DNA from: Mycobacterium sp. UM_WGJ
GTDB lineage: Bacteria > Actinomycetota > Actinomycetes > Mycobacteriales > Mycobacteriaceae
DNA length: 64,000 nt
Assembly: GCF_000455125.1 (NCBI RefSeq)
Contig: NZ_AUWR01000011.1
Location: 1-64,000 of the forward strand
Direction of reading: 5' to 3'
In this document: positions 1 to 64,000 of the stretch, in pieces
Layout: every line of letters begins with the position of its first letter
Numbering within the stretch: position 1 is the stretch's first letter
Notes under the pieces: generated by a model
The model's database searches: none
Told to the model about the DNA's origin: nothing
What the model saw: only the letters and a program-made list of their open reading frames with translations
Position numbers and translations under genes: made by a program

Positions 1-63
1 ACACGCCGGGGGGATTCAACGTCGACATGCTGATGCGAATCTTGATGGTATGAAGCGCGGAAA

Positions 64-1470
64 TTAACCCCGGCTTGCGCTTCTTGGTTCGCCCAGTTCG
101 TGCCGCAGCTGGTCGATAACGGCTTGGAAAGCTGATTCGTAGGTGCCGCTATTTCTCACGCGATGTTCGCGTACTAGTTTCGCGAAACGTCGCGGGTGAA
201 TCTCAGGCCAGTACGGTGAAAATACAAATATTTGCCTTACCTTCGTTGTTGGGCCATTCCGTCGCCATGCATATTTCCTCGGCCAAAATCGAGCCTCAGC
301 CGTAGTTATGCCGGCAAGGGTAGCCTGAACCCATCCCGGTGGAATCAAAGTGCGCCATCCGGTTCCATTCGCTAAAACGCAAAACGGACTGTCACTCACG
401 GTGCATACGTTGCCGTGAGCTAGCAATTCGCCACACCAGCAGCACGGTGCGAACCCTTCAATGGCCAGTCGCACACACGCTGGAAGTCCATCGAGGTCAA
501 GGATGCGCCCGGAAGTGTGCTTTGACCTGGGAGAGGGAGGCGCCCAGGCTTTAGCGGAACTGCCCTGCTTAATGGCATCCATGTTAAATTGGTTATCAAA
601 ATAGCGATAGCCGATTTTTTTAATCTCACCCCGTGCTGCTGCAGCCGCGGCCGCCGCGGCTTGGGCGTCGACATCAGGGTGGTCTAACGCCACAATCTGA
701 CCCTCGCGACGCACCACGCGATGTTCAATACCATCACATATCACAGCCACGCCACCACCGTTGTCCCAGTCGGGAAGGGTGATGGTTACCGGCGGCCACG
801 CAGATGTGTGGTATTTCCTTTCGCGGGCTCCCTTATCGGACCCACCCTGTGGCGAATCCTGCATATCTGTTGCAAGCGCGGCTTCAGCCTGAAGCGGCGA
901 CCACCCCATGTCGATGTATGTGGCGATCTCACCTGGACTAAGGTTGGTATTGATCCAGCGGTGTGCGACGCTGGGCGCTATACCTCGCCTCTGGTACGTC
1001 ATCGCGTCCTCAAGCCCGATGCCAAACGCCTTCCAGTCCGCCCAGTCTGCTAACGGGATGTTTGAGTTGCGTTGCCACTGGTAGATCTCATTGCCGGTGA
1101 AACCGCAAGCGATCAAGCGCTTGAGTTCCGTCACCGCAAACCCGCAATCTAATAGCTCTTCCAGTTCGTTAACTGGCCGGACGTTGGCTACGTAGCGGCC
1201 AGGTGCTCTCCAGCCATTGAGCAGTTCGAGCATTTCTTCGAAACTTAGGGGTGCGTCTATGAAGCGTGCCATTCGATACAATGATTGCAGACGTAATCCA
1301 GCGGCAGCCCACCGTTTTGCATCCTCCGGCCCGAGGCCCGCGGCACCCAGCCTCTTCGCATAGCTGTGCACGTTCCAGACATCTAAACCGGCTGAAATCC
1401 AGCGCTCGCGGTCTTGTGGCCCGAATAGAGGCTCGTGCGGCTCGTTGAAATTCTGAGTGTTAGATTCCAT
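64..1470 (-). CDS. hypothetical protein with W-x2-aG helical repeats and a Cys cluster
   Basis: A 468-residue protein that I do not recognise. The N-terminal half (residues ~20-210) repeats a loose pattern in which a Trp is followed by an Ala/Gly-rich turn and a Pro-x-x-Ala helix start (RWISAGL, RWAAAGL, HRWINTNLSP), suggesting stacked short helices. Around residues 340-365 lies CCWC followed by two more cysteines, a possible metal site. A run of nine alanines sits near residue 275. The start is supported by AAGGGA six bases before ATG at 1470. The gene is visibly AT-richer than its neighbours, which suggests transfer. It lies downstream of the GIY-YIG gene on the same strand with a 244-base gap that is AT-rich and may hold its own promoter. 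The function is unknown. Confidence 0.7.
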   Translation of the reverse strand: MESNTQNFNEPHEPLFGPQDRERWISAGLDVWNVHSYAKRLGAAGLGPEDAKRWAAAGLRLQSLYRMARFIDAPLSFEEMLELLNGWRAPGRYVANVRPVNELEELLDCGFAVTELKRLIACGFTGNEIYQWQRNSNIPLADWADWKAFGIGLEDAMTYQRRGIAPSVAHRWINTNLSPGEIATYIDMGWSPLQAEAALATDMQDSPQGGSDKGARERKYHTSAWPPVTITLPDWDNGGGVAVICDGIEHRVVRREGQIVALDHPDVDAQAAAAAAAAARGEIKKIGYRYFDNQFNMDAIKQGSSAKAWAPPSPRSKHTSGRILDLDGLPACVRLAIEGFAPCCWCGELLAHGNVCTVSDSPFCVLANGTGWRTLIPPGWVQATLAGITTAEARFWPRKYAWRRNGPTTKVRQIFVFSPYWPEIHPRRFAKLVREHRVRNSGTYESAFQAVIDQLRHELGEPRSASRG

Positions 1471-1714
1471 ATCGTCCCTTTTCGTTGAAGCGGAAGCTTA
1501 GGCGTTGCACGAAGGAAGCCAGGTGAGTTCGTGAGAGGTCTCTGGAACCATTTTTCAGCCTGCTAGGTTATCAACGTGACCATTTTCAACAAAATATACA
1601 TAGTAAACCGTGTCACCGCCGACGATTTTATGAGAACGATCATGCATCGCCGGCCCGTTCGGCAGTATGGCCGGCGCCTCCGTTCGCTCGCGCACGACGT
1701 GGTTCATTTCCCGG

Positions 1715-2311
1715 TCATGCGTCAGCGATCGGCAGCGCCCGCGCCCGCGCTTCCGCAGCGGACCGAACGCTGGTGAGCACCCGGTGAAAACGATTGTGCA
1801 CGTTATCCTGAAGATTCAACGGCAAGTCCAGCGCGGTGAACAGCTCGCGCTCTAACACCCATGGCTCCGGCACCGCAATCCAGGAGACCAGAGCGTTGTG
1901 GGCCATCCACTGACTCAGCAACGCCTCGCCGGCCGCAAACGTGCGTCGCGTCCCCGATCCAACGCGCCGGAGTTCGATGCCGAGCTCATCGGCCAGCAGA
2001 CATCCCAACGTTTTGCGAAGCGTTGAACCTTTCGCGTTGCCCCGATAATGCTGCGTGATGCGCTTACGAATGTTCTGCTGGCTGGGTGGTTTTCCGTTTG
2101 CGGGCGGTCGGCTGGGACTGATTCCGGCGTAGAGCAACGTCAGTTCACCCTTCCGTTCGCATCGGGAGACATCAATGGCGGCCGGCAGCTGGCGAAACCA
2201 CCACCCGTAAACGCCCGGTTCCGGCGGGATGGGGCTCGGCCGCGTGAAGATCTCGCTTCTTAAATGCGGCACCGCGGCCAGGTAGCGATCGATCAATTCG
2301 CCTTGACTCAT
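1715..2311 (-). CDS. GIY-YIG nuclease-like protein
   Basis: A 198-residue protein with the two landmark strands of the GIY-YIG fold: GVYGWWF (~33-39) and LLYAGIS (~59-65). They are followed by an Arg-containing helix (RKRITQHYRGN), a Glu in LERELF and an Asn in PLNLQDN, where the family's catalytic Arg, metal-binding Glu and Asn fall. Such domains cut DNA in homing endonucleases, UvrC and some restriction enzymes. The start at 2311 is fixed by GGGAGGA six bases upstream; a longer reading from 2374 would overlap the helicase and lacks this site. It lies 28 bases after the HIT-PLD-helicase gene and is probably cotranscribed with it, so the two may act together. No second domain is visible and the substrate is unknown. 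Confidence 0.8.
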   Translation of the reverse strand: MSQGELIDRYLAAVPHLRSEIFTRPSPIPPEPGVYGWWFRQLPAAIDVSRCERKGELTLLYAGISPSRPPANGKPPSQQNIRKRITQHYRGNAKGSTLRKTLGCLLADELGIELRRVGSGTRRTFAAGEALLSQWMAHNALVSWIAVPEPWVLERELFTALDLPLNLQDNVHNRFHRVLTSVRSAAEARARALPIADA

Positions 2312-2339
2312 GGCATCCTCCCGGTAAGGCACATCGGCG

Positions 2340-5300
2340 TCACTGCGCCGGCCCTTCGGGCGGCAGCTCCACACCGAGCCGCGATCGCAGCTCCCCGGAC
2401 AGTGGCGTCAACAACCGGAACGTCACCAACATCGGCTCGGATCCTTCGTGGCGCAAGGGCACCACCCGACCCAGGTACGTGAACGCCCCGTCGGTCGATT
2501 TTCGCCGCATCCACAGCTCGATCGACTTGCCGGTCTGCAGCGCGTCGAGAATCTCCTTGCCCTTCTTGCCCCCGGGCGCCGTGGAAGACTGCGAGCTCCA
2601 CACGAAGATGTCGGGGGCTTCGAAGTGTTCGACATATGGCGTGCGATCCGCGCGTTTCACCAACGTAGCGAACAAGATCGCGTGCTGCTTAAGCGATACA
2701 TGGCCCGACTGCCAGTTTCCTGGGTTGAAAGCCTCACCGTAGAGCGCGGGAACGTCGCCCCGCTTGAACTGCTCACCGATCCGCGAGGCCAGCGGGTTGA
2801 CGTCATGCTGGTCGAGCCTGGACACCAGACGGGCAACAGGCCGCATATCAGAACGCCCCTCGATCGGGGCCACAGCGGGATTCGTTGATTCCAGGAGATA
2901 GCCCGAACCTTGCCGGCGCAGAAACTTGAGCGTACCGGCAACGCCTGATTTTCCGGCCGTCTCGACCAACACCGGCTGGTCCACATAGTCGCGGGCCGAT
3001 CCGCCGGTGATCCACTCAAACAGCAGCGGGTCGCCGTGCCGGATTGGATCCGGTCCGCCGTCCATCGAATCACCGTGGGCGAAGCACACGAAGTGACTCG
3101 ACGGCGCTAGCTCGTGGCCGGCCTGGCGCCGGATCGCGATCTCGCTGGCTGCGTGGTCGCTCCACGATGTCGCCGCGTCCGGCCCGCACGCCACGGTATA
3201 GTCGCCGAAGAACGGCACGTAGTCAACGTCAAGGCCGTCAGCAGCGGCAGCGCCGGGGCGCAGCACCAGGGTGCCGTCGATCTGGTCGAGCTCCACGGTG
3301 TGCGAGGTTCCGGGATGACCGGCCGATGGCCCGAACCAGCCTCGCAGCAACCCCGGCAGCGCATTGCCGGCCAAGCCGTCCCGGGTGGCCAGGGCAATCG
3401 CGCCCTTGGCGAACGACGCGTCGTACTCGATGCCGTCGGCGATGAATGATGCTTGCCCCGAGGGCAAATTCGGATGCTGCCGCCGGTCCAACCGAATGAC
3501 CGGATGCCCGTTTGCGTAGGCCAGCCGGCAGGTCCACGAGTGAGCCGCCGGGGCGTCCTTGTTGAGCAGGTAATTGGCCAGCCGGTACTCAATGATCTCG
3601 GCGACCAGCGAGTCGAAAATAGCCCCGAAGTCGTCGTCGACCACGAATGTCGGCACGATCCGGTCGGCTGCCAAGCGGAACAACGCGTTTGGCCGAGCAA
3701 CGCCCGATCCGGTGCCGGCCAGGTGGGTGACCGGCCATTTGCGCCAGTAGCCTGCCCACTTCTCCGCCGGCGCGGCGGCCACGTCGGGGAACTCCTTGGC
3801 CGGCACTTCGCGGGCAAGGCGCGGATCAGCGAGCAGCAGCCCGCGCGAGGTGTCCGCGTTGTGCGCGATCGCGTCCCCGGTGCGCAGCGCGCCGTCGTGC
3901 AGTAGTGCGCGGATCGCTACCAGCTTGTAGCTCTTGGCGATGCTCTCGGTTTGGAAGCCGCGCAGCGTGTCGCCGTGGGCATCGACGACGGCCGCCTCGC
4001 GTTCACCGAGCAGGCCGGCGGTCCGCAGGAAAGCGAACCAACTGCCGTGCTTGGCGGTCACGACCGCGGGATCGTGTCCGGCCCGAAGCGCCTGCGCAGC
4101 AGTGGGACGCAGCCCTTCTTCATCGAGATAGGAACGGCAGAAGTCCTCGACTGCATCGTGAGCGGTGATGCGCGACAGCTGGCGCAGCATCTCCACCACC
4201 GTCAGGTCGTAGTCGACCGAACAGCCATCGGGAAGCTCGAATTCGCCCGCCTCCAAGGCTTGCAGCACCTGCAGCGTCGTCGGGGCCTCTCGGCGGCCCA
4301 GGCTCAACAGCGTGCGAGGCTTGAGCAGGAACGATCGGTGGTTGCCGATGAAGTCGATCACCGCCAGCGCATCCTTGCCGTCCAAGGTTCGCAGGCCGCG
4401 GCCCAGCTGCTGCAGGAAGACCACTGGTGACTCGGTGGGCCGCAGCATCAGTACGGTGTCGATATCCGGTACGTCGAGGCCCTCGTTGAAGATATCGACG
4501 GTGAAGATCATCTCCAGCTCCCCGCTGCGCAGCGCCTCGATCGACGCATGCCGCGGTGCGCTGGTCGGCCCACTGTGCACTGAGGCGCAACGAATCCCGC
4601 GCGCGGTGAAGAACTCGGCCATGAAGTCCGCGTGGTGCTTAGTGACGCAGAACGCCAATGTGCGGGCACCGCGCCGAGATTGCCACTCGTCGAACGCCGA
4701 CTGGGCACGATCCTGGGTTTCGACGGCTGCTTCCAGGGCGGCCGGGTCGAACTTGCCGTTGCGCCATGGGATCGGCGTGAAGTCGACCGGGTCAGGCACA
4801 CCCCAGTAGTGAAACGGCACCAACTCGTCGCGCTGAATGCCTTCCGCCAGATCGCAGGAGAACACCAGGTTGTCGGCGCAGAGTGCCAGCAGGTCGGCGC
4901 CGTCCATCCGATCCGGTGTCGCCGTCAACCCCAGCAGGAAGTTCGGGGTGAAGTGGTTGAGCACGTTGCGGTAGGTGGCGGCCGCGGCGTGATGAAACTC
5001 GTCGACCACGATGTAGTCGAAGGCGTCGGGCGTAAAGCGGTCGAGGTTTCGTGACAGCGTCTGCACTGAGGCGAACACCACCTCGGCGCCGGGCTGCTTC
5101 TCGTCGCCGTAATACAGGCCCAGCGAGGCTTGGGGGATCACCTGGCGGAACACGTCCCGGCTCTGCTTCAGAATCTCCTCGCGGTGTGCAACAAACAGCA
5201 CCCGTACCACCTCGGGGCGTGCCGCGTCGAACGCCGCCAACCAGGTCTTGCCAAGACCCGTTGCCATCGTGACCATTCCGGCGCGGAACCCGGCGGCGCG

Positions 5301-6338
5301 GGTTTGTGTCAAAGCTCGCAGTGCCTCTTGCTGGATCGGGCGGGGTTCTGGTGGCGCTTCTGGCGCGTCGATGACTTCGACTGCTTGCGGAACGTGTGCT
5401 GGTGCCGGCTGGTAGGCGGCGATCAGTTCGTCGGTCAGCGGCAGGCTGCGCTCATCGCGCCACAGCGCCTGGAACCTTTCGCGCAGCTCAGCTGTGGCCC
5501 CCACCAGCAGGTTCCATTCGATGCCACTGTCGAGGCCCGACCGGCTCAGGTTGCTGCTGCCCACGAAGGCGGCCTCGGCGCGCCCGTGCGACGAATAGAA
5601 CAGATACGCCTTCGGGTGAAAACTGACATCCGGATCGTGAAAGACCCGGACGTCCAGCTCGTCGGGATGATCGTCCATCAGGTCGTGCAGCCGGGCGAGT
5701 GCGGCGAGCTCGGTCAGCGATAGGTAATCAGTGGTGAGAATCCGCACGGTTGCGGCGCGCTCCAGGGCGTCCTGAAGCGCCCCGATGATCAGATTCAGTC
5801 CGGACATCTTGATGAAGCTGACGACGATGTCGACGTGGTCGTAATCGACGTCGCGTAGGTGCTGCACCAACTCAGGCAGTAGCAACCGCACCTGGCCGTC
5901 GACCAACAGTGGTGTCTTCGATGTCAGCCCGGGCTCTTCGAGACTCTCGGCTGGGTCGGCCAAGTAGTTGCCGCGAGAAGGGATCACGTTGCGCACGCCG
6001 CCGCGCGGGTCCGCGATGTCGCCGGTGTAGCGCGGGATGACGTGGAGGTGCAGGTGGTCGACGGTCTGGCCGGCGGCCCTCCCGGCGTTGAAGCCCACGT
6101 TGAACCCGTCCGGTTCGTGGCGCTGCGCGATGTGGGCACGCACGTCGTCAACCAAGGCCATCAGATCGATGCGTTCTTCCGGGGTGGCCGCCCACCAGTC
6201 GCTGATCTGGCGGCGCGACACCACCAGTGCGTGGCCTGGATTGACGGGAAAGGCGTCCCACACCGCGAAGGCGGACCGGTTCGAGGCAATCCACTCGGCG
6301 CGGGGGATGTCGAAGAACGGGGACTCCGGGGAGGGCAT
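2340..6338 (-). CDS. HIT - PLD-like nuclease - SF2 helicase - DUF3427 fusion protein
   Basis: A 1332-residue multidomain protein. Residues 1-110 are a HIT domain with the histidine triad HLHLHV (H95, H97, H99), typical of nucleotide hydrolases or transferases. Residues ~160-290 are a phospholipase D-like nuclease domain with FHPK (H241, K243) and GSSNLS. Residues ~335-700 are a superfamily 2 helicase with ATGLGKT (~359-365), DEFH (~446-449), LTATP (~473) and QQLGRGLR. The C-terminal third resembles the DUF3427 module found behind such helicases. Helicase-PLD proteins are recurrent in bacterial defence loci; the HIT domain in front is unusual. One HxK is seen, so the PLD part would need to dimerise for a full active site, as in other single-motif members. 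It is transcribed divergently from the Rad50-like gene. The start ATG has only a weak GAAAG before it. Confidence 0.85.
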   Translation of the reverse strand: MPSPESPFFDIPRAEWIASNRSAFAVWDAFPVNPGHALVVSRRQISDWWAATPEERIDLMALVDDVRAHIAQRHEPDGFNVGFNAGRAAGQTVDHLHLHVIPRYTGDIADPRGGVRNVIPSRGNYLADPAESLEEPGLTSKTPLLVDGQVRLLLPELVQHLRDVDYDHVDIVVSFIKMSGLNLIIGALQDALERAATVRILTTDYLSLTELAALARLHDLMDDHPDELDVRVFHDPDVSFHPKAYLFYSSHGRAEAAFVGSSNLSRSGLDSGIEWNLLVGATAELRERFQALWRDERSLPLTDELIAAYQPAPAHVPQAVEVIDAPEAPPEPRPIQQEALRALTQTRAAGFRAGMVTMATGLGKTWLAAFDAARPEVVRVLFVAHREEILKQSRDVFRQVIPQASLGLYYGDEKQPGAEVVFASVQTLSRNLDRFTPDAFDYIVVDEFHHAAAATYRNVLNHFTPNFLLGLTATPDRMDGADLLALCADNLVFSCDLAEGIQRDELVPFHYWGVPDPVDFTPIPWRNGKFDPAALEAAVETQDRAQSAFDEWQSRRGARTLAFCVTKHHADFMAEFFTARGIRCASVHSGPTSAPRHASIEALRSGELEMIFTVDIFNEGLDVPDIDTVLMLRPTESPVVFLQQLGRGLRTLDGKDALAVIDFIGNHRSFLLKPRTLLSLGRREAPTTLQVLQALEAGEFELPDGCSVDYDLTVVEMLRQLSRITAHDAVEDFCRSYLDEEGLRPTAAQALRAGHDPAVVTAKHGSWFAFLRTAGLLGEREAAVVDAHGDTLRGFQTESIAKSYKLVAIRALLHDGALRTGDAIAHNADTSRGLLLADPRLAREVPAKEFPDVAAAPAEKWAGYWRKWPVTHLAGTGSGVARPNALFRLAADRIVPTFVVDDDFGAIFDSLVAEIIEYRLANYLLNKDAPAAHSWTCRLAYANGHPVIRLDRRQHPNLPSGQASFIADGIEYDASFAKGAIALATRDGLAGNALPGLLRGWFGPSAGHPGTSHTVELDQIDGTLVLRPGAAAADGLDVDYVPFFGDYTVACGPDAATSWSDHAASEIAIRRQAGHELAPSSHFVCFAHGDSMDGGPDPIRHGDPLLFEWITGGSARDYVDQPVLVETAGKSGVAGTLKFLRRQGSGYLLESTNPAVAPIEGRSDMRPVARLVSRLDQHDVNPLASRIGEQFKRGDVPALYGEAFNPGNWQSGHVSLKQHAILFATLVKRADRTPYVEHFEAPDIFVWSSQSSTAPGGKKGKEILDALQTGKSIELWMRRKSTDGAFTYLGRVVPLRHEGSEPMLVTFRLLTPLSGELRSRLGVELPPEGPAQ

Positions 6339-6502
6339 TGTTCACTTTCGGGTCGGGCGGCCGTTTCGCGGCGGTTGGCCAGCATTATGCCGAGCGGCGC
6401 CGACAGCCTCGCGCGATGGACGACGGCAAGACACCCGAGCAGTCGTCGTCCGTCGGCCCGGTATGCGAAGCTGCGGGTTACTTCGGCGGAAAGGACGTGA
6501 CA

Positions 6503-8959
6503 GTGGACGGCGTGGAGCTCGGCGGGTCGGTCGAGGCGGAGGTCTGGGAGCTGCTCGACGCCGACGAGACGGTGAGCGAAGAGACCGCCTACCTGGTCGC
6601 CGCGGCACTGCACGGTGACGACGACCTCACCGAGCAGCTGGGCGGCCAGGCCCCGGTACCCCAGCGCCCCGACACCACGACGACAGATACGCCGGCGCCG
6701 TTGCGGGCGTTTCTGCGTTCGATCACGGTGTCGGGATTCCGCGGGATCGGCCCGCGCGCAACGCTGGAACTCAACCCGTACTACGGGATCACGGTGATCA
6801 GTGGCCGCAACGGATCCGGGAAATCCAGCTTCGCCGAGGCTCTGGAGTATGCCCTGACGGGTTCGAGCTACCGGTGGGACAACAAGAAGGGGCAGCACTG
6901 GGAAACCTCCTGGCGGAACCTGCACAGGGGCGAGCCGGCGGCGATCGCCATCGACTTCGCGATGGAACCCGACGATGCGCGCGGCGGAACCACCGCCACC
7001 GTCGGCGTCGACTGGGCGACGGGGGCAGAGCTGCACGGTGCCCGCCGGTGGTCGCAGATCAAAGGGCAGAAGCGTGAGCCGGTCACCGCGCTCGGCTGGG
7101 ACCAGGCGCTGGAGACTCACCGCCCGCTCATGTCCTACGACGAGCTCGGTGGGCGGTTGGAGGATTCCCCGTCGGCACTTTACGACTCGCTCAACCGCCT
7201 CCTCGGGCTGGACCTGATCGCCGACGCCGACAACCGGCTCAAGGACGCCGAGAAGCAGCTGAGCGGGCCACGCAAGGCCGCCAACGAGGGCCGTACCCAA
7301 TTGCGCAAGGGCCTGGACAGCTCGTCTGACCCCCGCGCGGTGCAGGTCAAAAAACTGACCGCGCGCACGCCCTACGACCTCGAGGCGATCACGGCGACGA
7401 CGCTGGGCACCAACACCGCTCAGGCGGCCACCATCGCACGGCTGCGGGCGCTGGCCGCACTGGTTGTGCCCGAGCCGGCGAACGCCGCCGCGGTCGCGAG
7501 CGAGCTGCGGGCCGCGATCGATGACCAGGTGGCAGGCGCCGATGCCGCGGTGAAGGCGATGACGGCGCGGGCGGCGCTGCTGCGCGAAGCGCTGCATCTG
7601 CACGCCGACATCGGTGACGGAGCCTGCCCAGTCTGCGAGACCGGGGCATTCGACGCCGACTGGCGGACGGCGGCCGAGGAACGGTTGAAGGAAGCCGACG
7701 CGAGCACCATCAAATATCAGGCGATGACGCAGCGGTTGGCGCGGGCGCGGTCGGCGGCCGACGGATTCTTCGGAACCATCACGAGCCAACCTCCGATCGA
7801 GGGAGTCGACCTGCCTGCGTTGTCGACTTTCAACGACGCACTGGCGAGTGCGCGGTCGGCGCCCGACAGCTTGTCCGACCTGCCGACCCACCTGGAGGTG
7901 GCGGCATTGGACCTGGCTGAGGCCGCGTCCGCGCTGCGGGCCGAGGCCGCACAGCGTGCCGCCGAGCTGGAGGACGCTTGGGCGCCGATCGCCCGCACGA
8001 TCGCGGCGTGGGTCGAACTGGAGACCGCAGCCCGCAACGACGACGACCGCCTCGACCAGGTGACGACGGCCTTGAAGTGGTTGCGCGCCAATGCCGAAAC
8101 GCTGCGGGACCGGCGCCTGGCCCCGATGGTGGGCCAAGCTCAGCACATCTGGGGCCGCATGCGTCATGAGAGCAACGTCGACCTGGGCAGCATCACCCTG
8201 GAGGGAACTGCCACCCGGCGCCGTGCCGTCATCGACGGGACCGTGGACGGGGTACCGGCCGGAGCCCTGTCGGTGATGAGCCAGGGCGAACTGCACGCAC
8301 TCGCGCTGGCGTTGTTCATCCCGCGAGCGACCACCGCGGCCAGCCCGTTCCGGTTTATCGTGCTTGACGACCCGATCCAGGCGATGGACCCAGCCAAGAT
8401 CAGCGGGTTCCTCGACGTGTTGATTGAGCTTGCGAAGACCCGTCAGGTGATCGTTTTCTCCCACGATGACCGGCTGCCGGCGGCCATCCGCGCCCGCTCG
8501 GTGCCCGCCCAGCTGCTCGACGTCACCCGAGAGCATCAGTCGGTGGTCGTGGTGAAGGAGAACGACCTGCCGGCCGAGCGGTACGTCGCTGATGCCGAAG
8601 CGGTGATCTTCGATGAGGACCTGGATGACCTGATCAAGCGGAAGGCGGCACCCGGCCTGTTCCGCATGGCGATCGAGGCCGCCGCGCACCAGCGGTTTTT
8701 CAGCGACCGGGCCAAGGCCGGCGTGGCCTACCACGAGTCCGATGCCGAGTGGGAGAAGGCGATGACGACCCAGAGTCGGGTGGCGCTGGCGCTGACCGGG
8801 GACGCCTCAGGCGATGTGTCCGGCTGGAAAGCCTATCGGCCACACCGCTTCCCGACGATAGCCATCTGCGCTTCGGGCGTCCACAAGGGCGCCGCGCTCG
8901 ACCGCAACAGCGTCGCGGATCTCCGCAAGACGGTGCGCGATATCGTGGAGAACCGTTGA
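6503..8959 (+). CDS. Rad50/SMC-like AAA ATPase with CPVC hook
   Basis: An 818-residue ATPase. After a ~75-residue leader it shows FRGIGPR, then Walker A GRNGSGKSS (~100-108), a long helical middle with CPVC (~374-377) at its tip, an ABC signature MSQGEL (~591) and Walker B VLDDPIQAMD (~619) followed by a switch His in FSHDD. This order is that of Rad50/SbcC-type proteins, where CxxC hooks dimerise through zinc. I start it at GTG 6503 because GGAAAGGA sits seven bases before it; in-frame upstream starts at 6338 and 6416 lack such a site, and 6338 would overlap the divergent gene. The stop overlaps the next gene (TTGA). No Mre11-like nuclease is adjacent, so the nuclease partner, if any, may be encoded by the neighbouring RecB-like, PLD or GIY-YIG genes. 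Confidence 0.88.
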   Translation: MDGVELGGSVEAEVWELLDADETVSEETAYLVAAALHGDDDLTEQLGGQAPVPQRPDTTTTDTPAPLRAFLRSITVSGFRGIGPRATLELNPYYGITVISGRNGSGKSSFAEALEYALTGSSYRWDNKKGQHWETSWRNLHRGEPAAIAIDFAMEPDDARGGTTATVGVDWATGAELHGARRWSQIKGQKREPVTALGWDQALETHRPLMSYDELGGRLEDSPSALYDSLNRLLGLDLIADADNRLKDAEKQLSGPRKAANEGRTQLRKGLDSSSDPRAVQVKKLTARTPYDLEAITATTLGTNTAQAATIARLRALAALVVPEPANAAAVASELRAAIDDQVAGADAAVKAMTARAALLREALHLHADIGDGACPVCETGAFDADWRTAAEERLKEADASTIKYQAMTQRLARARSAADGFFGTITSQPPIEGVDLPALSTFNDALASARSAPDSLSDLPTHLEVAALDLAEAASALRAEAAQRAAELEDAWAPIARTIAAWVELETAARNDDDRLDQVTTALKWLRANAETLRDRRLAPMVGQAQHIWGRMRHESNVDLGSITLEGTATRRRAVIDGTVDGVPAGALSVMSQGELHALALALFIPRATTAASPFRFIVLDDPIQAMDPAKISGFLDVLIELAKTRQVIVFSHDDRLPAAIRARSVPAQLLDVTREHQSVVVVKENDLPAERYVADAEAVIFDEDLDDLIKRKAAPGLFRMAIEAAAHQRFFSDRAKAGVAYHESDAEWEKAMTTQSRVALALTGDASGDVSGWKAYRPHRFPTIAICASGVHKGAALDRNSVADLRKTVRDIVENR

Positions 8960-9357
8960 CCACCACCGGCGAACTCCTGCTCGCGCGGGCCGACGCACTG
9001 CTGGACTCCCCGGACGGCGCGGCAGTGGGCAACTCCGCGCGCCTCGCGGCATTCCTGGCACGCCAGGCGGTGGAGGAGCTGATCGACGCCCGCTGCGCGG
9101 TGCTGTGCGGGGGGCAGGCGGCGGTCGGGACGCAGAAGGCGAAACTCGCCGTACTTAAGTCGCTCGACACCACGCCGGCCGGCGGAGTCCTCATCGACGC
9201 CTGGCACCAGCTGAGCGGCTTCTGCCACCAACACGCCTACCAGCTTTCGCCGACGGTGGGAGAGGTTCGGGTGTTGTGCGCGGCGGTTCGGGACGCATAC
9301 TTCAGCGGGATACGGTCGGGGACGGTGCCTGCTGCAGGAGACACAGCTGGCACATGA
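8956..9357 (+). CDS. small helical protein coupled to the Rad50-like ATPase
   Basis: A 133-residue, largely helical protein beginning at TTG 8956, which overlaps the stop of the ATPase gene by four bases (TTGA). No ATG or GTG lies in frame near this point, and an upstream reading inside the ATPase gene looks non-coding. It contains FLARQAVEELIDA and DAWHQLSGFCHQHAYQLSPTV. The clustered histidines in the last part and the two-helix layout loosely recall HEPN-type or DUF4145-like helical proteins, but the HEPN RxxxxH motif is not evident. The tight coupling suggests it is a partner subunit of the ATPase. The function is not established. Confidence 0.65.
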   Translation: MTTTGELLLARADALLDSPDGAAVGNSARLAAFLARQAVEELIDARCAVLCGGQAAVGTQKAKLAVLKSLDTTPAGGVLIDAWHQLSGFCHQHAYQLSPTVGEVRVLCAAVRDAYFSGIRSGTVPAAGDTAGT

Positions 9358-9366
9358 CAGCGGCAC

Positions 9367-12300
9367 TCATGTGCTCGCGCCAGCACCATGACCCCTTTCG
9401 ACGTATTCCACCACCGCATTCAGCGTCGCGATCAACCGCATGTCCTCCACGTTGCGTGCGCGGGCGTTCAGCAGCTCCTCGGTGCACACCAGATATGCCA
9501 GGCACCGGGCTCGGCTGATCGCGACGTTGAGCCGGTTGCGGGAGAACAGAAAGTCGGCGCCTCGGGAGATGTCCTCCCCGGTGGAGGTGGTCATTGAGAA
9601 GAACACCACCGCCGCCTCACCGCCCTGAAACTTGTCGACGGTGCCGACCGCCACACCACGGGTCGACGCGTCGGCATCGAGCCGGTCTCGAATCATCCGC
9701 ACCTGATGGTTGAAGGGTGCGACCACCATGAAATCTGAGACTGTCAGCGGGTTTTCGTCGCCGTCCTCGTCGGTCCAGATGGTGCCGACCAGCCGAGCGA
9801 TCTCGGCCGCGATCAGCTCTGCCTCCTGCTCCGAGGATGTGCTGTTGCCGCGGTGCTCGGCCCGCAGCCAGCGCAGTCCGGTTCCGGCCACCGTGTTCTG
9901 CTGCTCGCAGCTCGAATCATGGCCGAGTTGGCCGGCATAGATCTCCTCGGAGATGAACCGGCACACGTCAGGGTGCATGCGGTAGGTCTTCGACAAGAAG
10001 ACACCACGATCGCGGGGCATGATCGCGGCCTCGCCGAGGATGTGTTCCAGTACGCTGCGCCCGCTGTCGTTGGGGTGGCTGGCCTGGGCGACCTGCGACA
10101 GTTGCAGCGGATCACCGAGCAGAACGACATTGCGCGCCGACAATGATGCCGCAAGGGCGTCGGCCAGCGACACTTGGCCGGCTTCATCGATCAACAACAC
10201 ATCGACGGGGGAGTTGCGCATCTCCTTCGAACCGAAGAGCCACGTCGTACCGGCGACGAGGTTTACATCGCGCCGGGCGCACTTGGTTTTGCTGCCGGCC
10301 GTGGTGCCGTCAGGAACCCATGTCGAACCGCTCTTCGGCTTCTTCACCGCGTTGAGCTTGTCGATATCGCCGTTGTCGCGGAACAGCTCCACCACCTTCT
10401 TCAGCAGGTGGTCGACTGCGTGGTGCGTCGTCGCGGTAACCCCGACGCGTCGTCCCTCCAGTATCAACGTGCGAATGAGACGCGCTGCGCTGTAAGTCTT
10501 TCCCGCGCCCGGAGGGCCCTGGATCGCGACGAAGCTGTTGTCGAGTTTGGTCACCCAGCGCCTCATGTCGGCCAGATCGTCGGTGAAAAGACCACCGAGC
10601 GGCCCGGCACCGTCGGTGAAGCACGGTAGCTCGCGGCGCAGCAGCGCCATTGTCACCGGGTTGGTGTCGGCACCGTCGAGCAGCTGGGCGGCAAAGCCCG
10701 AGAGTGCCTCGCGCTTCGGTTCCGGACCGATCCAGTCGTGCAGGAGCACCACACTGGGCGGCAGAATCCCGGCTTCCCGCACCTTCGTGCCCCACTGCAG
10801 GTCGAGAAGGTGGTTCCTGCGGTCGAGGTTCTCAATCGCGCAAGAGAACCGTTGGCCTTCGGCGTCGACGAACATGACACTTCCGCCGTCGTAGGGGAAA
10901 CGGTGGAGCGATTGCGGGGGGAAGACGAAGCGCAGCCCCGGGGTGATCGGCTTCCCGGTCTTGCCCAGCCGCTCGACCTCGCCGACGTACTGTAGTTCTG
11001 TCAGAGCTTCGGGGTCGTCCCGTAGGGCGGTGGTGTCGCCCTGCAGCTTGGCCATCTTCGGCCCGATGTAGGCGAACCATTCCCGGCGCCAGTATCCGAG
11101 CAGATCACCGAGAAGGTACTCGGAAGTATCGGCGGGGAAGGCGTGCAACTGCTCTACGTGCACGTCGAGTTCCGGCAACCCGGGGTCCGGTTCGAGGACG
11201 CTTTCGCGCCACGCCAACTCAGCCGGACGGTGCTGTACCAACCAATCTCGTAGCGCCATCGTCGCTCGCACATCGTCTTCGTTGTAGACGGCGATGCGGT
11301 CCAATCGGGCTTGGCCGCCGTGTTTCATGAATTCTTCGTATTGCAGTACCGCGCCGGCGCCCTTGTCGATGTCGTGGCTGCGTTGAAAGTCGGTGAGCCG
11401 CTCCAGGGCTTTGAGGCCGTAGGATTCGGTGCCGACCTGGATACTGTTGCGGGCCACCAGCAGAAGGTCCACGAACAAGCCGGTCTCGATCAGTTCCGCC
11501 AACGCCCGCTGCGCGACGTTGTGCTTCTCGGCGAGCGTTACCAGCGACGATCGTTCGGTGTGGTTGTAGTGGTAGACGTGCATCTCCGGAAAGGCCGCGC
11601 GCCGCTGCACCAGGTAGTCGATCAGTTCGGCTGCCGCCACGGCTTCGGCCTCGAGATCGTGCGCCCGCCATTCGCGGTAGTGCCACTGCCTGTCGCTGTC
11701 GCGTTCCAGCAGACCGAACAGGAAGAACAGTCCGGTCTCGACACGCCAGAACGGATGCCCCTCGAAGTCGAGGAACACATCGCCGTCGTCGGGGCGGGGA
11801 AGTTCCTCGAATCCATGCCCCCACATCGGATCTTCGCCGGGTTCGATGAGCTGGAACGGGGGTGCGGCGTCTTCGCCCAGCAACGCTGCTTCAATCTGCA
11901 GCCGTGCCTGTTCGGTCAATCGCTGCAGCCGCCGCGGACCCAATCCCTCCACGGGTGTCTGTGCCTGAGCCAGCGCGGTCATGTTCGGGATACCGGCAAT
12001 CTCCAAAGTTGCGGTCTCCGGTGCGCGAATCCCGGCCACCAGGCTCAGCGCACCCTCGTCGCGCCACTGCTGATCGCAGAGCGTTCTGAACTCGCAGAAA
12101 TCGCAGTACGCGCAAGGCCTCGGAACAGTACCGGCTTCGGGTCCGCCCGCCAGCGTCTCGGTCAGCTGCTTGCGCAATCGGCGCCAGTAGGGGCTGAAAT
12201 CATTGACCCGCAGCGTCTCGGTCTTCCCCGAGCCCAACCACAGGTGCATGTGCTCGGGACGCACCCCGGTGAGTGCTTCCAACGCGTCGGCGTAGAAACA

Positions 12301-12744
12301 GAGCTGCAACACGTGGCCGGGCTTGGCTTCGGCGCGCGCAAGTTTGGCGTCCACCGGCTCGTAGCCGCCGTCCGCGGTGCGGACCAGGAAGTCGGCGATG
12401 CCGCGCACTCCGTCGTGGATGAACGGCATCTGATAGATGATGTCCCACCCGTCGTCGAACGGGTTGCCGACGCGAGCGACCCACGACTGGAAGGTCTCGC
12501 CTCGGCCTCTTGCGGGCACCTCCAGAACAGACTTGCGGTTCGCCCGGTACTCGTCCAGACACTGCTGCTCATGCTGCAATCCCTTGTCGAGCAGCAGCTT
12601 CGCGAACTCGCCGAACGTCGACCTCGGCTGCGGCAGGGTTCCGCCATCTACCTGGTTACGCAACGTCAGGTAGTGCGCGCAGTCCAGCCAAGCGGTGATC
12701 TTCGACGGCGTCAGCAGATACTCGGTTGGTATCAGGTCACTCAC
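9367..12744 (-). CDS. TM0106-type RecB-like nuclease fused to a UPF1/Dna2-like SF1 helicase
   Basis: A 1125-residue protein. The N-terminus is a RecB-like PD-(D/E)xK nuclease (GIADFL followed by PVDAKL) with Cys22 and a CxxCxxCx5C group near residues 209-222. That arrangement of four or five cysteines is typical of iron-sulphur-bound RecB/AddB nucleases. A middle RNase H-like segment follows (VFLDFEGHPF ... YNEDDVRA), as in the TM0106 family. The C-terminal half is an SF1 helicase with Walker A GPPGAGKT (~742), LLIDEAGQ, a KTYRMH motif and FQGGEA/ISRARC. The start GTG at 12744 is preceded by AGGAGGA at ideal spacing. It converges on the ATPase/small-protein pair with only nine bases between them. 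The role is likely end-processing of DNA or RNA-DNA hybrids; whether it serves repair or defence is open. Confidence 0.88.
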   Translation of the reverse strand: MSDLIPTEYLLTPSKITAWLDCAHYLTLRNQVDGGTLPQPRSTFGEFAKLLLDKGLQHEQQCLDEYRANRKSVLEVPARGRGETFQSWVARVGNPFDDGWDIIYQMPFIHDGVRGIADFLVRTADGGYEPVDAKLARAEAKPGHVLQLCFYADALEALTGVRPEHMHLWLGSGKTETLRVNDFSPYWRRLRKQLTETLAGGPEAGTVPRPCAYCDFCEFRTLCDQQWRDEGALSLVAGIRAPETATLEIAGIPNMTALAQAQTPVEGLGPRRLQRLTEQARLQIEAALLGEDAAPPFQLIEPGEDPMWGHGFEELPRPDDGDVFLDFEGHPFWRVETGLFFLFGLLERDSDRQWHYREWRAHDLEAEAVAAAELIDYLVQRRAAFPEMHVYHYNHTERSSLVTLAEKHNVAQRALAELIETGLFVDLLLVARNSIQVGTESYGLKALERLTDFQRSHDIDKGAGAVLQYEEFMKHGGQARLDRIAVYNEDDVRATMALRDWLVQHRPAELAWRESVLEPDPGLPELDVHVEQLHAFPADTSEYLLGDLLGYWRREWFAYIGPKMAKLQGDTTALRDDPEALTELQYVGEVERLGKTGKPITPGLRFVFPPQSLHRFPYDGGSVMFVDAEGQRFSCAIENLDRRNHLLDLQWGTKVREAGILPPSVVLLHDWIGPEPKREALSGFAAQLLDGADTNPVTMALLRRELPCFTDGAGPLGGLFTDDLADMRRWVTKLDNSFVAIQGPPGAGKTYSAARLIRTLILEGRRVGVTATTHHAVDHLLKKVVELFRDNGDIDKLNAVKKPKSGSTWVPDGTTAGSKTKCARRDVNLVAGTTWLFGSKEMRNSPVDVLLIDEAGQVSLADALAASLSARNVVLLGDPLQLSQVAQASHPNDSGRSVLEHILGEAAIMPRDRGVFLSKTYRMHPDVCRFISEEIYAGQLGHDSSCEQQNTVAGTGLRWLRAEHRGNSTSSEQEAELIAAEIARLVGTIWTDEDGDENPLTVSDFMVVAPFNHQVRMIRDRLDADASTRGVAVGTVDKFQGGEAAVVFFSMTTSTGEDISRGADFLFSRNRLNVAISRARCLAYLVCTEELLNARARNVEDMRLIATLNAVVEYVERGHGAGAST

Positions 12745-12985
12745 CGGACGATCCTCCTGTCGCGTTGTTGCGACGGTGATAAAACGGCGGCGGATACGCC
12801 GGCTCATACGGTGCGCACACCTCATGTGCGGGGTCGTAGTATCCGCCCGAGCAGGTCTGGTCGTAGCCGGGCTGGGGGTTGGCGGGTAGATACGGCTGGC
12901 AGATCTGGTGCACGGGGTCGTAGTAGCCGTTGCCGCCACAGGGGGCCAGCGGGATCACGATGCCCGCTATCAGTACGTCGATCAT
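12737..12985 (-). CDS. small Cys/Tyr/Pro-rich putative exported peptide
   Basis: An 82-residue peptide with a short hydrophobic start (MIDVLIAGIVIPLAP) followed by two imperfect copies of a GYYDP-x2-x2-C-x-PY unit (GYYDPVHQICQPY and GYYDPAHEVCAPY). Each copy also contains an upstream cysteine, so four cysteines could form disulphides. It looks secreted or surface-exposed. Its last codons overlap the ribosome-binding site and GTG of the nuclease-helicase gene by eight bases, so translation of the two may be coupled. No clear Shine-Dalgarno sequence precedes its ATG. The function is unknown, and the short length keeps confidence moderate. Confidence 0.55.
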   Translation of the reverse strand: MIDVLIAGIVIPLAPCGGNGYYDPVHQICQPYLPANPQPGYDQTCSGGYYDPAHEVCAPYEPAYPPPFYHRRNNATGGSSGE

Positions 12986-13126
12986 CGCCGTTGGCCTGGC
13001 ACGGCGTTGTTGCCGGGGTGGGGAACCGCGACTGCGATCTCTTTCAACTTGAAAACCTTCCGTAGCTGAACCGCCGCAATAGTTATAGGCCGGGGCGCCG
13101 ACACAAGGCGTTGGTTCGCCCAGTTT

Positions 13127-13570
13127 TCAGCGCGATTCCCAGCGCCAGCCCCGATGCTCCTGCCGATCGGTGGCGCAGGCCAGCAGCGACCACCGTGGCC
13201 CTTGCCAGGCGAAGATCGCTACCTGCCCGAAACGCAGCCCGACTGCACGGGCCTGATCATCGTCCAGGCCGAACACCGCCCGACTCTCTTGGCGATGAAT
13301 GCCATCGAAGCTGCCGCCGATCGCCCGGATCGAGGCGACACCTGCGGCCTGCTGTTCGCGGTCCAACGCGGTCATCCGTGCGACGCTCTCCGCGCTGATG
13401 GGATCGGTGTTGGGTTGCATCGCGGTGATCGCGTGCAGCAGGCCCAGAGGAGTACGGGTGCAACCAATTTCGTCGCTATATAAGGGCCATGTTCTGCGAG
13501 CATTGAGTCCTGAGTGAGGGGGCCGATCCATGATCGAGATCGCAGTCATCGCCTTCGTCGTGGTGAACAC
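13127..13570 (-). CDS. DUF3293-like hypothetical protein
   Basis: Up to 147 residues. The C-terminal ~95 residues match the DUF3293 pattern as I know it: ITAMQPN near the start, a helix, then an ESRAVFGLD segment and a conserved FGQVAIF near the end. The function of the family is not established. The start is uncertain: GTG 13570, ATG 13549 and ATG 13531 are all in frame, and none has a strong ribosome-binding site. It is transcribed away from the HTH/vWA operon, with the tandem palindromes lying between the two units. Confidence 0.6.
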   Translation of the reverse strand: MFTTTKAMTAISIMDRPPHSGLNARRTWPLYSDEIGCTRTPLGLLHAITAMQPNTDPISAESVARMTALDREQQAAGVASIRAIGGSFDGIHRQESRAVFGLDDDQARAVGLRFGQVAIFAWQGPRWSLLACATDRQEHRGWRWESR

Positions 13571-13611
13571 CTTGGCGCCCGGCGCGGCCGCCGAGATCCG
13601 GCCGTCGATAC

Positions 13612-13646
13612 ACCGCAGTTATTGCGGTAACCGCACTAACTGCGGT
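13612..13646. promoter_or_regulatory. two tandem 17-bp palindromic operators
   Basis: Two palindromes of the form ACCGCA-N5-TGCGGT stand side by side with one base between them: 13612-13628 (ACCGCAGTTATTGCGGT) and 13630-13646 (ACCGCACTAACTGCGGT). The repeat period is 18 bases. They end exactly at a candidate -10 hexamer (TATGGT, 13646-13651) that lies five bases before the ATG at 13657, so a bound dimer pair would cover the -35 region. Autoregulation by the HTH protein encoded next is my inference. Confidence 0.75.
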
Positions 13647-13656
13647 ATGGTGGAGT

Positions 13657-14043
13657 ATGTCCAACCGATACAAGCTGATTCGCAGTCACCTTGACCACGC
13701 CGAGTTGGCCAACTCGGCGGCCCAAACGCTGCAGCACCTTCGTTCTGTTCTGACGGAGGTTGGCCAGTTGCTCGATGAGCAGCTGGCCAACGCGGTCGTC
13801 GACGACGAGCTGTCGCTCGCGGCGGCAGGAAAGAGCGCCGGCCTCACCGAAAACGCGGTGGGGCCACGGTTGGCCAACACGGCCAGGTTGGCGCCGTACG
13901 TGACGGCGGGAGCGGCCCGAATCACCGCCGAAGACGTCAAACGTGCCCGCCAAGACAAGTACGCCCGCAAGTCGCTGCCGCCGGCGGCTCCTGCCGAACC
14001 GATGCGGTTCAAGCCGCGCCGAAGCACCAAACCGTCCCGATAA
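13657..14043 (+). CDS. small HTH-type DNA-binding protein, putative autoregulator
   Basis: A 128-residue protein. Residues ~10-50 form a leucine-rich helix, residues ~53-80 (LSLAAAGKSAGLTENAV) look like a helix-turn-helix, and the last 25 residues are rich in Lys, Arg and Pro. This suggests a small DNA-binding protein. The start ATG lies five bases after a TATGGT -10 hexamer, so the mRNA is probably leaderless. Two palindromic operators overlap the promoter. The vWA gene follows after 17 bases with a good GAAAGGA site, so the two form an operon. The exact family is not recognised. Confidence 0.7.
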   Translation: MSNRYKLIRSHLDHAELANSAAQTLQHLRSVLTEVGQLLDEQLANAVVDDELSLAAAGKSAGLTENAVGPRLANTARLAPYVTAGAARITAEDVKRARQDKYARKSLPPAAPAEPMRFKPRRSTKPSR

Positions 14044-14060
14044 CCCCGAAAGGACCGACC

Positions 14061-14741
14061 ATGTCCAATCAGAATCTCACCTGGCTCGTGTTCCTGCTCG
14101 ACCGCTCCGGCTCGATGCAATCGATCAAGTCCGATGTCATCGGAGGATTCGAGGCGTTCATAGCCGAGCAACGCGCGGGGGAGGGTCGCTGCGCGGTGAC
14201 CCTGGCGCAGTTCGACAACGAGTACGAAGTCGTCTACCACGGCATCGGCCTCGACGACGTGCCGACGCTGAGTTTGCACCCGCGCAACAGCACCGCGCTG
14301 TTGGACTCGATGGGTAAGCTCATCACCGACACCGCCGCCGAGATCGGTGCGCTGGACGAGGCCGACCGGCCCGGCACCATCGTCCTGGCGATCATGACCG
14401 ACGGGCTGGAAAACGCCAGCAACGAATGGCGTCGTCCCGACATCAAAGCCCTTGTGGAACGACAGACCAATGACCACGGTTGGGAGTTCCTCTACATGGG
14501 TGCCGACCAGGATGCCGTCGAGGTGGGCAGGGGGCTTGGTGTCAAAGACGGACAAGCCATCACCTACGCGAGGGGCAAGTCACGCGAGTCGATGAGGGCA
14601 ACGTCGATGAATATCCGCGGTTACCGCACCGCCAAACTGAGCGATGCGGACGCGGCGATGGTCGGATTCTCTGCCGAACAACGCGCAGAGCTGGCGGACG
14701 ACGCTCAAGCGGGACGTGGGGATGCCGGGCGGGAGCGCTAG
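14061..14741 (+). CDS. von Willebrand factor A domain protein
   Basis: A 226-residue cytoplasmic protein with a vWA fold. The metal-ion-dependent adhesion site is complete: DRSGSM (D14, S16, S18), a threonine in NSTALLD and an aspartate in MTDGLENAS. No signal peptide or membrane segment is seen. Bacterial vWA proteins of this kind often act with MoxR ATPases or as protein scaffolds, but no ATPase is adjacent. It is the second gene of an operon with the HTH protein, preceded by GAAAGGA. The last ~50 residues are charged and probably flexible. Confidence 0.82.
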   Translation: MSNQNLTWLVFLLDRSGSMQSIKSDVIGGFEAFIAEQRAGEGRCAVTLAQFDNEYEVVYHGIGLDDVPTLSLHPRNSTALLDSMGKLITDTAAEIGALDEADRPGTIVLAIMTDGLENASNEWRRPDIKALVERQTNDHGWEFLYMGADQDAVEVGRGLGVKDGQAITYARGKSRESMRATSMNIRGYRTAKLSDADAAMVGFSAEQRAELADDAQAGRGDAGRER

Positions 14742-14863
14742 CCGCCTTTGCCTCGGCATATTCGGCACACGGGCGCGGGTATGGATGTGCAATTGATCGC
14801 CTGGCGAACGGCATTAGGCCGCTGCTCGATGGGATTCCCATAGCGACCGACATCGAAATGTGC

Positions 14864-15082
14864 CTACATGGGCCGTTCCCTCTCGGCCAGCGGCTGCGGC
14901 GGGTCCTCACCGCTGGCTTCCATATCGGCGATCACGTCGTCCATCAGACGCAACAAGCCGGCGAACGCCTCCGCAGGGGATGCCTCGAGCCACGATAGGG
15001 AGGGGAACTCCACGCACAATGCGACCCACTCGCCATCTTCGGGGGACCACTCAACGCGGTAGGTGTAGTCTTCACCGAGTTC
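14864..15082 (-). pseudogene. HicB-like antitoxin remnant
   Basis: The segment reading ELGEDYTYRVEWSPEDGEW ... FPSLSWLEASPAEA ... GEDPPQPLAER is the partly degraded RNase H-like half of a HicB antitoxin. There is no ATG, GTG or TTG in frame close to the domain start; the nearest in-frame start is at 15295, with an unrelated-looking 70-residue leader. After LAER the usual C-terminal ribbon-helix-helix region is missing and the frame stops three residues later. No HicA toxin is found beside it. I call it a truncated remnant, but a functional stand-alone domain cannot be excluded. Confidence 0.5.
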
Positions 15083-15333
15083 TCGGTCGGCGGCCGGCGT
15101 GTGCGTCCTGCCGGGATGTGGCAGACCTGTTGCAGCCGTTGACGAAGACGCATCAGCACCGTCATTTCTCCCGTCTTGTCCTACCGCACTCTGGGGAAGC
15201 GCGGCTGGTGGGGCAGCCAGTCGAATAGCTCGGCTGCCCGTTGCGCACACCGTATCCGGAACGGCTGACAGGCCAGCGGGATTTTGCGAGCACAACGATC
15301 TGTCAGTGCCTGGCGCTATCCTGAGGTTGCGTC

Positions 15334-15474
15334 ATGAGATGCCGTTGCCAAGCTCCGACTGGGCGGCACGCCAACCCCACGCTCGTGGGTGGCTCGGATG
15401 ACGACGCGGCCTGCATCAACCGGTGCCGGCAAGAGCGCCTCTGTCAGCAGGGGCCCGAAAGCTCGGTGGAGTGA
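15334..15474 (+). CDS. 46-residue Cys-rich small protein
   Basis: A short reading frame with CxC at residues 3-5 and three further cysteines in an ACINRC-x5-C arrangement near residues 28-38, a pattern that could bind zinc. Its stop codon overlaps the next ATG as TGATG (15472-15476), the classic sign of translational coupling. A TATCCT hexamer (15317-15322) lies shortly upstream. The coding case rests on the overlap and the cysteine spacing. I do not recognise a family. Confidence 0.42.
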   Translation: MRCRCQAPTGRHANPTLVGGSDDDAACINRCRQERLCQQGPESSVE

Positions 15475-15776
15475 TGGCGGAATTGGATCTGGCGAAGTTG
15501 CGTGCTGCCGCTGCGGAATTCGGATATTGGCCAGCGACTACCGACGATAAGCACCTGGCGAAGCTACGCGACGACAATGATCGCTTCGACGGCGTGAACT
15601 GGATTGGGCGACACCGTTTTCGCGGACATGATCCGCACCCAGCGCCGACCCATGATGATCCGGAGCGATGGGATTGCGATTGCGGCGAAGTGTGGCGCGG
15701 CCACACCCGCGGACAGACCAGTAGGAGATACGCACACCTCAGGGCCCAAAGAGATAGGAGAACCCCGGATGACTGA
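15474..15776 (+). CDS. hypothetical protein with CDCG motif
   Basis: A 100-residue polar protein starting at ATG 15474, where the start overlaps the stop of the preceding small Cys-rich frame. It has a charged helical N-terminus, a central GVNWIGRHRFRGHD segment, and WDCDCGEVWRG near residue 75, which may bind metal. A longer start at 15423 would overlap the small frame. It overlaps the phosphatase gene by eight bases, so it is probably part of one operon with it. The function is unknown. Confidence 0.6.
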   Translation: MAELDLAKLRAAAAEFGYWPATTDDKHLAKLRDDNDRFDGVNWIGRHRFRGHDPHPAPTHDDPERWDCDCGEVWRGHTRGQTSRRYAHLRAQRDRRTPDD

Positions 15777-16752
15777 CTCCGCGGTGGCAGGTTACGACAT
15801 CATCGGCGACGTCCACGGCTGCGCCGACGAGCTGGAGGCGTTGCTGGCCCAGCTCGACTACGAGATCTCCGACGGCACAGGGGAATACCGCCACCCGAGC
15901 CGGCAAGCGGTGTTCGTTGGCGACCTCATCGACCGCGGTCCCGGCCAATTGCGGGTGCTACAGGTTGTCAAGGCCATGGTCGATGCGGGCAGCGCCCAGA
16001 TCGTGATGGGCAACCACGAGTTCAACGCACTGGGCTACCATTACGAACACCCGGCCGGCAGCGGGAAGCACCTGCGAACCCGCAACGCGAAGCACACCAA
16101 GCAGCACCAGGAATTCCTGGACCAGCTCACCGACGACCAACAGCGCCACTACCTGGACTGGTTCGCCACCCTGCCGCTGTGGCTGGATCTGGAGGGCGGG
16201 CTGCGCGTCGTGCATGCCTGTTGGCATGAGGAATCGATGGATATGGTGCAACGGCACTGCAAGTCCAGCGCCCCTTTTGCAGATGCGGCGCACCTGGTGG
16301 CGGCATACGACAAGGCGCACGAGCTCTACGACGCGATCGAAAACCTGCTCAAGGGCGCGGAGATCAGCCTCGTCGGGCACGGCCTGCCCGCGTACCAAGA
16401 CAAGGACGGCCACACCCGGGAGGAAGCCCGCACCCGCTGGTGGAACAGCGACGCGCGCACCCTGCGTGACATCGTCGTGATGAGCAGCAGCTACACCACC
16501 GCGGATGGCGAGCTCTACCCGCAACTGCCGGAGAAGGCACTGCCGCCCGGGGACCGACCGTTCGTCTACACCGGCGAGGTCCCGGTGTTCTACGGCCATT
16601 ACTGGCGGCAGGATTCACCGACCCCCGGCGAGGACTTCACCGGCCGCACCGCGTGCGTGGACTTCAGCGCCGTCAACGGCGGGACGCTGACCGCCTACCG
16701 GTGGTCGGGGGAGGACACGATCGACCCCGACAACTACGCGCAACTGCGCTGA
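15769..16752 (+). CDS. PrpE-like metallophosphoesterase
   Basis: A 327-residue calcineurin-type phosphatase with the full set of metal-binding motifs: GDVHGC (~13), GDLIDRG (~47), GNHE (~81), an ACWH histidine (~150) and GHG (~203). Closest known types are the PrpE bis(5-nucleosyl)-tetraphosphatases and the phosphatase part of polynucleotide kinase-phosphatases. Its likely reaction is hydrolysis of Ap4A-like nucleotides or phosphoproteins. The start at 15769 is supported by AGGAG upstream and by the conserved GDVHGC lying close to the N-terminus; an earlier in-frame ATG at 15604 lies in the previous gene. It is the last gene of a three-gene unit. Confidence 0.85.
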   Translation: MTDSAVAGYDIIGDVHGCADELEALLAQLDYEISDGTGEYRHPSRQAVFVGDLIDRGPGQLRVLQVVKAMVDAGSAQIVMGNHEFNALGYHYEHPAGSGKHLRTRNAKHTKQHQEFLDQLTDDQQRHYLDWFATLPLWLDLEGGLRVVHACWHEESMDMVQRHCKSSAPFADAAHLVAAYDKAHELYDAIENLLKGAEISLVGHGLPAYQDKDGHTREEARTRWWNSDARTLRDIVVMSSSYTTADGELYPQLPEKALPPGDRPFVYTGEVPVFYGHYWRQDSPTPGEDFTGRTACVDFSAVNGGTLTAYRWSGEDTIDPDNYAQLR

Positions 16753-16916
16753 CCGATGATAGCGTCGGCGCTACCCATTTCGGAACTATCTATGTCCTTC
16801 CGGCACGGCGGCAGCGCATTTTCCCGGGCCGATGATCGGCGCCGGGATCGGTCGCACCGGCTACGTCTACGTATTCGCCGCGCAGTGCCGCGCTGAGGCC
16901 CTGCGACCATGTACCC

Positions 16917-18581
16917 ATGACCGCAACACTCGTCGCCAAGAACGTCGCCGGCGGCTTCGCGCACCGCACGCTGTTCGAGGGCGTGGACCTGACCGTCGCA
17001 CCGGGCGACGTCGTCGGCGTCGTGGGTGCCAACGGCGCCGGCAAGAGCACCCTGTTGCGGATCCTGGCCGGCGATCTGGAGCCGCTGCACGGCGCGGTCA
17101 CCATCGCCCCGGCCGATGCGTTCGTCGGGTGGCTGCCGCAGGAGCACGAGCGGGTGGCCGGGGAGACCGTCGGCGCCTACATCGCGCGCCGGACCGGCTG
17201 CGCCCAGGCGACGCAGGCCATGGACGCCGCGGCCGCGGCACTGGCCGATCCAGATCTGGCTTCCGCGCATGCCGATCCGGCCGAGGCCTACTCGACCGCG
17301 CTGGATCATTGGCTGGTCACCGGCGCGGCGGACCTCGACGACCGGGTGCCGGCGGTGCTGGCCGACCTCGGACTGGACTCCGAGGCGGTGCAGCCCGAGT
17401 CGACGCTGATGACCGGCTTGTCGGGTGGGCAGGCCGCCCGGGTGGGACTGGCCGCGCTGATGCTGTCGCGGTTCGACATCGTCCTGCTCGATGAGCCGAC
17501 CAACGATCTCGACCTGGACGGGCTGGCCCGGCTGGAGCAGTTCGTCCAAGACCTCCGTGGCGGGGTGGTGCTGGTCAGCCACGATCGGGAGTTCCTGGCC
17601 CGCAGCGTCACTCGTGTCCTGGAGCTGGATCTGGCGCAGAACACCACGACCGTCTTCGGCGGCGGATACGACAGCTATCTCGAGGAACGGGAGATCAACC
17701 GCCGGCACCGGCGTGAGCAGTACGACGAGTTCGCCGAGAAGAAGGCCGACCTGGTCGCTCGGGCCCGCGTACAGCGGGAATGGTCCAGTCAGGGCGTCCG
17801 CAACGCCATCCGCAAGGCCCCCGACAACGACAAGATCCGCCGCCGCGCCGCCACCGAGTCCAGCGAGAAGCAGGCGCAGAAGGTGCGCCAGATGGAGAGC
17901 CGGATCGCCCGCCTCGAGGAGGTCGTCGAACCCCGCAAGGAATGGACGCTGCAGTTCACCATCGGGACGGCGCCACGGTCGAGTTCGGTAGTCGCGACAC
18001 TCGACAATGCCGTAGTGCGGCACGGCGATTACGTCCTCGGACCGGTGTCGCTCCAGGTGGATGCCGGCGAGCGGATCGGCATCGTGGGCCCCAACGGGGC
18101 GGGAAAGTCGACGCTGCTGCGCCTGCTACTCGGCCGTCAGCAGCCCGACGCGGGCCGCGCAAGCCTGGGCGCCAACGTCGCCATCGGTGAAATCGACCAG
18201 GCCCGCGCCGATTTCACCGGCCCCGCCCGGCTGGTCGATCGCTTCGAGCAGCGGGTCCCGGACTGGTCGACCGCCGACGTGCGAACCCTGCTGGCGAAGT
18301 TCGGACTGACCGCCGATCATGTGGAGCGCGCGGTCGACGACCTTTCGCCCGGGGAGCGCACTCGCGCCGGCCTCGCATTGCTGCAGGCCTGCGGCACGAA
18401 CGTGCTGGTCCTCGACGAACCGACCAACCATCTCGATCTGCCCGCCATCGAACAGCTTGAACAGGCACTGGAAACCTACGACGGTGCGCTGTTGTTGGTG
18501 ACCCACGACCGCCGGATGTTGCAGAACGTCCGGTTGGACCGCACCTGGCGGGTCGAGGCCGGGAGCGTTACCGAGTTGTAG
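16917..18581 (+). CDS. ABC-F family ATPase
   Basis: A 554-residue soluble protein with two ABC domains and no membrane segments. The first has GANGAGKST, LSGGQ and LLDEPTNDLDL; the second has GPNGAGKST, a diverged LSPGE signature and VLDEPTNHLDL. A charged helical linker (residues ~240-330) joins them. ABC-F proteins bind the ribosomal E site and act in translation or in protection from ribosome-targeting antibiotics; which applies here cannot be told from sequence. It is followed by an 8-bp hairpin. Confidence 0.88.
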   Translation: MTATLVAKNVAGGFAHRTLFEGVDLTVAPGDVVGVVGANGAGKSTLLRILAGDLEPLHGAVTIAPADAFVGWLPQEHERVAGETVGAYIARRTGCAQATQAMDAAAAALADPDLASAHADPAEAYSTALDHWLVTGAADLDDRVPAVLADLGLDSEAVQPESTLMTGLSGGQAARVGLAALMLSRFDIVLLDEPTNDLDLDGLARLEQFVQDLRGGVVLVSHDREFLARSVTRVLELDLAQNTTTVFGGGYDSYLEEREINRRHRREQYDEFAEKKADLVARARVQREWSSQGVRNAIRKAPDNDKIRRRAATESSEKQAQKVRQMESRIARLEEVVEPRKEWTLQFTIGTAPRSSSVVATLDNAVVRHGDYVLGPVSLQVDAGERIGIVGPNGAGKSTLLRLLLGRQQPDAGRASLGANVAIGEIDQARADFTGPARLVDRFEQRVPDWSTADVRTLLAKFGLTADHVERAVDDLSPGERTRAGLALLQACGTNVLVLDEPTNHLDLPAIEQLEQALETYDGALLLVTHDRRMLQNVRLDRTWRVEAGSVTEL

Positions 18582-18594
18582 GCCGAAGGGCTCT

Positions 18595-18611
18595 AGGTGG
18601 CTCAGCCACCT
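18595..18611 (+). terminator. hairpin after the ABC-F gene
   Basis: AGGTGGCT-C-AGCCACCT forms a compact stem 13 bases after the ABC-F stop codon. No U-tract follows, which is common for mycobacterial terminators. Confidence 0.55.
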
Positions 18612-18765
18612 GACCGGCGCATACGTAGACGGGCGGCGTGCGGTGCCATGGCCCCATCGCTCGGGGCGCCGAACTCCGCTAAATCTCGCAACGCGGCGGG
18701 TTACTGCCGGTGGATTTGAGGACTTCGGTGTGTGCTTCGGCGAGCAATTCCTCATTCTGGATGTC

Positions 18766-18814
18766 GGGTCTGCTGCATGAATAGGTGACTGTCACCTATC
18801 CGTGCAGCAGACCC
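18766..18814. repeat. 49-bp near-perfect inverted repeat (24-bp arms)
   Basis: The arms 18766-18789 and 18791-18814 are complementary with two mismatches and only one base between them, starting GGGTCTGCTGCA and ending TGCAGCAGACCC. It lies between convergent genes (ABC-F and SEC-C), so a bidirectional terminator is the simple reading. The length and symmetry also fit a small mobile or recombination remnant. Confidence 0.7.
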
Positions 18815-18840
18815 CTTCCAAGAACTGGTTGCTCAGTGGG

Positions 18841-18865
18841 CTCCGAGCGAGGACGTTATGCGACA
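18841..18865. repeat. diverged copy of the 53.2-kb palindrome left arm
   Basis: CTCCGAGCGA followed by GGACGTTATG resembles the left arm at 53210-53236, where four extra bases separate the same two blocks. It overlaps the last codons of the SEC-C gene ending at 18856. Confidence 0.45.
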
Positions 18866-20802
18866 CCACGTCGCCGAACGGAAGTTCCCCCGTCACCGCT
18901 GAGCTGCGCCACCAGTTCCACCGGATCGGCGCCGTCCGCCAGCAGGGCGGCCAGCGGATCACGCTGCTGCGGCGAGATCGGTTCCAGCGCGAAGAACTGC
19001 AGCCCGGCCCCGTCGGTCGTCACCCGGGCGCAGACCAACTGCCCGGGCTGCAACTGCAGGCTGGTCATGCGTAGGCCTACCTCGTGCCGGCCGCCGGTGT
19101 GCACGTCGCGGATGGTGACACTCTGGTCGCCATGCACGTCCCCGATTTCGAACACCGCCCGTGGTGCCAGCAGCCACTGCTGAGCCAATGCCCATTCGTC
19201 GTCGGGAAGCAGCGGGCCGCGCACGGTCAGGAAATCCTCGAAGCCGCCGCCCTCGAACAACACCGCATCGATCACCAGCGGATCGGCCAGCGCCGCGTTG
19301 AACGCGTCATCGTCGTCCAGGATGGCGAACCGACACCGTTCCCAGGCGACCGCATGGCGCAGATCGGTCCAATCGCTGAACAGCACGTGCTGAATCGCCT
19401 TGTGATACAGCCAGCCCACCCGGTCGCGCAACGGCAGCCCGCGGAGATGGCACTTCTTATATTTCCTTCCGGATCCACACCAGCACAGTGCATTTCGGCC
19501 TAGATCGGTCCGCGGCGCGACGCGGTGCAACTGCAGCAGGTATGTCAGCGGATGGTCCGCTGGTGCTCCGGCACGGCGCAGCAGGGCCAGGCCCGTCTCC
19601 GCATCGCCGCGGTCGGAGGCGATGCCGGCCAGATCGAGCAGGGGCAACGGCCACTGGCCGTCCATCGCCTCAGCCGCCAGCAACTCACGCTCGAACCCGG
19701 CGACATCGCCTGCGCGTTCCAGTGCCACCGCACGAAGCCAATGGCAGGCCACCCGTGCCGACGGCGGAACCCGTGAGGCCAAAGCGTCCGCCAGCAACCG
19801 CAAACCGCCCGCACTGAACCGGCCATACCGCACGGTTTCCGCCGCCAGCAGCTCGGCAATCACCGGATCGCTCAGCGCATGGCCCACGTCATCCATGATG
19901 TCGCCGAACTCGATCACTGCAGACTCGACGGTAGTTGCTTCGGGCCATGAGTCGTGCAGCTGGCGCACCACCATCAGCCGATACAGCCGCAGCAGCGTGT
20001 TCAGCGTCAGCGCGTCATCCTCGCCGAGCCGGTGGCGCCGCGCGAGCCGCTCGCAATCCCGATCGAAAACCCAACGGCTGAAATCGAATTCCGGTGGTGC
20101 CAGCCACACGCCATGCTGGGTCACGCCGTGTTCGGCGACAAGCTCCGACAGCGGGGCGCCCGGCCCGGTGAACAGCGTCGGATCTGCCAGGCACGCCTTC
20201 CAGGCCAGTGCGTCGACGCGCTCCGGCTGCCTATCGAGTTGCGTGGCCAACTGTGTGCCCGCCGCGGAGTCGGTTGTGGTGGCGACCCGTTCGACCACCA
20301 GGCCTGCCTCGCCCAGACGCAGGGCGACCAGATCACCTTTATCGACGCCGAGTGTCTCGAAAGTGCCTGTGGCCAGCGCGAGCACACCGCCTCTGTCGAC
20401 CGCCCACGTCGGAATCTCCAACTGGCCCAGCAGATGATCATCGCCGGGCATCACGTAGTGGACCGCGGACCCGTCGACCAGTCGTTGATACGGGGCACTG
20501 TCGCAGAGTGCGGCGATCGGGGCCAGATCCGGGGTGATGTGGAGTAGGTCGAAGCTCACCTCCGGCTCGGTGACCCGGCGCGTGAACACCCGGCCGCCCA
20601 GCACGCCGGGCAGCCATGCCCAGCGCCCGTCGGTCAATTGACCTACCGGAATGTCGATTTCGAGGTGCAGTCGCCGCAGGACGCGGGCGGGGTCGGCCAC
20701 GCCGGCGTCCCGCAGATAATCGGCGATGTCGTCTTCACCCAGCGGGCCGTGCTTAGTGAGAATCTTCGACAGTGCCCCAAGGGGATCCAACGGTTCGTTC
20801 AT
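18856..20802 (-). CDS. SEC-C motif protein, shorter paralogue
   Basis: A 648-residue protein with a SEC-C zinc motif, CWCGSGRKYKKCH, at about residue 440. The N-terminal ~90 residues resemble a winged-helix region (HGPLGEDDIADYLRDAGV), followed by a large unrecognised domain and a helical region before the SEC-C. SEC-C motifs bind zinc and often mediate protein contacts, as in SecA. It is clearly homologous over its full length to the 852-residue protein at 21245-23803, which carries an extra C-terminal part. The start ATG 20802 lies seven bases after a TAGCCT hexamer, so leaderless transcription is likely. It is the second gene of the first coiled-coil/SEC-C cassette. The function is unknown. 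Confidence 0.82.
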   Translation of the reverse strand: MNEPLDPLGALSKILTKHGPLGEDDIADYLRDAGVADPARVLRRLHLEIDIPVGQLTDGRWAWLPGVLGGRVFTRRVTEPEVSFDLLHITPDLAPIAALCDSAPYQRLVDGSAVHYVMPGDDHLLGQLEIPTWAVDRGGVLALATGTFETLGVDKGDLVALRLGEAGLVVERVATTTDSAAGTQLATQLDRQPERVDALAWKACLADPTLFTGPGAPLSELVAEHGVTQHGVWLAPPEFDFSRWVFDRDCERLARRHRLGEDDALTLNTLLRLYRLMVVRQLHDSWPEATTVESAVIEFGDIMDDVGHALSDPVIAELLAAETVRYGRFSAGGLRLLADALASRVPPSARVACHWLRAVALERAGDVAGFERELLAAEAMDGQWPLPLLDLAGIASDRGDAETGLALLRRAGAPADHPLTYLLQLHRVAPRTDLGRNALCWCGSGRKYKKCHLRGLPLRDRVGWLYHKAIQHVLFSDWTDLRHAVAWERCRFAILDDDDAFNAALADPLVIDAVLFEGGGFEDFLTVRGPLLPDDEWALAQQWLLAPRAVFEIGDVHGDQSVTIRDVHTGGRHEVGLRMTSLQLQPGQLVCARVTTDGAGLQFFALEPISPQQRDPLAALLADGADPVELVAQLSGDGGTSVRRRGVA

Positions 20803-20809
20803 GGCGGTG

Positions 20810-20815
20810 AGGCTA
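20810..20815 (-). promoter_or_regulatory. -10 hexamer TAGCCT, SEC-C gene 1
   Basis: TAGCCT on the minus strand, seven bases before the ATG at 20802, fits a leaderless mycobacterial promoter. Confidence 0.45.
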
Positions 20816-20883
20816 GGGACGCGGCCGTTGAGCCGCACTTCACCTGATCGGCCGGTGGGGAGAACTGCCGCGACATGACGTCC

Positions 20884-20903
20884 GTTGTCGCTCAGAGGCG
20901 GTC
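20884..20903. repeat. 20-base dispersed motif, copy at 20.9 kb
   Basis: GTTGTCGCTCAGAGGCGGTC matches the motif at 53303-53322 with one mismatch. It lies in the 127-base gap between the coiled-coil gene and the SEC-C gene. Confidence 0.6.
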
Positions 20904-20929
20904 AACGATCACATATGTCCGACGACTGG

Positions 20930-21208
20930 TTACTCGACTGGCGCTGGTTGGGCGGTGCCGCCCTGTCCGTCGATCACCTGCTGAATCAGCCCGGCAATGC
21001 GCTCTTGACCGGCCGCGGTGAGGGCGAACTTGGATCGCATCTCCTGGCGCATGTCGGTGATGTCGCGCCGCATGTCGACCATGTCCGTCCGCAACGTATT
21101 GACGCTTGCGACGGTCGCCCGACGGAAACCCCGAATCTCACTGACGTCGCGGTCGACCGCCCTGGCCAGCTCGCGAACAGCAGCCACACCGAGGTTGTCG
21201 GGCTGCAT
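20930..21208 (-). CDS. small coiled-coil protein, cassette copy 1
   Basis: A 92-residue, highly charged helical protein. The middle (DMVDMRRDITDMRQEMRSKF) shows heptad spacing of Met, Val and Ile, a likely coiled coil, followed by LTAAGQERIAGLIQQVID. It is homologous to the C-terminal two thirds of the protein at 23821-24147. The start ATG 21208 lies seven bases after TACGCT, inside a 14-base block also found before the second copy. It precedes an SEC-C gene, as does the other copy, which suggests the coiled-coil and SEC-C proteins work as a pair. Confidence 0.72.
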   Translation of the reverse strand: MQPDNLGVAAVRELARAVDRDVSEIRGFRRATVASVNTLRTDMVDMRRDITDMRQEMRSKFALTAAGQERIAGLIQQVIDGQGGTAQPAPVE

Positions 21209-21211
21209 GGG

Positions 21212-21225
21212 TGGCAGCGTACGCC
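21212..21225 (-). promoter_or_regulatory. duplicated leaderless promoter block, copy 1
   Basis: GGCGTACGCTGCCA on the minus strand, with TACGCT (21216-21221) as -10 hexamer seven bases before ATG 21208. The identical 14 bases stand before the paralogous gene at 24147. Confidence 0.6.
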
Positions 21226-21244
21226 GCAGCCATGGGTAGGCAAG

Positions 21245-23803
21245 TCACGCCAATCCCAGCGCCGCCCGCAGTCGATCGGCGTCCATGCCGCGCCCCGCGG
21301 CGGCCCCGGACGGGAACGTGTCCAGCAGCTTGATCAGATCCCCGCGGCGGGTCGGGTCGTCGGCGGCATGCCGCGGCGTGGCCCCGTCCAGGGCCGGGAT
21401 CGACTCGTCGAGCCACCGTTCTTCGTGCTCGCGGATCATCTTCTCCATCAACGCGAGCAGCTCCGGGTCGTCCGGCTCGGGAAGGGCCGCCGTGGCGCCC
21501 ATTGCCGCGGCCTGCCGTAGGTCACTCATCGGGGTGCGGGTCTCCTCGAGAACTTCCAGTGCCGGATCGATCCCGTGCAGCACCCCCAGCACGCGGTCCA
21601 TCCGGGCTTCGCTGTTGGTCTCCACGGTCGCCGTGTCGCCGTCGAGCCCCAGGCCGGCCCGAACCCGCTGTTGGCCATCGGTGGTGACGAATTCGATCCA
21701 GCGCGGCGGGTCGTCTTCGGTGCGCTCGTAGCACTCGTCGAGCTCGGCGGCCACCGCAATAGGGGTACTGACGCGCACCCGAGCTTCGCAGAGCACCATC
21801 GGGTCGCCCTCGGTGTTGACCAGCGTCGGCGGGGCGAACCGGCGAGTCAGGAACGCCACTAGCTCCACCGGATCGGGCTCGGAGTCCAGCAACTCGATCA
21901 GCGGCCCCCGTTGGTGCAGGGCGACCGGTTCGATCCCGCCGAAGAACTCCACCACGTCGTCGTCGGTCGGTACCACCCGCGCGCAGATCAGCTGTCCGGG
22001 CTGCAGCATCCGGCTGGCGGTGCGTTCGATGACCTCATGCACGTCGCCGGTGCGCACATCACGCACCGTGATGCTGTGGCCGGGCTGCACCTGCTCGACG
22101 TCGAACACCGACCGCCGCACCAACAACCACTGCTGGGCCAGCAGCCGCTCGTCGTCGGGCAACAGCTCCCCGCGTAACTCCAGGAAGTCCTCGAACGCCG
22201 TGCCCTCGAACAGCACTGCATCGACCGCCAGCGGATCGGCCAGCGCAGCGGCCAACAGATCGTCACGCTCCTGTTCGTCGTAACGGGACCGTTCGTAGCC
22301 CACCGCCGCCAGCAGGCCGCGCCACTCGCCCAGCACCACGTGCTGTTGAGCCTTGGCGTAGAGCCAGCCCACCCGCTCGGTCAGCGCGAGCTGCTCGTTG
22401 CCCAGGTGGCACTTCTTGTACTTGCGGCCGGACCCGCACCAGCACGGCTCGTTGCGCCCGACGTCGTTGCGTGGCTGGGCCCGGTGCTGTTCGAGCAGGT
22501 GCACCAGCGGGTGATCGGAGTCCGCACCGGCCCGACGCAGCAGGTCCAGGCCGGTTTCGGCGTCCCCGCGGTCGGAGGCGATCCGGGCCAGGTCGAACAG
22601 CGGTAGCGGCCAGTCCGGGTCCATCGCCTCGGCGGCCAGCAGCTCGTGTTCGGCCCCGGCGATGTCGCCGAGCCGTTCGCATGCCACCGCGCGCAGCCAG
22701 CGGGTCGCCACCCGTGCCGCCCTCGGCACCTTCGGCTCCAGGGTCTCGGCGAACAAGCCCAGCGCGGCGGCCCCCTGCCTGCCGCTTCGGGTGGTCTCCT
22801 CCATCAGGATCTCGGCCAGCAGGGGATGGGCCAGGACGGCACCGAGTTCGCCGAGGATCTCCGCGTACGTGCCGCCTGGCTGGTCGACCGATTCGCCATC
22901 GGTAACTGCGCCGTCGTCGGGTGCGGTGTTGTCATCTGCGGCGTCCAGCGCTCGCGCCATTAGGCCGTGCACCTCGATCAGCGTGGTCAACGCGAACGCG
23001 TCGTCGTCTTCCAAACCGTAGCGTGCGGCCAGCCGCATACACCTGCCTTCGAAATGCCAACGGGCAAAATCGAATCCCTCTGGTGCGAGCTGCTCCCCAT
23101 CGCGTGACAGGCCCTGCCGGTCGGCGATCTCGCCCAGCGGGGCCACCGGCATGGTGAACAACGTCGGATCCGCAGCGCACACCGCCCACACCGCGGAGTT
23201 GAGGTAGGTCGGTTCGTCGGCGTCCAGGACAGCGGCCAGTCGGGAACCCGCGGTCGTGTCCGTCGTCGCCGAGACGGGTTCCAGCGCAAGCCCGTCATCG
23301 CTCAACCGCAGCCCGACCAGGTCGCCGGCGGTGACCCCCAACCCCGTCAGCGTGCCTGGCGGCAGCAGCAGCGCGCCGGAATCGTCGATCACGTCTTCCG
23401 GGATGCCACGCTGCTCCAGCAGTACCCAGTCGAAATCCGGCAGCACGCTCTGCACCGGCGCGCCGTCGCTGAGCTGCTGGTACTGGCTGTGCTGGCATAA
23501 CTCGGTCACCGGATCCAGATCCGGGGTGACGTGCAGCAGATCGTGGGTGATCTCCGCGGCGGTCAGTCGGTGGGTGAAGACCCGACCGGCCAGCAGCGTC
23601 GGCAGCCACACCCAGCGGCCATCGGGCAATTCAGCAACCGGGCAACCGCATTCGTCGAGCAGGTCATCGATAACGGAGTCTGGATCGGTGACCCCAGCCA
23701 CGCGTAGGTGCTCTGCGATGTCCCCATCGGCGAGCGGGCCGTGCTCGGTCAGGATCGTCACGAGGGCCGCGATCATCTCGGGGGCATCTTCCACAGTCGA
23801 CAC
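21245..23803 (-). CDS. SEC-C motif protein, longer paralogue
   Basis: An 852-residue paralogue of the protein at 18856-20802. Both start with a winged-helix-like segment (here HGPLADGDIAEHLRVAGV) and a WVWLP/FTHRL block, and both contain CWCGSGRKYKKCH (here near residue 450). This copy has about 200 extra C-terminal residues, including a region around residues 670-780 that looks like a small mixed domain, and a C-terminal segment with HAADDPTRRGDLIKLLDTF that resembles an ankyrin-like repeat. The start is GTG 23803; GTG at the fourth codon and ATG at the tenth are alternatives. It follows its coiled-coil partner after 17 bases. Confidence 0.82.
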   Translation of the reverse strand: MSTVEDAPEMIAALVTILTEHGPLADGDIAEHLRVAGVTDPDSVIDDLLDECGCPVAELPDGRWVWLPTLLAGRVFTHRLTAAEITHDLLHVTPDLDPVTELCQHSQYQQLSDGAPVQSVLPDFDWVLLEQRGIPEDVIDDSGALLLPPGTLTGLGVTAGDLVGLRLSDDGLALEPVSATTDTTAGSRLAAVLDADEPTYLNSAVWAVCAADPTLFTMPVAPLGEIADRQGLSRDGEQLAPEGFDFARWHFEGRCMRLAARYGLEDDDAFALTTLIEVHGLMARALDAADDNTAPDDGAVTDGESVDQPGGTYAEILGELGAVLAHPLLAEILMEETTRSGRQGAAALGLFAETLEPKVPRAARVATRWLRAVACERLGDIAGAEHELLAAEAMDPDWPLPLFDLARIASDRGDAETGLDLLRRAGADSDHPLVHLLEQHRAQPRNDVGRNEPCWCGSGRKYKKCHLGNEQLALTERVGWLYAKAQQHVVLGEWRGLLAAVGYERSRYDEQERDDLLAAALADPLAVDAVLFEGTAFEDFLELRGELLPDDERLLAQQWLLVRRSVFDVEQVQPGHSITVRDVRTGDVHEVIERTASRMLQPGQLICARVVPTDDDVVEFFGGIEPVALHQRGPLIELLDSEPDPVELVAFLTRRFAPPTLVNTEGDPMVLCEARVRVSTPIAVAAELDECYERTEDDPPRWIEFVTTDGQQRVRAGLGLDGDTATVETNSEARMDRVLGVLHGIDPALEVLEETRTPMSDLRQAAAMGATAALPEPDDPELLALMEKMIREHEERWLDESIPALDGATPRHAADDPTRRGDLIKLLDTFPSGAAAGRGMDADRLRAALGLA

Positions 23804-23820
23804 TCTAGAGTCGGCGGGCT

Positions 23821-24147
23821 TCAGGCCGGGGCGGCGCCGCCCTGTGTGTCGATGACGGTTTGAATCAGCTCCACGATGTGCTGCTGGCCGGCCGCGGTCA
23901 CGTCGAACTTGCCGCGCATCTCTGCAAAGCCGTCGACCATGTCCCGGCGCATTGCATTGAAGCTGGCGGTAGTGGCTTTGCGGAAATCGCGGAGTTCTTC
24001 TCCGAGTTCGCCGACATCGCGGTCAGCCCCGCCGGCAAGCACCCGGGCCGCGGCGGCGTCCCGTTCGCTGGCAGCGACCCGGCGGCGCAAGTCCTGCACC
24101 TGGCCCTCCAGCGCCCTGACTCGTGGCTCAAGGTCCTCCGGCGGCAT
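23821..24147 (-). CDS. small coiled-coil protein, cassette copy 2
   Basis: A 108-residue charged helical protein. It has an N-terminal coiled coil (LEPRVRALEGQVQDLRRRVA) absent from copy 1, then a region homologous to copy 1 (RDFRKATTASFNAMRRDMVD ... LTAAGQ-like VTAAGQQHIVELIQTVID). The start ATG 24147 lies six bases after TACGCT, within the same 14-base block as copy 1; a longer in-frame reading to 24339 would run through the opposite vapB-like gene. It is the first gene of the duplicated cassette. Confidence 0.75.
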   Translation of the reverse strand: MPPEDLEPRVRALEGQVQDLRRRVAASERDAAAARVLAGGADRDVGELGEELRDFRKATTASFNAMRRDMVDGFAEMRGKFDVTAAGQQHIVELIQTVIDTQGGAAPA

Positions 24148-24149
24148 GC

Positions 24150-24163
24150 TGGCAGCGTACGCC
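24150..24163 (-). promoter_or_regulatory. duplicated leaderless promoter block, copy 2
   Basis: GGCGTACGCTGCCA on the minus strand, with TACGCT (24154-24159) six bases before ATG 24147. It is identical to the block at 21212-21225. Confidence 0.6.
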
Positions 24164-24250
24164 GGGGCGGCGGCTTGGGCGGTCGGTTCATCCACAGCCC
24201 CCCGCTGTCGGTACCGGCTGCAAGAACTCAACCGTAGGCAGGAGCTGCAG

Positions 24251-24373
24251 ATGGATGATCTCGCTGGTCGGTTGCTCGCCATCGGCCACCGGGCCGCGGC
24301 CCGGATGAGCCCGGAGACCAAGCGTCTGGACCACGGCACGCTGCTCTACGACGAGCGCGGACTGCCGGCATGA
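24251..24373 (+). CDS. short VapB-type antitoxin
   Basis: A 40-residue protein ending LLYDERGLPA, a tail I associate with short mycobacterial VapB antitoxins. The ATG at 24251 has an AGGAG-type site before it. It overlaps the toxin start by four bases (ATGA at 24370-24373), the usual VapBC arrangement. Because the toxin gene is broken, this antitoxin has no intact local target. Confidence 0.65.
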   Translation: MDDLAGRLLAIGHRAAARMSPETKRLDHGTLLYDERGLPA

Positions 24374-24767
24374 TCGCCGACACCTCCGCGATCATCGCGA
24401 TCCTCAGGGATGAAGACGACGCGGCCCGCTACGCCCGGCCGTCGCCGGGGCCAAGGCTCGTCGACTCTCGGCGGCCGCCTAGCTCGAATGTGGGATCGTC
24501 CTGGACTCCCAGCGTGACCCGATCATCAGCAGGGCGCTGGATGAATTTCTCGACGAAGCCGGCTTTGTCATCGAGCCGGTCACCGAGCGGCAGGCCCGGC
24601 TGGCCCGTCAGGCCTACGCGGATTTCGGCAAGGACAGCGGTCATCCTGCAGGGTTGAACTTCGGGGACTGCCTCTCCTACGCACTGGCCGCCGACGTTCG
24701 CGAACCGCTGTTGTGGAAGGGCGACGATTTCGGGCACACCGGAATCAGTACCGCCTTCGACGCGTAA
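24370..24767 (+). pseudogene. vapC PIN-domain toxin, inactivated
   Basis: The frame opens correctly with MIADTSAIIAILRDEDDA, the first PIN aspartate region. After about codon 23 one base appears to be missing (near 24437-24442), because the rest of the toxin is read in another frame: AVAGAKARRLSAA, then [40 protein letters not shown] and [12 protein letters not shown], ending at TAA 24765-24767. Within that frame a TAG stands at 24480-24482 where the family has a tyrosine before LECG. Two independent lesions make this a pseudogene unless there is a sequencing error at the first one. Confidence 0.85.
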
Positions 24768-24906
24768 ACCATTTGACCAGCACAGATTTTCTAAGAGTCG
24801 CCGACGGCCCGGTAGCCTGCGACGTCCTGATCGCGCATATCGGCGAGCTCAGCTGACCCCGTCGCCTTTCCGGTGAATGGGATAGGACTGGCATTTCCCT
24901 TAGGGA

Positions 24907-24926
24907 TATGATGTGGTGTAGACCAC
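24907..24926 (+). promoter_or_regulatory. promoter with overlapping inverted repeat
   Basis: TATGAT (24907-24912) is a good -10 hexamer. It is followed at once by GTGGT-GTAG-ACCAC (24913-24926), a 5-bp inverted repeat near the expected transcription start. It would drive the small membrane protein gene at 24969. The rest of the 200-base gap (24768-24906) shows nothing clear. Confidence 0.45.
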
Positions 24927-24968
24927 GTTGGAATCGTCGATGTGACGCACACCACAGGAGATGGGGCA

Positions 24969-25103
24969 ATGACCACTTTTCTGAGCGGTCTCGGCATCAC
25001 CGCTGCCACCGCGACCGTCGGCGCCAGCATGATGGGGCAGACGACGGTGGCGTTGTGCGTCGCTCTGGTATCGGCGGCGTTCTTCGCCGGCCGAATCTGC
25101 TGA
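24969..25103 (+). CDS. 44-residue small membrane protein
   Basis: A short hydrophobic protein, MTTFLSGLGITAATATVGAS at the start and a second apolar stretch (VALCVALVSAAFFAG) near the end, long enough for one or two membrane passes. AGGAG lies eight bases before ATG, and a -10 hexamer with an inverted repeat is found ~55 bases upstream. No homologue is recognised. Confidence 0.6.
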   Translation: MTTFLSGLGITAATATVGASMMGQTTVALCVALVSAAFFAGRIC

Positions 25104-25201
25104 TTCGCGAGAGGGGCGCGTTTTCCCGCGCATGACCTCCCGGCAGCCATAGGTCGCCGGCATATTTCCCGTGCCCCACCGCAGCACGAGGCACCGACAA
25201 C

Positions 25202-25207
25202 TATCGT
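25202..25207 (+). promoter_or_regulatory. -10 hexamer TATCGT, SnoaL-like gene
   Basis: TATCGT six bases before ATG 25214 fits a leaderless promoter. Confidence 0.4.
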
Positions 25208-25213
25208 CGAGCG

Positions 25214-25687
25214 ATGACCCCTGAGGAGCGGCTGACCGCGCTCGAACAGATCGAGGCGATCAAAGCCCTCAAGCACCGCTACTTCCGGGCCTGTGACGCC
25301 AAAGACCCCGAGACCTTCCGGGCCTGCTTCATCAATCGCGGGGCCGACATTCATTACGGACCGCTGGGCGGGTTCGACGACGCCGATCAGATCGCGGAGG
25401 TCTTCACCCGGATCGCGCTGCACAAGGTGGACGGCAAACCGGTGATCCTGGACATGCACCACGGTATGCACCCCGATATCACCATCACCGGCCCCGGCAC
25501 GGCCACCGGACGATGGACGCTGAAATTCCGCCAGCTCAACATGATTGAGCGCACCGAACGCCTGCTCACCGGCGAGTACGACGACGACTACGTGATCGAG
25601 GACGGAGCCTGGAAAATGGCCCGCAGCCATTTCCGCCAGTTCTGGGTGATCACCCGACCGCTCGGCGACGCGATCGTGGAGGCCTGA
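25214..25687 (+). CDS. SnoaL-like (NTF2-fold) protein
   Basis: A 157-residue protein with the NTF2/SnoaL-like layout: an N-terminal helix pair (IEAIKALKHRYFRACDAKD), then strands around IHYGPLGGF, MHHGMHPDITI and WTLKFRQL, ending in a strand with FRQFWVIT. Members of this fold serve as dehydratases, isomerases or binding proteins, often in steroid or polyketide breakdown. The SDR gene begins one base after its stop, so the two probably act on the same substrate, for example a steroid or other lipid. The substrate cannot be told from sequence. Confidence 0.8.
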   Translation: MTPEERLTALEQIEAIKALKHRYFRACDAKDPETFRACFINRGADIHYGPLGGFDDADQIAEVFTRIALHKVDGKPVILDMHHGMHPDITITGPGTATGRWTLKFRQLNMIERTERLLTGEYDDDYVIEDGAWKMARSHFRQFWVITRPLGDAIVEA

Positions 25688-25688
25688 G

Positions 25689-26525
25689 ATGAGCACCCGA
25701 ATCGCGTTGGTCACCGGTGCCAGTCGCAGCGTCGGCAAGGGCATCGCACTGGCCCTCGGCTCGCACGGCTGGACCGTCTACGTCACCGCGCGCGGCGAAG
25801 TCGGCGCCGACGGGCCACTGGATCAGACCGCGGCCGAAGTCACCGAGCGCGGCGGACGCGGCATACCCGTGCAATGCGACCACCGCGACGACGAGCAGAT
25901 CGCCGCGCTGTTCGCCCGCATCGCCGACGAGTGCGACGGCCGGCTGGATCTGCTGGTCAACAACGTCTGGGCCGCACCCAAGGGGTTCGCCGGGTTCACC
26001 GAGAAGTTCTGGCAGCGCCCACTGACCGATTGGGACACCCTGATCGGGGTGGGCCTGCGCGCCCACTACGTCGCCTCGGTGCACGCCGCGCAGCTGATGG
26101 TCCCGCGCGGCGCCGGTCTGATCGCCAACATCTCCTCGTTCGGGGCCCGCGGGCATCTGCACTCGGTGCTCTACGGCATGTCCAAGGCCGGGCTGGACAA
26201 GATGGCCGCCGACATGGCCGTCGAGCTGACCGGGACCGGGGTGAGCGCGGTATCGCTGTGGCCCGGCCTGGTGAAAAACGAAGTCATGCAAGGCTTCATG
26301 GCCCGTGGCCTGGACAACTTCCAAGGCTTCCCGCTGGCCAACGCCGAAACTCCGGAGTTCATCGGCCGCGTCGTCGCGGCCCTGGCCGATGACCCCGACC
26401 TTGCTGCCCGCAGCGGGCACACCCTGATCACCGCCGAGACCGCGCAGGACTACGACGTCACCGACATCGAGGGAAACCAGCCGGATTCGCACCGCAGCCT
26501 GTTCGGCGGCGGCCCACTGTATTGA
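25689..26525 (+). CDS. short-chain dehydrogenase/reductase
   Basis: A 278-residue SDR. It has the glycine-rich cofactor motif TGASRSVGKG (~11-20), a LVNN motif (VNNVW), the catalytic serine in ISSFGA and the YxxxK pair in YGMSKAG. A variable C-terminus follows. It oxidises or reduces an alcohol/ketone using NAD(P). It is cotranscribed with the preceding SnoaL-like gene and converges with the zinc-ribbon SDR, leaving only four bases between the stops. Confidence 0.88.
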   Translation: MSTRIALVTGASRSVGKGIALALGSHGWTVYVTARGEVGADGPLDQTAAEVTERGGRGIPVQCDHRDDEQIAALFARIADECDGRLDLLVNNVWAAPKGFAGFTEKFWQRPLTDWDTLIGVGLRAHYVASVHAAQLMVPRGAGLIANISSFGARGHLHSVLYGMSKAGLDKMAADMAVELTGTGVSAVSLWPGLVKNEVMQGFMARGLDNFQGFPLANAETPEFIGRVVAALADDPDLAARSGHTLITAETAQDYDVTDIEGNQPDSHRSLFGGGPLY

Positions 26526-26529
26526 CCGG

Positions 26530-27948
26530 CTACCAGTTGCTGGGCGCGTAGTCCTTGAGGAAGCACCCGTACAGATCTTCGCCGGCTTCCCCGCGCACGA
26601 TCGGGTCGTAGACCCGGGCGGCGCCGTCGACCAGATCCAACGGGGCGTGAAAGCCCTCCTCGGCCAGGCGCAGCTTGGTGGGATGCGGGCGCTCATCAGT
26701 GATCCAGCCGGTGTCCACCGCAGTCATCAGGATGCCGTCGTTCTCCAACATTTCGGCGGCACTGGTGCGGGTCAGCATGTTCAGCGCGGCCTTGGCCATG
26801 TTGGTGTGCGGGTGGCCCGGGCCCTTGTAGCGACGGCTGAACTGTCCCTCCATCGCCGACACATTCACCACGTACTTACGGCGGGCGGGAGCCGCCGCCA
26901 TGGCCGGGCGAAGCCGACTCACCAAGATGAACGGCGCGGTCTGATTGCACAGCTGCACCTCGAGCAGCTCCAGGGCGTCGACCTCGTGCACCCGCTGGGT
27001 CCAGCTGTTGACCGCGGCGGTGTCGGGCAACAGCCCGCCCGCGTCGATTGCGGTACCGGCGGCGATCCGCTCGGGGGACGCGCTGCGGGCGGTCAGGGCC
27101 AGTTCAGTCAGCGCGTGCGGTGTCTGGTGCTCGGCGAGGCTGCCGGCCAGGGCCGCCGGGTGGGCGTCACTGACATGGTCGAAAGTGATCACATCCACCA
27201 GCTCGCCCGCGGGGGTGCGCTCGGCCTCGACCAGGGCGGCATAGGAACCCGGTGCGCGCCGCACCGTCTGCGCGGCGTTGTTGATCAGGATGTCCAACGG
27301 GCCCTGGGCGGCGACCGTGTCCGCCAGCGCGACAACCTGCGCCGGGTCGCGCAGGTCGATACCCACCACCTGCAGTCGATGCAGCCAGTCGGCGCTATCG
27401 GGCATCGCGGCGAAGCGGCGCACGGCATCGTTGGGAAACCGGGTGGTGATGGTGGTGTGTGCACCGTCGCGCAGCAACCGCAGCGCGATGTACATGCCGA
27501 TCTTGGCCCGCCCGCCGGTGAGCAGGGCCCGTCGTCCGGACAGGTCGGTGCGCGCATCCCGCTTGGCCCGGCTCATGGCGGCACACCCCGGGCAGAGCTG
27601 GTGATAGAACGCGTCCACCTGGGTGTAGTGGGTCTTGCAGATGTAGCAGGCCCGCGAGCGCAGCAGCGTGCCCGCCGACGCCCCGACCGCGGCTGAGACC
27701 AGCGGAATGCCCTGCGTCTCGTCGTCGATGCGGCCCGGTGCCCCGGTGGCGGTGGCGGCGATGACGGCCTGGTCGGCGGCGGCCACCGCATCGCGTCGGG
27801 CGGTCCGGCGGGCCTTCTTGACCGCCTTGAACATGCGGGCGGTGGCCCGGCGCACGGCCACGGCGTCCGGGTGCTCCGGTGGCAGCGAGTCGATCTCGGC
27901 GAGCACCTGTAGGCAGGTGGCGAGCCTTTCCGGGTCGATGACGGTCAC
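26530..27948 (-). CDS. SDR-fold protein with inserted zinc ribbon and altered active site
   Basis: A 472-residue protein. Residues ~1-110 are helical; CYICK and CPGC, ~20 residues apart, form a zinc ribbon near 120-145. An SDR Rossmann domain follows (ALLTGGRAKIGMYIALRL, LINNAAQ). The active-site serine region reads VNVSAMEG, but where SDRs have YxxxK this protein has TNMAK, so the catalytic tyrosine is replaced. It may be a non-classical enzyme or a binding protein. I start it at GTG 27948; a TACCCT hexamer lies eight bases upstream and no ribosome-binding site is seen. GTG 27963 is an alternative start. Confidence 0.78.
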   Translation of the reverse strand: MTVIDPERLATCLQVLAEIDSLPPEHPDAVAVRRATARMFKAVKKARRTARRDAVAAADQAVIAATATGAPGRIDDETQGIPLVSAAVGASAGTLLRSRACYICKTHYTQVDAFYHQLCPGCAAMSRAKRDARTDLSGRRALLTGGRAKIGMYIALRLLRDGAHTTITTRFPNDAVRRFAAMPDSADWLHRLQVVGIDLRDPAQVVALADTVAAQGPLDILINNAAQTVRRAPGSYAALVEAERTPAGELVDVITFDHVSDAHPAALAGSLAEHQTPHALTELALTARSASPERIAAGTAIDAGGLLPDTAAVNSWTQRVHEVDALELLEVQLCNQTAPFILVSRLRPAMAAAPARRKYVVNVSAMEGQFSRRYKGPGHPHTNMAKAALNMLTRTSAAEMLENDGILMTAVDTGWITDERPHPTKLRLAEEGFHAPLDLVDGAARVYDPIVRGEAGEDLYGCFLKDYAPSNW

Positions 27949-27956
27949 GCCTGGTA

Positions 27957-27972
27957 AGGGTACGGGCCCGTA
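27957..27972 (-). promoter_or_regulatory. candidate promoter with 12-bp palindrome
   Basis: TACCCT (minus strand, 27957-27962) stands eight bases before GTG 27948, and the perfect palindrome TACGGGCCCGTA (27961-27972) overlaps it. It could be an operator for the zinc-ribbon SDR gene. Confidence 0.4.
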
Positions 27973-28040
27973 ACGACCGGCAGAAACACGACGGACCCGC
28001 GATTGGGGCCAAGGCCGTTCCACGCGGTCAGATCATCAGG

Positions 28041-28079
28041 TAATCTAAGCATCGCTCTACGCGCGGAACTCGGGTTCCG
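28041..28079 (+). promoter_or_regulatory. candidate mmpS promoter and operator
   Basis: TAATCT (28041-28046) fits a -10 hexamer. Eighteen bases downstream lies CGGAAC-TCGG-GTTCCG (28064-28079), a 6-bp inverted repeat suited to a TetR dimer. The TetR gene ending this operon is the natural candidate ligand; this is inference. Confidence 0.42.
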
Positions 28080-28183
28080 TATCGGTTGGCAGCATGGTTT
28101 CTTCGCCTGTAGTGGGCGTCGCGCGAGCCGGGTTGCCCCCGTCTGGATCTGATCGACCCGAACGACCGAGAGGCCTGCACCCG

Positions 28184-28615
28184 GTGTTCCGACTGATGAA
28201 GCGGTTCTGGATTCCGCTACTGCTGGTGGTCGTCGTGGCACTGGGCGGGTACGCCATTTCCCGGATTCGCCAATCCGTGGGCCACCAGGGCCCGAATCTG
28301 GCGGAGGGGTCGGCAATCACCGAGAACTTCAACCCGAAGCACATCACCTACGAGATCACCGGGACCGGCGGGACCGCGAACCTCAACTACCTCGACGAGA
28401 ACGGGCAACCCAATCTCATCGAAAACGTATCGTTGCCCTGGTCGTTCACGATCGTGACGACACTGCCGTCGATGTCGGCCAACATCATGGCTCAGGGCGA
28501 CCGCAACACCCGCGACCTTCGATGCCGGGTGACCGTCGACGACGAAGTGCGCGATGAGCGGACCAGCGACGACACCATCAAACCGTTCATCTACTGCTTG
28601 GTGAAATCCGTATGA
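28184..28615 (+). CDS. MmpS family membrane protein
   Basis: A 143-residue protein with a single N-terminal membrane helix (FWIPLLLVVVVALGGYAI) and a periplasmic beta-rich domain, the MmpS layout. It is the accessory partner of an MmpL transporter; MmpS4/5 with MmpL4/5 export siderophores and drugs in M. tuberculosis. The start GTG 28184 gives a sequence that lines up with the usual MmpS N-terminus; ATG 28196 is an alternative. GAGAGG precedes it. Its stop overlaps the mmpL ATG by four bases. Confidence 0.88.
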   Translation: MFRLMKRFWIPLLLVVVVALGGYAISRIRQSVGHQGPNLAEGSAITENFNPKHITYEITGTGGTANLNYLDENGQPNLIENVSLPWSFTIVTTLPSMSANIMAQGDRNTRDLRCRVTVDDEVRDERTSDDTIKPFIYCLVKSV

Positions 28616-31485
28616 GCCGGCCGCAGACCCACCGCTCCTTCTTGGCGCGGATGGTCCGGGTCTTCTCGCTGCCGATCATCTTGTTCTGGGTGCTGCTCGT
28701 GATCGTCCTGGGGGCGGTAATCCCGTCACTGGGCGAGGTCGCGGCCACCCGGTCGGTTCCGATCAGCCCCACCGGCGCCCCCTCGTATGCGGCGATGCTC
28801 AATATCGGCAAGGTGTTTCAGCAGTACGACTCGGACTCCACGGCGATGGTCGTGCTCGAGAGCGACGAGCCGGTCGGGGAGGCCGCGCACGCCTTCTACG
28901 ACCAGATCGTCGCCAAACTCGAGGCCGATCACGAGCACGTGCAGAACGTTCAGGACTTCTGGAGTGATCCGCTGACCGCGGCGGGTTCACAGAGCGTGGA
29001 CGGCAAGTCCGCCTATGTGCAGATCTTCCTCAATGGCTCACAGGGCACCACCGAAAGCCACGAGTCGGTGGCGGCGGTGCGCGACATCGTCGCCTCGGTG
29101 CCCCCGCCGCCGGGTATCAAGGCCCATGTCGCGGGTAACACGGTCCTCAATGCCGACACCAGTGTCGCCGGGCATCAAAGCATGCATCGGCTGGAGTTTG
29201 TGTCGGTCGCCATCATCATCGTGATGCTGCTCGCCATCTACCGCTCGGTGGTGACCATGCTGATCTCCATGGTCGCCATCGGCCTGGGACTGTTTGCCGC
29301 AATGAGCGTTACGGCCGCCGTCGGCAACCTGAACATCATCGGCCTGACCCCGTATGCGGTGAGCATGGTGACGATGCTGTCCATCGCGGCGATCACCGAC
29401 TACCTGATCTTTCTCCTCGGCCGATATCACGAAGAGAGAGCAAACGGCCTCGATCCCGAAGAGGCCTTCTATGTCTCCTACAGCGGCGTCTCGCACGTCA
29501 TCCTGGGTTCGGGGTTGACCATCGTCGGCGCCTTGATGTGCCTGAGCATGACCACGCTGCCCTACTTTCAGACCATGGGTCCGCCCTGCGCGATCGCGAT
29601 CCTGGTGGTCATCGCCGCATCCCTGACACTGGCCCCGGCGATCCTCACCGTGGCTTCGAAATTCGGGCTGCTCGACCCCAAACAGAAACTCTCGACGCGG
29701 AACTGGCGCAAGGTCGGAACCATCACCGTCCGCTGGCCCGTCCCGGTCATCTTGATGAGCGGCGCGCTGGCCGTCGTGGGTTTCATCAGCTTGCTGACGT
29801 ATGTGCCGCAGTACAACGACCAGAAGTTCACTCCCGCCGATATGCCGGCCAACCTGGCCATGGCGGTCGCGGACCGGCACTTCTCCCAAGCCCGGATGAA
29901 CCCCGAACTGCTGATGCTCGAAACCGATCATGACCTGCGCACCCCAGCAGACATGCTGGTGATCGAGAAGGTCGCCAAGAGCGTCTTTCGGATGCGTGGC
30001 ATCGACCGGGTGCAGACCATCACCCGCCCACTGGGCGCGCCGATCGAGCACAGCTCGATCCCATTCCTGCTCGGCGCGCAGAACGCCGGCACCCTGCAGG
30101 CCGCGAAGTTCAACAACGACAACTCGGCTCAGATGCTCGAACAGGCCGACGAGATGAGCAAGACCGTCGCCAACATGGAGCGCATGTACGCCATCACCAA
30201 GGAGATGACCGAAGTCACCCACAGCATGGTCGCCCGGACCCACGACATGGCCGACACCACCGATCAATTGCGAGACCATATAGCCGATTTCGACGATTTC
30301 TTCCGGGTGTTCCGCAACTACTTCTACTGGGAACCGCACTGCTTCGACATCCCGATCTGCAACGCACTGCGATCGATCTTCGACACCGTGGACGGCATCG
30401 ACCAACTCGACGAACAGATCCAGAACCTCACCGTCGACATGGACCGTCTGGATAAAGTGCTGCCGCAGATGCTGCCGGTTCTGCAGAACACCATCGACTC
30501 GATGACGACGATGCGCGACTTCATGCTCGCGACCCACAGCACCATGGCCGGAACCCAGGCCCAGCAACAGGAATTGGCCAAAGGTGAGACGGAGATAGGC
30601 CTGTACTTCGATCAGGCCAAGAACGACGATTTCTTCTACATGCCGCCGGATGTGTTCGACAATCCTGACTTCAAACGCGGCATCAAGATGTTCATGTCGC
30701 CCGACCACAAGTCGGTCCGGATGATCATCACCCACCAGGGCGACCCGGCCTCGGTGCAGGGCATCGCTCATGTCCGGGACCTCAAAGACGTTGTCGCCGA
30801 CGCCCTCAAGGGCACCCCGCTGGCCAGCGCCAAGGTCTCGCTCGCCGGTACCGCATCGCTGTACGCCGACATGCAGGACGGCGTCGTCATCGACCTGATG
30901 ATCGTGCTCATCGCGTCGCTGATCCTGATCTTCGCGATCATGCTGATCATCACCCGCAGCGTGGTGGCCGCCCTGGTGATCGTCGGCACCGTGGCCGCAT
31001 CCCTGGGTATCGCGTGCGGATTGTCGGTTCTGCTGTGGCAGGACATCCTGGGCCTGGGCGTGCAGTGGATCGTGATCCCGCTGTCGATGGTGATCCTGCT
31101 GGCGGTGGGCTCGGACTACAACCTCCTGGTGGTCTCGCGCCTGCGGGAAGAGATCAGCGCCGGGCTCAACACCGGCATCATCCGCGGGGTGGGGGCCACC
31201 GGGCGGGTGGTCACCGCGGCGGGCCTGGTGTTCGCCTTCACCATGATGGCGATGATCGTCAGTGACCTGCGCGTGGTCGGTCAGCTCGGTACGACTATCG
31301 GTATCGGCCTGATCATCGACACGTTGATCGTCCGGGCATTTATGACACCATCGATCGCCGCGGCGCTGGGCCGCTGGTTCTGGTGGCCGCTCAACACTTT
31401 TGAGATCACGCGGCCGGACCGCAGCGGACCCGGACCGCAGCCGGCCCGAGACGACACCGCGCCCATTCCGACCGCGAGCGGGTGA
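28612..31485 (+). CDS. MmpL family RND transporter
   Basis: A 957-residue inner-membrane RND exporter with twelve predicted membrane helices and two large periplasmic regions. The proton-relay Asp-Tyr pairs are present: AITDYLIF in the fourth helix and GSDYNLLV in the tenth. The second periplasmic region (residues ~490-690) contains a long coiled-coil hairpin with a WEPHCFDIPIC loop, the mark of the MmpL4/MmpL5 group that works with MmpS. The likely cargo is a siderophore, glycopeptidolipid or drug. It is the middle gene of mmpS-mmpL-tetR. Confidence 0.9.
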   Translation: MSRPQTHRSFLARMVRVFSLPIILFWVLLVIVLGAVIPSLGEVAATRSVPISPTGAPSYAAMLNIGKVFQQYDSDSTAMVVLESDEPVGEAAHAFYDQIVAKLEADHEHVQNVQDFWSDPLTAAGSQSVDGKSAYVQIFLNGSQGTTESHESVAAVRDIVASVPPPPGIKAHVAGNTVLNADTSVAGHQSMHRLEFVSVAIIIVMLLAIYRSVVTMLISMVAIGLGLFAAMSVTAAVGNLNIIGLTPYAVSMVTMLSIAAITDYLIFLLGRYHEERANGLDPEEAFYVSYSGVSHVILGSGLTIVGALMCLSMTTLPYFQTMGPPCAIAILVVIAASLTLAPAILTVASKFGLLDPKQKLSTRNWRKVGTITVRWPVPVILMSGALAVVGFISLLTYVPQYNDQKFTPADMPANLAMAVADRHFSQARMNPELLMLETDHDLRTPADMLVIEKVAKSVFRMRGIDRVQTITRPLGAPIEHSSIPFLLGAQNAGTLQAAKFNNDNSAQMLEQADEMSKTVANMERMYAITKEMTEVTHSMVARTHDMADTTDQLRDHIADFDDFFRVFRNYFYWEPHCFDIPICNALRSIFDTVDGIDQLDEQIQNLTVDMDRLDKVLPQMLPVLQNTIDSMTTMRDFMLATHSTMAGTQAQQQELAKGETEIGLYFDQAKNDDFFYMPPDVFDNPDFKRGIKMFMSPDHKSVRMIITHQGDPASVQGIAHVRDLKDVVADALKGTPLASAKVSLAGTASLYADMQDGVVIDLMIVLIASLILIFAIMLIITRSVVAALVIVGTVAASLGIACGLSVLLWQDILGLGVQWIVIPLSMVILLAVGSDYNLLVVSRLREEISAGLNTGIIRGVGATGRVVTAAGLVFAFTMMAMIVSDLRVVGQLGTTIGIGLIIDTLIVRAFMTPSIAAALGRWFWWPLNTFEITRPDRSGPGPQPARDDTAPIPTASG

Positions 31486-32112
31486 GTGACGGTGACGGCA
31501 GACACGGAATCGAAATTGCGCAGGCGCACCGATGGGCGGCTCGATCGGTCGCGTGATCCCGCGATCCTCGATGCCGCGTTGGCCGCCTTGGCCGAGAACG
31601 GCTACGACGACACCAACATGAACGACATCGCAGCACGAGCCGGCGTCGGCAAGGCCGCCATCTACCGCCGCTGGTCGTCGAAGGCGGCGCTGATCGCCGA
31701 TGCGCTGGTGTACTGGCGACCCGACCTGATGGACGACGACGTCGCCGACACCGGCAGCCTGGCCGGCGATTTCGACGCGTTGGTGGGACGGATGGCGCGC
31801 ACCGACGACGCGCTGATCCCCAACGACGTGGTGCTGCGGGTCGCGGCCGAGGCCGCCCACGACCCACACCTGGCCTCGGCGCTCGACGACATGCTGCTGC
31901 TCAAGGGCAGACGGGTGGTGACCACCATCCTTCAGCGGGCCGCCGACCGCGGCGAGGTGGCGCCCGGCCGGGACTGGTCGCTGATCGCCGATGTGCTTGC
32001 CGGGGTGGGTCTGATCCGGGTCATGAGTGGCCAGAGCTTCGATGCGAAGTTCGCCCGGCAGGTCATCGACACGCTGGTGCTTCCCGCTGTCCTGGCGGCG
32101 AGCGCCGATTAG
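31486..32112 (+). CDS. TetR family regulator of the mmpS-mmpL operon
   Basis: A 208-residue regulator with an N-terminal TetR helix-turn-helix (MNDIAARAGVGKAAIYRRW, ~40-60) and a helical ligand domain. It begins at GTG 31486, directly after the mmpL stop, so it is translated from the same mRNA; a second GTG two codons later is possible. Genes placed this way usually repress their own operon and respond to the exported compound. The candidate operator is at 28064-28079. Confidence 0.85.
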   Translation: MTVTADTESKLRRRTDGRLDRSRDPAILDAALAALAENGYDDTNMNDIAARAGVGKAAIYRRWSSKAALIADALVYWRPDLMDDDVADTGSLAGDFDALVGRMARTDDALIPNDVVLRVAAEAAHDPHLASALDDMLLLKGRRVVTTILQRAADRGEVAPGRDWSLIADVLAGVGLIRVMSGQSFDAKFARQVIDTLVLPAVLAASAD

Positions 32113-32133
32113 TGATTCGCGCGAGGTCGCAAA

Positions 32134-32139
32134 TACAAT
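32134..32139 (+). promoter_or_regulatory. -10 hexamer TACAAT, prfC
   Basis: TACAAT ten bases before ATG 32150. Transcription would start only a few bases before the start codon. Confidence 0.5.
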
Positions 32140-32149
32140 CGCTGGCGCA

Positions 32150-33742
32150 ATGACCGACATCTCCACCGAGGCAGGCCGACGCCGCACCTTCGCCGTGATC
32201 AGCCACCCCGACGCCGGCAAATCCACCTTGACCGAAGCGCTGGTGCTGCACGCCAAGGCCATCACCGAGGCCGGCGCGGTGCACGGCAAATCCGGTCGCC
32301 GTGCCACGGTGTCGGACTGGATGGAGATGGAGAAGGCCCGCGGCATCTCCATCACCTCGACGGCCCTGCAGTTCCCCTACCGCACCCCCAAGGGGCAGGA
32401 CTGCGTCATCAACCTGCTCGACACTCCCGGCCACGCCGACTTCTCCGAAGACACCTACCGGGTGCTGACCGCCGTCGACTCCGCGGTCATGCTCATCGAC
32501 GCCGCGAAAGGACTGGAACCGCAGACCCTCAAGCTGTTCCAGGTGTGCCGGCATCGTCGGATCCCGATCATCACGGTGATCAACAAATGGGACCGTCCCG
32601 GCCGGCATGCCCTGGAATTGATGGACGAGATCCACACCCGCATCGGGCTGCGCCCCACCCCGCTGACCTGGCCGGTCGGCATCGCCGGAGAATTCGACGG
32701 GGTGCTCGACCGCCGGTCCGGCAACTTCATCCGGTTCACCCGTACCGCCGGGGGCGCGACCGCGGCGCCCGAGGAGCACATCGCCGCGGCCGATGCGCAT
32801 GCCGCGGCCGGCGATGACTGGGACACCGCCGTCGAAGAGTGCGAGCTGCTGTCGGCCGACGGATCCGACTTCGACCGCGAGGCGTTCCTGGACTGCACGG
32901 CGACACCGGTGCTGTTCACCTCGGCGGCATTGAACTTCGGCGTGAATCAGCTGCTCGACGTGCTCACCGAGTTGGCGCCGGCGCCCAGCGGGGCGCTCGA
33001 CGTCGACGGCGGCCGGCGCGCCACCGACGCACCGTTCAGCGCCTTCGTGTTCAAGGTGCAGGCCGGAATGGACTCCGCCCACCGCGACCGCATCGCTTTC
33101 GCGCGGGTGTACTCGGGCACCTTCGAACGTGGCGACGTGCTCACCCACGCCGCGAGCGGCAAGCCGTTTGTCACCAAGTACGCCCAGTCGGTGTTCGGCC
33201 AGCAGCGCTCCACCTTGGACACCGCCTGGCCCGGCGATGTGATCGGGCTGGCCAACGCTGCCGCCCTGCGTCCCGGCGACACGCTGTATTGCGATGTGCC
33301 CGTGCAGTATCCGCCGATCCCGAGCTTCTCGCCCGAGCACTTCTCGGTGGCGCGCAACGTCGATCCCAGCAAGCACAAGCAGTTTCGTCGCGGTATCGAG
33401 CAGTTGGACCAAGAGGGCGTGGTGCAGGTGCTGGTCTCCGATCGCCGCGGTGAGCAGGCGCCGGTGCTTGCCGCGGTCGGCCCGATGCAGTTCGAGGTGG
33501 CCGCACACCGGATGGCCAGCGAGATGGGCGCGCCGATCACGCTGGAGCCGCTGCCGTATCAGGTCGCGCGGATCGTGGACGCCGACGACGTCGACTTCGT
33601 GAACAAACAGTCGTTGGCGGAAGTCTTGACCCGCACCGACGGCGTGCACCTGGTGTTGTTCTCCAACGCCTGGCGGCTGCAGGGTTTCCAACGCGACAAC
33701 CCCGCCGTGCAGCTCCGGTCCTTGGTGGCCGCGGAGGGGTAA
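32150..33742 (+). CDS. prfC: peptide chain release factor 3
   Basis: A 530-residue translational GTPase. G1 is SHPDAGKST, the switch region ends in GISITSTALQF, G3 is DTPGHADF and G4 is NKWD; domains II and III follow, the latter with the EQAPVLAAVGPMQFEVAAHR segment typical of RF3. It recycles RF1/RF2 from the ribosome after termination. Length and motifs match the family. The start at ATG 32150 follows a TACAAT hexamer; a frame continuing upstream into tetR is not needed. It is distinct from elongation factor G, which is longer and has further C-terminal domains. Confidence 0.93.
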   Translation: MTDISTEAGRRRTFAVISHPDAGKSTLTEALVLHAKAITEAGAVHGKSGRRATVSDWMEMEKARGISITSTALQFPYRTPKGQDCVINLLDTPGHADFSEDTYRVLTAVDSAVMLIDAAKGLEPQTLKLFQVCRHRRIPIITVINKWDRPGRHALELMDEIHTRIGLRPTPLTWPVGIAGEFDGVLDRRSGNFIRFTRTAGGATAAPEEHIAAADAHAAAGDDWDTAVEECELLSADGSDFDREAFLDCTATPVLFTSAALNFGVNQLLDVLTELAPAPSGALDVDGGRRATDAPFSAFVFKVQAGMDSAHRDRIAFARVYSGTFERGDVLTHAASGKPFVTKYAQSVFGQQRSTLDTAWPGDVIGLANAAALRPGDTLYCDVPVQYPPIPSFSPEHFSVARNVDPSKHKQFRRGIEQLDQEGVVQVLVSDRRGEQAPVLAAVGPMQFEVAAHRMASEMGAPITLEPLPYQVARIVDADDVDFVNKQSLAEVLTRTDGVHLVLFSNAWRLQGFQRDNPAVQLRSLVAAEG

Positions 33743-33762
33743 CCGACCGCCACCGCGAGCCC

Positions 33763-35241
33763 TCAGTCGCCCAGTGCGGCAAGCAGTTCGGGAAGTGGCA
33801 CGGTGGCGATGCCGATGGCGGCGTCGCCGATACCGTACGGCAGTACCAGGGTGTCGGCATGTACCAGAGCGCCGCAGGAGTAGATTACGTTCGGCACATA
33901 GCCGTCCTGCTCGTCGCTGGCGGGGCTCAGCAGCGGTTGGCGTAGCCGACCGACAATCCGGGTCGGATCGTCGAGATCGAGGAGAACCGCTCCGACGCGA
34001 TAGGTACGCATCGGGCCCACGCCGTGGGTGAGCACCAGCCAGCCCGCCTCGGTCTCGATGGGCGGACCACAGTTCCCCAGTTGCAACGCCTCCCACGCCT
34101 GCGCCGGCCGCTGCACGGGAACCGCGCTCGGCCATACCGATAAGTGATCGGAGTAGGCGATCGCATTCGATTCGCGGTCCGCCCTCGACAGGGCTGCGAA
34201 TCGGCCGTGGATCCGGCGCGGAAACAACGCCAGTCCTTTGTTGGCCGCGGCGGAACCGACGATCGGTGTGGAGGTAAAGGATCGGAAATCCGTTGTCTCC
34301 AGGAGCTGTTGGCTGATATGAGATCCGCTGTAGGCGGTGTAGGTGGCAAGCCACCTGAGGGTCCCGTCATCGTCGGTGAAGCGAGCGAAGCGGGCGTCCT
34401 CCATCCCGGCCTGCTCAGCGTCCATCGCCGGCCACAGCACCCGCTCGGAAAGCGGTATGGCATCGGAGAACCCGACGGCATAGGTACGTGCGGCGATGGC
34501 GCGGATCGCAGAGATCGTCTCTCGGGCGCGTCCACGGGTGCTCAGATGGGTCTCCAGCGTGGCGAGTCGCTGATCGAGTTCCGCGCGGGTGAATCGGTCA
34601 CCGAGCGCATCGAGTACGTAGCGACTGGCTTCGCCCGCATCGTCGAGACGGGCTAGCTCACTGCGGAAGATGGCCGCGTCCAACGGGGTCGGTGTGGCTG
34701 CTCCGACTGTGGCGAAGGGGCTCTTATCATCGATGGTGGCGCGCCCGGCCGCGTCGACGATGCCGGTCCGGAACCCGATCGAGGAACGATGTCCTTCCCC
34801 GATGCCCCGCACGCTCATCACGAATCGCAGCCCACCCTCAACCGTTCCCGATTGGTCGGGGTGCGCCACGATGCTGGGGTTGCACAATGCCGCACCCTCG
34901 ATGGCGTATTCGCTGGTGAACGTCGCACCCAGCAGCAACATGCGTACCTCGGAGAGTTCCCGGTCGGGATCGAGCCGGTCGGCGAGTTCTCGGGCGTGCC
35001 GCCCAAAGGTGCCGACCAGATCGCGGTGACGCCCGTCGAAGCGTGTTCCGACGTCGTCCAATGACGACCGCACCTCGTCCTCGTCCAGTGCCAGGATCCG
35101 CCGCAGGACCACGCCGGCGCGGGACTCCTGGTGCTCGAAACCCTCCTGGCCGGGTACGAAGAGTCGGGTGACAACGCGTGACGGGTCGGCTGCGAGCCGC
35201 TGCGGGTTGCGCGTGACCAGTCCGTCAAGCACCGAAGTCAT
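33763..35241 (-). CDS. GH130-like glycosidase/phosphorylase
   Basis: A 492-residue protein resembling the GH130 five-bladed propeller family of beta-mannoside phosphorylases and related hydrolases. Supporting pieces are CNPSIVAHP, the repeated strand-loop blocks and the C-terminal GYVPNVIYSCGALVHADTLVLPYGIGD, which is typical of these enzymes. They cleave or phosphorolyse beta-linked mannose. No signal peptide is seen, so it acts in the cytoplasm. It is the last gene of a three-gene operon and overlaps the previous gene by four bases. It converges with prfC. Confidence 0.82.
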   Translation of the reverse strand: MTSVLDGLVTRNPQRLAADPSRVVTRLFVPGQEGFEHQESRAGVVLRRILALDEDEVRSSLDDVGTRFDGRHRDLVGTFGRHARELADRLDPDRELSEVRMLLLGATFTSEYAIEGAALCNPSIVAHPDQSGTVEGGLRFVMSVRGIGEGHRSSIGFRTGIVDAAGRATIDDKSPFATVGAATPTPLDAAIFRSELARLDDAGEASRYVLDALGDRFTRAELDQRLATLETHLSTRGRARETISAIRAIAARTYAVGFSDAIPLSERVLWPAMDAEQAGMEDARFARFTDDDGTLRWLATYTAYSGSHISQQLLETTDFRSFTSTPIVGSAAANKGLALFPRRIHGRFAALSRADRESNAIAYSDHLSVWPSAVPVQRPAQAWEALQLGNCGPPIETEAGWLVLTHGVGPMRTYRVGAVLLDLDDPTRIVGRLRQPLLSPASDEQDGYVPNVIYSCGALVHADTLVLPYGIGDAAIGIATVPLPELLAALGD

Positions 35242-36260
35242 TGCGGCACAGTCGAGAAATGCTGAACCTGCTGCAGGGTCGACAGCACAGCCAGGGTCGA
35301 CTCCGCGCCCTGATTACGGTTCACCCCGCAGGCCTGCAGACCGTCGAATCCGCCGCCCGTCTCGGGATCCCACATCGGCTGTCCCGCGTCGTTGTCGCCC
35401 TGGAACCACGCCGCGGCCGCTCGGACCCCGTCCGGCCAGATCTGCCTGGCGTCGACGCCGGCGGCGCGAGCGCACGCGTCGGCGAGCGTAGCCACCTCGA
35501 TCGGCTGCTGGTCGAATCCGGGCCGAACGTCGTCGGGGCCGCGGCCCCCCGCCGGGGTGGGGGAGAGATGCCCCTCTGCCGTTTCGTATCCGAGCAGCCA
35601 CTCCAACAGATCCAGGCCGCGCCCCCACAGTGTCGGCGTGTCGAGCGCAACGCCTGCGGCGATCATCGCGTCGGCTAAGACCGCGTTCGCGTAGGTCAGG
35701 CGTTCCTCGGGCCACGGCCAGGCCGGGTTGCCGTTCGGTTTGGCGACGGTGGCGGCGTAGTCGGTGACGAGTTCGCGGGCCGCGCGATGGTCAGGATTGA
35801 CGGTCAGCAGTTCCGCGGCCCCCAACGCCGCGAAGGCCATGGCGCGCGGCCAGTTCGACCGCCCCTGGGCGGCGCGCTCGAACTGCACGATGGCCGACTG
35901 GCGCACCCAGCCCACTTCGCTGTGCGCGGCGGCCGTCCCGAGTCCCCAGACGCACCTGCCCCAGCAATCCTCCAGGGTCGGCTCGTCGGTCCAACCGCCG
36001 GAGCTGTCCATCCGATTGCGGCACGCGCCGGTGAGGGCTTGCGCCTCGTTCAGGAACCGCACCGCAACACTGGCGAGGCGGTGCACGTCCCCGTCGGCAT
36101 GGGGCTGGCGGGTCGCAACGACGAGAACACGGCTCATGTCGTCGGCGCAGTAGCCGTGCTCGCGCCGAGGCTCGGCGAAACAAGCGTGCTCGAAGGTGCC
36201 TCGATGATCCGTCATGTGTAGCAGATGGTCGAAGATCGGGGCCGGTGCGGTGGTGCTCAT
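35238..36260 (-). CDS. six-hairpin glycosidase-like protein
   Basis: A 340-residue, Trp- and Ala-rich helical protein. The alternating helices (FAALGAAELL, LLEWLLGYET, WFQGDN, NRNQGAESTLAVLSTLQQ) indicate an alpha/alpha-toroid like that of six-hairpin glycosidases. The final NQGAESTLA block is common in homologues placed between a GT4 and a GH130 gene. It probably acts on mannan-like or other short glycans with its two neighbours. The catalytic residues cannot be assigned from sequence alone. It overlaps both flanking genes by four bases. Confidence 0.72.
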   Translation of the reverse strand: MSTTAPAPIFDHLLHMTDHRGTFEHACFAEPRREHGYCADDMSRVLVVATRQPHADGDVHRLASVAVRFLNEAQALTGACRNRMDSSGGWTDEPTLEDCWGRCVWGLGTAAAHSEVGWVRQSAIVQFERAAQGRSNWPRAMAFAALGAAELLTVNPDHRAARELVTDYAATVAKPNGNPAWPWPEERLTYANAVLADAMIAAGVALDTPTLWGRGLDLLEWLLGYETAEGHLSPTPAGGRGPDDVRPGFDQQPIEVATLADACARAAGVDARQIWPDGVRAAAAWFQGDNDAGQPMWDPETGGGFDGLQACGVNRNQGAESTLAVLSTLQQVQHFSTVPQ

Positions 36261-37435
36261 ACCGATGCCGGCCGCTGCGCGAGCTGGCGGCGCGCCAAGC
36301 CCAGATACGCATTGGCGACGCTCGTCCAGGCCATGGTCGGAGCCAGCCGGCGGGCCTCGGCGGCCATCGAGCCGGCCACGCGCGGGTCGGTCAGCACCCG
36401 GCGCAGGGCCGCGGCCAGCGCGTCGGGATCATCGTGCCCGACGACGATGCCCGCCCCGCTGCCGAGAAGCTCGACGGCGTGCGGGAAGGCGGTGGCGACC
36501 ACCGGCCGGCCGCACGCGATCGCGTCGACCAGGACGCCAGATGTGACCTGATCGGTGGAGTCATAGGGCAGGACGACCGCCACTGAGGACTGGACTAGCG
36601 CGACCAATGACGAAACGCCGCGATAGTCGGGGTCGAACGACACCGAGCCTGCGACACCGCTGCTGCGCGCCTGTGCTGCGCGCGCGTCCCGGTAGGCCTC
36701 GCCATCGGCGGCCAGGACCTTCGGGTGCGTCCGGCCGGCTACCAAGTAGCGCGGACGCCCGGGGAGGTCATGCAGGGAACCCATCACGTCGATCACCCGC
36801 TCGATGCCCTTGCCCGGCCCCAGTAGCCCCCAGGTCAACAGAGTGGGTCGGCCCGAACGCTTCAGTGCGGCATGCCTTGGCACGGCCGCGCCATGCGGGA
36901 TCGTGGTGACCTTGTTGCGATCGATGTTGAAGTCGAGGCGTAGACGCTCACTGGCGACCTCCGACATGACGACCACCTGATCCGCCTTGGCCGCGATCGC
37001 TTCGAATACCCAACGCTGGTGCGGGGTAGGGCTTTTGAGGATCGTATGAGCGACCACGATGGACGGGACGCGCAACCCGTCGATCAGATCCAGCACCTCT
37101 TCCCCGTCGGCTCCGCCATAGATCCCGTACTCATGCTGGATCACCGCGACATCGCTCTGGTTGAGCAATTCGGAGCTGGCCGCCACCGATCTCGCGGAAC
37201 CGTTGACCAGCTCCCCGACGACTCGGGAACTGCCGGAAGGCGACCCATCCGCTATGCGCACCACGCTGACCTCGGCGCCTTTGGCGGACAGTCCGTCGGA
37301 CAGGGCCGTGGTGAATGTCGCCAGCCCGCACGGCGTCGGTGGATACGTACTGAGGATGCCGAAACTCGGGGGGCTCGAAAAGTGTTGTTCCGCCTTAGGG
37401 GCGGTAAGGGGCGGGTAAGCGAACAGAGCATTCAT
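36257..37435 (-). CDS. GT4 family glycosyltransferase
   Basis: A 392-residue GT-B enzyme. The N-terminal half has PTPCGLATFTTALSDGL and HEYGIYGG; the C-terminal half has LLGPGKGIERVID and the donor-binding LPYDSTDQVTSGVLVDAIACGRPVV. GT4 enzymes transfer sugars from nucleotide donors with retention. It is the first gene of the GT4/six-hairpin/GH130 operon, and the combination suggests making and trimming one glycan or glycoside. No strong ribosome-binding site precedes the ATG. Confidence 0.87.
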   Translation of the reverse strand: MNALFAYPPLTAPKAEQHFSSPPSFGILSTYPPTPCGLATFTTALSDGLSAKGAEVSVVRIADGSPSGSSRVVGELVNGSARSVAASSELLNQSDVAVIQHEYGIYGGADGEEVLDLIDGLRVPSIVVAHTILKSPTPHQRWVFEAIAAKADQVVVMSEVASERLRLDFNIDRNKVTTIPHGAAVPRHAALKRSGRPTLLTWGLLGPGKGIERVIDVMGSLHDLPGRPRYLVAGRTHPKVLAADGEAYRDARAAQARSSGVAGSVSFDPDYRGVSSLVALVQSSVAVVLPYDSTDQVTSGVLVDAIACGRPVVATAFPHAVELLGSGAGIVVGHDDPDALAAALRRVLTDPRVAGSMAAEARRLAPTMAWTSVANAYLGLARRQLAQRPASV

Positions 37436-37572
37436 GGTGATCCCGACGTACTGCCGTCACCGGTGTGCCCGGTGCGAGCGATTGCTCTACAAGATCAACG
37501 GCGAAATGCTGACTCATCCCGGACTGGCTCGGTTCCCAACCTTCTCGAGCGTACACCCCTATTTCGCCGGCC

Positions 37573-38460
37573 TCACCCGCGCAACCGCACCAGCCGCGTC
37601 GTCGAACTCTCGTCGAGCTCCACCAGGTCCGAGTAGGACCGCAGGAAGTCGCTGAATGACTTGTAGCCCAGGGCCTTCTCGCTGAAAGACGGATCCATTC
37701 GCTTCATCTGCGCCTTGACCGACGAATTGTGCAGCCACTCGACGTCGTCCTTCTCCAGGCCGATCTTCAGCGCGCGGATGAGCAGCCCGGTGGCGGTGTC
37801 CTGCGGATCCGGCGCTGGCGGCTCCTCGGGCTCCTCCTTGGCCCGGCGAGTGCGCCGCTTCGGCTCGGCGTCCGCGTCCGCGTCGGCGGTGGCCGGCGCG
37901 GGCTCGAACACCGGCACGCCGGGCAGCGCGTCGTAGCTGACGAAGTCGTCGCAGGCCGCGGCCAGGGCGCGGCTCGTCGATCCGGCCACTCCGATGCCGA
38001 CGACATAGCGGCCCAAGCGTTTACAGCGTTGCGCCAGTGGTATGTAGTCGGAATCGCCGGCCACGATCACGACATGGGTCAGATCCGGTAGCCGGAACAT
38101 GTCCTCGACCGCGTCGACCGCCAAACGAATGTCCGCGCCGTTCTTGCCGTACGCGGCCGCCGGGAACAACTGCACCAGATCGACCGCTCGTCCGACCAGC
38201 TGCGCGCGATAGCCGGTGTTGACCTCGGCCGACCAGTCGGCGTAGGCGCGGGTGAGCACCAGCGTCCCGAACGACGATGCGAAATCGATGATCGCCCCGA
38301 CATCGACGGTGGCCCGCGCCAGCCGATCCGGTTGTTTGGACAGGCCCTTGGACTTGTCCTTTTGAAACGAACTGCGTCCGTTGACCTGGTCGTAGCGGGA
38401 GATCACGATGTTGTCGAAGTCGAGGTAGACCGCGACCCGGGTATTGCCGGATTCCGTCAT
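37573..38460 (-). CDS. NYN-domain nuclease-like protein with OST-HTH domain
   Basis: A 295-residue protein of the LabA/DUF88 type. The NYN (PIN-like) domain has the acidic residues in YLDFDNIV, NGADIRLAVD and AGDSDYIPL that bind metal in this RNase fold. A Glu/Pro-rich linker (residues ~185-215) joins it to a C-terminal OST-HTH/LOTUS-like domain (ALKIGLEKDDVEWL ... LGYKSFSDFL), an RNA-binding module. The start is ATG 38460, since NYN domains begin within a few residues of the Met; the longer frame to 38670 is not convincing. The likely role is RNA binding and cleavage. Confidence 0.86.
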   Translation of the reverse strand: MTESGNTRVAVYLDFDNIVISRYDQVNGRSSFQKDKSKGLSKQPDRLARATVDVGAIIDFASSFGTLVLTRAYADWSAEVNTGYRAQLVGRAVDLVQLFPAAAYGKNGADIRLAVDAVEDMFRLPDLTHVVIVAGDSDYIPLAQRCKRLGRYVVGIGVAGSTSRALAAACDDFVSYDALPGVPVFEPAPATADADADAEPKRRTRRAKEEPEEPPAPDPQDTATGLLIRALKIGLEKDDVEWLHNSSVKAQMKRMDPSFSEKALGYKSFSDFLRSYSDLVELDESSTTRLVRLRG

Positions 38461-38520
38461 GGTTCCAGTGTGGCGCACCACTGGTCTCATCCCTAATGGG
38501 TTGGCGGGGATGGGGCAGTT

Positions 38521-38540
38521 GCCCGCCTCTGAGCGACAGC
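38521..38540. repeat. 20-base dispersed motif, copy at 38.5 kb
   Basis: GCCCGCCTCTGAGCGACAGC matches the complement of 53303-53322 with one mismatch. It sits in the 236-base gap between the divergent NYN and hicA genes. Confidence 0.6.
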
Positions 38541-38662
38541 TGGGGGGACGCGGGTGGGTGACGTGGGGTGAAGTGACGCCATCGGCGATGCCTGTCAGGC
38601 TTTGGCGCCAAGGAGGTCGGCGTCGTGCAGCAAGCAAAACAACTGCCGTCAACTGCAGGGTA

Positions 38663-38674
38663 GACAACATTGTC
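38663..38674. promoter_or_regulatory. palindrome upstream of hicA
   Basis: GACAA-CA-TTGTC, 22 bases before the hicA ATG, is a likely operator for autoregulation by HicB, which here carries an HTH. Confidence 0.42.
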
Positions 38675-38696
38675 GAGAACGGCCTAGACAGCTACC

Positions 38697-38912
38697 ATGC
38701 CTAAGCGGGCGAAGATCATCAGGCAGATTGCCAAGGCGGCGAAGTCAGCGGGGCTGGTGTTTGAGGTCAAGCGTGAGGGCGCCAACCACACGATCTTCAG
38801 TCTCGATGGCGTCATGATCGCGCTGGGCCGCCACAACGAGTTTGGTGATCGTTACGCCCAGATGATCTACCGGCAGTGCGAGCCAAAGCTGGGGAAGGGG
38901 TGGTGGAGGTGA
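38697..38912 (+). CDS. hicA: HicA family mRNA interferase toxin
   Basis: A 71-residue protein of the HicA dsRBD-like fold. The catalytic histidine lies in GANHTIFSLDG, and a basic N-terminus and helix precede it. HicA cuts mRNA and stops translation. The length fits the family. The stop codon overlaps the hicB start (TGATG), the usual toxin-first order of hicAB. Confidence 0.83.
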   Translation: MPKRAKIIRQIAKAAKSAGLVFEVKREGANHTIFSLDGVMIALGRHNEFGDRYAQMIYRQCEPKLGKGWWR

Positions 38913-39283
38913 TGATCTATCACGTGGATGCCAGCCGCGACGGTCGCTTCTGGCTGCTGCACGTGCGCGAGATCGACCAATACTCCCAGGCGCGCAACCT
39001 GGCCGAGGTGGAGCCACTGGTCCGCGACTTGGTTGCGCTGTGGCGGGAGGTTCCCGCAGATTCGTTTGATATCTCGATTCACGTGCAGCTGCCCGGCGAC
39101 GTCCAGCATCATCTGGAACGTGCCGCGAAATTCACCACCGACTCCGCGAACGCTCAGGCGCAGGCGGCCCGGGAGCGACGCATGGCCGCACGCCAGTTGA
39201 AATCCAAGGGGCTCACCGTGCGCGATATCGGTGCGGCACTGGGTGTTTCGTACCAGCGCGCGCAGCAACTCGCGTCGTCGTAG
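38912..39283 (+). CDS. hicB: HicB family antitoxin with HTH
   Basis: A 123-residue antitoxin. The N-terminal part (MIYHVDASRDGRFWLLHV) is a diverged RNase H-like HicB domain, and the C-terminus carries a clear helix-turn-helix (LTVRDIGAALGVSYQRAQQL). The ATG at 38912 overlaps the hicA stop and has GGTGGAGG before it, which decides against the longer in-frame start at 38876. It neutralises HicA and probably represses the operon. Confidence 0.8.
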   Translation: MIYHVDASRDGRFWLLHVREIDQYSQARNLAEVEPLVRDLVALWREVPADSFDISIHVQLPGDVQHHLERAAKFTTDSANAQAQAARERRMAARQLKSKGLTVRDIGAALGVSYQRAQQLASS

Positions 39284-39296
39284 CACCGGCCCGGCG

Positions 39297-39605
39297 TTAG
39301 CCCGCCTTGTACCAGCGCGGAATCAGCTCCGGGTCCGGCAGCGGGTAGTGGCCGAAGAACCCGTGCGGGTCCCCGCGCAACACCTGGGCGTTCTGCACGT
39401 CGGCGCGCCGGCGGATTTCGCGCAGCCGGCTGACTTCGGCGGCGCGGTAGGCGGTGTAGCTGCGCATCAGCCGACGCGTGACGATCACGGCGAGGGTGAT
39501 CACGCCCGCGGCCAGAACAAGCCAGCGCAGCCACCACAGCAGCACGATGAACAAGAGGATGGCGAAGCCCGTTCCGTTGCTGCCCGACTGTTTGCGATTC
39601 CCCAT
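39297..39605 (-). CDS. conserved membrane protein, unknown function
   Basis: A 102-residue protein with one long apolar stretch (residues ~13-45, rich in Leu, Ile, Val and Trp), long enough for one or two membrane passes. A charged cytoplasmic part ending PELIPRWYKAG follows. The ATG lies seven bases after TACCGT, so the mRNA may be leaderless. I do not recognise a functional family. Confidence 0.65.
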   Translation of the reverse strand: MGNRKQSGSNGTGFAILLFIVLLWWLRWLVLAAGVITLAVIVTRRLMRSYTAYRAAEVSRLREIRRRADVQNAQVLRGDPHGFFGHYPLPDPELIPRWYKAG

Positions 39606-39612
39606 GATCGCG

Positions 39613-39618
39613 ACGGTA
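39613..39618 (-). promoter_or_regulatory. -10 hexamer TACCGT, membrane protein gene
   Basis: TACCGT seven bases before ATG 39605 on the minus strand. Confidence 0.4.
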
Positions 39619-39644
39619 ATCCGGGGGTGTGACAGGTCAGCCCG

Positions 39645-40043
39645 TCATCGTCCTGGAGCGACGGCTGGCAAACCGAGGGTGCCTGCGGCGGCGCGTAGAC
39701 GTTCGTCGTAGGCGACAAACGCCGTCAACCGGGTGCCGAACACCGCGTGACCGGTCGCTAGATGGATGGCGTCTAGGGATCGCAGCGCCGGGTCGGAATA
39801 GGCCGCAGCGGCGGCCCGAACCACCTCATCCACCTGGTAGCGGGAGACTCGCGATACCAGTGCGGGTACATCGGGCAGGCGGGCGGGGTCCAGCCGCCGA
39901 ATAGCGCGAGGCAGTTCGACCTCGATCAACGTTGACGACACCCACGGCGCGGACTGCTGCGCGTCGAGCCAATCGGCGAGCGCGTCGGTCTCCGGTTCAC
40001 GGCGGATCAGTTTCACCAGCGCCGACGTGTCCAGATACAACAT
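39645..40043 (-). CDS. vapC: VapC family PIN-domain toxin
   Basis: A 132-residue PIN-domain ribonuclease. The acidic metal-binding residues are seen in LYLDTSAL (D5), a Glu in STLIEVEL, SLDAIHLATG and AYDERL. The family cuts tRNA or rRNA. It is intact, unlike the vapC at 24.4 kb, and belongs to a different subgroup. It shares one base with the antitoxin stop (TGATG arrangement), so the two are translated together. Confidence 0.87.
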   Translation of the reverse strand: MLYLDTSALVKLIRREPETDALADWLDAQQSAPWVSSTLIEVELPRAIRRLDPARLPDVPALVSRVSRYQVDEVVRAAAAAYSDPALRSLDAIHLATGHAVFGTRLTAFVAYDERLRAAAGTLGLPAVAPGR

Positions 40044-40315
40044 CAGTAGCGCTCGTCATCCCGCATTTCGCGAAGCGCTTTGCCGGCCTCATGATCGGTG
40101 CGGATCGGGCCCGAGGGACGCGGCGCCGGCCCGTCGACGGTCGCAGGGTGAAGTCGCCCGGCCTTGATCATCTCGGCCAACGGATCCGCCTCGGCCGGGA
40201 CCAGGCGAGCGATCACCGTGCCGCGTTCGGTGATCTCAAGTTGTTCGCCCCGTTTGACGCGGGCGAGCACACCGGCGGTGTTCTGATTCAGCTCGCGTAC
40301 CGGCACCTCGGACAT
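40043..40315 (-). CDS. Phd/YefM-type antitoxin
   Basis: A 90-residue antitoxin with the Phd/YefM N-terminal fold (VPVRELNQNTAGVLARVKRGEQLEITERG) and a flexible, proline-rich C-terminus that would wrap the toxin. The ATG lies six bases after TACCAT, and a 7-bp-arm palindrome overlaps the promoter, the expected autoregulation site. Confidence 0.86.
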   Translation of the reverse strand: MSEVPVRELNQNTAGVLARVKRGEQLEITERGTVIARLVPAEADPLAEMIKAGRLHPATVDGPAPRPSGPIRTDHEAGKALREMRDDERY

Positions 40316-40321
40316 AGAAAA

Positions 40322-40344
40322 ATGGTACTACGAATTTGTAGTAC
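40322..40344 (-). promoter_or_regulatory. antitoxin promoter and operator
   Basis: TACCAT (minus strand, 40322-40327) is a -10 hexamer six bases before ATG 40315. GTACTAC-GAATTT-GTAGTAC (40325-40344) overlaps it, an ideal Phd operator. Confidence 0.7.
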
Positions 40345-40352
40345 ACCGCTGG

Positions 40353-42101
40353 TCACGCTTCCCGCAGTCGCAGCGCCAGCCCGGAGGCCCGCACCACCCG
40401 GCGGCCCAGCGCCGCCCGCACCGAAGCCTCCGACCCCACCACCCGGACCTTCGTCTTGGCCCGGGTCACCGCGGTGTAGAACAGCTCCCGGGTCAACAGC
40501 CGCGACTCGACGGGCGGCATCAGCACGGTCACCTCGCCGGCCTGGCTGCCCTGGCTCTTGTGGATCGTCATCGCATACATGGTCTCGACCTCGGCGAGCC
40601 GGCTGGTGGCGAACTCCAGTGGCCCGGACGCCGTGGAGATCACCGCGCGCAGGCCCTCATTGCGGACCACCACGGCCCCGGTGTCGCCGTTGCGCAGCCC
40701 TAACCCGTAGTCATTGGCGGTCACCAGCAACGGGCGTCCGGCATACCACTCGGTCCACATCGGGTCACCGGTCTGCTCGGCCACCCACCGGCGGATCTGC
40801 TGGTTCCAGTGCCGCACCCCGTGCACGCCCTCCCGGTGCGCACACAGCAACCGGTGCTCGTCCAGCGTCGCCGCCGCTGCGGTGGCGTCACCGAACAGCG
40901 CCGCCTGGCGCACCGCCAACGCGTGGGGCACCACCAGCGCCGCCAACCGCTGCGCCACGTCGGCCGTGTGGTCGGTGTCGATCCACTCCACGTGCTCGCC
41001 GCCGGCGGCCAGCAGCGCGATCGCGGTATCGGCATCACCGTCGCGGATCGCCACCGCCAGCGCCCCGATCGACTCGCCGAAGCGGTGCGACGTCCGCAGC
41101 GTGGCCACCCGGGTGTCCGGCCGCGCCGCCAGCCCGTCCACCAGATCGGCCAGCACCGCACCGGCTTCCACCGACGCCAGCTGGTCGGCGTCGCCCACCA
41201 GAATCAGCCGGGCATCCGGGCGCATCGCCTCCAGCAGCCGGGCCATCAACGTCAGCGACACCATCGACGTCTCGTCGACGACGATCACATCGTGCGGCAG
41301 CCGGTTGGCCCGATCGTGGCGGAACCGCACCGAGCTGTCCGGCCGCGACCCCAACAGCGTGTGCAACGTGGTGGCGCCCAATCCGGCCAGTCGCGCCTGA
41401 TCCACCGGATCCAACGCGGCCACCTCCACGGCGACCGCCTCGGTCAGCCGGGCCGCGGCCTTGCCGGTCGGGGCGGCCAACGCGATCCGCAGCCCGGGCG
41501 TGCCGGACCGCTCGGCATGCTCGGCCAACAGTGCCAACAGTCGCGCCACCGTCGTCGTCTTGCCGGTGCCCGGACCGCCGGTGAGCACCGTGACCGGCTG
41601 CGACAACGCGATTTCGGCGGCCGCACGCTGCTCATCGAACTCGCCGGGCGGAAACAGTCGCTCAAAGGCGGGCAGTTCCGCCGGCACCGTCCCGGGCGCC
41701 GACAACGCCAACAGGTCCGCGCAGACCTGCTGCTCCTCGCGCCAATACCGGTCGAGGTAGAGCAGCCCGCCAGCAGGGATGTCATAGACCCTCAGCACCT
41801 GCTCCTGCACCAGCCGGCTGCCCCGCACCGCCGCCAACCAAGCACCCGGCGCCGGCCAGGACACGTCCGCGCCGTCGGTGTCGGCGGCCACCGATGACAG
41901 ATCCAGGCACACCGATCCGTGCCGCAGCGCCCGCACGGTCAGCGCCAGCGCCAAGGCGACCGTCTCGTCGGGTTCGCCGGCCAATGCGGTGATGCGTTGG
42001 GCCGCATGCACATCGGCGGCATCCAATACGCCTGCCTGATTGAAGTCCCGAAGCAGTCCGGTGGCTCGGGAGGCCACTCGCCACTCCAACAGCTCGCTCA
42101 T
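40353..42101 (-). CDS. recD: exodeoxyribonuclease V alpha subunit (RecD)
   Basis: A 582-residue SF1B helicase subunit of RecBCD. It has TGGPGTGKTTTVARLL, a DE-containing motif II (VVDETSMVSL) and the C-terminal TIHKSQGSQ and TAVTRAK motifs. In mycobacteria RecBCD serves mainly single-strand annealing, while AdnAB handles double-strand break resection. The start ATG 42101 overlaps the recB stop by four bases; a longer reading to 42215 lies inside recB. Confidence 0.93.
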   Translation of the reverse strand: MSELLEWRVASRATGLLRDFNQAGVLDAADVHAAQRITALAGEPDETVALALALTVRALRHGSVCLDLSSVAADTDGADVSWPAPGAWLAAVRGSRLVQEQVLRVYDIPAGGLLYLDRYWREEQQVCADLLALSAPGTVPAELPAFERLFPPGEFDEQRAAAEIALSQPVTVLTGGPGTGKTTTVARLLALLAEHAERSGTPGLRIALAAPTGKAAARLTEAVAVEVAALDPVDQARLAGLGATTLHTLLGSRPDSSVRFRHDRANRLPHDVIVVDETSMVSLTLMARLLEAMRPDARLILVGDADQLASVEAGAVLADLVDGLAARPDTRVATLRTSHRFGESIGALAVAIRDGDADTAIALLAAGGEHVEWIDTDHTADVAQRLAALVVPHALAVRQAALFGDATAAAATLDEHRLLCAHREGVHGVRHWNQQIRRWVAEQTGDPMWTEWYAGRPLLVTANDYGLGLRNGDTGAVVVRNEGLRAVISTASGPLEFATSRLAEVETMYAMTIHKSQGSQAGEVTVLMPPVESRLLTRELFYTAVTRAKTKVRVVGSEASVRAALGRRVVRASGLALRLREA

Positions 42102-45100
42102 GCCGCCCGCCTTGCGTGCAACAGGTCCGACAACGCGACCACCAGCGCCGTCGGCGGCCGCCAGTCGAACACCCCGGCACGGTGCCCGTCGATGACCGGG
42201 GTGTCCGGCCCGCACATGCCGCGCACGAACAGATACAGCACGCCGCCCAGATGCTGCTCGGGGTCGTAACCGGGCAGCCGCCAGCGCAGGAAGCGGTGCA
42301 GCACCGCGGTATACAACAGCGCCTGCAACGGGTAATCCGAATGCAGCATCGCCGCGGTGAGCCGGTCGAACCCGTAGTCGGCGGCGGTGTCGCCCAGCCG
42401 GTTGGTCTTGTAGTCGACCACCACAAAGCGCTGTTGCCGAACCCGCAGCACCACATCGATCGACCCGGACAGATATCCGCGCAGCGGCTGGCCGCCCAGT
42501 GCTTCGGTGGCCAGCCGGTCGGCATACGGGGCGAACGGGTCGTCAGCCGGCAGATGCTCGCGCAACAGCGTCCCCACCTCGGCCAGCCGCAGGTCCGGCG
42601 CCACCCCCCGAACATCCCCTCCGGCCAATGGAATCTCGAAATCCAACTCCCGCAACCGGTCTCGGTTGCCGATGTCGCGCAGCGTCAGCCCACCGGCCAG
42701 CGGCCCCAGCGGGGTGTCGTGCATCGGCACCAGTGCCGCGGCCAATACGGCCGGCTCGGCGTCGACCGACCACCAGGCGGCGTGCAGGCTTACCTGGGCT
42801 TCCAGCTCGGCCGCCAGGTCGGCGGCGAACGGATCGGCGGTCTCCAACACCGCGTGCACCAACGAACCGAACGCCGCCCCCGCCGGCAACTCGGCCATCG
42901 GCGAGACCAGATCCGCGCCGTCCGGCGGCGCCGCCACCGCCACGGGCACGTCGTCGGCCTCGTCGTCGCGGGCGGTCAGCTCCGGCTCGCTGTGCACCCC
43001 GGACGCCGCGCCCGCCACATCTGCCACGCCTTCGGAGGCATGCCGGATCAGCCCCGAATACGACGTGCGCCGCCAGCCGGTGTCGATGTGGCGGTGGAAG
43101 TGCCGTGCTTCCAAGCCATCCGGAGGCTGTGCCGAGGCGACCGGGGCCAGCGGGGCGATCACCGACTCCTCGATGACCAGACCGCCGGCGGCCTCCCACT
43201 CCCGAAAGCAGCTCAGCGCTTCGTCGTCGGACGGCTTGGGCTCGCAGCGATCCGGTACCGGCGCCTCGCCACGGCACCGGCCCCGCAGCAACCGGGACAG
43301 GCCGCCGTTGGGTTCGTCGTAGGACGCCGCCCACCACGCCACCACCTGCGACTGCGCGCGGGTCAACGCCACATAGGCGAGCCGAATGTCATTGCGGGCG
43401 GCCTCGGCCACGCTCAACCGCTGCACCTCGTTGTGGTCGGAACTGTTCGGGCCGCCGACGTGCCGGCAACGCACACCGGCTTCGTGGTAGAGCGGGATGG
43501 CCTCGTCGAACATGTGCCGGTTGAACGCGAACGGCAGGTACACGATCGGAAACTGCAAGCCCTTGGAGCCCCACACCGTCAGGATCTGCACGGCGGCCGC
43601 GTCGGAGTCGAGCCGGCGATTGTGCTGCCCGCCACCGTTTCTTTCCGTGCACTGACGGCGCAACCAATCCCGCAACGCCGGCAGGCCCAACCGGTCGCGG
43701 TGCGCGGCCTCATGTAGCAGCTGCGCCACATGCGCCAGATCAGTCATGGTGCGTTCCCCGCCGTACTCGCCGAGCAACCGGCGCTTGAGGCCGGCCAACT
43801 GCGCCGCCTCGAACACCGCCGCCGGCCCGTGCAGACGCAGTTCATCGGACCAGTCCCGCAACGTGGACGCCACCTGGTCGGTCAACGTGTCACCACCGTC
43901 GGCCAGGGTAGCGGCGGTATGGCCGAAGAACACCGTCGCCGCGGCGGCCCGCACCAGCCCGGCGCGATGCGTTGCCTCGAACGCCTCCAAAAGACACAAC
44001 CAGTCGGCGGCCGCGGCCGAGGAGAACACGTCGGCGTCGCCGGTGAACACCGCGGGAATCCCCGCCCGCAGCAAGGCTTCTTGGCAGGCGGCCGCGTCCT
44101 TGCTGTTCTCCACGATCACCGCCACATCGCCGGGGCTGATCGCACGGCCGTCGAAAGTCGCGCCGCTGGCCCACAAGGCGGCGACGTCGGCGGCCAGATC
44201 ATCGGGGATATGGCGGCGCAGCTTGGTCATCGGGACGACACGATCGGCGCTGACACCGAAGGTCGCGCGGCCGACCACCCGCAGCCGCAACGGCGCGGTG
44301 CTGGGCGCACCGGCCAGCCGGGTTCCGCTGACCGCGGCTTCGACATCGTGGACCACGATCTGCGGATCGCCCAGCGCCGCACCGCCCATCACCGTCTGCA
44401 GCGCCTCGACCAGTGCGGAGTCGCTGCGCCAGTTCACCGCCAGGGTGCGCTGCTGCCCAGCGGTGCGGGCCGCCTGCAGATAGGTGTAGATGTCGCCGCC
44501 GCGGAACCCGTAGATCGCCTGCTTGGGGTCGCCGATCAGCACCACCGCCGAATGCCCGACGAAGCCGCGTTCGATCACCTGCCACTGGATGGGGTCAGTG
44601 TCCTGGAACTCGTCGACCATCACGATCGGCCAGCGCTGCCGCATCCGTTCGCGGGCCGGCGAGTCTTCGGGCTCCAAGGCGCCGGCCAGCCGGCGCAACA
44701 GGTCGTCATAGCCCAGCACGCCGAGCTGGCGTTTGCGCAACTCCAATTCGGTGCAGACCGCATCGACGAATCTCAGCCGCACCTCGGCCACCGAGTCGGG
44801 TTCGGGATCCTGCGGGCGCAGCTGGGCATACGGGTCGGAGACCACCTGCCGCGCGAGTTCCAGCGCGTCGGCGTAGCTCAGCGCCACCTCGTCGCGCTGG
44901 GTACCGAACTTCGCCAGGTACAGGTCGTCGACGACCCGGATCACCAGGTCGTCAAGGCTTTCCACCAACTCGACCCCGGCGCTGGTGTCACCGGCGATGC
45001 CCAGTGACTTCAGCACCAGATGACAGAACTGATGCGTGGTGGCGATGGTCGCGGCGTCGAATCCGGCCAGCGCATCACGCAGCCGGCGCCGGCTCAGCTC

Positions 45101-45400
45101 CCGCTCGTCGGCGCTACCGGCGCACAGATGCGCGACAAGATCATTGGGTTCCTGTGCGCACATGCCGTCCAGGGCGGCCAATGTCTCCACCAGTTGGCGA
45201 CGCACCCGGTCACGCAGCTCCCGGGTGGCGGCGCGGCTGAAGGTGATCAACAACATCTCGTCCAGGGTGGCGTGACCCTCGGCCAGGTAGCGGGTCACCA
45301 GACCGGCCAGCGTGAACGTCTTACCGGTGCCGGCGCTGGCCTCCAGCACCGTGGTGGTGCCGCGGGCCGGCAGCGGGCCCAGCAGATCGAAGCGTTCCAT
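42098..45400 (-). CDS. recB: exodeoxyribonuclease V beta subunit (RecB)
   Basis: A 1100-residue helicase-nuclease. Walker A is EASAGTGKTFTLAGL (~residues 20-33), motif II reads VDEFQDTDPIQW and motif VI YVALTRAQSQ. The C-terminal nuclease domain has VVDYKTNRLG, the RecB catalytic Asp-Lys motif. It unwinds 3-5 and cuts both strands. The start ATG 45400 shares one base with the recC stop (TGATG), so recC-recB-recD is one translationally coupled unit. Confidence 0.94.
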   Translation of the reverse strand: MERFDLLGPLPARGTTTVLEASAGTGKTFTLAGLVTRYLAEGHATLDEMLLITFSRAATRELRDRVRRQLVETLAALDGMCAQEPNDLVAHLCAGSADERELSRRRLRDALAGFDAATIATTHQFCHLVLKSLGIAGDTSAGVELVESLDDLVIRVVDDLYLAKFGTQRDEVALSYADALELARQVVSDPYAQLRPQDPEPDSVAEVRLRFVDAVCTELELRKRQLGVLGYDDLLRRLAGALEPEDSPARERMRQRWPIVMVDEFQDTDPIQWQVIERGFVGHSAVVLIGDPKQAIYGFRGGDIYTYLQAARTAGQQRTLAVNWRSDSALVEALQTVMGGAALGDPQIVVHDVEAAVSGTRLAGAPSTAPLRLRVVGRATFGVSADRVVPMTKLRRHIPDDLAADVAALWASGATFDGRAISPGDVAVIVENSKDAAACQEALLRAGIPAVFTGDADVFSSAAAADWLCLLEAFEATHRAGLVRAAAATVFFGHTAATLADGGDTLTDQVASTLRDWSDELRLHGPAAVFEAAQLAGLKRRLLGEYGGERTMTDLAHVAQLLHEAAHRDRLGLPALRDWLRRQCTERNGGGQHNRRLDSDAAAVQILTVWGSKGLQFPIVYLPFAFNRHMFDEAIPLYHEAGVRCRHVGGPNSSDHNEVQRLSVAEAARNDIRLAYVALTRAQSQVVAWWAASYDEPNGGLSRLLRGRCRGEAPVPDRCEPKPSDDEALSCFREWEAAGGLVIEESVIAPLAPVASAQPPDGLEARHFHRHIDTGWRRTSYSGLIRHASEGVADVAGAASGVHSEPELTARDDEADDVPVAVAAPPDGADLVSPMAELPAGAAFGSLVHAVLETADPFAADLAAELEAQVSLHAAWWSVDAEPAVLAAALVPMHDTPLGPLAGGLTLRDIGNRDRLRELDFEIPLAGGDVRGVAPDLRLAEVGTLLREHLPADDPFAPYADRLATEALGGQPLRGYLSGSIDVVLRVRQQRFVVVDYKTNRLGDTAADYGFDRLTAAMLHSDYPLQALLYTAVLHRFLRWRLPGYDPEQHLGGVLYLFVRGMCGPDTPVIDGHRAGVFDWRPPTALVVALSDLLHARRAA

Positions 45401-48400
45401 CAGCGCATCCGCCGTTCCGCGCGCAGCAGCGGCAGCCACAGCCGGGCGGCCAGCGCGCCCAGGCGGGTGTCCTCACCGTCGAACTCCTCGCCCGGGCGTG
45501 GTGGGGCCTGCAGCACGTCAAACGGCGCGTGCGGTCCCCACACCCGCACGCTGGCGGGTTCGGCGTCCTCACCGGGATAGCGCTGGGTGGCCCATTTACT
45601 GCTCGCATACGACACCGGGTCGCGCCCGGCGTGACGCTTCTCTGCCCATGCGAACGACGTCTTGATCGGCAGTGGCAGCGGTTCGCGCCGCCCCATGTCA
45701 TAGAGCCACACCAGCTCCCGCAATGTTTCGACCGGGTTGGGTGGCGGCCCGAGCACCCGCTGCCGGACGCGCTCGCCGCCGCGGTCGCGGCCGATGCAGC
45801 GGGCGGTCCACTCGACGTCCGGACGCTGGGCGGCCAACGCCACCAGCGGAATCCAGGCCTGCAACAGATGGGTGTCCCGCAGTTTGGAGTAGTTGACCGA
45901 CACCGTGGTGGCATCGAACACCGGGGTGACGGTACCGGTCAGCCGGCGCCCACCTCCGAGATCCAGATCGATGTCAAAAGTCGCCGGAGCGCCTTGGCGA
46001 TGCTCCAAGGCCGCGGCCGCCAGGTACATGACCCGGTCCCGGATCTGTTTGGCGGTGCGCCAGCCCAGTTGCCCGGGTGGCAGGCTGCCGCGCCGCCACT
46101 CAGCCGCGATGGCATTGGCCGGGTCGGTGCCCAGCAGCATGTCGTGCAGCATTCGGTTGCCCACCGCCCACTCGCCCAGCGCGTCGATCTCGACCGGCAT
46201 ACCGTCTTCGACCTCGTCGACCTCCCACGGCAGGGTGTAGTTCAGCGCACTGAAAAAGCCCTTGACCGGGTCCTTGAAGAACTTGAGCAGGTCGACGAGC
46301 GCGACGTCTGCCGGCGGCGGTGCGGGAAGCGGGTCGGTGATGAACTCTCGCGCGGCACAACGGATTCCGGCGGCGGTTCTGGCGGCCAGCGGCACGGTCG
46401 GGTCGAAGGTGAACGGCACATCGGGGATCAGCCGGCCGGGTTCGACGTTCTTGACGTCGAACGGCTGCAGCGGATGCTCCACAACAAGCTGCGCGCGCAC
46501 CGGTTCGGGGGTGGTCTGATCCAGCGCATCGAGCAACTCGGCCAACGGGACGGCGGGCGGGCGGGGGTGGCCGCTGTGTTCGTCGGCGCCGGTGTAGGTG
46601 ATCACCAGCTTGTCGGTGGCCGCGGTGATCGCATCCAGCAGCAATTGCCGGTCCTCGGAACGGATGTCACGTTCCCCGGTCATCGGGCGCCGCGCCAGCA
46701 CGTCGTCGCCGTCGGGCAGGTTCAGCCGGGGGAACACTCCGTCGTCCACGCCCAGCAGGCACACCACCCGGTGTGGCACCGACCGCATCGGCACCATGGT
46801 GCACACCGTCAGCGTTCCGGTGCGGAAGTTGGCCCGGGTCGGCCGCCCGGCCAGATGCCCGGCCATCAGCACGCGCACATCGGGTAGCCGCAGGGCGGTG
46901 TCGCTGCGGGCCGCGGCGTCGTCGAGCACCTGCGCCAACTCCCGTTGCAGATGCGCGCTCTGCCAGGCATCAGCGCCGGCATCGGCCAGCTCGGCGACCC
47001 CGTCGCGCAGCGCGGTGATCCACTCCGCCAGCGGGCGCGTGCCCTCCAACTTCTCGACCGCCGACTGCAACCGGGCCACGAACTCGGCCAGTTTCCCGGC
47101 CAGCTCCACCTGACTGCTGCCGACGTCGTCGAGGGGGAGCGCGGTGCCCAGCCAGGCCTGCGAATCATCGGACATCGCCACCCCGGTCAAGATGCGGTCC
47201 AGGCCGAATCTCCAGGTGTTGTGCACGATGTGCGACAGCCCGTAGCGCTCGCGGGTGTGTGGGTCAAAACCCCAGCGGATGTTGGCGGTACGCACCCAGG
47301 TGGTGATCTGGGCCAGATCGTTGTCGGTGAAGCCGAACCGCGCCCGTACCGGGTCGGCGTGGGCGAGGTTGAGCACGGCGGTGGCGGTGGCGCGGCTGCC
47401 GGCGATCTCCAGCAGTTCGGCGGCCACCGCGAGCAGCGGATTGGTCTGGGTCAGTGCCCTGTCGGCGAGCTGCACCCGCAACCGATGCGCCGGGTGGGTG
47501 TCGCCGGCGAGCTCGCCCAGACCGAAATCGGCGACGATCAACGGCGCATAGGTTTCGATGTCGGGGCACATCACCACGATGTCGCGGGGCTCCAGCGTCG
47601 GATCGTCGTGCAGCAGCCCCAGCAGGACTTCGCGTAGCACGTCGACCTGCCGCGCCGGGCTGTGGCAGCTGTGCACCTGCACCGAGCGGTCTGATGCGGC
47701 GTGGCGGCGGCCCGTTGGGCGCAGCGCATTGGCGCCCAGATCGGATTGCAGCCAACCCAAGAGCGTGTCCGGCCGCGTTGCGGCATCGAGGAATTCATCA
47801 CTGTCGGGCGCGGCGGGCAGGCCGCGTTGCAGCTCACGCAGATCGCGGCCCAGCGTCTCCAGCAGCGGATGGTGGGCGTGGTGGCGGGTGTCGTCCTCGG
47901 TGCGCGGTACGACGCCGTGCACGTCGCCGAGCGAGCGCCACAGCGCGTCGGAGGGATGCGGCAACCACAGGTGCAGGTCGTGATGAGTGGCCAGCGCGTC
48001 CAGCAACTCGATGTCGGTGCACGCCAACCGGGTGTGCCCGAACAACGACAGCCGGGCCGGCAGTGTGTCGGTCGGCGCCTGGCGCAGACGCGCGACGGTA
48101 TCGCGGTGCCGAACGGGTGGGGGATCGATACCGATGGCGGCCACCAACGCCCGCCACAGCGGCGGCTGCCAGGCCAGGTCCTCATGCAATTCACCGGTCG
48201 CACCGGCGTTCCAGTCGACCAGCAACTGCGGGCGCTGCCGGGCATAGGAGGCGAACAGTCCGGCCAGCCGGCGCGCCACCGCATAGCGCCGGCCGCGCCG
48301 CAGCTCACCTTCTCCGCTGGAGTCGGCGTGGCCCAAATGCGTTGCCAGCGTGGCGCACCAGGGCTCGGCCAGGTTCGCGTCGATCACCGCCAACAGCGGC

Positions 48401-48684
48401 CAGGTCATGGCATCCGGGGACCACGGATCGTCGTCGCCGGCGCCGGTGATCTCGGCGATGAGCGAGATCGGGTTGCGAAACTCCACGCCCGCGCAGACCC
48501 CGTCGCCGCCGGGACCGGCACCCAACACATGCGACAGACGTTGGGACAGCCAGCGCTCGACCCCGCGCGCCGGCACCAGCACCAGCTCCTGGGCGAACGG
48601 GTCGGCCGGCGGCGTCGCCAACAGTGCACCGAGGCCGTCGGCGAGGACGTCGGTGCGCTCGGCGCGGTGCAGGTGCAGTCCCAT
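45400..48684 (-). CDS. recC: exodeoxyribonuclease V gamma subunit (RecC)
   Basis: A 1094-residue RecC: an inactive SF1-like helicase fold with a degenerate nuclease domain that recognises Chi and holds RecB and RecD. It begins GLHLHRAERTDVLADGLGAL, close to the M. tuberculosis start as I remember it. ATG 48684 lies seven bases after TATGGT, which favours it over ATG 48696. VERWLSQRLSHVLG and CLLGVDDGVFPR are recognisable RecC blocks. Confidence 0.92.
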   Translation of the reverse strand: MGLHLHRAERTDVLADGLGALLATPPADPFAQELVLVPARGVERWLSQRLSHVLGAGPGGDGVCAGVEFRNPISLIAEITGAGDDDPWSPDAMTWPLLAVIDANLAEPWCATLATHLGHADSSGEGELRRGRRYAVARRLAGLFASYARQRPQLLVDWNAGATGELHEDLAWQPPLWRALVAAIGIDPPPVRHRDTVARLRQAPTDTLPARLSLFGHTRLACTDIELLDALATHHDLHLWLPHPSDALWRSLGDVHGVVPRTEDDTRHHAHHPLLETLGRDLRELQRGLPAAPDSDEFLDAATRPDTLLGWLQSDLGANALRPTGRRHAASDRSVQVHSCHSPARQVDVLREVLLGLLHDDPTLEPRDIVVMCPDIETYAPLIVADFGLGELAGDTHPAHRLRVQLADRALTQTNPLLAVAAELLEIAGSRATATAVLNLAHADPVRARFGFTDNDLAQITTWVRTANIRWGFDPHTRERYGLSHIVHNTWRFGLDRILTGVAMSDDSQAWLGTALPLDDVGSSQVELAGKLAEFVARLQSAVEKLEGTRPLAEWITALRDGVAELADAGADAWQSAHLQRELAQVLDDAAARSDTALRLPDVRVLMAGHLAGRPTRANFRTGTLTVCTMVPMRSVPHRVVCLLGVDDGVFPRLNLPDGDDVLARRPMTGERDIRSEDRQLLLDAITAATDKLVITYTGADEHSGHPRPPAVPLAELLDALDQTTPEPVRAQLVVEHPLQPFDVKNVEPGRLIPDVPFTFDPTVPLAARTAAGIRCAAREFITDPLPAPPPADVALVDLLKFFKDPVKGFFSALNYTLPWEVDEVEDGMPVEIDALGEWAVGNRMLHDMLLGTDPANAIAAEWRRGSLPPGQLGWRTAKQIRDRVMYLAAAALEHRQGAPATFDIDLDLGGGRRLTGTVTPVFDATTVSVNYSKLRDTHLLQAWIPLVALAAQRPDVEWTARCIGRDRGGERVRQRVLGPPPNPVETLRELVWLYDMGRREPLPLPIKTSFAWAEKRHAGRDPVSYASSKWATQRYPGEDAEPASVRVWGPHAPFDVLQAPPRPGEEFDGEDTRLGALAARLWLPLLRAERRMR

Positions 48685-48691
48685 CGCGGCC

Positions 48692-48697
48692 ACCATA
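48692..48697 (-). promoter_or_regulatory. -10 hexamer TATGGT, recCBD
   Basis: TATGGT seven bases before ATG 48684 on the minus strand suggests a leaderless recCBD transcript. Confidence 0.5.
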
Positions 48698-48755
48698 AAC
48701 CGCGGCCCCGACGCGTGGGCTGAACCATCGGCCGTCCGCGTTCGTGATGCCTCAC

Positions 48756-49241
48756 ATGAGGATCTACACGTTGGTACTGGCCGCTGTCGCCGCACTGGTT
48801 GTCGGGCTGGCCGCCTCACCGGCCGCCACCGCCGCAGATGACCGGTTGCAGTTCACCACCACGACCATTGACGGGACCCCCTTCAACGGCGCCAGCCTGC
48901 AGGGCAAACCCGTAGTGCTGTGGTTCTGGCGGCCGAGTTGTCCGTTCTGCAACGCCGAAGCGCCGTCGGTGAGCCAAGTCGCGGCCGCCAACCCCCGGGT
49001 GACCTTCGTCGGAGTCGCGGGCCGCTCCGATGTGGCGTCGATGCAGGCCTTCGTCGCCAAGTACCACCTGAACTTCACCAACCTCAACGACGCCGACGGC
49101 TCGATCTGGACCCGATTCGGAGTGCCGTGGCAGCCCGCCTACGTATTCGAGCGCTCCGACGGCACCTCGACCTTCGTGAACAACCCCACCTCGGCGATGT
49201 CGCAACAGGAGTTGTCCGACCGGGTCGCGGCGCTGACCTAG
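48756..49241 (+). CDS. secreted TlpA/DsbE-like thioredoxin, MPT53-type
   Basis: A 161-residue exported thioredoxin-fold protein. A signal peptide (LVLAAVAALVVGLAASPAATA) is followed by the mature part with WFWRPSCPFC (active-site CPFC) and a cis-proline loop in WQPAYVF. It resembles MPT53/Rv2878c and would oxidise cysteines of exported proteins. ATG 48756 is preferred because the signal peptide then has a normal length; 48744 is an alternative. The CcdA-like gene starts directly after its stop, a pairing that recycles the redox state. Confidence 0.86.
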   Translation: MRIYTLVLAAVAALVVGLAASPAATAADDRLQFTTTTIDGTPFNGASLQGKPVVLWFWRPSCPFCNAEAPSVSQVAAANPRVTFVGVAGRSDVASMQAFVAKYHLNFTNLNDADGSIWTRFGVPWQPAYVFERSDGTSTFVNNPTSAMSQQELSDRVAALT

Positions 49242-50069
49242 GTGAACCAGAACCTGCCCGCGCTGGCCTTCGCCGCAGGGTTGGTGGCGGCCCTGAATCC
49301 GTGCGGGTTCGCGCTGTTGCCCGCCTACCTGGCATTGGTGGTGCGTGGCGAGCGGACCGGCGGGCGGCAGGCGGTGGGCCGCGCGCTGGCGGCCACCGCG
49401 GCGATGACCCTGGGCTTTCTGGCGGTGTTCGGCGTCTTCGGGCTGCTCACCGTCACGGCGGCCGCACGGGCGCAGCGCTACCTGCCCTATGCCACGGTGG
49501 TGATCGGGGTGGTGCTGGTGGCCCTTGGGTTTTGGCTGCTGGCGGGCGGCCGACTCGCGGTTGGATCGTTCGGCGGACGATGGGCGCCCACCGCCCGGAT
49601 CGGGTCGATGCTCGGCTACGGGGTGGGCTACGCGTGCGCGTCGCTGGGCTGCACGATCGGCCCGTTCCTGGCGGTCACCGGGGCGGCCTTGCGCGGTGGC
49701 CGCGACGCGGTGACGGTCTATCTGGCATATGCGGCCGGGTTCGGCCTACTGGTCGGGGTGCTCGCGATCGCGGTGGCGCTGGCCCGCTCCGCGCTGATCG
49801 CCAAGATACGGCGAATCACCCGCTACGCGAGCCGGATCAGCGGGGCACTGCTGGTGGCCGTGGGACTCTACGTCGGCTACTACGGCTACTACGAAGTTCG
49901 CCTGTTCCAGGGCGACGCCAGCGTGGGCGATCCGGTGCTGGCCGCGGCGGGACGGCTCCAGGGCACGCTCGCCGGGTGGGTGCACCAGCACGGCGCCTGG
50001 CCGTGGCTGGCGGTGTTGGCGATCGTCCTGGTGGGAGCCCTGTTACGTGCTCGCCGCCCCGGTCGTTGA
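49242..50069 (+). CDS. CcdA-like membrane thiol-redox transporter
   Basis: A 275-residue membrane protein of the CcdA/DsbD family with about seven helices. The two conserved cysteines are in ALNPCGFALLP and ASLGCTIGPF, and shuttle electrons across the membrane. GTG 49242 follows the thioredoxin stop without a gap. The two genes form one redox unit. A second, diverged copy of this pair lies at 54636-56005. Confidence 0.87.
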   Translation: MNQNLPALAFAAGLVAALNPCGFALLPAYLALVVRGERTGGRQAVGRALAATAAMTLGFLAVFGVFGLLTVTAAARAQRYLPYATVVIGVVLVALGFWLLAGGRLAVGSFGGRWAPTARIGSMLGYGVGYACASLGCTIGPFLAVTGAALRGGRDAVTVYLAYAAGFGLLVGVLAIAVALARSALIAKIRRITRYASRISGALLVAVGLYVGYYGYYEVRLFQGDASVGDPVLAAAGRLQGTLAGWVHQHGAWPWLAVLAIVLVGALLRARRPGR

Positions 50070-50093
50070 CACCCCGCCCGCCGGTCACCCTCG

Positions 50094-50099
50094 TAGGCT
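50094..50099 (+). promoter_or_regulatory. -10 hexamer TAGGCT, dehydrogenase operon
   Basis: TAGGCT seven bases before GTG 50107 fits a leaderless start for the three-gene operon that follows. Confidence 0.5.
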
Positions 50100-50106
50100 G
50101 GAAACC

Positions 50107-51273
50107 GTGAAAGCGGTCAGTTGCAGCAACAGCGAACTCGAGCTCGTCGAACTACCTACCCCCGTCCCGGCCAGAGGCCAGCTCCTCATCGACGTGCTGC
50201 GGTGCGGTATCTGCGGATCTGATCTGCACGCACGCCAGCACTGCGACGAGGTCGCCGATGTCATGGCCGCGACCGGATACGACGGCTTCATGCGCTCGGA
50301 TCAGCAGGTGGTGCTCGGGCACGAAGTCTGCGGCGAAGTACTCGACCACGGTCCCCGTACTCGAAAGGCGCCGCGCCCCGGCACCCGAGTAGTCGCACTA
50401 CCGCTGTTGCGGCGCGGTGACGCTGTCCATGCGATCGGGTTGTCGGAATCGGCGCCGGGCGGCTACGCCGAGCAGATGCTCGTCGAGCAGTCGCTGACCC
50501 TGCCCATTCCCAACGGCCTGTCGGTGGACGCGGCCGCACTCACCGAACCGATGGCGGTCGCCTGGCATGCCGTGCGACGCGGCGAGGTGCGCAAGCGCGA
50601 CGTGGCGATCGTGATCGGCTGCGGACCGATCGGCCTGGCGGTGGTGTGCATGCTCAAAGCCCGCGGTGTGCGCACGGTGATCGCCAGCGACTTCTCGCCC
50701 GGCCGCCGCGCGCTGGCCACCCGATGCGGCGCCGACATCGTCGTCGACCCGGCACACGATTCGCCCTATGCCGCGGCCGCGGGCCACGGCCACCTGGAGA
50801 ACGCGCCGGATGCGCTGGGCTTGGCGGTGGGCACCGTCGAAAAGCTGTACAAGGCACGGTTGCCCTGGTGGCATGTCTGGCGGGCCGCCGAAGCCGTCGG
50901 CGCCGCCACACCCAACCGCCCGGTGATCTTCGAGTGCGTCGGGGTGCCCGGTGTCATCGACGGCATCATCGCCGGCGCGCCCCTGTTCTCCCGGGTGGTC
51001 GTGGTCGGCGTCTGCATGGGAACCGACGCGATCCGGCCGGCGATCGCGATCAACAAGGAAGCCGACCTTCGGTTCGTATTGGGATACACACCAATGGAAT
51101 TCCGAGACACCCTGCACATGATCGCCGAGGGGAAGGTCGACGTCTCGCCGTTGATCACCGGCACCGTCGGACTGGGCGGGGTGGCGAACGCGTTCGACGC
51201 GCTGGCGGACCCGGCCCGGCATGCCAAGGTTCTGATCGATCCCAAAAGCCCGGTGCTGGCGGTCCAGGGGTGA
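50107..51273 (+). CDS. MDR family zinc-dependent alcohol dehydrogenase-like protein
   Basis: A 388-residue medium-chain dehydrogenase. The catalytic zinc ligands are present (CGICGSDLH; GHEVCGEV), and the Rossmann motif is GCGPIGLAVV. The four-cysteine structural zinc lobe is missing; instead GPRTRKAPRPG fills that position. An insertion of ~40 residues (LYKARLPWWHVWRAAEAVG) precedes the FECVG segment. The substrate is unknown. It is coupled by GTGA to the phosphofructokinase gene. Confidence 0.84.
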   Translation: MKAVSCSNSELELVELPTPVPARGQLLIDVLRCGICGSDLHARQHCDEVADVMAATGYDGFMRSDQQVVLGHEVCGEVLDHGPRTRKAPRPGTRVVALPLLRRGDAVHAIGLSESAPGGYAEQMLVEQSLTLPIPNGLSVDAAALTEPMAVAWHAVRRGEVRKRDVAIVIGCGPIGLAVVCMLKARGVRTVIASDFSPGRRALATRCGADIVVDPAHDSPYAAAAGHGHLENAPDALGLAVGTVEKLYKARLPWWHVWRAAEAVGAATPNRPVIFECVGVPGVIDGIIAGAPLFSRVVVVGVCMGTDAIRPAIAINKEADLRFVLGYTPMEFRDTLHMIAEGKVDVSPLITGTVGLGGVANAFDALADPARHAKVLIDPKSPVLAVQG

Positions 51274-52394
51274 CGGCGGGCATCAAGCGCATCGCGATCA
51301 GCACTGGTGGCGGTGACGCACCAGGTCTCAACGCCGTCGTCTACGCCGCCACCCTGGCCGCCCAAAGACGAGGCTGGGACGTGGTCGGGATCCGCGACGG
51401 CTACAACGGGCTGCTGCTGGGCGACGACTATCCCGATGGCGGTCTGATCGAGCTGAACCGTAACCGGGTGCGCGGCATCATCCACCAGGGCGGCACCATC
51501 TTGGGCAGCACCAACCGCGGCAACCCGATCGCCTACCCGGTGCAGCAGCCCGACGGCAGCTGGAGCGAACAGGACCGCACCGACGAGCTGCTCGAGCGCT
51601 TCGCAGAGCACGAGATCGATGCGTTGATCACCATCGGGGGCGACGGGTCCCTGGCGATCGGCCACCACCTGCACCAGGCTGGGCTGCGGCTGGTCGGGGT
51701 GCCCAAGACCATCGACAACGACCTGGAGGGCACCGCGGCGACGTTCGGTTTCGACAGTGCGGTCGATTTCGCCTCCGAGTGCATCGATCGGTTGTTTCCC
51801 ACCGCGACCTCGCACAGCCGGATCATCGTGGTGGAGGTGATGGGCCGCTACGCCGGCTGGATCGCGCTGCATGCCGGGCTGGCGTCCGGGGTGCACGCCA
51901 TCTTGCTTCCGGAGATCCCGTATCGGCTCGAGCCGGTGGCCGAGCTGATCAACCAACGCGCGCAACGTGGTTCGACCTACTCCATTATCTGCGTGGCCGA
52001 AGGCGCCAAGCCGGTAGGCGGCGAGCTCACCGTGGCGGGCAAGGCGGTGGGTCAGGCCGAACGCCTGGGCGGCGTGGGCGCCAAGGTTGCCGCTGAACTC
52101 GAGGCGCTCACCGGGCGCGAGTCGCGTGCCGTGGTGCTGGGGCATCTGTTACGCGGCGGTTCGCCGTCGTCGGTGGACCGGCTGCTGGGGCTGCGGTTCG
52201 GCGCTGCGGCGGTGCGGGCCCTCGACGAGGGGCGCAGCGGGGTGATGGTGGCGCTCAACCCGCCGACGGTGGATTACGTGCCGTTGGCCGAAGCTACCCG
52301 CCGACAGAAAACCGTTCCAGTGGAATGTGATTCGATCGAGACCGCGCGCGATCTCGGGATCAGGTTCGGCGACGAGAGCCTGCACGATGACTGA
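51270..52394 (+). CDS. 6-phosphofructokinase, PfkA-type
   Basis: A 374-residue phosphofructokinase. It has GGGDAPGLNAV, GGDGSLAIG, PKTIDNDLEGT, EVMGRYAGW and LGHLLRGG. The GGDG motif goes with ATP use, whereas PKTIDND (Lys instead of Gly) is usual in pyrophosphate-dependent forms, so this is a mixed or group III enzyme; donor specificity is uncertain. It phosphorylates fructose 6-phosphate or a related sugar phosphate. The start GTG overlaps the dehydrogenase stop. It may use a different sugar from the core glycolytic enzyme. Confidence 0.88.
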   Translation: MTAGIKRIAISTGGGDAPGLNAVVYAATLAAQRRGWDVVGIRDGYNGLLLGDDYPDGGLIELNRNRVRGIIHQGGTILGSTNRGNPIAYPVQQPDGSWSEQDRTDELLERFAEHEIDALITIGGDGSLAIGHHLHQAGLRLVGVPKTIDNDLEGTAATFGFDSAVDFASECIDRLFPTATSHSRIIVVEVMGRYAGWIALHAGLASGVHAILLPEIPYRLEPVAELINQRAQRGSTYSIICVAEGAKPVGGELTVAGKAVGQAERLGGVGAKVAAELEALTGRESRAVVLGHLLRGGSPSSVDRLLGLRFGAAAVRALDEGRSGVMVALNPPTVDYVPLAEATRRQKTVPVECDSIETARDLGIRFGDESLHDD

Positions 52395-53145
52395 GGCGCC
52401 ACGCCATCGCGGCGACTACGGCATCGACGGATCGTTTCACCGGGTCTCGCTGGGCGGGCAGCTCGCCGCTTTGGCGATCGGGTCCGCCGCGCTGGCGATC
52501 TACGGCGGCATCGCCCTGGCCCGCGGTCCACTGTGGCCCGGCGCGGCGGCGTTGGTCCTCGACGCCGCCGTCCTGACCCAGGTCGGGCTGTATTGGCATG
52601 CGACGCGGGCCGGCAAGTTCAAGGTGTGGGACGACGTACTCGATGGGCTGCGCCTGCGCGGCGACGAAACCGTGCTCGACATGGGATGCGGTCGAGGTGC
52701 GGTGTTGTGCGCCGCGGCCAAGCGGCTGCCCGACGGCCGTGCGATCGGAGTCGACCTGTGGCAGGCCGATCAGACCGACAACTCAGCTGATGCCACCCGG
52801 GCCAACGCCGCCCTGGAAGGCGTCGCCGACCGGATCGAGGTGAGCACCGGCGACATGACCGCGCTGCCGCTGCCCGACGCCAGCGTCGACCTGGTGGTGT
52901 CCAACCTGGCGATCCACAACATCGGGTCTCGCGAGGGCCGCCGGCGTGCGCTGGCGGAGGCGGCCCGGGTGCTGCGGCCCGGAGGCCGGTTGGCCATCGC
53001 CGATCTGTGGGAGATCCGCCGCCACGCCGCCCAACTGCGTGAAATGGGTTGGCGTGACGTGACATGGCGCAACCTGGGCTGGCGAATGTGGTACGGCGGG
53101 CCGTGGACTTCGACCCGGCTGGTCACCGCGACGAAGCCGGGCTGA
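52387..53145 (+). CDS. membrane-anchored class I SAM methyltransferase
   Basis: A 252-residue protein. Two hydrophobic stretches (LAALAIGSAALAIYGGIAL and AAALVLDAAVLTQVGL) near the N-terminus would anchor it to the membrane. The catalytic part has VLDMGCGRGAVL, the SAM-binding motif I, then GVDLW and VSNLAIHNI. The substrate is unknown. The start ATG 52387 overlaps the phosphofructokinase stop by eight bases, so it is the third gene of that operon. Confidence 0.86.
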   Translation: MTEAPRHRGDYGIDGSFHRVSLGGQLAALAIGSAALAIYGGIALARGPLWPGAAALVLDAAVLTQVGLYWHATRAGKFKVWDDVLDGLRLRGDETVLDMGCGRGAVLCAAAKRLPDGRAIGVDLWQADQTDNSADATRANAALEGVADRIEVSTGDMTALPLPDASVDLVVSNLAIHNIGSREGRRRALAEAARVLRPGGRLAIADLWEIRRHAAQLREMGWRDVTWRNLGWRMWYGGPWTSTRLVTATKPG

Positions 53146-53207
53146 GCGCCGGGATCGGTCACGTCCGTCTCAGGCGTCACGCGGGAGCGGGGGTGTGGTG
53201 TGTGCCC

Positions 53208-53322
53208 GGCTCCGAGCGACAAGCGACGTTATGTCAGGCCGTGGCGGGGTGCTGGTGGAGAATCGCGCCTCGGCGAGCGCAATGCGAGTTGACATAACCG
53301 GCGTTGTCGCTCAGAGGCGGGC
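53208..53322. repeat. 115-bp imperfect palindromic repeat element
   Basis: The left arm (53208-53236: GGCTCCGAGCGACAA ... GTTATGTCA) and the right arm (53290-53322: TGACATAAC ... TTGTCGCTCAGAGGCGG) are imperfectly complementary around a 53-base centre. The outer 20 bases recur at 20884 and 38521 with one mismatch each, and a diverged left arm is at 18841. No open frame is convincing. It looks like a small dispersed palindromic element of this genome. Confidence 0.65.
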
Positions 53323-53344
53323 GCATGCCCACATCCTCCGTGCT

Positions 53345-53448
53345 GTGACTGGTGGGTATGTGACGGGTGGGTCTGTGGCAGGTGGGTCTGTGACGGATGG
53401 GCCTGTGACGGGTGGGTCTGTGACGGTGGGTCTGTGGCAGGTGGGGCA
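53345..53448. repeat. seven tandem 15-bp repeats (minisatellite)
   Basis: Seven units of GTGACGGGTGGGTCT and near variants stand head to tail: 53345, 53360, 53375, 53390, 53405, 53420 (14 bases) and 53434. It ends 15 bases before the stop of the RES toxin gene. The unit length is a multiple of three and open in both strands, but no start or ribosome-binding site points to a gene. It may be variable in copy number between strains. Confidence 0.85.
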
Positions 53449-53462
53449 GTGCGCTATCGGAC

Positions 53463-54080
53463 TCAGTACGCGACGGTAAACCCGTGCCGCAGCACCAGAT
53501 CCGCGGTCACCTCCGGGCGCTCCGCGAGCGGCCAGCACTCCACCGCGAATGCACCGACATCGAAGAACGCATAGTTGACCGAAGTCTCCGGGGTGGTGCG
53601 CGAACGATAGACGATCGCATCCGGGCATTCGTCGGGCTCGGGCCACCAGCGCCGCACGGCATCTGCCAGGTGCTGGCAGGTGGCCCACACCGCGTCGTGC
53701 TGGCCGGTGCTGATCTGGTCGTCGACGCCCAGGGCATCCAGGTTGCGCTCGGTGCGCAGATCGAGCACCCGCAGGTGTCGGGCGGCGGACAGCCGCACCA
53801 GATGGTGGCGGGCGTGATCGCCGGGGATCATCAATCCGGTCAGTCGGTAGCGTTCCCGGAACGCGCCGACGAGATCGGTCGCCGCGTAGCGGGTGCGAAA
53901 CCCGCCGGACGGGGGATCGAAGCGATAGCGCGGCTGACCGAAGCCGCCCCAGGTCCACTGGCCGGGGGGCTCGGCGTCGAGTCGCCACAGCTGTGAGCCG
54001 GCGGCGATGCGCCGGCGGCGCAGCCCGCTGGGCCGGGCATCGGGCAGCGGTGCCCGATAGCCGGCCGGGAGTTCAGGCAC
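53463..54080 (-). CDS. RES-domain toxin
   Basis: A 205-residue RES-domain protein. The conserved block is WGGFGQPRYRFDPPSGGFRTRYAATDL followed by GAFRERY, with the Arg, Tyr and Glu that form the NAD-binding site of this family. MbcT of M. tuberculosis is an NAD phosphorylase of this fold. The start GTG 54080 overlaps the antitoxin stop by eight bases; a longer reading to 54167 lies in the antitoxin gene. Length equals that of Rv3189, as I recall. It would deplete NAD unless bound by its antitoxin. Confidence 0.84.
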   Translation of the reverse strand: MPELPAGYRAPLPDARPSGLRRRRIAAGSQLWRLDAEPPGQWTWGGFGQPRYRFDPPSGGFRTRYAATDLVGAFRERYRLTGLMIPGDHARHHLVRLSAARHLRVLDLRTERNLDALGVDDQISTGQHDAVWATCQHLADAVRRWWPEPDECPDAIVYRSRTTPETSVNYAFFDVGAFAVECWPLAERPEVTADLVLRHGFTVAY

Positions 54081-54588
54081 CGAGCGAGGTGAGCAGTCGA
54101 CGCGCGGCGGGCGCCGTCTCGCCGTGGCGCAGCGCCTCGGCGATCGAGAAACCGCCCAGTTCGTCATGGGTGAGCCGCATGATGCGGTCCGCGGCCAGCG
54201 GGTCGGTGGTGAACCGGCCCAGCAGCTCCAGGATCTCGGTCAGCTCCGGGCGCAGCCGGGCGTCATCGAATTGCCAGGCCGGAAACCAGGTCTGGTTGCC
54301 GATGGCCGCGCCGATGAGCTTGCCGCGGCTGCGCAGCCGGTGCACCGCCTGCGGTGTGCCCAACCGCAGGAGGTCTTGGACCTTCGGCGTGGGCAGCGCC
54401 CCGGCGACGAAGTCGTCGACGAGGGCAGCGCGGCGCTGGTCGTTCAGGGCGTGGGCGGCGATACGCTCCAACGTGCCCTGAGGGGCGGTGGGCGCCTCCA
54501 GGAGCGCGTCGAGGACAAGGGCGAACCCGGCGTCGGTGCGGGCGCGTTCGGCGACCTGGCGGGCGATCGGGGCGACGGCGGTGGGCAT
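54073..54588 (-). CDS. Xre/MbcA-ParS-like antitoxin of the RES pair
   Basis: A 171-residue protein with an N-terminal helical part, a helix-turn-helix-like segment (TPKVQDLLRLGTPQAVHRLRSRGKLIGA) and a C-terminal part (RLTHDELGGFSIAEALRHG) that in RES systems binds the toxin. The ATG at 54588 lies six bases after TAGCAT. It precedes and overlaps the RES toxin gene, the standard antitoxin-first order. Confidence 0.78.
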   Translation of the reverse strand: MPTAVAPIARQVAERARTDAGFALVLDALLEAPTAPQGTLERIAAHALNDQRRAALVDDFVAGALPTPKVQDLLRLGTPQAVHRLRSRGKLIGAAIGNQTWFPAWQFDDARLRPELTEILELLGRFTTDPLAADRIMRLTHDELGGFSIAEALRHGETAPAARRLLTSLGA

Positions 54589-54594
54589 GCGCCC

Positions 54595-54637
54595 ATGCTA
54601 CCCGCCGCTGCCCGAGATTGAAACAATCGAAACAATT
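54595..54637 (-). promoter_or_regulatory. antitoxin promoter with 9-bp direct repeats
   Basis: TAGCAT (minus strand, 54595-54600) is a -10 hexamer six bases before ATG 54588. Two direct repeats, GAAACAATC (54620-54628) and GAAACAATT (54629-54637), stand where the -35 region falls and are probable antitoxin-binding sites. Confidence 0.55.
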
Positions 54638-55496
54638 ATTCGGGGGCGGACCGGTGCCGGCGCCGCAGCGCTCGCCAGCCCAGTGCGCCGGCCACCAGCG
54701 CGACGATCGCGCCCAGCAGCGGCCAAACACCCAGCGCGTCGACCTGATCGGCCAGCCAGGACTGCACCGCACCCGCGGCACCGACCACCGGATCATGAGC
54801 GTCGCCCTCGGCGAAGTACAACCGGATCTCGTAGTAGCCGTAATAGCTGACGTACAGCCCGGTGAGCAACACGATCACCCCGGCGACGCGTCCCACATAC
54901 GGCAGCACGCGCCGCAACGCGGAGCTGGCGGCAGAACCCGCCACCGCCACCGCCAGCGCCGCAACGCCGACGGTGATGCTCATGCCCACGGCATAGGCGA
55001 TGAACGCCAGCACGCCCGCCACCGTCGAACCCTGCCGAAACGTGGTGCTGATCACCGCCAGAAACGGAGCGATCGTGCAGGACAGTGACGCCATGGCGTA
55101 GCCGACGCCGTAGCCGTACATCGACCCCAGCCGTGCCGTGGGTATCCCGCCCGCCCTACCGGGCAGCAACAGCGGGATCTCGCGGCCGGCCAACAACCAG
55201 ACGCCCGTGGACAGCAGCGCCACGCCGATCACCACAGTGGCGAACGGCAGATACTTCTGTGCCGAAGCGATCAACGGCGAGACAGCCAATCCGAAGATCC
55301 CGAACACCGTCAGAAATCCGGTGGCCATCACCATGGTCGCCAGCGCTGCCCGGGCCAGGGCGACCGGTCGTGAGGTGTCTCGGCTGGTGGCGATAACCAG
55401 GCCCAGATAGCCGGGAAGAAACGCGAAACCACACGGGTTCAGCGCCGCCACCAGCCCGGCCCCCAGGGCAAAACTGAGTGCGGCGGTGTCGATCAC
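54636..55496 (-). CDS. CcdA-like membrane protein, second copy
   Basis: A 286-residue CcdA/DsbD-family membrane protein. The redox cysteines are in ALNPCGFAFLP and ASLSCTIAPF. It aligns with the protein at 49242-50069 over its full length (for example SMYGYGVGYA and LYVSYYGYYE-like ends). GTG 55496 overlaps the thioredoxin stop (GTGA). It reduces or oxidises the adjacent TlpA-like lipoprotein. Confidence 0.86.
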   Translation of the reverse strand: MIDTAALSFALGAGLVAALNPCGFAFLPGYLGLVIATSRDTSRPVALARAALATMVMATGFLTVFGIFGLAVSPLIASAQKYLPFATVVIGVALLSTGVWLLAGREIPLLLPGRAGGIPTARLGSMYGYGVGYAMASLSCTIAPFLAVISTTFRQGSTVAGVLAFIAYAVGMSITVGVAALAVAVAGSAASSALRRVLPYVGRVAGVIVLLTGLYVSYYGYYEIRLYFAEGDAHDPVVGAAGAVQSWLADQVDALGVWPLLGAIVALVAGALGWRALRRRHRSAPE

Positions 55497-56005
55497 GAAC
55501 CGGTCAGGGCCTGTAGGCGCCTGTTCAGCTCGGCCTCGGCCAGCGAGCCCGTCACCACTTCGACGTGCCCGTCGGGCTTGATGAAGGCGTACGCCGGCTG
55601 CCGGGTGACCCCGAACCGGGCCCACACCGCCGCGTCGGTGTCGGCCAACTCGGTGAACTCGTCGACGCCGTACCTGTCGACGAACGCCCGTAACGCGTCC
55701 GGCCGGTCCTGCGCGCCCACGCCGACGAAGGTCACCTTGGGGTGTGCGGCGGCCAGTCGAGCGACCATCGGTGCATCCCGTTGGCACAGCGGACACCACG
55801 GCGCCCAGAACCACAACACGGCCGGTCTGCCGACCAGGCTCGCACCGGAAAATGGTCGGCCATCGAGGGTTTGGGCGGCGAAATCAAGTTGGGTGTTCTC
55901 GGCCCGGGTTTGCGATCCGCAGCCGAAGAGCAGCACCGCTATCGCCGCTACAGCCATGAGCAGTACGACCGATTGGCGACGCCCAGAGGCCTTGTCTTGC
56001 GGCAT
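55493..56005 (-). CDS. TlpA-like thioredoxin lipoprotein, second copy
   Basis: A 170-residue thioredoxin-fold protein. A hydrophobic stretch ends in LLFGC, a probable lipobox, so it is likely anchored outside the cell by a lipid. The active site is WFWAPWCPLC, with a cis-proline loop in RQPAYAF. It is the partner of the second CcdA-like gene and is diverged from the copy at 48756-49241, which has a cleaved signal peptide instead. The ATG at 56005 is chosen because the membrane segment then follows normally. Confidence 0.85.
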   Translation of the reverse strand: MPQDKASGRRQSVVLLMAVAAIAVLLFGCGSQTRAENTQLDFAAQTLDGRPFSGASLVGRPAVLWFWAPWCPLCQRDAPMVARLAAAHPKVTFVGVGAQDRPDALRAFVDRYGVDEFTELADTDAAVWARFGVTRQPAYAFIKPDGHVEVVTGSLAEAELNRRLQALTGS

Positions 56006-56037
56006 ACCGGCGAGTATGCCACCGCAACCTGCGGGGC

Positions 56038-56043
56038 TAAGGT
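56038..56043 (+). promoter_or_regulatory. -10 hexamer TAAGGT, SRPBCC gene
   Basis: TAAGGT six bases before ATG 56050 suggests a leaderless transcript for the three following genes. Confidence 0.45.
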
Positions 56044-56049
56044 GCTGCC

Positions 56050-56487
56050 ATGGCACGCGGACGCCTGGAGCACACTGCCGTCATCGCTGCGCCGCCCGAG
56101 ACCGTCGCGGCGTTTCTGGCCGATCTGGTCAACTACGAAGCCGTGCACCCGATGCTGGTGCACGTCCGCCAGGTTCCCGGCGGCGCCGACGGCGTCACCC
56201 GATACCTGGCTCCGCATCGTATGCGCCTCTACGGAATACCGATCCGGTTCACCTGCCGGGTGGACCTGCGCACCAGCGCGCCCGGCGAGATCCGCACCCA
56301 CACCCGGCAGCGGCCCGGCATCGAGATGTGGTCCACCATGACGGTGCACCCGCACGGTGGGGGCACCAGACTGCACGAACTGGTCGACATCAGCGCCCCA
56401 CGGTTGTTGATGAAGACCGTGCTGCGCGACGGCGGCAGCTCGCACGCCGCGATGTGGGACAACCTGCGTAGCTATTTCGAACAGTGA
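56050..56487 (+). CDS. SRPBCC (START-like) family protein
   Basis: A 145-residue protein with the SRPBCC layout: a first strand with VIAAPPETVAAFLADLVNYEAVHP, the curved sheet, and a long C-terminal helix (MWDNLRSYFEQ). Members bind lipids, aromatic ligands or act as cyclases. It is coupled to the cyanase gene by a four-base overlap (GTGA), but no functional link between them is known to me. Confidence 0.8.
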   Translation: MARGRLEHTAVIAAPPETVAAFLADLVNYEAVHPMLVHVRQVPGGADGVTRYLAPHRMRLYGIPIRFTCRVDLRTSAPGEIRTHTRQRPGIEMWSTMTVHPHGGGTRLHELVDISAPRLLMKTVLRDGGSSHAAMWDNLRSYFEQ

Positions 56488-56960
56488 CCGAGGCGGGCAT
56501 GCTGGATGCCATGAACCGAAGCCAGATCACCGAGCAGATCATCGCCGCCCGCCTCGCCAAGGGACTGACCTGGCAGGAGCTGGCCGACGCAATCGACAAG
56601 CCGGTCGTGTGGACCACCTCGGCACTGCTGGGCTCACATCCCATTCCCGCCGAAGCGGCCAAGACCCTCGCGAGCCTGCTCGGACTGGACCCCGAGGTGG
56701 TGCCGGTACTGGCCGCGGTACCGATGCGCGGCGGGCTCACTGGACCGCCCACCGACCCGACCATCTACCGGCTTTATGAAGCGGTGGGCGTGTACGGCCC
56801 GGCGATCAAAGAGCTGATTCACGAGCAGTTCGGCGACGGCATCATGAGCGCCATCAACTTCAGCATGGACATCGAGCGCAAGCCCCATCCGGGCGGCGAC
56901 CGAGTGGTGATCACTTTCGACGGTAAATTCCTTCCCTACGAATGGAATTCAGCGGACTGA
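56484..56960 (+). CDS. cynS: cyanate hydratase
   Basis: A cyanase of up to 158 residues. It breaks cyanate with bicarbonate into ammonia and carbon dioxide. The helical N-terminal domain has AKGLTWQELADAID, and the C-terminal domain holds the active-site residues of the family: YRLYE (Arg and Glu) and SAINFSMD (Ser). It ends GKFLPYEW. The start is uncertain: GTG 56484 overlaps the previous stop, while ATG 56499 and ATG 56511 are in frame and would give 153 or 149 residues. Confidence 0.92.
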   Translation: MTEAGMLDAMNRSQITEQIIAARLAKGLTWQELADAIDKPVVWTTSALLGSHPIPAEAAKTLASLLGLDPEVVPVLAAVPMRGGLTGPPTDPTIYRLYEAVGVYGPAIKELIHEQFGDGIMSAINFSMDIERKPHPGGDRVVITFDGKFLPYEWNSAD

Positions 56961-56970
56961 GCGCCGGTCG

Positions 56971-58035
56971 ATGGCTACTCGTCGAGCCCGCGACACCGAC
57001 CCGCTGACCGCCGACCTGGTGCTGTCCGGCGGGGGAGTGCGCTTCATCGGGCTGGTCGGAGCGGTGGTCGCCCTGATGGAGGCCGGCTACTCGGTACAGC
57101 GCATCTCCGGGGTGTCCGGCGGTTCGGTGGTGGGCACGATTCTGGCCGCCGCGGCCCAGGGCGACCAGCTGACGGCGGCGCAGGTCAAAGACCTGGCGCT
57201 GTCGGTACCGCTGCACACCTGGCGCGACGCGGGGCCGATCCCGCTGGTCGGACCGGTGTGGGGGTTCCTGCGCGACAACGCCCTCTATCGCGGCGACGTC
57301 GCCTACGAGTGGATCCGCAGCGAGCTGGCGAACCTGGGAGTGCGCACCTGGGGAGATCTGGGCTACCACGCCGACAACCTGCTGCCCGAGCGGCGCTACC
57401 GCGCCGTGGTCACCGTCACCGACGTGACGACCGGGCAGCTGGCGCGGCTGCCGTGGGACTACCGGCGGCTCTATGGGCTCGATCCCGATGAGCAGTCCGT
57501 CGCCGACGCGGTGCGCGCTTCGATGGCGGTGCCCTTCTTCTACCGCCCGGTGACGCTGACCAGCGCCAGCGGGCTGCGATCCACCCTGGTCGACGGTGGG
57601 GTGCTGTCGAACTTCCCGATCTACACCTTCGACCGGCTCGACGGCCGAGCACCGTTGTGGCCCACGTTCGGGGTCACGGTCGTCCCGGAGATATCCGACG
57701 GGATCGGTGCCATGGTTCCGGTGCTGCGGCCGCTGCGACTGTTCGGGCAGTCACTGCTGCTGGAGAACCTGATCAGCACCATGCTGGTCGGCCACGACCA
57801 GACTTACCTGAACCAGCCGTGGGTCAGTGTGCGGGCCATCAAGGTCAACTCCACCGACGTCAGCGTGCTGGACTTCGACATCTCCCGGGAGCGGCTGGAG
57901 AAGCTCTACGACAACGGCTACGCCGCGGCCAGCGAGTTCCTGTCGAGCTGGGACTGGCCGGCTTACCTGCAGCGGTTTCGGGCGTCGCACTACCCCAGCA
58001 CGGGCGCAGCCGAGGACACCGCCGAAAGCGACTGA
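56971..58035 (+). CDS. patatin-like phospholipase
   Basis: A 354-residue lipolytic enzyme. The oxyanion loop is LSGGGVRF, the nucleophile is in GVSGGSVVG (Ser within GxSxG) and the partner aspartate is in VDGGVLSNFP. This is the Ser-Asp dyad of patatins, which cleave acyl esters of lipids. No signal peptide is seen. It follows cynS after ten bases and may be in one unit with it. Confidence 0.88.
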   Translation: MATRRARDTDPLTADLVLSGGGVRFIGLVGAVVALMEAGYSVQRISGVSGGSVVGTILAAAAQGDQLTAAQVKDLALSVPLHTWRDAGPIPLVGPVWGFLRDNALYRGDVAYEWIRSELANLGVRTWGDLGYHADNLLPERRYRAVVTVTDVTTGQLARLPWDYRRLYGLDPDEQSVADAVRASMAVPFFYRPVTLTSASGLRSTLVDGGVLSNFPIYTFDRLDGRAPLWPTFGVTVVPEISDGIGAMVPVLRPLRLFGQSLLLENLISTMLVGHDQTYLNQPWVSVRAIKVNSTDVSVLDFDISRERLEKLYDNGYAAASEFLSSWDWPAYLQRFRASHYPSTGAAEDTAESD

Positions 58036-58057
58036 AGCCCGGATCCGTGCGGTGGGC

Positions 58058-58891
58058 TCAGCTGCGATGCTTGCCTAACTCCGCGCTGGGGTCGCCGAGC
58101 CGCACCGTGATGTCGGTGCTGCCGGACGCCTCCAGTTGCTCGCGACCGCGAAGGCGGTCCTGGATCTCACGCGCCGCACCGTTGATCCGCTCGATCTCGC
58201 CGCGGAACACGTCCGGGCGGGTCTCCTTGCTGGCGTAGTGGAAGTAACTGAGCAGACTGCGCAGCAGCTCCAGTTTCTGCTTCTCGCGCTTGGCCAGGTC
58301 GTGGGTGGTCATCAACTCGACCCGCCGCACCGGGGGCAGGTCACCCCAGTCGAGGACCACCTTGTTCTCGTACCGAGGCTGCTTGCCCCGCCGCCCGAAC
58401 CAGCCCTTGGGCTCGTCGGGGCTGTCGGCGTAGCTGATCGTCCCGGTGAACCGCGACTCGATGCCCTCGCCGAGCTCGGCTCGGTCGATCGCGGAGTCCC
58501 ACACCGTTCGCCATTCCTGGTTCGGCGCCAGCACCGTCAGTTCTTCGGGCAGTTGCAGCGCCACGACGTCGGCGTAGCCGTCCGAGGCGGTTTCGTAGCG
58601 GGCCACCGTCGGTGGCTGGTCGAACGCGAACCGGATGTCGTAGGCCGCGGTCTTGCCGAAGTTGCGGACCACCAGCTCGATGACGTGCCAATCGGCGGCG
58701 TGCGGCTCCATGAACATCGCCACGTGCGGCCGGGTCTGTTCGGCGGCCAACCGGCGGTTGCGCTGCAGTTGACGGTTCAAATAGAACAGCGCCAGCACGG
58801 TGATCCCGATGGCCAGCCAGGCGGCCCAGGCCAGCCAGGCATCCGCGCCCGCGTGGGCGACGTCATACAAGCGGTCCTCAACTGATCCCAT
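58058..58891 (-). CDS. single-pass membrane protein of unknown function
   Basis: A 277-residue protein with one N-terminal membrane helix (AWLAWAAWLAIGITVLALFYL), then a soluble beta-rich domain with VIELVVRNFGKTAAYDIRF, and a charged helical C-terminus. The start ATG 58891 is set by GAGGGG eight bases upstream, against the longer frame to 58927 that overlaps the hydrolase gene. It follows the hydrolase after eleven bases. I do not recognise its function. Confidence 0.72.
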   Translation of the reverse strand: MGSVEDRLYDVAHAGADAWLAWAAWLAIGITVLALFYLNRQLQRNRRLAAEQTRPHVAMFMEPHAADWHVIELVVRNFGKTAAYDIRFAFDQPPTVARYETASDGYADVVALQLPEELTVLAPNQEWRTVWDSAIDRAELGEGIESRFTGTISYADSPDEPKGWFGRRGKQPRYENKVVLDWGDLPPVRRVELMTTHDLAKREKQKLELLRSLLSYFHYASKETRPDVFRGEIERINGAAREIQDRLRGREQLEASGSTDITVRLGDPSAELGKHRS

Positions 58892-58902
58892 CAGCCATCC
58901 CC

Positions 58903-59619
58903 TCATCCGCCCATCAGCATGCGCCACCGGTCCAGGCTTCCGGCGCTGAATACGTAGTTGGATCGCTTCACTTCCGACAGCGCGGCGCTCGGGTCGGCCG
59001 AATACCAGTGCCCGGGGAACACGGTCGGGTCACCCGGCAACGCGGCCAGCTGCTGCAGGCTGCGGTACATCTCGTCGGAGTCGCCGCCCGGAAAGTCGGT
59101 GCGGCCGCAGCCCTCCAGGAAGAGAGTGTCGCCGGCCACCAGCCGGCCATCGAGCAGGAAGCATTGGCTGCCCGGCGTGTGGCCGGGGGTGTGCAGCAGC
59201 TCGATGTCGATGGCGCCGACGCTGACCTTGTCGCCGTGTTCGTGCGAGGTCAGATCCGACAGCGGAATTTCGGTGACCCGCGAAACCCATTGTGCTTCAT
59301 GGGCATTCACGTGTACCGGCACGCTGGCCCGTTCCAGCAGCTCGGCCAGCCCCTTGAGTTCGAAACCCATCATCTTGCCGCCGACGTGATCGGGGTGGTG
59401 ATGGGTGACCAGGACGCCCGACAGGTGCATCCCGTCGGCCTCGAGCGCGTCGAGCAGATCGCCGGCGGCATAGGCCGGGTCGACCACCACGGCGTCGCCG
59501 GTCTCGCGGTCGCCGATCAGGTAGGCGAAGTTGCGCATCTGCGCAGCGATCGGGTCGCCGGCCGCGAAATCGCGTCCGGAGAGCAGCTGGCGGAAGTACA
59601 GCCGGTCGGAATCGGGCAC
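58903..59619 (-). CDS. glyoxalase II-like metallo-hydrolase, Rv0634c-type
   Basis: A 238-residue metallo-beta-lactamase-fold hydrolase. The metal motif THHHPDHVGG, the GHTPGS loop, a GDTLF aspartate and the final PGHW histidine are all present. It closely resembles M. tuberculosis Rv0634c, a possible glyoxalase II. It would hydrolyse a thioester such as S-lactoyl-mycothiol, or persulphides; which is not shown. GTG 59619 lies seven bases after TAGGCT and also has GAAGGG before it. Confidence 0.88.
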   Translation of the reverse strand: MPDSDRLYFRQLLSGRDFAAGDPIAAQMRNFAYLIGDRETGDAVVVDPAYAAGDLLDALEADGMHLSGVLVTHHHPDHVGGKMMGFELKGLAELLERASVPVHVNAHEAQWVSRVTEIPLSDLTSHEHGDKVSVGAIDIELLHTPGHTPGSQCFLLDGRLVAGDTLFLEGCGRTDFPGGDSDEMYRSLQQLAALPGDPTVFPGHWYSADPSAALSEVKRSNYVFSAGSLDRWRMLMGG

Positions 59620-59626
59620 GCCCTTC

Positions 59627-59632
59627 AGCCTA
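59627..59632 (-). promoter_or_regulatory. -10 hexamer TAGGCT, hydrolase gene
   Basis: TAGGCT seven bases before GTG 59619 on the minus strand. Confidence 0.45.
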
Positions 59633-59806
59633 AAGCAGCGGGGGCCGGTCGATTGCGAGCGCGGCGAAGCCGGGCGATGCAGGTCGCCGCCAAGCGGGCC
59701 GGGCCTGCCCTGACACAGGTTCTGTCGTCGCGGTTTGGTGACCTCGTGGCCGAGGTTGTAACCTTCTACAGGCTTGCAGCGCCCGAAAGGGTTGCTGTGG
59801 GTGACC

Positions 59807-59879
59807 GCCCCCTTAGCTCAGTCGGCAGAGCGTTTCCATGGTAAGGAAAAGGTCAACGGTTCGATTCCGTTAGGGGGCT
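59807..59879 (+). tRNA. tRNA-Thr(GGT)
   Basis: A 73-base cloverleaf. The acceptor GCCCCCT pairs with AGGGGGC, the anticodon stem TTTCC/GGAAA encloses the loop ATGGTAA with anticodon GGT, and the T arm holds GGTTCGATTCC. A TAACCT hexamer at 59759-59764 may be its -10 site. Confidence 0.95.
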
Positions 59880-59918
59880 CGGTGGACGCCAGTCGGTGCG
59901 CCGACTAGCGCCGATCGG

Positions 59919-59992
59919 GGCGGTGTAGCTCAGCTGGTTAGAGCGCACGACTCATAATCGTGAGGTCGGGAGATCGAGCCTCCCCACCGCTA
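59919..59992 (+). tRNA. tRNA-Met(CAT), elongator type
   Basis: A 74-base cloverleaf. The acceptor GGCGGTG pairs with CACCGCT (one G-T pair), the anticodon stem CACGA/TCGTG encloses CTCATAA with anticodon CAT, and a normal GC-rich first pair argues for the elongator form. Confidence 0.93.
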
Positions 59993-60029
59993 CTGCAAGC
60001 AATTCGACATGTGAAGAAGGACGACAGAC

Positions 60030-60197
60030 GTGGCCTCCAGTACTGATGTGCGGCCGAAGATCACCTTGGCCTGTGAGGTGTGCAAGCACCGCAACTACAT
60101 CACCAAGAAGAACCGCCGTAACGACCCCGACCGGCTGGAGCTGAAGAAATTCTGCCCCAACTGCGGCAAGCACGAGTCGCACCGCGAATCTCGCTAA
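60030..60197 (+). CDS. rpmG: 50S ribosomal protein L33
   Basis: A 55-residue L33 with both zinc-binding pairs (CEVC and CPNC), the form made when zinc is plentiful. The start GTG has AAGGA before it. It lies between tRNA-Met and hadA, as in M. tuberculosis rpmG2. Confidence 0.93.
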
Positions 60198-60209
60198 GCA
60201 GGCCGAGCC

Positions 60210-60686
60210 ATGTCGTTGGCCGACCGCCTCGCTGGGGCGCACTATCGCTATCCCGACCACTACGACGTGGAACGGGAGAAAATCCGCGAGTACGCCCGTG
60301 CGGTCAAGGCGGTGGACCCCGCCAGCCTGGACCTGCGAGCGGCAGCGGATCTCGGTTACGACGGGCTGGTGGCCTCGCTGACCTTCATCTCGGTGTTCGG
60401 GCACATGGCCATTTCGGGTTTCTTCGAGCATTGCGGTGTCACCACCGACGACGCTCAGATCGTCCAGGTCGACCAGAAGATCGAGTTTCACCAAGCGATC
60501 AAGGAAGGTGACCGGCTGTTTTGCGACGTGTCGGTCGAATCCGTTCGCCGCGCACACGGCACCGACATCATCGTCACTCAACAGGTGGTCACCAACCACG
60601 CCGGCGAGATCGTGCAGAAGACATATACGACACTGGCGGGCCGCGCCGGCGAGGGAGATAAGGGTTTCACCGATGGCGTTGCGTGA
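60210..60686 (+). CDS. hadA: (3R)-hydroxyacyl-ACP dehydratase subunit HadA
   Basis: A 158-residue hot-dog-fold protein of the FAS-II system, the substrate-binding partner of HadB. It begins ADRLAGAHYRYPDHYDVEREK and has TFISVFGHMAI near residue 57. HadAB dehydrates the 3-hydroxyacyl chain during early mycolic-acid elongation. Its last codons overlap hadB by 14 bases, and the three had genes form one operon. Confidence 0.94.
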   Translation: MSLADRLAGAHYRYPDHYDVEREKIREYARAVKAVDPASLDLRAAADLGYDGLVASLTFISVFGHMAISGFFEHCGVTTDDAQIVQVDQKIEFHQAIKEGDRLFCDVSVESVRRAHGTDIIVTQQVVTNHAGEIVQKTYTTLAGRAGEGDKGFTDGVA

Positions 60687-61101
60687 GTTCAGTTCGGTCA
60701 AGGTCGGCGACCAGCTGCCCGAGCGGGTCATCCCGCTGTCGCGGCAGGATCTGGTCAACTACGCGGGCGTGTCCGGCGACCTGAACCCGATTCACTGGGA
60801 CGACGAGATCGCCCAGCAGGTGGGCCTGGACACCGCTATCGCCCACGGCATGCTGACCATGGGCCTCGGCGGCGGCTACGTCACGGCGTGGGTGGGGGAC
60901 CCGGGCGCCGTGACCGAGTACAACGTGCGTTTCACCTCTGTGGTGCCGGTGCCCAACGATGGCAAGGGTGCGGAGATCACCTTCAGCGGCCGGGTGAAGT
61001 CTGTCGACGCCGAGTCGAAGACGGTGACCATTGCGCTCACCGCCACCACTGGGGGCAAGAAGATCTTCGGGCGGGCGGTCGCGTCCGCGAAGCTGGCTTA
61101 G
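60673..61101 (+). CDS. hadB: (3R)-hydroxyacyl-ACP dehydratase subunit HadB
   Basis: A 142-residue catalytic subunit with the hydratase-2 motif (YAGVSGDLNPIHWDD, active-site Asp and His) and IAHGMLTMG. It pairs with HadA or HadC to dehydrate FAS-II intermediates. ATG 60673 lies inside the end of hadA. The length equals that of M. tuberculosis HadB. Confidence 0.95.
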   Translation: MALREFSSVKVGDQLPERVIPLSRQDLVNYAGVSGDLNPIHWDDEIAQQVGLDTAIAHGMLTMGLGGGYVTAWVGDPGAVTEYNVRFTSVVPVPNDGKGAEITFSGRVKSVDAESKTVTIALTATTGGKKIFGRAVASAKLA

Positions 61102-61115
61102 AGGAACGCGCTGCG

Positions 61116-61616
61116 ATGGCGATCAAGACTGACATCAGGGGGATGATCTGGCGTTACCCGGAGTCGTTCGTGGTGGGCCGCGAGAAGATTCGCGAGTTCG
61201 CCCGGTCCATCAAGGCCGAGGATCCCGCCTACTACGACGAGGCGGAAGCCGCCAAGCTGGGCCACGACTCGCTGCTGGCACCGCCGACGTTTGTGGCGAT
61301 TCTGGCGAAGCTGGTGCAGTCCGATTTCTTCCGTCACGTCGACACCGGCTACACCACCATGCAAATGGTCCAGGTGGACCAGGGCTTCAAATACCTCAAG
61401 CCGATCAAGGCCGGCGACACCCTGTACGCCCGGATGGAGATCGCCTCGGTAGTGGAGCGTTTCGGTGCCGACATCGTCACCACCCGCAATATCTTGACCA
61501 ACCAGGACGGTGATGTGGTGCTCGAAGCCTTCACCACGATGATGGGTCACGACGGCGATGATTCGGTCAACCTCCGATGGGACGCCGAATCCGGTCAGGT
61601 CGTCCGAACAGCCTGA
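61116..61616 (+). CDS. hadC: (3R)-hydroxyacyl-ACP dehydratase subunit HadC
   Basis: A 166-residue paralogue of HadA, with IRGMIWRYPESFVVGREKIR and PPTFVAILAKL. HadBC dehydrates longer mero-mycolate chains. AGGAA precedes the ATG by nine bases. The length matches the family. Confidence 0.94.
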   Translation: MAIKTDIRGMIWRYPESFVVGREKIREFARSIKAEDPAYYDEAEAAKLGHDSLLAPPTFVAILAKLVQSDFFRHVDTGYTTMQMVQVDQGFKYLKPIKAGDTLYARMEIASVVERFGADIVTTRNILTNQDGDVVLEAFTTMMGHDGDDSVNLRWDAESGQVVRTA

Positions 61617-61776
61617 TTAGTAACTGGCCGCAGCGGCGAGGTACACTCGGACCTCGGGGTTTTCCCAGCATTAGCGCGCTTTCCGTGAGGCGAACGGGGG
61701 GCGCGCGAATTGTGTGAGCCGGAGACGGCGCACGGGTAAGGCTTCCGAACCCGCAGGGTTGGTACGCCAACCGCGA

Positions 61777-61849
<73 letters not shown>

Positions 61850-61926
61850 CTGACGTGCCATGGTGGACACTGGACACCATGCGCGGTACGGCAATGAGGT
61901 AAGCGCGAACAACGAAGGAGCATGCG

Positions 61927-62379
61927 GTGACCGACGAGCTCGACCGTCCCGACGCCGCAGCCGACGGCGATAGCGATGCCGAATCCGGCAGCAGCAGTCG
62001 CACGGCCGTGGTGAGCAGGCAGGTCGGCGACCCGCTGCGGCCCACCGGCAAGCGTTCGCGGCGTCGTGGTGCCGGTGACGGCGGCGACGACGTGGAGTCC
62101 ACGGCTACCGAATTGGACGCGGAAGACGCCGCGGACGCCGCAAAGGCCAAGAAGAAGGCGAAGAAGAAGGCCGAAGGGCCTTCCCGCAACCCGTTCGTCT
62201 TCGTTCTGAATTTCCTCAAGCAGGTCGTCGGCGAACTTCGCAAGGTGATCTGGCCGAACCGCAAGCAGATGGTCACCTACACCGCGGTGGTGCTGGCCTT
62301 CCTGGTCTTCATGGTGGCGTTGGTCGCCGGGGCAGACTACGGATTCGCTCGGCTGGTGCTGCTGGTGTTCGGCGAGTGA
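61927..62379 (+). CDS. secE: preprotein translocase subunit SecE
   Basis: A 150-residue SecE. The acidic then Lys-rich N-terminal extension (residues 1-85) is typical of actinobacteria; the conserved part [20 protein letters not shown] leads into one membrane helix ([20 protein letters not shown]). It clamps SecY in the translocon. GTG 61927 has GAAGGAG upstream. Confidence 0.95.
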
Positions 62380-62387
62380 AGTTATAG

Positions 62388-63194
<807 letters not shown>

Positions 63195-63219
63195 TACGTA
63201 GGAAAGGAAACACCCTCTC

Positions 63220-63648
63220 ATGGCCCCGAAGAAGAAGGTCGCCGGGCTGATCAAGCTTCAGATCAAGGCTGGCGAGGCCAACCCCGCGCCGCCGGTCGGA
63301 CCGGCACTTGGTCAGCACGGCGTGAACATCATGGAGTTCTGCAAGGCGTACAACGCCGCGACGGAAAGCCAGCGCGGCAACGTCATCCCCGTGGAGATCA
63401 CCGTCTACGAGGACCGCAGCTTCACCTTTGCGCTCAAGACCCCGCCCGCGGCACGGATGTTGCTCAAGGCCGCCGGTATCGCCAAGGGCTCGGCCGAGCC
63501 GCACAAGACCAAGGTCGCGAAGGTGACCTGGGACCAGGTGCGCGAGATCGCCGAGACCAAGAAGGCTGACCTCAACGCCAACGACATCGAGGCCGGCGCC
63601 AAGATCATCGCCGGAACCGCCCGCTCCATGGGCATCACCGTCGAGTAG
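63220..63648 (+). CDS. rplK: 50S ribosomal protein L11
   Basis: A 142-residue L11 with [22 protein letters not shown] at the N-terminus, the thiostrepton-region proline-rich segment, and the C-terminal rRNA-binding domain ending SMGITVE. Full length. GGAAAGGA precedes the ATG. Confidence 0.96.
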
Positions 63649-63745
63649 TACCCCCACTCGACGAATGTCCTGAGCACGACGAAGCGGGCCGAGGAACGAG
63701 GCCCAGCGCAGGAGTGCGAAGGAGTATTCGGAGAGAAACGGAACC

Positions 63746-63776
63746 GTGGGAGGGCCAGCTTCGGCCCGTCAACCAC
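63746..63776 (+). promoter_or_regulatory. candidate L1-binding leader hairpin
   Basis: GTGG (63746-63749) pairs with CCAC (63773-63776), and GGGCC (63752-63756) with GGCCC (63763-63767), leaving an asymmetric internal loop, the general shape of the ribosomal protein L1 target. It lies in the 155-base rplK-rplA gap, 27 bases before rplA. Autogenous control by L1 is inferred. Confidence 0.5.
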
Positions 63777-63803
63777 AACCAACCATTTGAGATTGGATAA
63801 CCA

Positions 63804-64000
63804 ATGAGCAAGACCAGCAAGGCTTACCGCGCCGCCGCCGAGAAGGTGGACCGCGACAACCTCTACACCCCGTTGCAGGCGGCCAAACTCGCCAAGGAGA
63901 CGTCCTCGACCAAGCAGGACGCCACCGTCGAGGTCGCCATCCGGCTCGGTGTCGACCCGCGTAAGGCCGACCAGATGGTCCGCGGCACCGTCAACCTGCC
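63804..64000 (+). CDS. rplA: 50S ribosomal protein L1 (5-prime part)
   Basis: The first 65 codons of L1, beginning [15 protein letters not shown] and running to MVRGTVNLP, where the window ends. The conserved [16 protein letters not shown] is present. The rest lies outside the window. Confidence 0.95.

Follow-up and report, generated by a model that had tools for sequence, protein, structure and literature searches.

Organization of the locus

The window, the whole stretch of 64,000 nucleotides that was analyzed, carries between positions 1715 and 12744 five genes supported by open reading frame (ORF) and domain analysis, here called A, B, C, D, and E. An initial annotation had counted six genes in this stretch, and support was found for five; the ORFs, strands, and domains that it placed there for A through E agreed with an ORF check and a Pfam scan, its two helicases correspond to B and E, and, as it described, B and C point away from each other and 9 bases separate the stop of D from that of E. 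Gene A (1715..2311, minus strand, ATG at 2311) encodes a GIY-YIG nuclease-like protein of 198 amino acids (Pfam GIY_YIG_2, 2.6e-32). A longer GTG start for A is possible at 2374. The stretch between B and C (6339..6415) measures 77 bp if C starts at the ATG at 6416, and this divergent gap presumably holds the promoters of both genes. In Mycolicibacter engbaekii, A-B-C-D are conserved as a single block that is 86% identical and ends inside D, with A 84% identical and adjoining B. The dN/dS values against this species are 0.13 for A, 0.12 for B, 0.13 for C, and 0.18 for D, which indicates that A through D are real coding sequences under purifying selection.

Gene B, a predicted SauUSI-type enzyme

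Gene B (2340..6338, minus strand) encodes 1332 amino acids in which Pfam, PDB, and PADLOC comparisons delineate a HIT domain, a PLD nuclease, an SF2 helicase, an S24-like stretch, and DUF3427 (HIT 1.5e-20, PLDc_2 1.3e-7, ResIII 3.8e-38, Helicase_C 1.2e-15, and DUF3427 2.9e-11, with the S24-like stretch under the Pfam cut-off at 21.9 vs 23.3 bits). Residues 144-677, comprising the PLD and helicase domains, match PDB 7clg at 1.1e-77, and the SauUSI paper names 7CLG as its accession. Enzymes of this type are characterized by a C-terminal domain for target recognition (DUF3427, SRA fold) and by cleavage restricted to modified DNA (5mC/5hmC). As in SauUSI-type type IV enzymes, the PLD domain is followed by the SF2 helicase in one chain; the order of PLD nuclease, SF2 ATPase, and C-terminal DUF3427 is the same, and the PLD HxK is retained. 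B differs from SauUSI in its added N-terminal HIT domain and the S24-like stretch ahead of the DUF3427 end, in a Tyr that replaces the Glu of the HxKx4E motif, and in its recognition end, where the DUF3427 match covers the C-terminal half and the C-terminal match to 7clg is weak (8.4 bits) and not significant. The motifs HxHxH, HxK, GxGKT, and DEFH are kept in 9/9 aligned HIT-type B sequences, the window included. Scoring with defense-system models, which the initial annotation had put forward as a check, was carried out with PADLOC and assigned B to mREase_IV (4.7e-111). Judged by its domains and motifs, B is a SauUSI homologue with extra HIT and S24-like parts, for which modification-dependent (type IV) restriction is predicted.

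The C-D gene pair

Gene C (6416..8959, plus strand, start uncertain) encodes a Rad50-like coiled-coil ABC ATPase with a CPVC zinc hook and a C-terminal domain of ~130 amino acids that carries an R-x3-E...H pattern (Pfam SMC_N 4.2e-16 and AAA_23 1.4e-14). The Walker A residues, both cysteines of the hook (C399-P-V-C402), the Walker B DDP, R745, and E749, numbered from base 6431, are invariant in 63 sequences. Gene D (8956..9357, plus strand) has a TTG start and encodes 133 amino acids predicted to be HEPN-like by motif; it belongs to no Pfam family, has no PADLOC match, and returned nothing in a search of solved structures. The stop of C and the start of D overlap by 4 nt in the window and likewise in 57 of 80 named loci, and D lies directly downstream of C in 60 of the 80 (tblastn); the two genes form a tight unit. 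The alignments used comprise the window with 65 of 77 D ORFs, some ORFs being in the wrong frame (A5), the window with 62 of the 80 loci for C (A6), and a set of 49 rows (A8).

C is present in 33/151 family genomes and 19/396 phylum genomes and the full HIT-type B in 4/151 and 4/396, respectively, a distribution that rules out core repair genes, including the single-copy core genes in fixed positions that the initial annotation had named as the outcome speaking against its view. Cargo of phages or plasmids was likewise rejected: a search of the phage collection with C (E 1e-10) came back empty, and its matches among plasmids (E 1e-20) were three records, all below 60% identity.

In D, R36 is kept in 66/66 sequences, E40 in 65/66, H91 in 63/66, and H93 in 65/66, and the R-x3-E...H pattern was seen across the set of 66 D sequences as well as in the C-terminal domain of C (49-63 sequences), with an E-to-H spacer of 49-52 in 62/62 countable D sequences and of 64-73 at the end of C. 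When D was compared with 22 windows along C, the four holding the start of the C-terminal domain scored 23.8-24.8 and the other 18 at most 17.6; on the other side, the hhalign probability for D against the end of C is only 10-16% (E 0.002-0.003). The scores along C suggest that D and the C-terminal domain of C resemble each other, and their shared pattern is like the catalytic triad of the RloC/PrrC RNases; the conservation of R, E, and H in D hints at a catalytic role. A relaxed Pfam scan of the 66 D sequences returned DUF4145 most often (eight members at E<=1, best 0.0058), PF05168 in one (0.057), and HEPN_SAV2148 in one (0.18), and its lowest E-value belonged to the unrelated FAZ1_cons (0.00046, three members). 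DUF4145 is a HEPN family (PMC3710099). The same scan of 49 C ends gave chance-like matches, the commonest being Neurochondrin (5/49), with no HEPN family among the matches listed. The HEPN superfamily is marked by an all-helical fold in which an acidic residue precedes the Rx4-6H motif. Position 88 of D is R in 28/66 sequences and G in the D of the window, where the classical HEPN Rx4-6H is consequently not kept.

Relation to RloC/PrrC, Lamassu, and PbeABCD

RloC and PrrC are Rad50-like ABC-HEPN nucleases that cleave tRNA at the anticodon. C resembles them in its Rad50-like head, CxxC zinc hook, and C-terminal R-x3-E...H, and C-D is linked to restriction genes in several lineages, as PrrC is to a type I system. 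It differs in having a second, separate R-x3-E...H protein (D), a longer spacer in C, an AAA_13 match under the Pfam cut-off (19.2 vs 36 bits), and a profile link that is not significant. The RloC motif is given as R-X3-E-X36-52-H (PMC2610378); the 49-52 spacer sits on the separate protein D and that of C is 64-73, and C-D is for this reason not filed as RloC. By hhalign against the RloC RNase domain (12 RloC-like sequences), the C-terminal domain of C aligned at the motif columns with E=0.12 among decoys at 0.08-0.62, which is not significant for RloC membership, and D gave no useful match (0.58, same decoys). The RloC-like locus L260 had no match in a viral-contig search.

The Rad50-type head and CPxC hook of C could also indicate that C-D acts on DNA, as SbcC does, or as Lamassu LmuB does with D as a small LmuC-like helper, loading on foreign DNA and passing it to the nucleases B or E with no RNase involved. 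Consistent with this, LmuB is the best PADLOC family for C (4.7e-23), there is a small partner gene, and several neighbors are DNA nucleases. However, none of the best 25 PADLOC matches per protein for the six window proteins scanned is LmuA, and the Walker B of C ends in the invariant Asp-Asp, whereas LmuB is said to be marked by a Gln that replaces the Walker B Glu (PMC10586767). Membership in Lamassu was rejected on these features. In addition, the partners change while C-D stays, and the conserved R, E, and H of D speak for catalysis, so that a purely DNA-acting pair appears improbable.

PbeABCD likewise pairs a PLD and SF2 helicase protein with an ABC ATPase that carries a hook, along with small partner proteins, and is described as PbeA and PbeC with PbeB and the DndE-like PbeD (PMC10853773). 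B is SauUSI-like and not PbeA (4.4e-29, its best PbeA match, vs 4.7e-111 for mREase_IV), C is not PbeC (1.5e-5), and no PbeB, PbeD, or DndE was among the matches listed for the six window proteins scanned; membership in PbeABCD was accordingly rejected.

Neighborhoods and co-occurrence

B-type genes and C are neighbors in 6/6 family genomes and in 6/10 sampled genomes overall with both, the present one included, and the adjoining genes are divergent in 6/6, with five gaps of 24-119 bp and a sixth of 507 bp. On a tree of 68 C sequences built by a quick method, B-linked C occurs in several places (seven label changes, with L181 and L224, whose B-type gene is 2-5 kb off, not labelled B-linked, L231 left out, and row L163 represented by a translation of L037, which covers the identical position of that genome). 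In the phylum sample, C and B-type genes co-occur in 6 genomes vs 1.8 expected (p 0.005, relatedness not controlled), and 4/4 genomes with the HIT-type B have C, the present one included, although these are two pairs of congeners.

Defense genes gather in islands without acting together, and the genes may be no more than neighbors at a hotspot where a type IV enzyme, a Rad50-like pair, and genes of the GIY-YIG and RecB-like kinds accumulated, each of them acting alone, their closeness reflecting a landing place of mobile defense genes. In keeping with this, C does not co-occur significantly more often than expected at the genome level in the family sample with B (6 vs 5.7), E (18 vs 14.0, p 0.08), or A (4 vs 3.5), E and A often occur without the others, the neighbors of C are very diverse, 69/80 named C loci have no B-type gene in the locus DNA examined, and G019 and G117 carry a HIT-type B without C. 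The repeated divergent adjacency of B and C, its several places on the tree, and the phylum-level excess point the other way, and mere proximity is regarded as rather unlikely.

The view of the stretch as a defense island is supported, B being a type IV restriction-enzyme homologue and the neighbors of C elsewhere including restriction, Pbe, Zac, Hhe, and BREX-type genes. In L052, and in the Hoyosella locus that is listed both as L048 and as L185, Pbe genes adjoin C-D, and L178 has more divergent PbeA/PbeC relatives near C. The 73 upstream neighbors of C matched 119 PADLOC families (best 0) and the 77 downstream neighbors 71 (best 2.3e-269), compared with 20 families (best 2.9e-44) for 47 control genes from 17-64 kb of the window and the next 19 kb, although the sets differ in size and gene length, a single protein may hit many families, and effects of islands remain. 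The neighbor sets come from the 80 loci with L234, a near-copy of L233, omitted (73/74 upstream and 77/78 downstream).

Gene E (9367..12744, minus strand) combines a TM0106-type RecB-like nuclease, an RNase H-like domain, and a DNA2-like SF1 helicase (TIGR03491 1.7e-56, RNase_H_2 1.3e-21, AAA_12 4.1e-28). It is an ordinary member of the TM0106-family RecB-like nuclease/helicase proteins with nothing notable differing, and its homologues in other genomes are 48-62% identical over nearly the full length. All 14 fetched E loci are without B and C, as are their genomes as a whole, and 3/3 family genomes with E at an identity of at least 60% carry a B-type gene within 8 kb. For A, 13/13 other fetched loci have none of B through E nearby, and in 3/3 family genomes with both genes (the present one, G076, and G092) A adjoins B or lies ~7 kb from it. 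The best reading is that E is a looser neighbor that also occurs alone and A a looser member of the island, neither of them an obligate part.

The initial annotation had gone further and proposed that the genes act as one system. For all five as a single obligate machine, it can be said that B-, C-, D-, and E-type genes recur within ~12 kb in G052, L195, L216, and L230, in three arrangements and in Actinomycetota and one Acidobacteria MAG, which makes the set more than a one-off, and that an A-like gene is near in L195. However, E shares just 32-35% identity along its length in L195 and L216 and 42% over the helicase part alone in L230, in all three no closer than the common chromosomal paralogue; the B of L195 is not of the HIT form; and B and C also occur apart. 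Because E and A frequently occur apart from the remaining genes, and the 3.9 kb examined downstream of D in M. engbaekii contains no E, one obligate system is judged very improbable. Shared neighborhoods, which the initial annotation had suggested searching for, recur as B+C+D+E-type sets in four other genomes, and its proposal is partly supported: support is good only for C with D and weaker for B with C-D, given their adjacency in the family sample and their several places on the C tree.

A proposed composite island with a putative back-up module

The reading preferred here, with about an even chance of being correct, is a composite defense island around two partners, in which B restricts, C-D is a separate back-up, and A and E are further, non-obligate nuclease genes. 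By homology, the DUF3427 region of B would read modified DNA, its SF2 motor translocate, and its PLD domain cut. Building on the observed gene pairing, conservation, and motif, the sensor and RNase steps of C-D would begin with the Rad50-like C, held by its zinc hook, sensing DNA ends or disturbed restriction; an ATP-driven change in C might then release a paired HEPN-like RNase made of its C-terminal domain and D, which would halt translation or otherwise shut the infected cell down. In this manner C-D could be an exchangeable partner for restriction systems, in the way that PrrC acts as a back-up to EcoprrI, the well-studied case of this kind. No phage test of the locus was found.

More tentatively, and as a possibility judged less likely than not, C-D may represent a novel class of Rad50-like RNases in Actinomycetota and Acidobacteriota that is built from two genes and carries a double HEPN ("split RloC"). 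Its two RNase domains, the end of the sensor and D, would form one active site, and the pair would back up different types of restriction interchangeably (SauUSI-type with HIT, Pbe, and type I), responding once restriction is blocked or DNA ends arise. A classification that treats the ABC ATPases of conflict systems in general, cited in PMC10853773, may already contain a sketch of C-D. If the proposal is true, it would describe a general design in which one self-shutdown module plugs into different DNA-restriction systems and would extend the PrrC-EcoprrI case to many actinobacteria, mycobacteria included, and the locus may illustrate how a second barrier stands behind the primary antiviral defense of bacteria. 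The C and D proteins of the congeners G052 and G147 are 86.5 and 86.8% identical, respectively, and have a HIT-SauUSI gene as their neighbor in G052 but PbeA/PbeC homologues in G147, a natural partner swap that makes it testable whether the trigger acts via the restriction partner or through DNA ends directly.

Gene organization of the locus

The window forms the first 64 kb of a 163,086-base contig (C11) in a genome of 4.47 Mb, and its interval 1715–12744 holds five genes, with no support for the sixth that the initial annotation had counted there. Gene A (GIY-YIG, 1715–2311, −) and gene B (SauUSI-type helicase, 2340–6338, −) lie leftward in the same orientation, C (Rad50-like ATPase with a zinc hook, about 6416–8959, +) and D (133 aa, 8956–9357, +) run rightward, divergent from B, and E (RecB/DNA2-like, 9367–12744, −) runs leftward facing D, the ORF coordinates bearing out that the D and E stops are 9 bases apart. 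Among the named matches of C, the best is in Mycolicibacter engbaekii (88%), and A through D are under purifying selection (dN/dS 0.12–0.18). The proposed defence island is a real one, and it contains one under-described module that is a variant on RloC/PrrC and Rad50-like systems; the observed basis comprises gene order, coupling, conservation, motifs, purifying selection, repeated linkage, and a partner swap. No plain description of the C–D pair was found among published titles and abstract openings, mostly of literature outside subscription journals.

To the left of A lies a gene of 468 aa (64–1470, −), in a region where G+C is 0.554 over the first 1.6 kb vs. 0.64–0.69, and domain and family profile searches matched it to no family. 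A weak relative of this gene (26%) is found directly after D in M. engbaekii (locus L160, 8124–8804).

The C–D gene pair

Relatives of C number at least 525, and the best 80 of these (the named loci) are nearly all from Actinomycetota, three Acidobacteria MAGs being among them. The Walker A residues and both hook cysteines of C are invariant in 63 sequences, D was detected by tblastn at 60 of the 80 named loci, and the end of C and the beginning of D share 4 nt at 57 of them. C is unevenly distributed, occurring in 33 of 151 family genomes and 19 of 396 phylum genomes. C and D very probably constitute one functional unit.

C and D also seem, from profile comparison, to have a domain in common: among 22 windows along C compared with D, the four top scores, all near 24, came from those holding the start of the C-terminal domain of C, the remaining 18 windows scored at most 17.6, and the hhalign probability for D against the end of C was only 10–16%. 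An R-x3-E motif with a distant H is kept in both, at R36 (66/66), E40 (65/66), H91 (63/66), and H93 (65/66) in D and at R (49/49), E (49/49), and H (48/49) in the end of C. The catalytic triad of RloC and PrrC is R-X3-E-X36-52-H, and replacement of any one triad residue abolishes RloC activity (PMC2610378); both proteins are counted among the HEPN RNases, whose linkage to restriction systems has been described as layered defence (PMC3710099). Compared with the RloC/PrrC spacer of 36–52, that of D is 49–52 (all 62 countable sequences), whereas that of C is 64–73. DUF4145, which is placed in HEPN (PMC3710099), is the most frequent of the weak Pfam matches of D, and an unrelated family, FAZ1_cons, had the lowest E-value of that scan (0.00046, 3 members). 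The relaxed Pfam scan of the end of C gave no HEPN among the matches listed, and profile comparison with 12 RloC-like proteins was not significant. Because of these last three results, D and the C-terminal domain of C are termed HEPN-like rather than HEPN, and RNase activity of C–D is predicted only tentatively.

In a set of 10 RloC-like plasmid records, one of them without annotation in the stretch, five genes adjoin or lie near annotated restriction or methylase genes (L262, L266, L267, L268, and L270), the neighbours being PaeR7I, BsuBI/PstI (twice), an N-6 methylase, and McrBC.

Gene B, a SauUSI-type restriction enzyme homologue

Residues 144–677 of B match 7clg (1.1e-77), the accession of the SauUSI structure as given in the SauUSI paper, and the best PADLOC matches of B are type IV models; B is probably a type IV enzyme. 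The HIT HxHxH, PLD HxK, Walker A, and DEFH motifs are all present in 9/9 aligned sequences of the form with an N-terminal HIT domain (window and 8 relatives). SauUSI is organized as a PLD nuclease, SF2 ATPase, coupler, and SRA target recognition domain (PMC7913695), and a role as a reader of modified DNA has been proposed for DUF3427 (PMC7159879; PMC3874153). Relative to SauUSI, the unusual parts of B are the HIT domain and an S24-peptidase-like (LexA-type) region (residues 1067–1163), which might act as a self-cleaving switch; its Ser-Met and later Lys are kept in 6 of the 7 sequences that have the region, the exception being genome G117. The region is absent from the B of L216, and that of L230 (1032 aa) lacks both it and the DUF3427 end. 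Complete HIT-type B genes are uncommon, occurring in 4 genomes of the family sample (151) and 4 of the phylum sample (396), own genome included, and the HIT form is not mentioned in the accessible parts of the DUF3427 literature (PMC7159879; PMC3874153).

Linkage of C–D to restriction genes

Among the best 80 of at least 525 C loci, with flanks of at most 10 kb and many shorter, a SauUSI-type gene with or without HIT (B-type) is present at 11, an E-like gene at 4, and an A-like gene at 3. In the family sample, C (33 genomes) and B-type genes (26) occur together in 6 genomes vs. 5.7 by chance, and in all six they are divergent neighbours, separated by 24–119 bp in five and by 507 bp in G052. 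Four further phylum genomes carry the two on different contigs, so that they are neighbours in 6 of 10 genomes overall (own included). In the phylum sample, they occur together in 6 genomes vs. 1.8 expected (p 0.005), and C is present in 4 of 4 genomes with HIT-type B, kinship being ignored in both counts. In a quick tree of 68 C sequences, the ten with a linked B are scattered over several positions (window and L160; L163, L199, L165, and L166; L051; L195; L216; L230), with 7 label changes; B lies close to C in L216 and L230 without adjoining it.

A natural partner-swap experiment is provided by the congeners G052 (L051) and G147 (L052), where C is 86.5% and D 86.8% identical: C–D sits between HIT-type B and the RecB-like E in G052 and adjoins homologues of PbeA and PbeC, as assigned from Hoyosella copies, in G147. 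Elsewhere C is accompanied by a type IIG-like enzyme (L033), by ZacC together with an Hhe-like gene (L032), and, in L062, whose own C is incomplete, by a type I HsdR. The commonest Pfam families among 73 upstream neighbours, Helicase_C (10), ResIII (9), DEAD (9), PLDc_2 (7), and DUF3427 (6), are components of helicases of the SauUSI type and its relatives. On balance, these data lean slightly toward a functional partnership of C–D with restriction systems.

In the mechanism we propose, B would cut modified DNA, C–D would sense DNA ends or blocked restriction, the paired R-x3-E…H domains of C and D would cut RNA, and A and E may contribute nuclease power.

Genes E and A and their surroundings

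E recurs as a neighbour without being essential: sets of B-, C-, D-, and E-type genes are found repeatedly, but E is absent from the M. engbaekii stretch and often occurs without B or C. The match of M. engbaekii to the window is a single block (1795–9291, 86% identical DNA) that begins within A and ends within the last part of D; the 3.9 kb after D on its contig contains no match to E. Close relatives of E (48–57%) occur in 9 phylum genomes having no C or B match, and neither B nor C was nearby at 14/14 examined E loci. The four gene types are together, in three arrangements, in G052, L195 and L230 (actinobacterial MAGs), and L216 (an Acidobacteria MAG); E is only 32–35% identical to that of the window over its length in L195 and L216 and 42% over the helicase part in L230, and the B of L195 is not the HIT form. 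In G011, a SauUSI-type gene but no C accompanies E, at a distance of ~8 kb. A is present in 16 of 151 family genomes, with B–E not nearby at 13/13 examined loci; A and B coexist in three genomes (own, G076, and G092), where they are adjacent or ~7 kb apart.

E and the genes to its right (DUF3293 at 13127, VWA at 14061, and phosphatase-like at 15604) span window 9367–16752, and these right-hand genes are a common hotspot or cargo set, with relatives near E in L240, L241, and L243 and near C–D in M. celatum (L205) and Mycobacterium URHD0025 (L174). Local duplication is seen in L142 (G011), where a second, partial copy of the N-terminal part of E (12344–12676, 56%) precedes the full E (15620–18919) and a gene start is repeated at 10166 and 13113. 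In L230, an apparent toxin–antitoxin-like pair, named by eye, lies between D and E (14040–14647). E follows a 1090-aa protein in L244 (G289; 4989–11803, +), the start of which resembles PLD-type helicases by eye and which could be another pairing of E with a PLD helicase. Elsewhere in the window, three large adjacent genes (40356–48819, −) are possibly recD/recB/recC, judging by their size and by RecD/UvrD-type PADLOC matches somewhere in a set of 47 genes taken from window 17–64 kb and the adjoining 19 kb.
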